Origin: a virus
Direction: 5' to 3' (one strand)
IMG/VR virus record: IMGVR_UViG_3300013005_000208
Span: 1 to 20,758 of that record
Length of the DNA stretch: 20,758 nt
Positions within the stretch are counted from its first letter, which is position 1. Each line of letters begins with the position of its first letter. Below are positions 1 to 20,758 of this stretch, piece after piece. The notes under the pieces were generated by a model that did not search any database, had not been told where the DNA came from, and was given only the letters and a program-made list of their open reading frames with translations. Position numbers and translations under genes: made by a program.

Positions 1-1406
1 CCTTTAGCATAAAAAGGTATACGCTCGGTAGATGAAGATCCTGATGGATCCTGCGATACAGTATTACCATTAACTATTAGATTAGTTATTCCCAATGTGA
101 TATTAGCATTTGTAACGTATACATTATTCAATCTAACAACTTCTCTAGCATTTAGCTGTGAAGAAAATACGTCAGAGGATAATTGAATAGCTGGTGGGGT
201 GTATACTTTATTATAAATTTTTTGTACCTGCGGGAATGTTGAAAGTACTATAGGCTGTATGTTAGTTCCATACTGGTGCGGATTAGTGCTTGTATATGAG
301 CTAATTCTTACTATTCTATCTTGGTTTGCATTATTAACCAAAGTCATAGTATACCTCAGGGTAAAGCTAGCAGCAACACTTGCATTTCTAACGATCGGCC
401 TATATAGATTAGGTATATCATACCCGGTTGTTTGTAAACTTGTGAAGTTTGATGTTTCTATTAAAGCAGCACCAATCTGTTCAAAAAGTTCTATCTGGTG
501 TGATATAACATAAGCATTACCTATCGAATTCTGGAAAAGGATAAAGTCCTCTATAAATCCTCCATCATAGGTTCCAAAATACTCAAAGAATTGTCCTCCC
601 GGTGAAGGTGCAATGTAAGCAGCAACCTCTGAAAAAGGATCTTGTGGCTCAATGCTAGCTACCGAATTTAAGCTAGTTAGGTATGTGGCATATCCATTTT
701 GCGTTTGAATTGACCCTATACTATATAGCGATGCCTTTATAGGGGCATTGACGACAAATCCAGTACCGCTCTTACTTAGAATAGCGGATAGCTGTGAGCT
801 TTTACTCCCTGCAGAAGCTGCCTGGTAGGCATCATTCATTGAAGATAAACTTGGTATGCTTAACTCAAAGTACTTGTCGTAAATAGTAGACCCGATCGAA
901 AGAGGGGAAGGAGAAAATGTGTAAGCATCAGCAGAAGCTCTTTGCAGAAGGATCTGTGATATTGTAACATAACTCAAATCCTGATCCTGGTATTGTATCT
1001 GTGCAATAACACCATCTATCTCGCTTAAATTATATCCGGCCAATATCCAATATCTTACCGAATCATAGGTAACAGTAATATTCGATGGGAATGTTACCTG
1101 TGTCTCACTGGTCGGTGTTAATTCCGTGCTGTAGTCGTTAAATGGAACTATTAGATTCGAATTTAGCGTAACAAATTTGGTATCGTTTAGCTGAACAACA
1201 GAGACAGAAGCAGTATTGCTAGTAAACTGATAGTCATCGTTTAAATTATAAGCCTGGATATCACCGTTCATGTATCCATTAACAAGGCGGTTATACCCCA
1301 CCTCATTAACCGTATATGTCTCCGGGTTAGGATTGTCAGCATACATATACTCCATTAATAACCATGGAGTTAGCTGAAGGTATTTGGAAGTGGTGGTAAA
1401 TGCCAT
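1..1406 (-). CDS. Partial large virion structural-like protein (C terminus beyond left edge)
   Basis: An uninterrupted reading frame runs from an ATG at 1406 to the left edge, giving the first 468 residues (MAFTTTSKYLQLTPWLLMEY...) with no stop. I do not recognise the family. The visible part has no signal peptide, membrane segment or nucleotide-binding motif. It is rich in Ser, Thr, Asn, Tyr and Val in beta-like runs, and has helical, Ala-rich stretches near residues 185-215 and 290-320. This composition matches the large neighbouring proteins on the same strand. The start lies 3 bases after the stop of the upstream membrane-protein gene and has A/T-rich sequence but no Shine-Dalgarno before it, so it is probably co-transcribed and translationally coupled. 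A role in the tail, baseplate or neck is inferred from position and composition only. Unlike its neighbours, it shows no Gly-X-Thr-Gly motifs in the visible portion. Confidence 0.8.
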   Translation of the reverse strand, partial: MAFTTTSKYLQLTPWLLMEYMYADNPNPETYTVNEVGYNRLVNGYMNGDIQAYNLNDDYQFTSNTASVSVVQLNDTKFVTLNSNLIVPFNDYSTELTPTSETQVTFPSNITVTYDSVRYWILAGYNLSEIDGVIAQIQYQDQDLSYVTISQILLQRASADAYTFSPSPLSIGSTIYDKYFELSIPSLSSMNDAYQAASAGSKSSQLSAILSKSGTGFVVNAPIKASLYSIGSIQTQNGYATYLTSLNSVASIEPQDPFSEVAAYIAPSPGGQFFEYFGTYDGGFIEDFILFQNSIGNAYVISHQIELFEQIGAALIETSNFTSLQTTGYDIPNLYRPIVRNASVAASFTLRYTMTLVNNANQDRIVRISSYTSTNPHQYGTNIQPIVLSTFPQVQKIYNKVYTPPAIQLSSDVFSSQLNAREVVRLNNVYVTNANITLGITNLIVNGNTVSQDPSGSSSTERIPFYAK

Positions 1407-1409
1407 GAT

Positions 1410-2216
1410 TTAAAATTGTAAAAATTTTGGTGAATAATGTAGTCCTAGACCAATATAAGGTCCTACGGTATATCCTGTTTTATTTAGACCCATTCCGTAC
1501 CCTAACTGGAATCCTATTCCGAAATTCTTTCTTGCTGATTTTAAAGCTCTCTTTGTTTCTGCATTGTCCTGTATTTCGATAGCATCAAGTGCTCCGAATG
1601 TTATACCAGGAAAATCCGTGCTTAATCTAACCTGCAGGATTTCAGTTTTTGGATCTTTATATAATCCAGCTACCACATCTAGAGTTTGCTGTATTTCAAG
1701 AGTAGTGTTTCCATTACCAGTAACGGTTGAATAGAATACGTCTTCACCTGATATGTTTTTAGATCCTATTTTGCTTAAGTAAGGAACCTTTCCACTCACT
1801 TTTAACGAATTTTTACCTTTTAATTTAGGACTATATGCGAAAGAAAGTTCTCCGGTTGAATCAGAATTTGCTTTAGCGTGTGTCTCTACTGATATACCAG
1901 TGTCTCTGTATTCAATTATGGTACGAATAATTACACCTGGAGTTTTTTTCTTCTCCAGTTCCAATCTTGACATTATTTCTTTCTGCTCGCTATTAAGTTC
2001 GCTAACTTTTAGTTGCAATCCAGATTTTTCAGCAATTATTCTTCCCTCCTCACTTTTGATGTATCGGATAGAATCATTGGCTGCAATAAGATTTCTTTGC
2101 ATTCTTGCAAGCTCTTGTTCAGCTTCCGATCCGCCTTGGCACTGTTTTAAAAACATAAACAATACTATTGCCAATGCTAGCATTAGTATAGAATTTAAGC
2201 TAAATATTTTATTCAT
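1410..2216 (-). CDS. Membrane-anchored coiled-coil protein with beta-barrel-like C terminus, candidate spanin
   Basis: This 268-residue protein has an uncleaved-looking N-terminal membrane segment (about residues 8-24, hydrophobic, followed by LKQCQGG). A charged, heptad-like coiled coil follows (about 30-92), then a beta-rich middle (105-215). The C terminus (232-268) has alternating Gly and aromatic residues, as in GIGFQLGYGMG and VGPYIGLGLHY, and ends in phenylalanine like many outer-membrane beta proteins. Cys26 is not in a convincing lipobox, because LKQC lacks the small residues at -1 and -3. An inner-membrane anchor, a rod and an outer-membrane-seeking end together suggest a single-protein spanin that joins the two membranes at lysis; this is inferred from architecture. 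Alternatives are a tail-associated membrane protein or a host-surface modifier. The start ATG is preceded by an A-run, and the stop of the 83-aa gene lies 10 bases upstream. Confidence 0.85.
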   Translation of the reverse strand: MNKIFSLNSILMLALAIVLFMFLKQCQGGSEAEQELARMQRNLIAANDSIRYIKSEEGRIIAEKSGLQLKVSELNSEQKEIMSRLELEKKKTPGVIIRTIIEYRDTGISVETHAKANSDSTGELSFAYSPKLKGKNSLKVSGKVPYLSKIGSKNISGEDVFYSTVTGNGNTTLEIQQTLDVVAGLYKDPKTEILQVRLSTDFPGITFGALDAIEIQDNAETKRALKSARKNFGIGFQLGYGMGLNKTGYTVGPYIGLGLHYSPKFLQF

Positions 2217-2226
2217 TTTTTTCTAT

Positions 2227-2478
2227 TTATTTTTCTGTTATTTTCCATTCAAGGTTTAAAGAATCAATTTCTCCCGGTCCAAATTCTTCGGTAAGAGCTG
2301 AATACATTTCGTGTTCTCTTTTTCTCAGATCAGTTAATTCCGAAGTTCTGATATTTATCCTTTCTACTAGATTCTCAAGTTGTTTCTGCATCTCGGTAAG
2401 CTCTGAATGGCATTCTTGGTAGGAATCCATTAAATCTTTACACTCGTTCTTTCTTTGCTCAGATAATGTTATTTTCAT
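2227..2478 (-). CDS. Small coiled-coil protein of unknown function
   Basis: This 83-residue soluble protein is almost entirely a charged coiled coil (about residues 5-65, with leucine/methionine heptads such as ELTEMQKQLENLVERI). A short, less helical tail (FGPGEIDSLNLEW) follows. It has no membrane segment or cysteine pair. It is the only gene in this operon with a convincing Shine-Dalgarno (AGAGGA, 7 bases before the ATG), so it may be translated at a different level from its neighbours. It sits between the last fibre gene and the membrane-anchored coiled-coil gene. Small coiled-coil proteins next to fibre genes can act as fibre-assembly chaperones, and those next to spanin-like genes can be lysis accessories. 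The sequence does not decide between these, and the family is not recognised. Confidence 0.8.
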   Translation of the reverse strand: MKITLSEQRKNECKDLMDSYQECHSELTEMQKQLENLVERINIRTSELTDLRKREHEMYSALTEEFGPGEIDSLNLEWKITEK

Positions 2479-2485
2479 GTATTTA

Positions 2486-2491
2486 TCCTCT
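2486..2491 (-). promoter_or_regulatory. Shine-Dalgarno-like site of the 83-aa gene
   Basis: Reading on the minus strand, AGAGGA lies 7 bases upstream of the ATG at 2478, with TAAATAC in between. It is the only well-spaced purine-rich ribosome-binding site among the minus-strand genes here; the others have A-rich leaders. It supports the ATG at 2478 as the start. Confidence 0.5.
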
Positions 2492-2525
2492 TTCTAATTT
2501 ATAGTCGGAATCTAAGTTTATATTC

Positions 2526-4076
2526 TCACTGATCTGTTAAATTTACAAAACCACCAGTTACTCCAGCATTAAAATAAAATCCTTTATAGTCAGGTGTGTA
2601 AGTAATAGATACAGAAGATACCGGATTGCTAGTTCCAAATTCTATTCTTTTCTGCAGTATGGTTGCAATGCTACCTCCTGATATAGAATATGCAAGCCTT
2701 TGGTAATCATATAACAATCCAGAAAATGTAAATCCTGTTGCACCATTATGAATTCTGTAAGATGTTATCTCGTTAGGCTTTGCTATCAGTTCAGAAAAAT
2801 AAGGTGAAGGTATATTTGTATAAAAAACAGGATTACTATAAGATCCGTCATTGGTATAAGGATTTTGGTTCAGAGAACTTGGGAATTCTAATAGGATATC
2901 ATTTGCTCCATAAATATCAGGGGATGTTAAATTAACCTGATTTATATTGCCTGTTGTATTTCCTTCTACTGGGATCATTTTACATTGAACTGTCACAAAT
3001 GATTTTGTTAAATGTGATCCAGTAGATCCAGTTACTCCTATTACTACCTGCGAGTCTTGTTTGACTTTCAATAGGTTCCTACCATTTACGTCGTTAATAG
3101 ATATAAGCGGTAAAGATCCAGTAGGTCCGCTAGAAACACCTAGAAGTGCAACATCAAAAAGTGATCCTCTCACTGTTAGCCTGCTCTGCCCAGTTGCACC
3201 AGAAGCTCCTAGCGTAACCGGTAGATTTATGGAATTGTCAGATCCCTTAAAAGTAGCATATTTCGAATTAACCTGGACTGTTGAGTTTGATGTTATGGAT
3301 ATTCCACCAGTAGCACTGGTAAATTCAGTGGATGTTCCTGAAATATAATTTAAGACATTTCCGGATAGATCTATAGTTCCATTGCTAGAACTAATATTAA
3401 GATCCGCCCCAGCGCTAATTTTTAAATCAGATACAGTGGAAAGATCCAAGCTATAATCTGCTCCGGTTGACCCCCACGAAAATCTAGGATAACCCGGTGA
3501 ATTTGTGGTTGTTTTAGAAAATCCTAATATAGATCCACCGTTAGTAGAACTATCGGTGGCTATTAAAACTTTTGACTGCAATGGATTTACGTTATCCGCA
3601 GTTAAAACCCGGTCCGCAAAAACAAAAGTTGTTTTTGTCGTATTAGGACCAGTTGCATTAATTACTACTGCGTTATATCCCGTTGCGCCTTCTGGCCCAT
3701 TTATCCCCTGTACACCAGTAAAGAATCCAGAAGTTCTAAGGCTTGCACCTGTATCTTGCCATCCGGCGGTTGGTCCGCTATAAATGTATATCTCGTCCTG
3801 ATTAGTCGGAGACGTATTAATCCAATAATCATAAGTTTGAGCACCTCCAGTCGATGGTGCAGTAGACTGCTGAAACCAATTGCTAGATCTTGTGCCAGTA
3901 GTTCCTGGGCTTCCATCGGGACCTATTCTACCAATAACCCCGGTTGCACCTCTTCCGCCATTGAATCCGGTTGCACCAAATCCACTACTTAGAATCTGAT
4001 CGAAGTTGAAATTAACCTTATCGATTATTTCATCCTTCGAATCACCAGGGAAGATATATTTATTATTGAATTTCAT
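2526..4076 (-). CDS. Collagen-like tail-fibre protein, paralog 3
   Basis: A 516-residue probable trimeric fibre. The N-terminal motif at about residues 11-33 (acidic helix, K-V-N-x-N-F-D-Q-I-L, then Gly) is shared with the next two upstream genes and looks like a docking module. Ten uninterrupted Gly-X-Y triplets follow (G34 to R63), then the conserved W67-F68 and D83-Y84-W85 linker, and a second short Gly-X-Y run at 121-133. After a shared block near 150-210 (FVFADR..., then P-x-F-S-W) comes a Ser/Thr/Asn-rich beta-repeat shaft (about 215-300). The C terminus has a FYFNAGVTGGF ending like its paralogs. Gly-X-Thr-Gly motifs recur outside the collagen part. The ATG overlaps the TAA stop of the upstream paralog by one base (TAATG), implying translational coupling. 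A receptor-binding or decoration role is inferred; no enzyme motif is visible. Confidence 0.85.
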   Translation of the reverse strand: MKFNNKYIFPGDSKDEIIDKVNFNFDQILSSGFGATGFNGGRGATGVIGRIGPDGSPGTTGTRSSNWFQQSTAPSTGGAQTYDYWINTSPTNQDEIYIYSGPTAGWQDTGASLRTSGFFTGVQGINGPEGATGYNAVVINATGPNTTKTTFVFADRVLTADNVNPLQSKVLIATDSSTNGGSILGFSKTTTNSPGYPRFSWGSTGADYSLDLSTVSDLKISAGADLNISSSNGTIDLSGNVLNYISGTSTEFTSATGGISITSNSTVQVNSKYATFKGSDNSINLPVTLGASGATGQSRLTVRGSLFDVALLGVSSGPTGSLPLISINDVNGRNLLKVKQDSQVVIGVTGSTGSHLTKSFVTVQCKMIPVEGNTTGNINQVNLTSPDIYGANDILLEFPSSLNQNPYTNDGSYSNPVFYTNIPSPYFSELIAKPNEITSYRIHNGATGFTFSGLLYDYQRLAYSISGGSIATILQKRIEFGTSNPVSSVSITYTPDYKGFYFNAGVTGGFVNLTDQ

Positions 4077-5677
4077 TATATTTCGTATAAAAAGCCACTT
4101 GATTTATTTGCCTCGTAAAACACTTTCCAAGATCCTGTTGTTCCAGCATTTTCATTTCTGAAAACATGGAAAGTTATGGATGAGCTTGGGAATGGTAATA
4201 TCTTCCATTCATTTGATTTAGCGATATTCGGATATGGATTGCCAACCGAAGAGTAGGTTCCGATACCCACTGCATAAAAAGGTTTGCCGTCAGAATTACT
4301 ATTTACTACAAGTGAAAAACTTCTATTCTCGCCTATAGTTTGTGATAAAGGATTTACTGAAATGCTGGCACCATATACACCAAGGAAGCTTACGCCGTTG
4401 TATGGATCTCCCAACGTTCCCGCTCCTGTTGTTCCCGGAGGGGTCAATATAGCATCGTTGAAATATATTAGATTCCTATCTCCAGTTGGTCCTACCTCTG
4501 CTGGACAAACACTAAGCCAATTCACATAATATGCTGTTCCGCCATATGAATATGCACCGGTTGATCCTGAAGATATTGGTGATCCTATTTCCTGGAAAGC
4601 TTGCGTTAATTGGGTTGTTCTGGTCACACCTAAAGCATCAGTTGATAAAATAGGATTGATGTAATTAGTATTGCTTAGAACTACAAGATTCTTATTTGAA
4701 GCATTTGATCCATTTGTAACGTATTGTATATCAATAACTCCTCCCCTGGATGTGTTATTAGTAGCTGTTAGCCCAACACCGGAAGAGGTATTGTTAGTTA
4801 TAATTAGAGATCCAGAAACATTTATTGTTTCTGCACCAATGTATAGATTAGATGAATTCAAAGAAAAATCCTGATCCGGACAATTGAAATTCATGTACCC
4901 CTTTGTGATTCCGGTAAATGATGTTGCTGTGCTTATTGATACGTTCCCAGCAGATCTCATATCTAATATTCCTGTCTGGCTTATTAAATCCAGGGAGGAT
5001 GAATTAATTGTAAACCCTCCGCCAGTTACGCCCCACACCAAGCTATAATCATTCGAAGAATTTGGATTCTCCCATTCAAAATAAGGATGCTTATTGGAAT
5101 CGGTAGAACTACCATCCATATATTCAGATTTACCGAATTCTAATATATGCTTACCTAACTGCCCCTGCGGTGATATTAAAAACTTTGAATATTGCTGGTT
5201 TCCATATGCTTTACTAACCAGAGAATCTGATATAACCAATGTGTTGGAATACGGGGTGGGTGAAAACTGTATGATTGCATTTTTAGAATTATCCCCATTC
5301 CTATTAATTATACCATTAAAACTCTTAAAATACTGTGTTCCAGTAAGATTTAATCCACTTGTTCCCCAGGAAGCTCCATTGTAAACATAATCAATAAAAT
5401 CCTCCGAAGAGTCTACCCAGTGGTCACCGGTAGTATATCCAGTAGCTCCCGTTGGAGGCGTGTTTGCAACAAACCATATTGATCCTCTGTTTCCTGGAGG
5501 ACCTATGTCTCCATTTGGTCCGGTCTGTCCTGGTGATCCTTGAGAGCCAGGTTGTCCGGTTTTACCATAGGTTCCGCCACCTGCAGATAGGATGCCACTG
5601 AAATTCTGATTCAGTTTATTGATTACATCCTCTTGGGTGTCTCCCTTGGTAAGTCTTAAAAGCTTTAAATCAGCCAT
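4076..5677 (-). CDS. Collagen-like tail-fibre protein, paralog 2
   Basis: A 533-residue paralog of the genes on either side. It has the N-terminal docking motif at residues 12-35 (GDTQEDVINKLNQNF...GGG), then eleven Gly-X-Y triplets (G35 to about I67) ending in GNRGSIWF. The linker with GDHW (84-87) and a GASW turn follows. The middle block (about 150-215) has LVISDS and HPYFEW segments that align with FVFADR/PRFSW and FVFSDG/HPIWRW in the paralogs. The shaft is a beta-repeat region of short strands (about 220-330). The C-terminal domain ends in GSWKVFYEANKSSGFLY, resembling the other fibres. Gly-X-Thr-Gly motifs appear at GPTG and GTTG near the C terminus. The gene is 33 bases from the upstream paralog and overlaps the downstream one by one base. 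Function as a structural adhesin is inferred from family-like architecture. Confidence 0.85.
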   Translation of the reverse strand: MADLKLLRLTKGDTQEDVINKLNQNFSGILSAGGGTYGKTGQPGSQGSPGQTGPNGDIGPPGNRGSIWFVANTPPTGATGYTTGDHWVDSSEDFIDYVYNGASWGTSGLNLTGTQYFKSFNGIINRNGDNSKNAIIQFSPTPYSNTLVISDSLVSKAYGNQQYSKFLISPQGQLGKHILEFGKSEYMDGSSTDSNKHPYFEWENPNSSNDYSLVWGVTGGGFTINSSSLDLISQTGILDMRSAGNVSISTATSFTGITKGYMNFNCPDQDFSLNSSNLYIGAETINVSGSLIITNNTSSGVGLTATNNTSRGGVIDIQYVTNGSNASNKNLVVLSNTNYINPILSTDALGVTRTTQLTQAFQEIGSPISSGSTGAYSYGGTAYYVNWLSVCPAEVGPTGDRNLIYFNDAILTPPGTTGAGTLGDPYNGVSFLGVYGASISVNPLSQTIGENRSFSLVVNSNSDGKPFYAVGIGTYSSVGNPYPNIAKSNEWKILPFPSSSITFHVFRNENAGTTGSWKVFYEANKSSGFLYEI

Positions 5678-5710
5678 GAGTTTATATATCCGAATTCCAA
5701 ATAGGAGGGT

Positions 5711-7234
5711 TTAGAAAAGACGACCTGAACCAAAAGCAGTATAATAGAAAGCCTTAGACCCTGTTAGAGAAGTTCCGCTGTTTCTATAGAACACTATATC
5801 AATCTCATTAACCCCAGGTGACAAGCTAATAAGCTGTGTTGACATTGGTGGGGATCCGGTTAAATATCCTAGATATCTGATCGGTAAAGAATTAGAGGAA
5901 ACCTGCTGTAATATTTTTATTCTTATACATTGATTGGTCTCTATTAGTCTGGCTAGGTTATTATCAACTCCAGTTCTCATATCAAGTGCAACACCCAAAT
6001 TATTGGTTGGGTTTACGTTTAAAATGAATGTGTTATTTGGCCCCAGTGTATTAAATCCTAGATAATACCAGGAAACTAGTGTACCGCTGTAATTAGAGAT
6101 ATAAGAAGTATTTGAATCAAACGTAGGAGTGTTTTTATACAGTGCGTTTTTTGTCATGTATATTGTTCCATCAGTTTTTACTTCCGATAGAGTTACACCA
6201 TCAGTTGATGCTTTATATAATGAATTTCCGCCAGTTGCTGATCCGGTAGAGCCTATCTGAATAACCCCGCCATTTGTGTTTTGTACCTTAAGTCCAACAT
6301 TTCCATAAACAGAATCTCTGACACCAGGAAGATCTACCGAGATATCTAGATTTAATCTATTTGTAGAAAATTCATTCTGTGATAGAGTAAGATTATTCGA
6401 TATGATAGATATTTCATCCTCTGCGGATAAAACAGATGCTCCAGATCCATTTAAAGATATAGATCCAGCTAATGAAGTAACATAAAGATTAGAATTAGCA
6501 GTAAGTCTTAGATTTTGTAATGCACCGCCGGTAATTCCATCTCTTGCTGCAATATTTAAGCTATCAGCAGGAACTGAAAAAAGAATATTGTAATCAGTTG
6601 ATCCGCCGGTCCATCTCCAGATGGGATGCTTGTAGTATCCGCTTGGTCCTAAAACCGTAGTTTCCGCCCTACCAAATTCCATAACTGGGTAATCATTTAC
6701 TGAAGGATCAGTAGTAACTAAGAAGTTTGTATAGTCTGGATTAGTAAGCACTGCAGAAGGAGTACCGTCACTAAAAACGAATGTGTTCTGTATAGGATAA
6801 GTTGAGCTTTGTACTATTGCTCGATACCCAGTATCCAATCCGGTTGGTCCTTTAACACCAGTTACAAGAGAAAATTCCTCCTGCGGTAGAAGTGAATATC
6901 CAGTTTCTATCCATCCAGATGGACCAAATACGAAAAGAGGTTTATCTGAACTTTCTGAGTCTATCCAGTAATCACCTTCCACTGAGATATCTCCATATCC
7001 ACCAGTTGGTGATGCTATGCCGCCGACAAACCATCTAGTTCCTCTTGGACCAGAAAGTCCGGTTGGTCCTTTTAGTCCAGAGTTTCCAATAGATCCAGTT
7101 GGGCCGGTTGGTCCAATAGGACCTTGCACGCCTCCTTTAGATTCCGCTATTTGTTCAAAATTTGGATTTAGCTTTGCAACTAAATCCAGATCAGTGTCTG
7201 TGATATTAAATGAAATTATAGATGGTCCTGGCAT
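5711..7234 (-). CDS. Collagen-like tail-fibre protein, paralog 1
   Basis: A 507-residue protein, first of the three fibre paralogs in transcription order. The N-terminal motif (residues 13-35, TDLDLVAKLNPNFEQI...GG) matches the other two. It leads into eleven Gly-X-Y triplets (G35 to R67), the most collagen-like of the set, with GPTGPTG and GPRGTRWF. The conserved GDYW linker (87-90) and a GPSGW turn follow. The middle has FVFSDG and a KHPIWRW block, then beta-strand repeats (about 225-290) and a C-terminal beta domain ending SKAFYYTAFGSGRLF. The start ATG lies 2 bases after the TAA of the giant upstream gene. Its leader is A/T-rich with no Shine-Dalgarno. In known phages, collagen-like segments form rigid triple-helical rods; trimerisation here is inferred. 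No depolymerase or peptidase motif was seen. Confidence 0.85.
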   Translation of the reverse strand: MPGPSIISFNITDTDLDLVAKLNPNFEQIAESKGGVQGPIGPTGPTGSIGNSGLKGPTGLSGPRGTRWFVGGIASPTGGYGDISVEGDYWIDSESSDKPLFVFGPSGWIETGYSLLPQEEFSLVTGVKGPTGLDTGYRAIVQSSTYPIQNTFVFSDGTPSAVLTNPDYTNFLVTTDPSVNDYPVMEFGRAETTVLGPSGYYKHPIWRWTGGSTDYNILFSVPADSLNIAARDGITGGALQNLRLTANSNLYVTSLAGSISLNGSGASVLSAEDEISIISNNLTLSQNEFSTNRLNLDISVDLPGVRDSVYGNVGLKVQNTNGGVIQIGSTGSATGGNSLYKASTDGVTLSEVKTDGTIYMTKNALYKNTPTFDSNTSYISNYSGTLVSWYYLGFNTLGPNNTFILNVNPTNNLGVALDMRTGVDNNLARLIETNQCIRIKILQQVSSNSLPIRYLGYLTGSPPMSTQLISLSPGVNEIDIVFYRNSGTSLTGSKAFYYTAFGSGRLF

Positions 7235-7236
7235 AA

Positions 7237-10200
7237 TTATATCTTATTTATTCCGAATGTAAATGTTAAAGACCAGTTTGAGTTAGGGTTAACATCGTAT
7301 GTAAATGAATAGATTAATTCATTCTGTTTTACGAGATCTAATCCATCCTCGTAAACATATCCATCCTTATATCTGTCTTTACCTAGAAGGTCACCTATAA
7401 CATATCTTAATCCGCCGTTATTGGTGTCTGGATTAGGAACTTTTTTAACATACAAATTGAATAAGCTTGCTGTGTAGATAGGTACTACGTTTAATTCGAT
7501 ATAAGATCTGATATCATCCTCAAGACTATCAGGATTACCAACCCCAAATTCCGATATTATATTATTTTGGAAAACGTCTCTGATACCAGAGTTTAATAAA
7601 AATCTTCTAAGCATTCGATCAACTCTTAAAACCCCGACCAATTGGTTAGATTGTTCTAAAACCTGATAGAAAACTTCAACGTCAGGATAGATGCTCTGAT
7701 CCAAAGATGCAAGATCTACCCCGATTAATGCTGTTTCAAGTTGTCCTATTCCCGATCCGGAATCTGCCATAGGTATATTTTGTATTAATGGCAACGAAGC
7801 TAATGCCTGAGCATTAATCTCATCAACATTTGGGTTACCTATAGTTCTGGAAACCGGTAAGGTTATGAAAGTTGTAAGACCTATTTCTTGAGGGGTCTGC
7901 ATTATTTTAGAACCAAAGAAAGTAGGGTATTCACGCATTGATCTTGTTCCCGCAACTGGTGTTTCTGAATTATAATTCGAAAACAAGTTATAGTATCCAG
8001 GATCCCACGTAGACCAGAATATAGAAAAATCTTTCTTTGCGATCGGTGTTATACCTATCAAAGGATAAACAGCTCCTTGTGGAAGGTTTGCAGCAGCGTC
8101 TAAAAGTCCCTTGTTTTTACTTACCTTAGTATAGCAAAGATTCCTGATCAGACCGAATCCGTTTTGTTCTGGCGCAAATGTGCAGTTTCTAAAACTAAGA
8201 TCAACTGAATTATAGCCTGAAACGTAATCGCTTTTATCGTTCTTAAAAAGAATGAGCTTTCTAGACAATGGCTCGTATCCTCCTGTATATCTAGTTAGAT
8301 CCGAAGAATACTGGGATCCACCTTTAACTATCCCGTAGCTTGTTGTGGTGTTAACACCAAGAGTTGCTGGTCCAGTTGTAGATGGTACAGGATAAAGTCC
8401 ATTTGATCTGCTTATGTAGCTAGGCTTTAAAATACCTATATTCAGTGTATTGCTTGACTCTACTGTTTGTGAAGTAGAAGGATTCCAATAATAACTTGAA
8501 TACTTAATATAAGGACTAAGATTATTAAATCTTTTGGTTATCTCAGCCACCGATATTCTCTTCATAATAAAGTTGAAGTAGTTAGCTCCACCCGCAAGCT
8601 GTACAACAGGTTTACCGTCATATTTAGATTTACTACCAATTGGTATAGTCGCTGGTGAAGTTGGCGAGAATGGAAGGTCGAATATGTAAGAAGGATTGTC
8701 TATAGGTCCGAAATTAACAAACGACTGTGATCTTCCAACCGGCCAAGGGTATGTTGATGCGATCTGTGTAACATAAAAACTACCATCCCCAGTAGGACCA
8801 ACTAATCCAGTAGCTCCGGTAGGATAGTATAAATTTATTTCTTCTCTTAAATCCGAATCATAATCGGGATTCGGTATAGAATAGATTGTTCCGGGATCGG
8901 TTAAAGAAGTTACAGAGCTTGATGAAGTTACGCTAAGATCTAATCCAACGCTAAGTTTAATATCACCTATGCTATATAAAGAAGATCCACCAGTAGCTCC
9001 AGTAAGCCCAACTAGATTATCTTTCTCCTTGTCTATTAGTGAATACATTAAGACGTGATCCAAATACGGATTTCCTCCGGTAGGACCAGTGTGTCCAATA
9101 TCAGAAGCCCTATAGTCTTTCATTACAACCGTGCAAAGTAAAAGTACAAATTGCTGCGTTGAATTTTCTATAACCTCGTAGGTAACAGGCGACTGTATTG
9201 CATTAGGATCTTCGTCTACTATACGGAGTAAGGCAGAAAATTTATATCCCTGGTATCCCCTGTAATTCGAAACATACCTATCCAAATCGGTTGAAGGATT
9301 TGGTACGTTGCTTCTTTTCTTAAACTGTACCTTGACACCTCTAAATAAGGTCTCGTAAAATCCAGTGGTGGAATTAAATGCTAACGGAGTAAAGAATTCT
9401 TTCGTCTGATTTGCAGAGTTAGAATAGTTACCAGTATAATCGGTTCCTAAAGCGGTAAAAGAATCGCTGAAATATAATGCATTTGCTGGATCCGCACTTC
9501 TTAGTGTGTCTAAATCAACCGCAGAAGGAAGATATCCTTTTTGTGTAGCAAGTGCGCTAGGCGGGAATTGTTTAGGAACTCCCTCTAACACAAACCATTC
9601 GTGTGTTAAATAATTAGGATCAGGGGTTTCTTTCTCTAGACTAGGTGAAAAATTAGTGCTAGAAAAAGCTGGACTTAAATTAAGTCTATAAGGATTTCCT
9701 CTTGCATCTGTTCCACCTGTATAAACCCATTTATTGACAGTAGGAACTATCCTCGAATAATTGGATCTCTGTGTATTATAGTTTTCTTCCAAATAATCAT
9801 ATTCGGAACTAAGTTTTCCTGAGATAAACTGGAATTCTTTTGGCGTCATTTTTTGGTCTGCACCTGGACTGAGAAGTGACTCTATGCCCAAGAATCCTGG
9901 GAATTTACCAAGATCAGTCTCGTAGGGGACAGGCACATCATAGGTTGTAGCTAAATCAACATATTTAAGTTTTGTAAATTTCGCTGGGCAAACTACGGAT
10001 GGTGACGATCCAATAACATTATCCACAAATATGCTAGTACCGAATAATCCTATAAAAACCTTACCAGCATTATATACAGTTCCAGCATAGGTAATAGACC
10101 CAGACTGAACGAGATATTTTTCGCCTTCCACTATCGTTCCCGATTGATTAGGTAACAATTGGAAATATCTAAAAAATTCTGCTGTTGGGGTTGTTGAATA

Positions 10201-12711
10201 TTCAGAGCTAAAAAAGTCGAAGTCAAGCTCCTTAGTATCAAAGAAAGTGTAAACACCAGCTGACAATTCAGCCATTTTAAAAACATTAAAATGACTATTA
10301 CTACCAAGATCTATTACTTGGTTATCATCTTCTATCGTCGCAACCAGCAGTGTCTCGTAATTACCCCAGCCGGATGCAAATCCGTTTACAAAAACAGGTA
10401 AATCTACATACTTGGATATCTCATTAATGTAAGAATAACCTTGTTTAGTCTGGATCCATCTTTCCTTAGTGATAGCTTCGGAATCATCCACATTAAATAC
10501 AACCCTATTGGTAGAATACTGCGTTCCACCCTTGAAATCAGCTAACCCCGATATTTGCGTTATATCAACATCGTTGATTTTAACGAGACCAGCTAATGAT
10601 TGATCAACCTGATAATACTCGGTCCAATTTGTATTGCTGGTAGGGTCCTGATTTCCTGCTATATTTGCAGCTATGCTAGTATTACTTAGCCAATATTTGT
10701 TTCCATATTCAACTATTACTCCAGAATCGTATGACGAGGTTGAATCCCATACACCACGATATAATAGGGAGAAATCCTCCCAGTTTGAGTAAACTGCTAC
10801 TTTAAATCTTGAATTCAAATCACCAGGATTTACCAATCTAATAACGGAATCGTTTTTAGAAGGAGCTGAATACCACGTAACGCTAGTGATCTCTGCAGCA
10901 GATGCAGAAAAACTACTAGCTATAGAATATATTCCATCATTGGAGCTGGCAACCCCATTGAAATAATAGTTGTTACCCGTTGCGTAATGATCGCCAGGAA
11001 TCCATCTTAATTGTGATCCACTAAAGTTGCCGTTGGATATTAAATCATATCTTTCCTTAACGTTTCCTCTAGATCCCTCGGGCCAAACTATTTTAAAAGT
11101 AAGGTTTATGTCCGCCGGTATTTCCTGCAGAAATGTAATTGCAGTATAAGAACTGCCTGGGTCATTAGGAAGATATCCGGAAAATGATCCTACCTTATCA
11201 TCTGGTCCGCTGAAATCCAAAAGATTAACCTGCTGATCTGTTATAACTAATGTCCCAGCCGTAGCACCAACAAATCCAGTTGTTCCGAATCCCGCAGTTG
11301 CACCAATCCATGGTCCAAATGTCTCATAATCGGGTATATTTTGTGAATCCGCAGATCTTTTTAAAGAATAGAAATTATCAAACTTATCTGTGATATAAAA
11401 TAATTTCTCCGGATCATTCTGGTTTATATCCAAACTTCCTGGGATCCATCCAGTAACACCTTCGTAGAATAATCTTACCCCGCCGGTTGAACTCTGGTAA
11501 GCAGACACATCATCGAAGTAATATCCTAAATTATTTCTGCTTGGTTGAGGAAGATTGAAATTTCCATCAAGATCCTTATACTTCCAGAAAAAATCACCAT
11601 TCAATTTAAAATTACCGAGATCATTCCTTGAAACATACATTCCAAAATAACGATTTATAGTGTATAGATCCGTATCAGGATCATTAAAAAGGAATTCTAA
11701 GTTCAAAAGATTCGAACAAATTATACCATTTCTTTCAAATCCACCAGTTACTGTTGATTCGAAATCTATCATTGGGATAGAATCAGTGCTATTATAATAT
11801 GAATCTAATATTTCTCCTTTTTGCCCAAGAACGCCGGTCTGGTAATTAACTCCATTCCAGAATGTGTATGCGTTCCCAACCCCAAAATTAATAGGTGAAG
11901 GGTTAAAACCAGGATCTCTAGTTAGATCTCTGATATATTTTCCGATAGTTGAACTTTCTCTAAGATCGAAAGTAGCTACTGTTTGAGCATTAGGTAATAC
12001 TTGATTGGTAAAAAAATCACCAGGATTTACTACATCAGGATAGAAAGCTAATTCATCAAATAAAGCGACTGACCCAGTTCCTGAAATAACCGAATAGGAC
12101 GAGTAGTTATCAATACCATCTATATAGGATCCGGCAGAATACTCAACTGGATTTCCACTAAGATCTACACCATACGTTACCTTGAAAATGTCGGTGGAAT
12201 ATGGTGACTGGATTAGCTTATACTTTTTACCGCTCTCAATTACAGATACATTTGTTGTATAAGGATAAGATATAGGATCAGGAAGCTTAAATACCACAAA
12301 AAAATCGGGTATAACATCCTTAATCCATAATGGTGCAAAATATCTAAAATTCTCCGTATAATTTTTATCAATTAGCGTAGAAGAACCAGAGGCATAAAAA
12401 AAATCATACTGCTCGCCAAATTCGGTAGCGGACTGACGACTTCCAGTTGTAAATTGGGCTGCTTCAAAAATAACCTCGGTTGGAGTTGTACCTAGCTTAA
12501 AAAAGTTATAAACGTCCACCGCATAAGGATTCTCGCCGGTAACTTCAAACTTCTTGTACCTTTTGTCAGAAAGTACAGTATTGACGTCCATTGAATTCAG
12601 CCACACCTTAGCTGTGGAGTCAACGGTAATTTTAAAGTTACCGTTGATTTTAGGGTTTGTCCTTACCACTTGGAAGGACGTATTATAATCGTAAAGTTTC
12701 TCTCCAGCCAT
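7237..12711 (-). CDS. Giant virion structural protein with CBM5/12-like module
   Basis: At 1824 residues this is the largest gene in the window. I do not recognise the overall family. The N terminus (MAGEKLYDYNTSFQVVRTNP then KINGNFKITVDS) introduces a long beta-rich protein with many Tyr, Phe and Asn residues and no signal peptide or membrane span. Residues about 655-696 (W-D-S-T-S-S-Y-x-x-G, V-x-Y-x-x-K-Y-W, then NW) fit the aromatic spacing of CBM5/12-type carbohydrate-binding modules. Gly-X-Thr-Gly clusters occur near residues 416-421, 467-485, 1205-1213, 1234-1241 and 1295-1308. The C terminus (SWSLTFTFGINKI) is strand-like. The gene lies 19 bases after the 1220-aa gene and 2 bases before the fibre trio. 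Size and position suggest a baseplate, tail-tip or fibre-docking protein; this is inferred. The ATG start is preceded by TAAATACACATAAAAA, with no Shine-Dalgarno. Confidence 0.85.
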   Translation of the reverse strand: MAGEKLYDYNTSFQVVRTNPKINGNFKITVDSTAKVWLNSMDVNTVLSDKRYKKFEVTGENPYAVDVYNFFKLGTTPTEVIFEAAQFTTGSRQSATEFGEQYDFFYASGSSTLIDKNYTENFRYFAPLWIKDVIPDFFVVFKLPDPISYPYTTNVSVIESGKKYKLIQSPYSTDIFKVTYGVDLSGNPVEYSAGSYIDGIDNYSSYSVISGTGSVALFDELAFYPDVVNPGDFFTNQVLPNAQTVATFDLRESSTIGKYIRDLTRDPGFNPSPINFGVGNAYTFWNGVNYQTGVLGQKGEILDSYYNSTDSIPMIDFESTVTGGFERNGIICSNLLNLEFLFNDPDTDLYTINRYFGMYVSRNDLGNFKLNGDFFWKYKDLDGNFNLPQPSRNNLGYYFDDVSAYQSSTGGVRLFYEGVTGWIPGSLDINQNDPEKLFYITDKFDNFYSLKRSADSQNIPDYETFGPWIGATAGFGTTGFVGATAGTLVITDQQVNLLDFSGPDDKVGSFSGYLPNDPGSSYTAITFLQEIPADINLTFKIVWPEGSRGNVKERYDLISNGNFSGSQLRWIPGDHYATGNNYYFNGVASSNDGIYSIASSFSASAAEITSVTWYSAPSKNDSVIRLVNPGDLNSRFKVAVYSNWEDFSLLYRGVWDSTSSYDSGVIVEYGNKYWLSNTSIAANIAGNQDPTSNTNWTEYYQVDQSLAGLVKINDVDITQISGLADFKGGTQYSTNRVVFNVDDSEAITKERWIQTKQGYSYINEISKYVDLPVFVNGFASGWGNYETLLVATIEDDNQVIDLGSNSHFNVFKMAELSAGVYTFFDTKELDFDFFSSEYSTTPTAEFFRYFQLLPNQSGTIVEGEKYLVQSGSITYAGTVYNAGKVFIGLFGTSIFVDNVIGSSPSVVCPAKFTKLKYVDLATTYDVPVPYETDLGKFPGFLGIESLLSPGADQKMTPKEFQFISGKLSSEYDYLEENYNTQRSNYSRIVPTVNKWVYTGGTDARGNPYRLNLSPAFSSTNFSPSLEKETPDPNYLTHEWFVLEGVPKQFPPSALATQKGYLPSAVDLDTLRSADPANALYFSDSFTALGTDYTGNYSNSANQTKEFFTPLAFNSTTGFYETLFRGVKVQFKKRSNVPNPSTDLDRYVSNYRGYQGYKFSALLRIVDEDPNAIQSPVTYEVIENSTQQFVLLLCTVVMKDYRASDIGHTGPTGGNPYLDHVLMYSLIDKEKDNLVGLTGATGGSSLYSIGDIKLSVGLDLSVTSSSSVTSLTDPGTIYSIPNPDYDSDLREEINLYYPTGATGLVGPTGDGSFYVTQIASTYPWPVGRSQSFVNFGPIDNPSYIFDLPFSPTSPATIPIGSKSKYDGKPVVQLAGGANYFNFIMKRISVAEITKRFNNLSPYIKYSSYYWNPSTSQTVESSNTLNIGILKPSYISRSNGLYPVPSTTGPATLGVNTTTSYGIVKGGSQYSSDLTRYTGGYEPLSRKLILFKNDKSDYVSGYNSVDLSFRNCTFAPEQNGFGLIRNLCYTKVSKNKGLLDAAANLPQGAVYPLIGITPIAKKDFSIFWSTWDPGYYNLFSNYNSETPVAGTRSMREYPTFFGSKIMQTPQEIGLTTFITLPVSRTIGNPNVDEINAQALASLPLIQNIPMADSGSGIGQLETALIGVDLASLDQSIYPDVEVFYQVLEQSNQLVGVLRVDRMLRRFLLNSGIRDVFQNNIISEFGVGNPDSLEDDIRSYIELNVVPIYTASLFNLYVKKVPNPDTNNGGLRYVIGDLLGKDRYKDGYVYEDGLDLVKQNELIYSFTYDVNPNSNWSLTFTFGINKI

Positions 12712-12730
12712 TTTTTATGTGTATTTAGGA

Positions 12731-15700
12731 TTACCCGTTTAACACCCCGCTTCTACCTTGTTGTGCTGATCCACCAGCTCCTGTAAGTGGTGAACGCAAA
12801 TTATCTGTTTTGTATCTTCCTGTTAATTGGATGTCAAAAGAGAAAGTATCTGAATAGCGAGGCTTAATGTCTATGCCTATTGTTTTAGAATATACAATAT
12901 TAGTTAGATTACCGGCCAATCTAAATCCACCTACATAACCTAATTTATCTACTGCTCTGAATTGGAATATAACAGGGACCAAAATGCTATTCGAAGTTCC
13001 TGTACCTATTATAGTGGAGGAAAGCGAAGAACTGCCTGAAACCTGAATTGAACTATTAGTAGGAGGAGCTAAGAAAAGATATGCACCGCAAGAATACTTC
13101 CCAATTAGGTATTCGTCATTAGGGTCAAATCCAAGCTTTTGCGCATACATTGCATCAGTTCTATTTGATCCAGAAACACCGGTAACAAATGGTGTTGTTA
13201 CCTGGCTGTAGCCCAATTGCTTGTAATAATCATTTGAGTTTGTATCTGTTTGGAAATACAAGGACTGTCTGAATGCTGGATAAACTATAGATCCATTTGA
13301 GTAATTTGGTTTAACCAATTCATCAAATCCGGTTCCAGCTCCATTATTCAAAGCAGGATGACTTGTGTGTATGCAGAATTCACTTAAAGGACCATTTCCA
13401 ATTGGTGTTTTAGCACCAGTTGCTCCTGTATATCCACCAATCCAAACTAATGAATTAGATCCACCGCTTAAAGAACCAGTTGGACTAATAAGTGCGGGAT
13501 TGTGCGGGATTAAAGAGTTACCATTTACAGGGATTGCACCAGCATAATCATAATTAGATGCGTAAGGTGCATTGTTTTCCACGTATAGAGACTGATCACC
13601 TCCAACATTCTTGAATCTTGGATATAACCACTGGCTATAAAGATTTGCAGAAGCGTATGGTGGTGCCTGTGAACTTGACATATTATCAGGACTTCCGGTT
13701 GGACCTATAATATCACCAGGTGAAAGAGCAGTTTGGCTCATTGGAACCTGATCATATCTTAGATTCTGATAATATCCAGGAAGTGGAGGTGTGCTATCAT
13801 TAACTTTAACACTCAAAGCTCCTGGTAACAAACTAGCCAATTCTAGAGGACTCGAAGCCACGTTAGAAATCTTAAGACTCAATACAGTAGAACTGATCTT
13901 TCCTGCGTCGGTTGTTAGTGAATTTGTGAATTGTGAGGAGTAGCTAGGTACTTCGATAGAAATAACGGATCCGGGTAAGATTGACCCTGTCGGTATCTGA
14001 AGATCTGAACTAACAATTTCAACATTGATTTGTCCCACGCTTTTAGTAACAGCAGCTCTTAGAGAATCAACTTGATTCTGGAGGTCAATTAATTTCTGAT
14101 ATAGAGAAACTACCGATCCATCATTCCCGAAAAATCCTGATGCTATACCATTTGCTGTGTGATAAAATGTTTTATTATTTGTAATAAATTGTTCAGACAA
14201 GTGCTGGTTAAGACCTTGGGCTGACAATTCCTGCTTCATGATAACCAAAGCCTGATCAGTAGTATTTCCCAAAACTGTAGATAATGGGGAAAGAACGCTA
14301 AGGTTTGCAGGGAAATCTATTATAACAGAAGGTGAATAAGGTGAAATTAAAGGATTGTCCGGCCAGCCAGCTTCAGAGATAGAAGCTATCTGGATTTCAA
14401 CTTTCTCGCCCTTTGTAATTGGAATATCCAATTGGTTAATATTAACCTCATCTGCATTGTCGGTTGCTTCCGGTGCCCAAACATAGGTTCCTGAATTAAC
14501 ATCATAGAATTTCTTACGAATCTCTGATTTATATACAACCCAATTTGAAAATGCGCCGGTTTTCTTTTGCCCGTCATTATCGGTAAACTCACTTTGTTGG
14601 GTTGGCTGAACAGCACCGCCCTGACTCAGATATCTGTATCTAATTTGGAATTGGATAACTGATTGAGTACCGGTTGCAGGTGAAACCTGAGGAGCTGGAA
14701 TTGCCCAGAATCCTCTAATCCTATACTTAGGTGCTTCAGCTAATTGAGGCGTATCCAAAGCAGATGTATTAATGCTTTGTACAACTGATTCATAAAGCTG
14801 AGATTTTTGATTCCTCTGTATAGTTAATGAATTAAGCTGTGATTGTAAAGAATTAAGCTGAGAAGGATCAACTACCTGATTGAAAGCTGCATCCTGAACA
14901 GGTGATATAGAAGATATGCTTACCTCTTGATTTGCTGAAGTATTAGCTAGTCCGACAAAACTTGTATTTGCTGGAGCGGTAGAACTTGTTAAACTGTTTA
15001 CCTGTGATCTAACCCTATTGATTGCAACATCTGTTTGCTCGATCTCGCTTTTAAGCTGTGCTTTTTGTGAGATAAGATCCGTTAATTGTTGAGAACTTGT
15101 ATTATCGGTCAATTGTTTATTGATCTGATAAACATTGAAATTTGTTGTTTCTAAGGTTGGAGGGGAAGGCAAAATACCCTGCAGAGCAGAAATTTTACGT
15201 TCTTTAGCCATACCAAAAAGAATCTGACCTATATCAGCAACTTGCGAATTATAATACTGCTCAAGTGTTTGTGTCCCGCTTGCAGTAGTGATGGTTAGTT
15301 CGTTACTGAAGAAAACAACACCAGTTGACCATTGAGAACCTATTAGATTAAAATTATCATCCAATGTTTTAAAGAAAACGCCAGTTCTTTCATTAAATCC
15401 AACGTTAACATCGATAGTTTTTGGAGAGAATTGGCTGGATACAAAAGTTAAACTATTAGCACCGATTGAAATAGGTTGATACCCGGCTATTCTTAATACC
15501 TGAACTGATCCTTGGTCTCTATCGATTGATATAATTCTGTATCTGCTACCGTCATTTGTAGCAAGCACATCTTTTACATCCAGAGTTTTACCTCCCTGTA
15601 CACCAGATGTAACATCCGTGTAATTGAGAGTGTCAAGAATATAGTTTCTTCTAGTTTCTTGCGAGGTAGCCCCGTTTGCATCAGTAACATTAACAACGTC

Positions 15701-16393
15701 ATCTGTAATTCCAACTACACCAAAATTACCAACATTTGCTAAAGTTCTTAATGGAAGCTGAAGAATGTCTTCGTCCACGAAGTAATTAATGCCTGCATCA
15801 GTTAATGCTGTAACGAATTGATTATAGGTAAGATCATTTCTGCCTCTTAGGTTAGTGTCAAAAAATTGCTTATCTACGTCAGTAATAGTATTAGCTATGA
15901 TTCTCCTACATAATATTCTATCTGCGTTCTCGATAAGTATCTTATCGCTCTCAGAAAGCTGTGCTATCTGATTGGTTAGATCAATCTGTATGTATAAAAG
16001 AGGTGTTAAGAAGCTTTCAAAAAACCAATTATTTTTTGCTGCAAATGTGCTAGGTGTAGTTAGACCTGTCAGAGGGGCAGGATCTTTCAGTGCTTGAGCT
16101 TTATAGATCTGAGAATAAGTTCCATCGGCATTTCTTACAGTAGATGCGTTTGTCCCTAATCCGGCTAACGCTTCTACATTATTATCAATCCGATCGATCT
16201 GATTCTGCAAATATCCAAACCCAGGTACACTTACATTCTTAGGTGTCCCCCTTTCGTCTAGTATTTGAATTTGTACACTCTCGTTTGTCGAGGTTGCAAC
16301 TTGGTTTAAGCCCTGAATTATTTCAAGGGCATTTGTCTGAAGTCTCAGAAACTGAGCTATTAATGAGCTTATTGAGTTTTGCGTAGCTGACAT
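12731..16393 (-). CDS. Large virion structural protein with coiled coils and FN3-like segment
   Basis: This 1220-residue protein is of unrecognised family. The first 200 residues are largely helical (QFLRLQTNALEIIQGLN...). Residues about 425-470 and 510-540 form strong coiled coils (repeated QLNSLQSQLNSL). Residues about 555-697 resemble a fibronectin type III-like fold: alternating strands (IQFQIRYRYLS, FSNWVVYKSE) then EIQIASISEAGWPDNP and SPYSPSVIIDFP, which match the usual FN3 G-strand region in style. A second helical segment lies at about 762-786, and a beta-rich C-terminal half carries Gly-X-Thr-Gly motifs (near residues 895 and 990). No enzyme motif was seen. The start ATG is 2 bases after the TAA of the 736-aa gene, so the two are probably coupled. 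A central baseplate or tail-assembly role is inferred from size, coiled coils and operon position. Confidence 0.85.
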   Translation of the reverse strand: MSATQNSISSLIAQFLRLQTNALEIIQGLNQVATSTNESVQIQILDERGTPKNVSVPGFGYLQNQIDRIDNNVEALAGLGTNASTVRNADGTYSQIYKAQALKDPAPLTGLTTPSTFAAKNNWFFESFLTPLLYIQIDLTNQIAQLSESDKILIENADRILCRRIIANTITDVDKQFFDTNLRGRNDLTYNQFVTALTDAGINYFVDEDILQLPLRTLANVGNFGVVGITDDVVNVTDANGATSQETRRNYILDTLNYTDVTSGVQGGKTLDVKDVLATNDGSRYRIISIDRDQGSVQVLRIAGYQPISIGANSLTFVSSQFSPKTIDVNVGFNERTGVFFKTLDDNFNLIGSQWSTGVVFFSNELTITTASGTQTLEQYYNSQVADIGQILFGMAKERKISALQGILPSPPTLETTNFNVYQINKQLTDNTSSQQLTDLISQKAQLKSEIEQTDVAINRVRSQVNSLTSSTAPANTSFVGLANTSANQEVSISSISPVQDAAFNQVVDPSQLNSLQSQLNSLTIQRNQKSQLYESVVQSINTSALDTPQLAEAPKYRIRGFWAIPAPQVSPATGTQSVIQFQIRYRYLSQGGAVQPTQQSEFTDNDGQKKTGAFSNWVVYKSEIRKKFYDVNSGTYVWAPEATDNADEVNINQLDIPITKGEKVEIQIASISEAGWPDNPLISPYSPSVIIDFPANLSVLSPLSTVLGNTTDQALVIMKQELSAQGLNQHLSEQFITNNKTFYHTANGIASGFFGNDGSVVSLYQKLIDLQNQVDSLRAAVTKSVGQINVEIVSSDLQIPTGSILPGSVISIEVPSYSSQFTNSLTTDAGKISSTVLSLKISNVASSPLELASLLPGALSVKVNDSTPPLPGYYQNLRYDQVPMSQTALSPGDIIGPTGSPDNMSSSQAPPYASANLYSQWLYPRFKNVGGDQSLYVENNAPYASNYDYAGAIPVNGNSLIPHNPALISPTGSLSGGSNSLVWIGGYTGATGAKTPIGNGPLSEFCIHTSHPALNNGAGTGFDELVKPNYSNGSIVYPAFRQSLYFQTDTNSNDYYKQLGYSQVTTPFVTGVSGSNRTDAMYAQKLGFDPNDEYLIGKYSCGAYLFLAPPTNSSIQVSGSSSLSSTIIGTGTSNSILVPVIFQFRAVDKLGYVGGFRLAGNLTNIVYSKTIGIDIKPRYSDTFSFDIQLTGRYKTDNLRSPLTGAGGSAQQGRSGVLNG

Positions 16394-16395
16394 GC

Positions 16396-18606
16396 TTACG
16401 GGTTATTTGTTAAAGATTGTCCAACTGCATCTACTTGGAATACCAGATTTTCTGGGTCCACACAGACGATATCGATTACTGGTATGTTTGCCCAAGTAGC
16501 AAAATCGGTTTTGTCTAAAACCAAGATTGTTTTTGAGTAAGGAACATTTGTAGGGGATGATAATGGGTATCTACCTACTGCATTTGTTAAGAATGTAACA
16601 ACAAAATCATTCGGATATACCTCATCACCAAAAGAGAATCTAAAGGTTTGCCCGCGCTTCCACTGGAAGTTGGTATCGTCTATTCTGATAGTTAGATCCT
16701 GCGATAAACTTAGAGGTGATCCATTATTGACATGTTTATAGTAATTACCAAAAGGAAGTAATGAGAGAATGTTATTCGAAGTGGTACTTAAAGTTACGAC
16801 ACCTTTATTTTTTCCTATCGTATAATTCTGTGTGTCATTCGAGATAGTAACCTCGTTTTCTATAGTTTTATCAACCAATATACCAATACCTTGCTTGATA
16901 ACATCCAGATTATAGGATATTTCTATAGAAGGTATGTCGTTATTGACGATTGCTCTAATCAATTCATAGTTCTGATTGATAAGACCTATTATAGATTGCG
17001 TATTATTAAATAATGCTTGGTTTGCTGAGATCGTTTGCTCCAAGAAATCTATTCTTTGACTTAGATCTAAAGAGGAATCTGATGTAAGAACTAGATTTTC
17101 AACTTTAGTAAGTCTTTGTTCTATACCAATTACCTGACTTGCACCATTATTAAGGGTTGAGCTTGCATCCTGAAGGACGTTTACTGCATCCATAAACATA
17201 GAAAGCGAGAATGGCGAGTAATCGTTAATAGCCTGTTCTACACCAGTTTGGTCTACATCTACATCAAACTTAAGATTGATCTTGAATCCATAAGAGTTAC
17301 CGTTTAATTTCGTAACAATATTTGGTTTATTCTTGGTCAATCTAGGGATATAAGTTTCACCGCCAGATGTTACAACATCATCTAAAAATAGAACACCGTA
17401 AAGGTTCGTAGCAGAATCCGATGGATTAGCAGGATCATATACGTCGTAATAAATTAAAACAGCGTTAAAATCAAAATTATTAGCATCAGCAGTTGCATTA
17501 AACTCACTAAATGTTGATATAGATGGGTTTGTTGCTATTCCATAATACGAATCAGGATCAAAATCAATTCCGATAGAATCTAGCTTAGTCCTCGTATAAG
17601 TTAAACTTGTATAAGGAGGTGTAGCTGTATTAGTTTTTGTGATTATTAATGATGTAGGATCGGTAAATAATGCATCGTTAAAGTAGGTATTTGCTACCGC
17701 TCTAGGTGAATACCAGTTTCCAGATCCAGTAGTACCATTTGCTGTGTCCGTATATGTTGCACTAGGCTGTCCTAGCACATCATCGTCAAATATAGCAAGG
17801 TTTGTTAATCCACTAGGATTAGTTTCAGTATAGGCTCTACCAGTTAGGTATTCGTCATTCAAAGGATCTGATGGATTATTAGTCCATGTATAATCCATTG
17901 TGTAATTCTGATCTACAACGTTTTTAAATAAAACTGTAGGTGTTGATCCATCTTTAGTTGGTACATACACATAAACCTCAGTGTAAGCGTTGTTTTCGTT
18001 TCTTACTGAGTTAACTATATCAAGTTCTCCAACATACTGAACCACATTATTATAAACAGCACCAGTTAAACCAAAAGATCCGGTTACACCCGCTACAGGA
18101 TCACCTTCTACGAATCTTTTTTGGGTGATTGGTATATTGTTAGTAACTACGATAGAATTCTGATTCAGTGTGGAAGCTACTTCCGTAGAAGATGCTGGTT
18201 GGAATCTGATAGCTCCTAGCTCTTTTAACCACTTAAAGAAAACCCTTTCAGAAACGTTTTGCTTCAAGTTTGAATCATACTCATCAGAACTTAAGATGGT
18301 TGTTTCAATATTCAAACAGTAGCTTTGAAAAGACTGTGAGAAAGCGATGTTTCCATCGGCAGGTACAATCACATTAGATCCTGAACTCCAATCCAAGAAA
18401 GCTGAATCTGGAGCGGGTAATTTAATTGTATTCCCGGTTGTATCGAAATAATCAATATTGGGAATGTTCAATAATGCAAATTTAGAAAATTTAAATTTGC
18501 TAGTGGAATTATTAAATGTGAATGATAAATCCTCAGCAGCCGATGAGAAGGTATAAAACGTTCCTCCCGTTAGCTGTAATGGTTGAATAAAGGGGGTTTT
18601 AGCCAT
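16396..18606 (-). CDS. Virion structural-like protein with internal coiled coil
   Basis: This 736-residue protein is of unrecognised family. It begins MAKTPFIQPLQLTGGTFYTF and has a beta-rich N-terminal half with many Asp, Asn and Thr residues. An acidic, Tyr-rich middle (about 340-460) includes FDVDVDQTG. A coiled coil spans about residues 493-535 (IEQRLTKVENL...RIDFLEQTI), and a beta-rich C-terminal domain follows (about 590-736). No signal peptide, membrane segment or catalytic motif is seen. Gly-X-Thr-Gly motifs occur near residues 173-182 and 291-294. The gene follows the 301-aa fibre-like gene after 18 bases and precedes the 1220-aa gene by 2 bases. GGAG sits almost directly on the ATG, too close to be a normal Shine-Dalgarno. 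A tail, neck or baseplate role is inferred from context. Confidence 0.8.
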   Translation of the reverse strand: MAKTPFIQPLQLTGGTFYTFSSAAEDLSFTFNNSTSKFKFSKFALLNIPNIDYFDTTGNTIKLPAPDSAFLDWSSGSNVIVPADGNIAFSQSFQSYCLNIETTILSSDEYDSNLKQNVSERVFFKWLKELGAIRFQPASSTEVASTLNQNSIVVTNNIPITQKRFVEGDPVAGVTGSFGLTGAVYNNVVQYVGELDIVNSVRNENNAYTEVYVYVPTKDGSTPTVLFKNVVDQNYTMDYTWTNNPSDPLNDEYLTGRAYTETNPSGLTNLAIFDDDVLGQPSATYTDTANGTTGSGNWYSPRAVANTYFNDALFTDPTSLIITKTNTATPPYTSLTYTRTKLDSIGIDFDPDSYYGIATNPSISTFSEFNATADANNFDFNAVLIYYDVYDPANPSDSATNLYGVLFLDDVVTSGGETYIPRLTKNKPNIVTKLNGNSYGFKINLKFDVDVDQTGVEQAINDYSPFSLSMFMDAVNVLQDASSTLNNGASQVIGIEQRLTKVENLVLTSDSSLDLSQRIDFLEQTISANQALFNNTQSIIGLINQNYELIRAIVNNDIPSIEISYNLDVIKQGIGILVDKTIENEVTISNDTQNYTIGKNKGVVTLSTTSNNILSLLPFGNYYKHVNNGSPLSLSQDLTIRIDDTNFQWKRGQTFRFSFGDEVYPNDFVVTFLTNAVGRYPLSSPTNVPYSKTILVLDKTDFATWANIPVIDIVCVDPENLVFQVDAVGQSLTNNP

Positions 18607-18624
18607 CTCCGCGTTTTGCTTTTA

Positions 18625-19530
18625 TTAGAAAGTCATATTTGAGGAACTTAGAACTACCCACGATCCTCTTTGTGTACCCTGAGCACTTGCAATTCTTGGT
18701 TCCCATCTTAGGGTAATTGCTGACTGATATTGGCTTGCTGCTGGAACCACGATTCCTGCTGAAGGCCAATTTCCATAAGCAGCACTAGTATTAAACCCTG
18801 TGTAATAGCTGCTTGATCCAGTTACACCTGTGTAGATGTATCCGGTAGCTCCTTTTGTGTTTACGATAGTAACCGTAAATCCTGCGGGAACGTAAGATCC
18901 AGTAGAACCAGATGTCTCAGAAACTTTCATATAGAAACCTGTAGGACCGCAATCAGCATAAATTATATTCTCCGTTCCTGTTATTGCATAAGGCGAGTTA
19001 ACTGAACTAGTAACGCCACCACCTGAAAGTGCAGAGTTATTGGTAACCGGGAATTCTTGTCCTGCAGTTAATCCTGTAGTGTAAACCGTATTGCCAAGAA
19101 TGCTAAATCCAGCAGGTCCTAAAGCAAAAGACGAATTAACATTCAATCTTGAATTAAAGCTTGCTGTTCCGCCAGCTGTAAATGTTCCTGTGCCTGTTAC
19201 TGCAGTTGTTCCTGAGAATGATACAGAACCGGATCCTGTTAAGGTAGTTGTTGAAACACCATTAAATGTTGCTGCTCCGGTATTTAAAATTTGTGCTGAA
19301 GCTGTACTTCCAACCGGAACTTGCAACGAGTTAAACTGTCCGATCTTTGCAGTTACCCTACCAGTTGGTTGGGCAGAAACGTCCAATATTCCATTATTCA
19401 AATCTATACCAAAGTTGGTAGAATAAGAATTTGTCCAGTTCTGGAGTGTAATGAAATTGGAATTGATTGTTGTTCTGGATGCTGATATCGAATCGGACCC
19501 TAGAATTTCAGTGATGCTTATTGTAGACAT
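18625..19530 (-). CDS. Short fibre-like protein with Thr/Ser/Gly beta-repeats
   Basis: This 301-residue protein is first in the minus-strand operon. The N terminus (residues 12-31, S-D-S-I-S-A-S-R-T-T-I-N-S-N-F-I-T-L-Q) resembles the docking motif of the collagen fibres but is not followed by Gly-X-Y repeats. Residues about 72-130 are a Ser/Thr/Gly-rich array of short alternating strands such as TGSGSVSFSG and TGTGTFTAG, suggesting a beta-helical or trimeric shaft. The C-terminal domain (about 180-301) has YVPAGFTVTIVN, several Gly-X-Thr-Gly motifs and a terminal RGSWVVLSSSNMTF. That end is similar in style to the fibre C termini. It may be a minimal member of the fibre group, a short tail fibre, or a tail-tip plug; this is inferred. 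Its ATG at 19530 faces PhoH across 48 bases, so its promoter must lie there or inside phoH. Confidence 0.85.
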   Translation of the reverse strand: MSTISITEILGSDSISASRTTINSNFITLQNWTNSYSTNFGIDLNNGILDVSAQPTGRVTAKIGQFNSLQVPVGSTASAQILNTGAATFNGVSTTTLTGSGSVSFSGTTAVTGTGTFTAGGTASFNSRLNVNSSFALGPAGFSILGNTVYTTGLTAGQEFPVTNNSALSGGGVTSSVNSPYAITGTENIIYADCGPTGFYMKVSETSGSTGSYVPAGFTVTIVNTKGATGYIYTGVTGSSSYYTGFNTSAAYGNWPSAGIVVPAASQYQSAITLRWEPRIASAQGTQRGSWVVLSSSNMTF

Positions 19531-19578
19531 GGTGTGTTTTTTACGATTATTAAGTTGGAATATATATCATGCCTTTAT
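19531..19578. promoter_or_regulatory. Divergent intergenic region between fibre-like gene and phoH
   Basis: These 48 bases separate two head-to-head starts and are A/T-rich, including a TATATAT stretch and a T-run. Because both genes begin transcription or translation here, promoter elements for both probably overlap or extend into the neighbouring coding sequence. No confident -35/-10 pair, Bacteroidota-type -33/-7 pair or T4-like late motif is visible. No Shine-Dalgarno precedes either start. The call rests only on gene orientation. Confidence 0.35.
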
Positions 19579-20298
19579 ATGACGACAAATTCTAAAATCA
19601 AACTGACGCAAAAAGACTTTTTTGACATTGCTCTTAGTCCAAATCAATCTAATTATTCCCGATCTATCTTAGAAAATACAATAACTTTTTGCTGGGGTCC
19701 CGCGGGTAGTTCAAAAACATTCAGCGCTTGCTACACAGCTTTAAAGTTATTAGCAAAAGGAGTTATCAAAAAAATAGTCCTTACTAAGCCTATTCAGGAA
19801 TCTGGAGAAAAATTAGGTAGCTTACCTGGAGATGTAAATGAGAAGATCGGTCCATTCATGGAAAGTTATCTTATAACACTAGAAAAAATTATCCCAAGAG
19901 AAAAAGTTGTCCAGCTAATGCAGGATAAGATAATCGAATATAAACCTCTTGCTTATATGAGAGGTGCTACATTTGACGATTGCCTAATGATTCTAGACGA
20001 AGCTCAAAACTGCGATATGAAGCAACTGATGCTTTATACAACAAGATTAGGTAAAAATACAAAGATGGTAATAGCAGGTGATGTCACACAACATGATATT
20101 TCGTTCGAAAAAGTAGCTTTACCAACTTTTGTTGAGATAATGAAAGATGTAAAAGGAGTTTACGAAATAAGATTTACCGATGCTGATATTGTTAGAGCCG
20201 ATATCTTAAAAGAGATTGTTAAAAGATACGAGGATTGGAAATATAAAAACCATCCAAAAAACGTAGCTTCTATTAATCCCCGATCGGATCAAAAGTAG
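19579..20298 (+). CDS. phoH: PhoH-like ATPase
   Basis: A 239-residue PhoH-family P-loop protein and the only plus-strand gene in the window. Walker A is GPAGSSKT (residues 40-47). The family-typical EKLGSLPGD lies at 77-85, RGATF at 128-132, Walker B LDEAQN at 139-144, and GDVTQ at 167-171. A VR pair at 205-206 fits the usual C-terminal arginine. The family binds ATP and has been linked to RNA metabolism and phosphate stress. In phages its role is unsettled, though the gene is very common in marine viruses. The chosen start is ATG at 19579. A GTG at 19534 would add 15 residues (MFFTIIKLEYISCLY) but would run through most of the divergent promoter space. The 3' end overlaps the convergent partial gene by 26 bases. 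It is probably expressed earlier than the structural operon; this is inferred. Confidence 0.95.
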   Translation: MTTNSKIKLTQKDFFDIALSPNQSNYSRSILENTITFCWGPAGSSKTFSACYTALKLLAKGVIKKIVLTKPIQESGEKLGSLPGDVNEKIGPFMESYLITLEKIIPREKVVQLMQDKIIEYKPLAYMRGATFDDCLMILDEAQNCDMKQLMLYTTRLGKNTKMVIAGDVTQHDISFEKVALPTFVEIMKDVKGVYEIRFTDADIVRADILKEIVKRYEDWKYKNHPKNVASINPRSDQK

Positions 20299-20758
20299 CA
20301 TCTGGGTCATTCTTTAGTAAAAGCGGGGAACCTTTAAGGTTCTTCGTGTTTTCACTTAAAATATACAATTGCTCCTGGTATAGATCCTTGGAAAGATCTT
20401 CAGTAAATGTCTTTCTACCCCTGCTTGGTGGTGGATATCCATAATCTGCGGAATTCACTGTAAATGGATCAGGATCATTCTCTTTTTTAATTGTATGATC
20501 CTTAACTGTAATGTAAGCTGTCTCAGTTATAGCATACACGTTACCATTTGCATCCTCTACAGTATTCTGTATTGAGTAGTATCCAGGCTGGGCAAATGTG
20601 TAGATCAAGTAAGGTACGCCTCTAACATCCAAGATTTTTTCTTCAGTCTTAGAGTTATAAATTCTCCAAGTGTTCAGATTTTTACCGTAGATATTTGAGG
20701 TATAGTTTGTTAAAAATACTGTGCTTAGTAAAGGAATATCGAAATTATTTCCATTTAG
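20273..20758 (-). CDS. Partial protein with PKD/Ig-like domain (N terminus beyond right edge)
   Basis: The frame is open from the right edge to a TAA at 20273, giving 161 C-terminal residues. An internal TTG at 20632 is not needed as a start, because the frame continues upstream without a stop. The segment YTFAQPGYYSIQNTVEDANG, followed by a strand ending AYITVKD, matches the spacing of PKD/Ig-like folds (aromatic-x-x-x-x-G-x-Y, then D-x-x-G and a final strand). The remaining C terminus is Pro-, Asp- and Lys-rich and low in order (DPDPFTVNSADYGYPPPSRG). PKD-like domains in phages often occur in surface-exposed capsid, tail or fibre proteins. The actual role is unknown because the N terminus is missing. 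It converges on phoH and overlaps its 3' end by 26 bases. Confidence 0.75.
   Translation of the reverse strand, partial: LNGNNFDIPLLSTVFLTNYTSNIYGKNLNTWRIYNSKTEEKILDVRGVPYLIYTFAQPGYYSIQNTVEDANGNVYAITETAYITVKDHTIKKENDPDPFTVNSADYGYPPPSRGRKTFTEDLSKDLYQEQLYILSENTKNLKGSPLLLKNDPDATFDPIGD
20328..20342. repeat. Short inverted repeat 30 bases past the phoH stop
   Basis: GAACCTTTAAGGTTC is a near-perfect palindrome that could form a short hairpin downstream of phoH. On the plus strand only a weak T-containing stretch (TTCGTGTTTT) follows, so it could be a poor terminator for phoH. It lies inside the coding sequence of the convergent gene (KNLKGS), and codon choice alone could produce it. Confidence 0.2.

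Follow-up and report, generated by a model that had tools for sequence, protein, structure and literature searches.

Why does one tetrapeptide, Gly-X-Thr-Gly (GxTG), recur in viral structural proteins that are otherwise unrelated? The question was raised by an earlier note on a 20,758-base virus record (hereafter the window), which reported the motif beyond collagen-like runs, in proteins of 301, 736, 1220 and 1824 aa. Using shuffled sequences, alignments of relatives and structural models, we examined how the motif is distributed, how its sites evolve and which enzyme might recognize it.

GxTG Is Over-represented in Seven Window Proteins

The reported distribution held up. Seven window proteins, all encoded on the minus strand, contain 43 GxTG motifs compared to 4.7 expected from within-protein shuffles (Poisson P about 1e-26), and each protein is individually significant against its own shuffles. 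Thirty of the 43 motifs lie outside collagen-like runs. For three fibres, which all carry short collagen-like Gly-x-y runs near the N terminus, shuffling predicts 0.7-0.9 motifs each. The 516-aa fibre (2526..4076), which has a weak PHROG tail-fibre match, contains 11, four at 2553-2564, 2733-2744, 3018-3029, and 3027-3038 and seven at 3117-3128, 3189-3200, 3462-3473, 3678-3689, 3894-3905, 3939-3950, and 3966-3977. The 533-aa fibre (4076..5677) contains eight (4133-4144, 4424-4435, 4481-4492, 4556-4567, 5021-5032, 5438-5449, 5519-5530, and 5555-5566), and the 507-aa fibre (5711..7234; PHROG tail-fibre match, E 5e-8) contains six (6242-6253, 6527-6538, 6839-6850, 7058-7069, 7094-7105, and 7103-7114). 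The best match to the Pfam Collagen family (PF01391), in the 533-aa fibre, scored 22.1 bits, below the cut-off of 27.2, and no other window protein matched this family.

Three proteins of the tail/baseplate module also bear the motif. The 1824-aa protein (7237..12711), with homologues in LR756500 and other huge phages, contains eight motifs compared to 1.0 expected (8788-8799, 8806-8817, 8989-9000, 8998-9009, 9076-9087, 9085-9096, 11275-11286, and 11449-11460), including a GHTGPTGG that we located at residues 1206-1213, where the earlier note had reported it. The 1220-aa protein (p1220; 12731..16393), with homologues in Lak, PAU and Tenacibaculum phages, shows the weakest enrichment, three motifs compared to 0.56 expected (p 0.019; 13415-13426, 13424-13435, and 13694-13705), and the GPTG described for it is present at residue 897. 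The 736-aa protein (p736; 16396..18606) has three compared to 0.21 (17725-17736, 18061-18072, and 18079-18090), among them a GVTG at residue 173. The seventh, a 301-aa protein (18625..19530), has four compared to 0.68 (18817-18828, 18841-18852, 18898-18909, and 18937-18948). The PhoH, 268-aa, and 83-aa window proteins have zero GxTG. Since GxSG, GxNG, and GxAG are near their expected counts in the window proteins, with the exception of GxSG in the 507-aa fibre (4 compared to 0.8), the signal is specific for Thr.

Two proteins at the window edges had appeared to lack the motif, but this is an artefact of truncation. The left-edge protein is represented by its N-terminal 468 aa (3..1406, minus strand); its orthologue in a close relative, G001, has 798 aa and five GxTG, all past the portion in the window. 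The PKD-like piece (20273..20758, minus strand) comprises the last 161 aa of a 1200-aa protein that is complete in L001 (L001:1334-4936), an IMG/VR contig identical to the window in p1220 and p736. All 13 GxTG of this protein are upstream of the window edge. Between the tail genes for the 1200-aa and 301-aa proteins, on the opposite strand, is the PhoH gene (19534-20298), which shares 26 bases with the end of the 1200-aa gene; L001 is arranged identically. We found no sequence matches in named phages for the 516-aa fibre, the 1200-aa protein, or the 301-aa protein.

The Motif Has Spread through the Tail Module of One Group of Huge Phages

The large window proteins have homologues in the huge phages LR756500 (462 kb), Lak, Sphingomonas PAU, Tenacibaculum PTm1/pT24, Flavobacterium MaF61, and Chryseobacterium MA9V. 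In G001, a 116-kb relative whose p1220 is 76% identical to that of the window, 77 of 84 GxTG fall within a block of 11 tail genes (37.6-68.5 kb). GxTG is also present in the tail sheath of larger relatives, with five in G008 and eight in G011; the sheath was identified by PF17482 and PHROG matches. A literature search retrieved no report of a GXTG motif in phages.

We performed alignment-based scans of IMG/VR, which yielded about 150 loci. Loci with p736 at least 60% identical to that of the window (the high clade) contain 5-10 times the expected GxTG in the tail module. The ratio is mostly 1.2-4 in the next clade (the mid clade; p736 47-51% identical) and mostly 0.3-3 in more distant loci. 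The same order emerged when we ranked all three-residue patterns in an unbiased scan that masked collagen runs. In the high clade, represented by 305 proteins from 42 non-redundant IMG/VR relatives, G.TG ranked first (1016 compared to 181 expected, z 62); it ranked 68th in the mid clade (126 compared to 56) and 1946th in syntenic proteins of outgroups (27 compared to 19). As the enrichment survives masking, collagen runs are ruled out as its sole source. GxTG has spread across ten or more tail proteins of this huge-phage group that are otherwise unrelated.

High-clade counts also defined the motif. At the third position of G.?G, Thr occurs at 5.6 times expectation, Ser at 1.3, Asn at 0.5, and Asp at 0.6; a general richness in GxZG is ruled out, as Ser, Asn, and Ala at this position are near or below expectation. 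At the fourth position, Gly occurs at 5.6 and Ala at 3.5 times expectation, and G.TA is itself raised (364 compared to 103 expected). X is mostly A, V, P, G, S, L, T, or I, and hardly ever D, F, R, E, or K. The motif can be written more precisely as G-[A/V/P/G/S/L/T/I]-T-[G or, at lower frequency, A]. G.TP is over-represented in the mid clade (119 compared to 32) and outgroups (41 compared to 12) and is perhaps a separate motif.

A further shared element was noted in G001 (L014-L019), where many otherwise different proteins start with the leader M(K/R)xLxxFxxFxxNE (ORFs at 11272, 17936, 19709, 79604, 81613, 92148, 94172, 104640, and 106322; also L509:17328). We take this leader to be reminiscent of the capsid-targeting leaders of T4.

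GxTG Sites Lie in Variable Loops and Turn Over

The sites had been described as resembling small insertions into loops, and alignments bear this out. Between window proteins and their G001 orthologues (48-85% identity), the G, T, and G are retained at most sites while X varies. In high-clade alignments of 39-42 members per protein family, the local gap fraction at sites was 6-41%, compared to 0.5-9% elsewhere. The site Thr was kept in 0.62-0.85 of aligned pairs, compared to 0.37-0.61 for other Thr residues, X was kept in only 0.27-0.57, and the joint persistence of G, T, and G exceeded that expected from independence. Positions turn over, with up to 75 distinct columns occupied in one family at about 11 sites per protein. 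Several GxTG loops, including the 736-aa protein loop at 18061-18090, are shorter or absent in G004, LR756500, and MaF61. An AF2 model of p736, of moderate confidence (mean pLDDT 69), places the sites in loops; a fold search with this model gave no PDB match with E <0.001.

A motif or repeat at the DNA level is ruled out, since every synonymous codon is in use at the sites and we found no tandem repeats. The commonest 12-mer occurs four times in 60 sites. The Thr codon ACC is over-used in GxTG of the window and L001 (27 of 60, compared to a 17% background), an effect that is mild clade-wide (0.32 of motif Thr compared to 0.21).

The location in loops, the retention of G, T, and G while X drifts, and the turnover of positions suggest that GxTG evolves like a modification sequon. 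As judged from these alignments, the pattern resembles the evolution of glycosylation sites, unlike a fixed interface or gene conversion. Nor is GxTG an ordinary turn kept in distant homologues, since the motifs are missing from syntenic homologues of about 30% identity.

High-Clade Relatives Encode a Candidate Glycosyltransferase

High-clade relatives encode a protein of about 420 aa with a GT2 glycosyltransferase (GT) domain and a TPR-like C terminus, 61-70% identical within the clade. A GT at least 61% identical was found in 19 of the 28 high-GxTG contigs searched, some 44-60 kb downstream of p736 in the tail module; in G001 its gene is at G001:92852-94078. All nine contigs without it extend for less than 43 kb past p736 on the downstream side and do not reach the GT position, so that it is present in 19 of 19 high-clade relatives whose contigs reach far enough. 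The gene is not on the 20,758-base window contig; we infer its presence in this virus from the relatives. It is absent from the complete LR756500 and MaF61 genomes and from the six outgroup contigs that are long enough (G014, G016, G017, G045, G046, and G047). Mid-clade contigs that reach the GT position carry a homologue at 44-49% identity or, in G040, a more diverged match (28%) at the corresponding position; the large GT-less mid-clade contigs G013 and G015 end before this position and are uninformative. Within the mid clade, tail-module GxTG counts fail to separate GT-bearing from GT-less contigs.

The GT is one of 18 G001 genes common to four high-clade genomes and missing in G013, G014, and LR756500. 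Since 18 genes share this distribution, phylogeny alone does not single out the GT, and the co-occurrence is confounded by descent. As a screen, PF00535 is unspecific, with matches in 10 of 12 genomes and six GT2 matches in G007. Among GT2-type enzymes, the protein of about 420 aa was alone in being recovered in all four high-clade genomes compared.

The candidate matches PF00535, a GT2-like GT-A domain, at 30.8 bits (cut-off 23.3), and its C terminus gives several TPR matches, all sub-threshold. In an AF2 model (pLDDT 88), residues 203-407 form helical repeats that resemble designed TPR proteins. Among PDB sequences, SunS is the best match and GmaR the next. With the model as query, the top six Foldseek matches are all SunS/ThuS (E 1e-15 to 1e-13), the best extending across most of the chain at a query TM of about 0.5, and the next family follows at E 1e-6. 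The score against the SunS family TIGR04195 (NCBIfam) is 30.8 bits, far under the cut-off of 350, and we therefore regard the candidate as a relative of SunS, not a member of its family.

Homologues of the Candidate Adjoin GxTG-Rich Genes in Bacteria and Co-occur with Thr-Rich Fibres in Unrelated Phages

Homologues of the GT at 33-43% identity occur in GTDB genomes of Proteobacteria, Actinomycetota, Chlamydiota, Myxococcota, and Bacteroidota. Among their neighbours, 35 of 243 ORFs within two ORFs of the GT are GxTG-rich, compared to 2 of 644 at greater distance (Fisher P 1e-18). In a smaller ORF subset, the other GxZG patterns tried scored zero apart from GxQG, with two. In Mycobacterium and Mycolicibacterium (L398, L401, L419, and L420), GT homologues adjoin glycine-rich proteins with 30-67 GxTG, which may point to Gly-rich surface proteins that are glycosylated in these genera. 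We regard this linkage outside the clade, a comparison of gene neighbourhoods, as the strongest support for the proposed role of the enzyme.

Unrelated phages show a related association. Tunturi_5 encodes a GT homologue (35% identity) six genes from a collagen-like fibre, and G061 and G065 encode homologues at about 50%; in the collagen-like fibres of these three phages, 60-81% of Y positions are Thr, compared to at most 21% in any single fibre of GT-less phages. In the 1469-aa Tunturi_5 fibre (L324:24804-29213), which contains 66 GxTG, GxT collagen-like runs alternate with modules of the FRGxWxxxTxYxxxDVVxxxGxxY type. Thr-richness is not universal, as the GT-bearing G007 and G008 also have Ser-rich fibres. 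Giant fibres of G007 (1-7798), G008 (3-6152), G011 (1-4878), and G015 (51147-55778) contain hundreds of Ser-rich Gly triplets (GTSGTSGSSG) with almost no Thr at Y, a second repeat chemistry beside GxT. In G068, which encodes a distant homologue, GxTG is not clearly enriched. A quick tree grouped 29 of 32 phage GTs.

In the mid clade, GxTG is concentrated in an unrelated protein of about 500 aa encoded roughly 6 kb downstream from the GT gene (L509-L518, e.g., L509:17328-18821). It contains GPTGPTGSTG linkers, and its C-terminal part appears L,D-transpeptidase-like by eye, with no Pfam match.

Comparison with Known Systems

SunS modifies a Cys of a small bacteriocin, and GmaR of Listeria is a flagellin glycosyltransferase. 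The SunS/ThuS S-glycosyltransferases (PDB 7msn, 7msp, and 7msk) are the best match to the phage GT in both fold and sequence and share its order of a GT2 domain followed by helical repeats; they differ in acceptor, as the phage enzyme would instead modify Thr on large proteins of the virion. The flagellin O-GlcNAc transferase GmaR (PDB 22ao) is the second-best PDB family by sequence, but its substrate and regulatory role are unrelated and the alignment is limited to the GT domain.

By domain plan, a close parallel is the O-GlcNAc transferase SgtA of Clostridioides difficile, which has a GT+TPR organization, is encoded beside the collagen-like bclA3, and adds beta-O-GlcNAc to Thr (PMC7157674). 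A peptide with just one GPTG or one GATG is sufficient in vitro (PMC7157674), and SgtA also accepts Ser in vitro. The phage GT likewise has an N-terminal GT-A and a C-terminal TPR portion, the units used by SgtA are those scattered through the window, and bacterial homologues of the phage GT also adjoin GxT-rich collagen-like genes. The systems differ in that the known substrate of SgtA is one collagen-like spore protein, whereas the phages have single GxTG over at least ten non-collagen tail proteins; the GT of the window clade lies about 44-60 kb from these genes; and the phage motif makes no use of Ser, GxSG being hardly enriched.

Collagen-like tail fibres of other phages resemble the window fibres in their short Gly-x-y runs near the N terminus, but most window GxTG (30 of 43) are outside such runs, and the Pfam Collagen score is under its cut-off. 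Mycobacteriophages such as Che8, as described in the passages of PMC11256854 that cite Freeman et al. (2023), encode GTs and have sugar-modified virion proteins. In those passages the target is the capsid, whereas here the predicted targets are tail proteins with a short sequon that can be read in the sequence.

Alternative Explanations

One reading that needs no modification is that GxTG serves purely as a structural turn, favoured where the tail proteins of this lineage form surface loops. The sites do lie in loops, where Gly-rich turns are common, and X is small or beta-branched. If GxTG were a structural turn, however, Ser, Asn, or Asp should be able to replace Thr, at odds with the third-position preferences described above; the corresponding loops of syntenic homologues lack the motif; and this reading would leave unexplained why the GT family is linked to GxTG-rich genes. 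We consider this reading unlikely. A modification by some other clade-specific or host enzyme, with a different target for the SgtA-like GT, is quite improbable in our view. It would fit the several GT2 genes of some genomes (six matches in G007), the mid clade with its GT and few tail sites, and the fact that the comparison covered part of the genome, but the GT of about 420 aa is the sole one recovered in all four high-clade genomes compared, its modelled fold is that of a polypeptide GT, and the GT family as a whole is coupled to GxTG-rich genes in bacteria.

The earlier note also raised an origin from the collagen genes, by micro-duplication or gene conversion. Identical triplets do occur in the fibres, and a paired site such as GLTGATG looks like a pair of collagen triplets. 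Leftovers of this kind predict common flanking DNA, but flanks are mutually dissimilar, all synonymous codons are used, tandem repeats are absent, and no 12-mer dominates; in addition, sites are retained between orthologues at 48-85% identity as X varies, and GxTA is enriched too. This origin has very little in its favour. Less likely still is a recognition or self-association motif for assembly, e.g., for a tail chaperone or partner fibre: although GxTG is mainly confined to one tail-gene run (77 of 84 in G001), free positional turnover (75 columns in one family) is ill-suited to a fixed interface, and such a motif has no known partner.

Discussion

Taking motif evolution, structural modelling, and the analogy with SgtA together, we think it likely that GxTG is a Thr O-glycosylation sequon on outer tail proteins, most likely written by a phage-encoded, SgtA-like GT2+TPR enzyme. 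The suggestion of Thr glycosylation in the earlier note thus gains support from how the motif appears to evolve and from the apparent co-inheritance of an SgtA/SunS-type GT. We infer both the action of the GT on GxTG sites and the identity of the sugar. Modification by the GT, whose gene lies some 44-60 kb downstream of the module, would take place in the host cytoplasm, before or during assembly of the tail; the targets would be baseplate-region proteins and fibres and, in relatives, also the tail sheath. The finished tail would bear many short sugars on exposed loops, and its exterior is probably sugar-coated. The benefit may perhaps be loop stability, protease protection, shielding, or adhesion at the host surface.

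Several observations count against this model. The mid clade has the GT (44-49% identity) yet few tail-module GxTG (126 compared to 56 expected), G068 has a distant GT homologue without clear GxTG enrichment, and SgtA takes Ser in vitro while GxSG is hardly enriched in the phages. Since a sister clade has the GT with few tail sites, the enzyme may have preceded its substrates. We favour, with somewhat more reserve, a history in which the huge-phage lineage adopted a bacterial-type polypeptide GT and then evolved the sequon repeatedly and independently in many tail-protein loops.

To our knowledge, phage virion glycosylation is seldom recognized because there has been no known sequon to search for. 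If our model is correct, GxTG together with an SgtA/SunS-type GT2-TPR gene would be a sequence signature for phages with sugar-coated tails. The signature would also predict which threonines are modified, a prediction that could be checked by mass spectrometry on cultured Tunturi_5. A modification motif would have spread by convergence across an entire structural module, and the SgtA/BclA3 pair, described from one spore former, would extend to many bacteria and phages.
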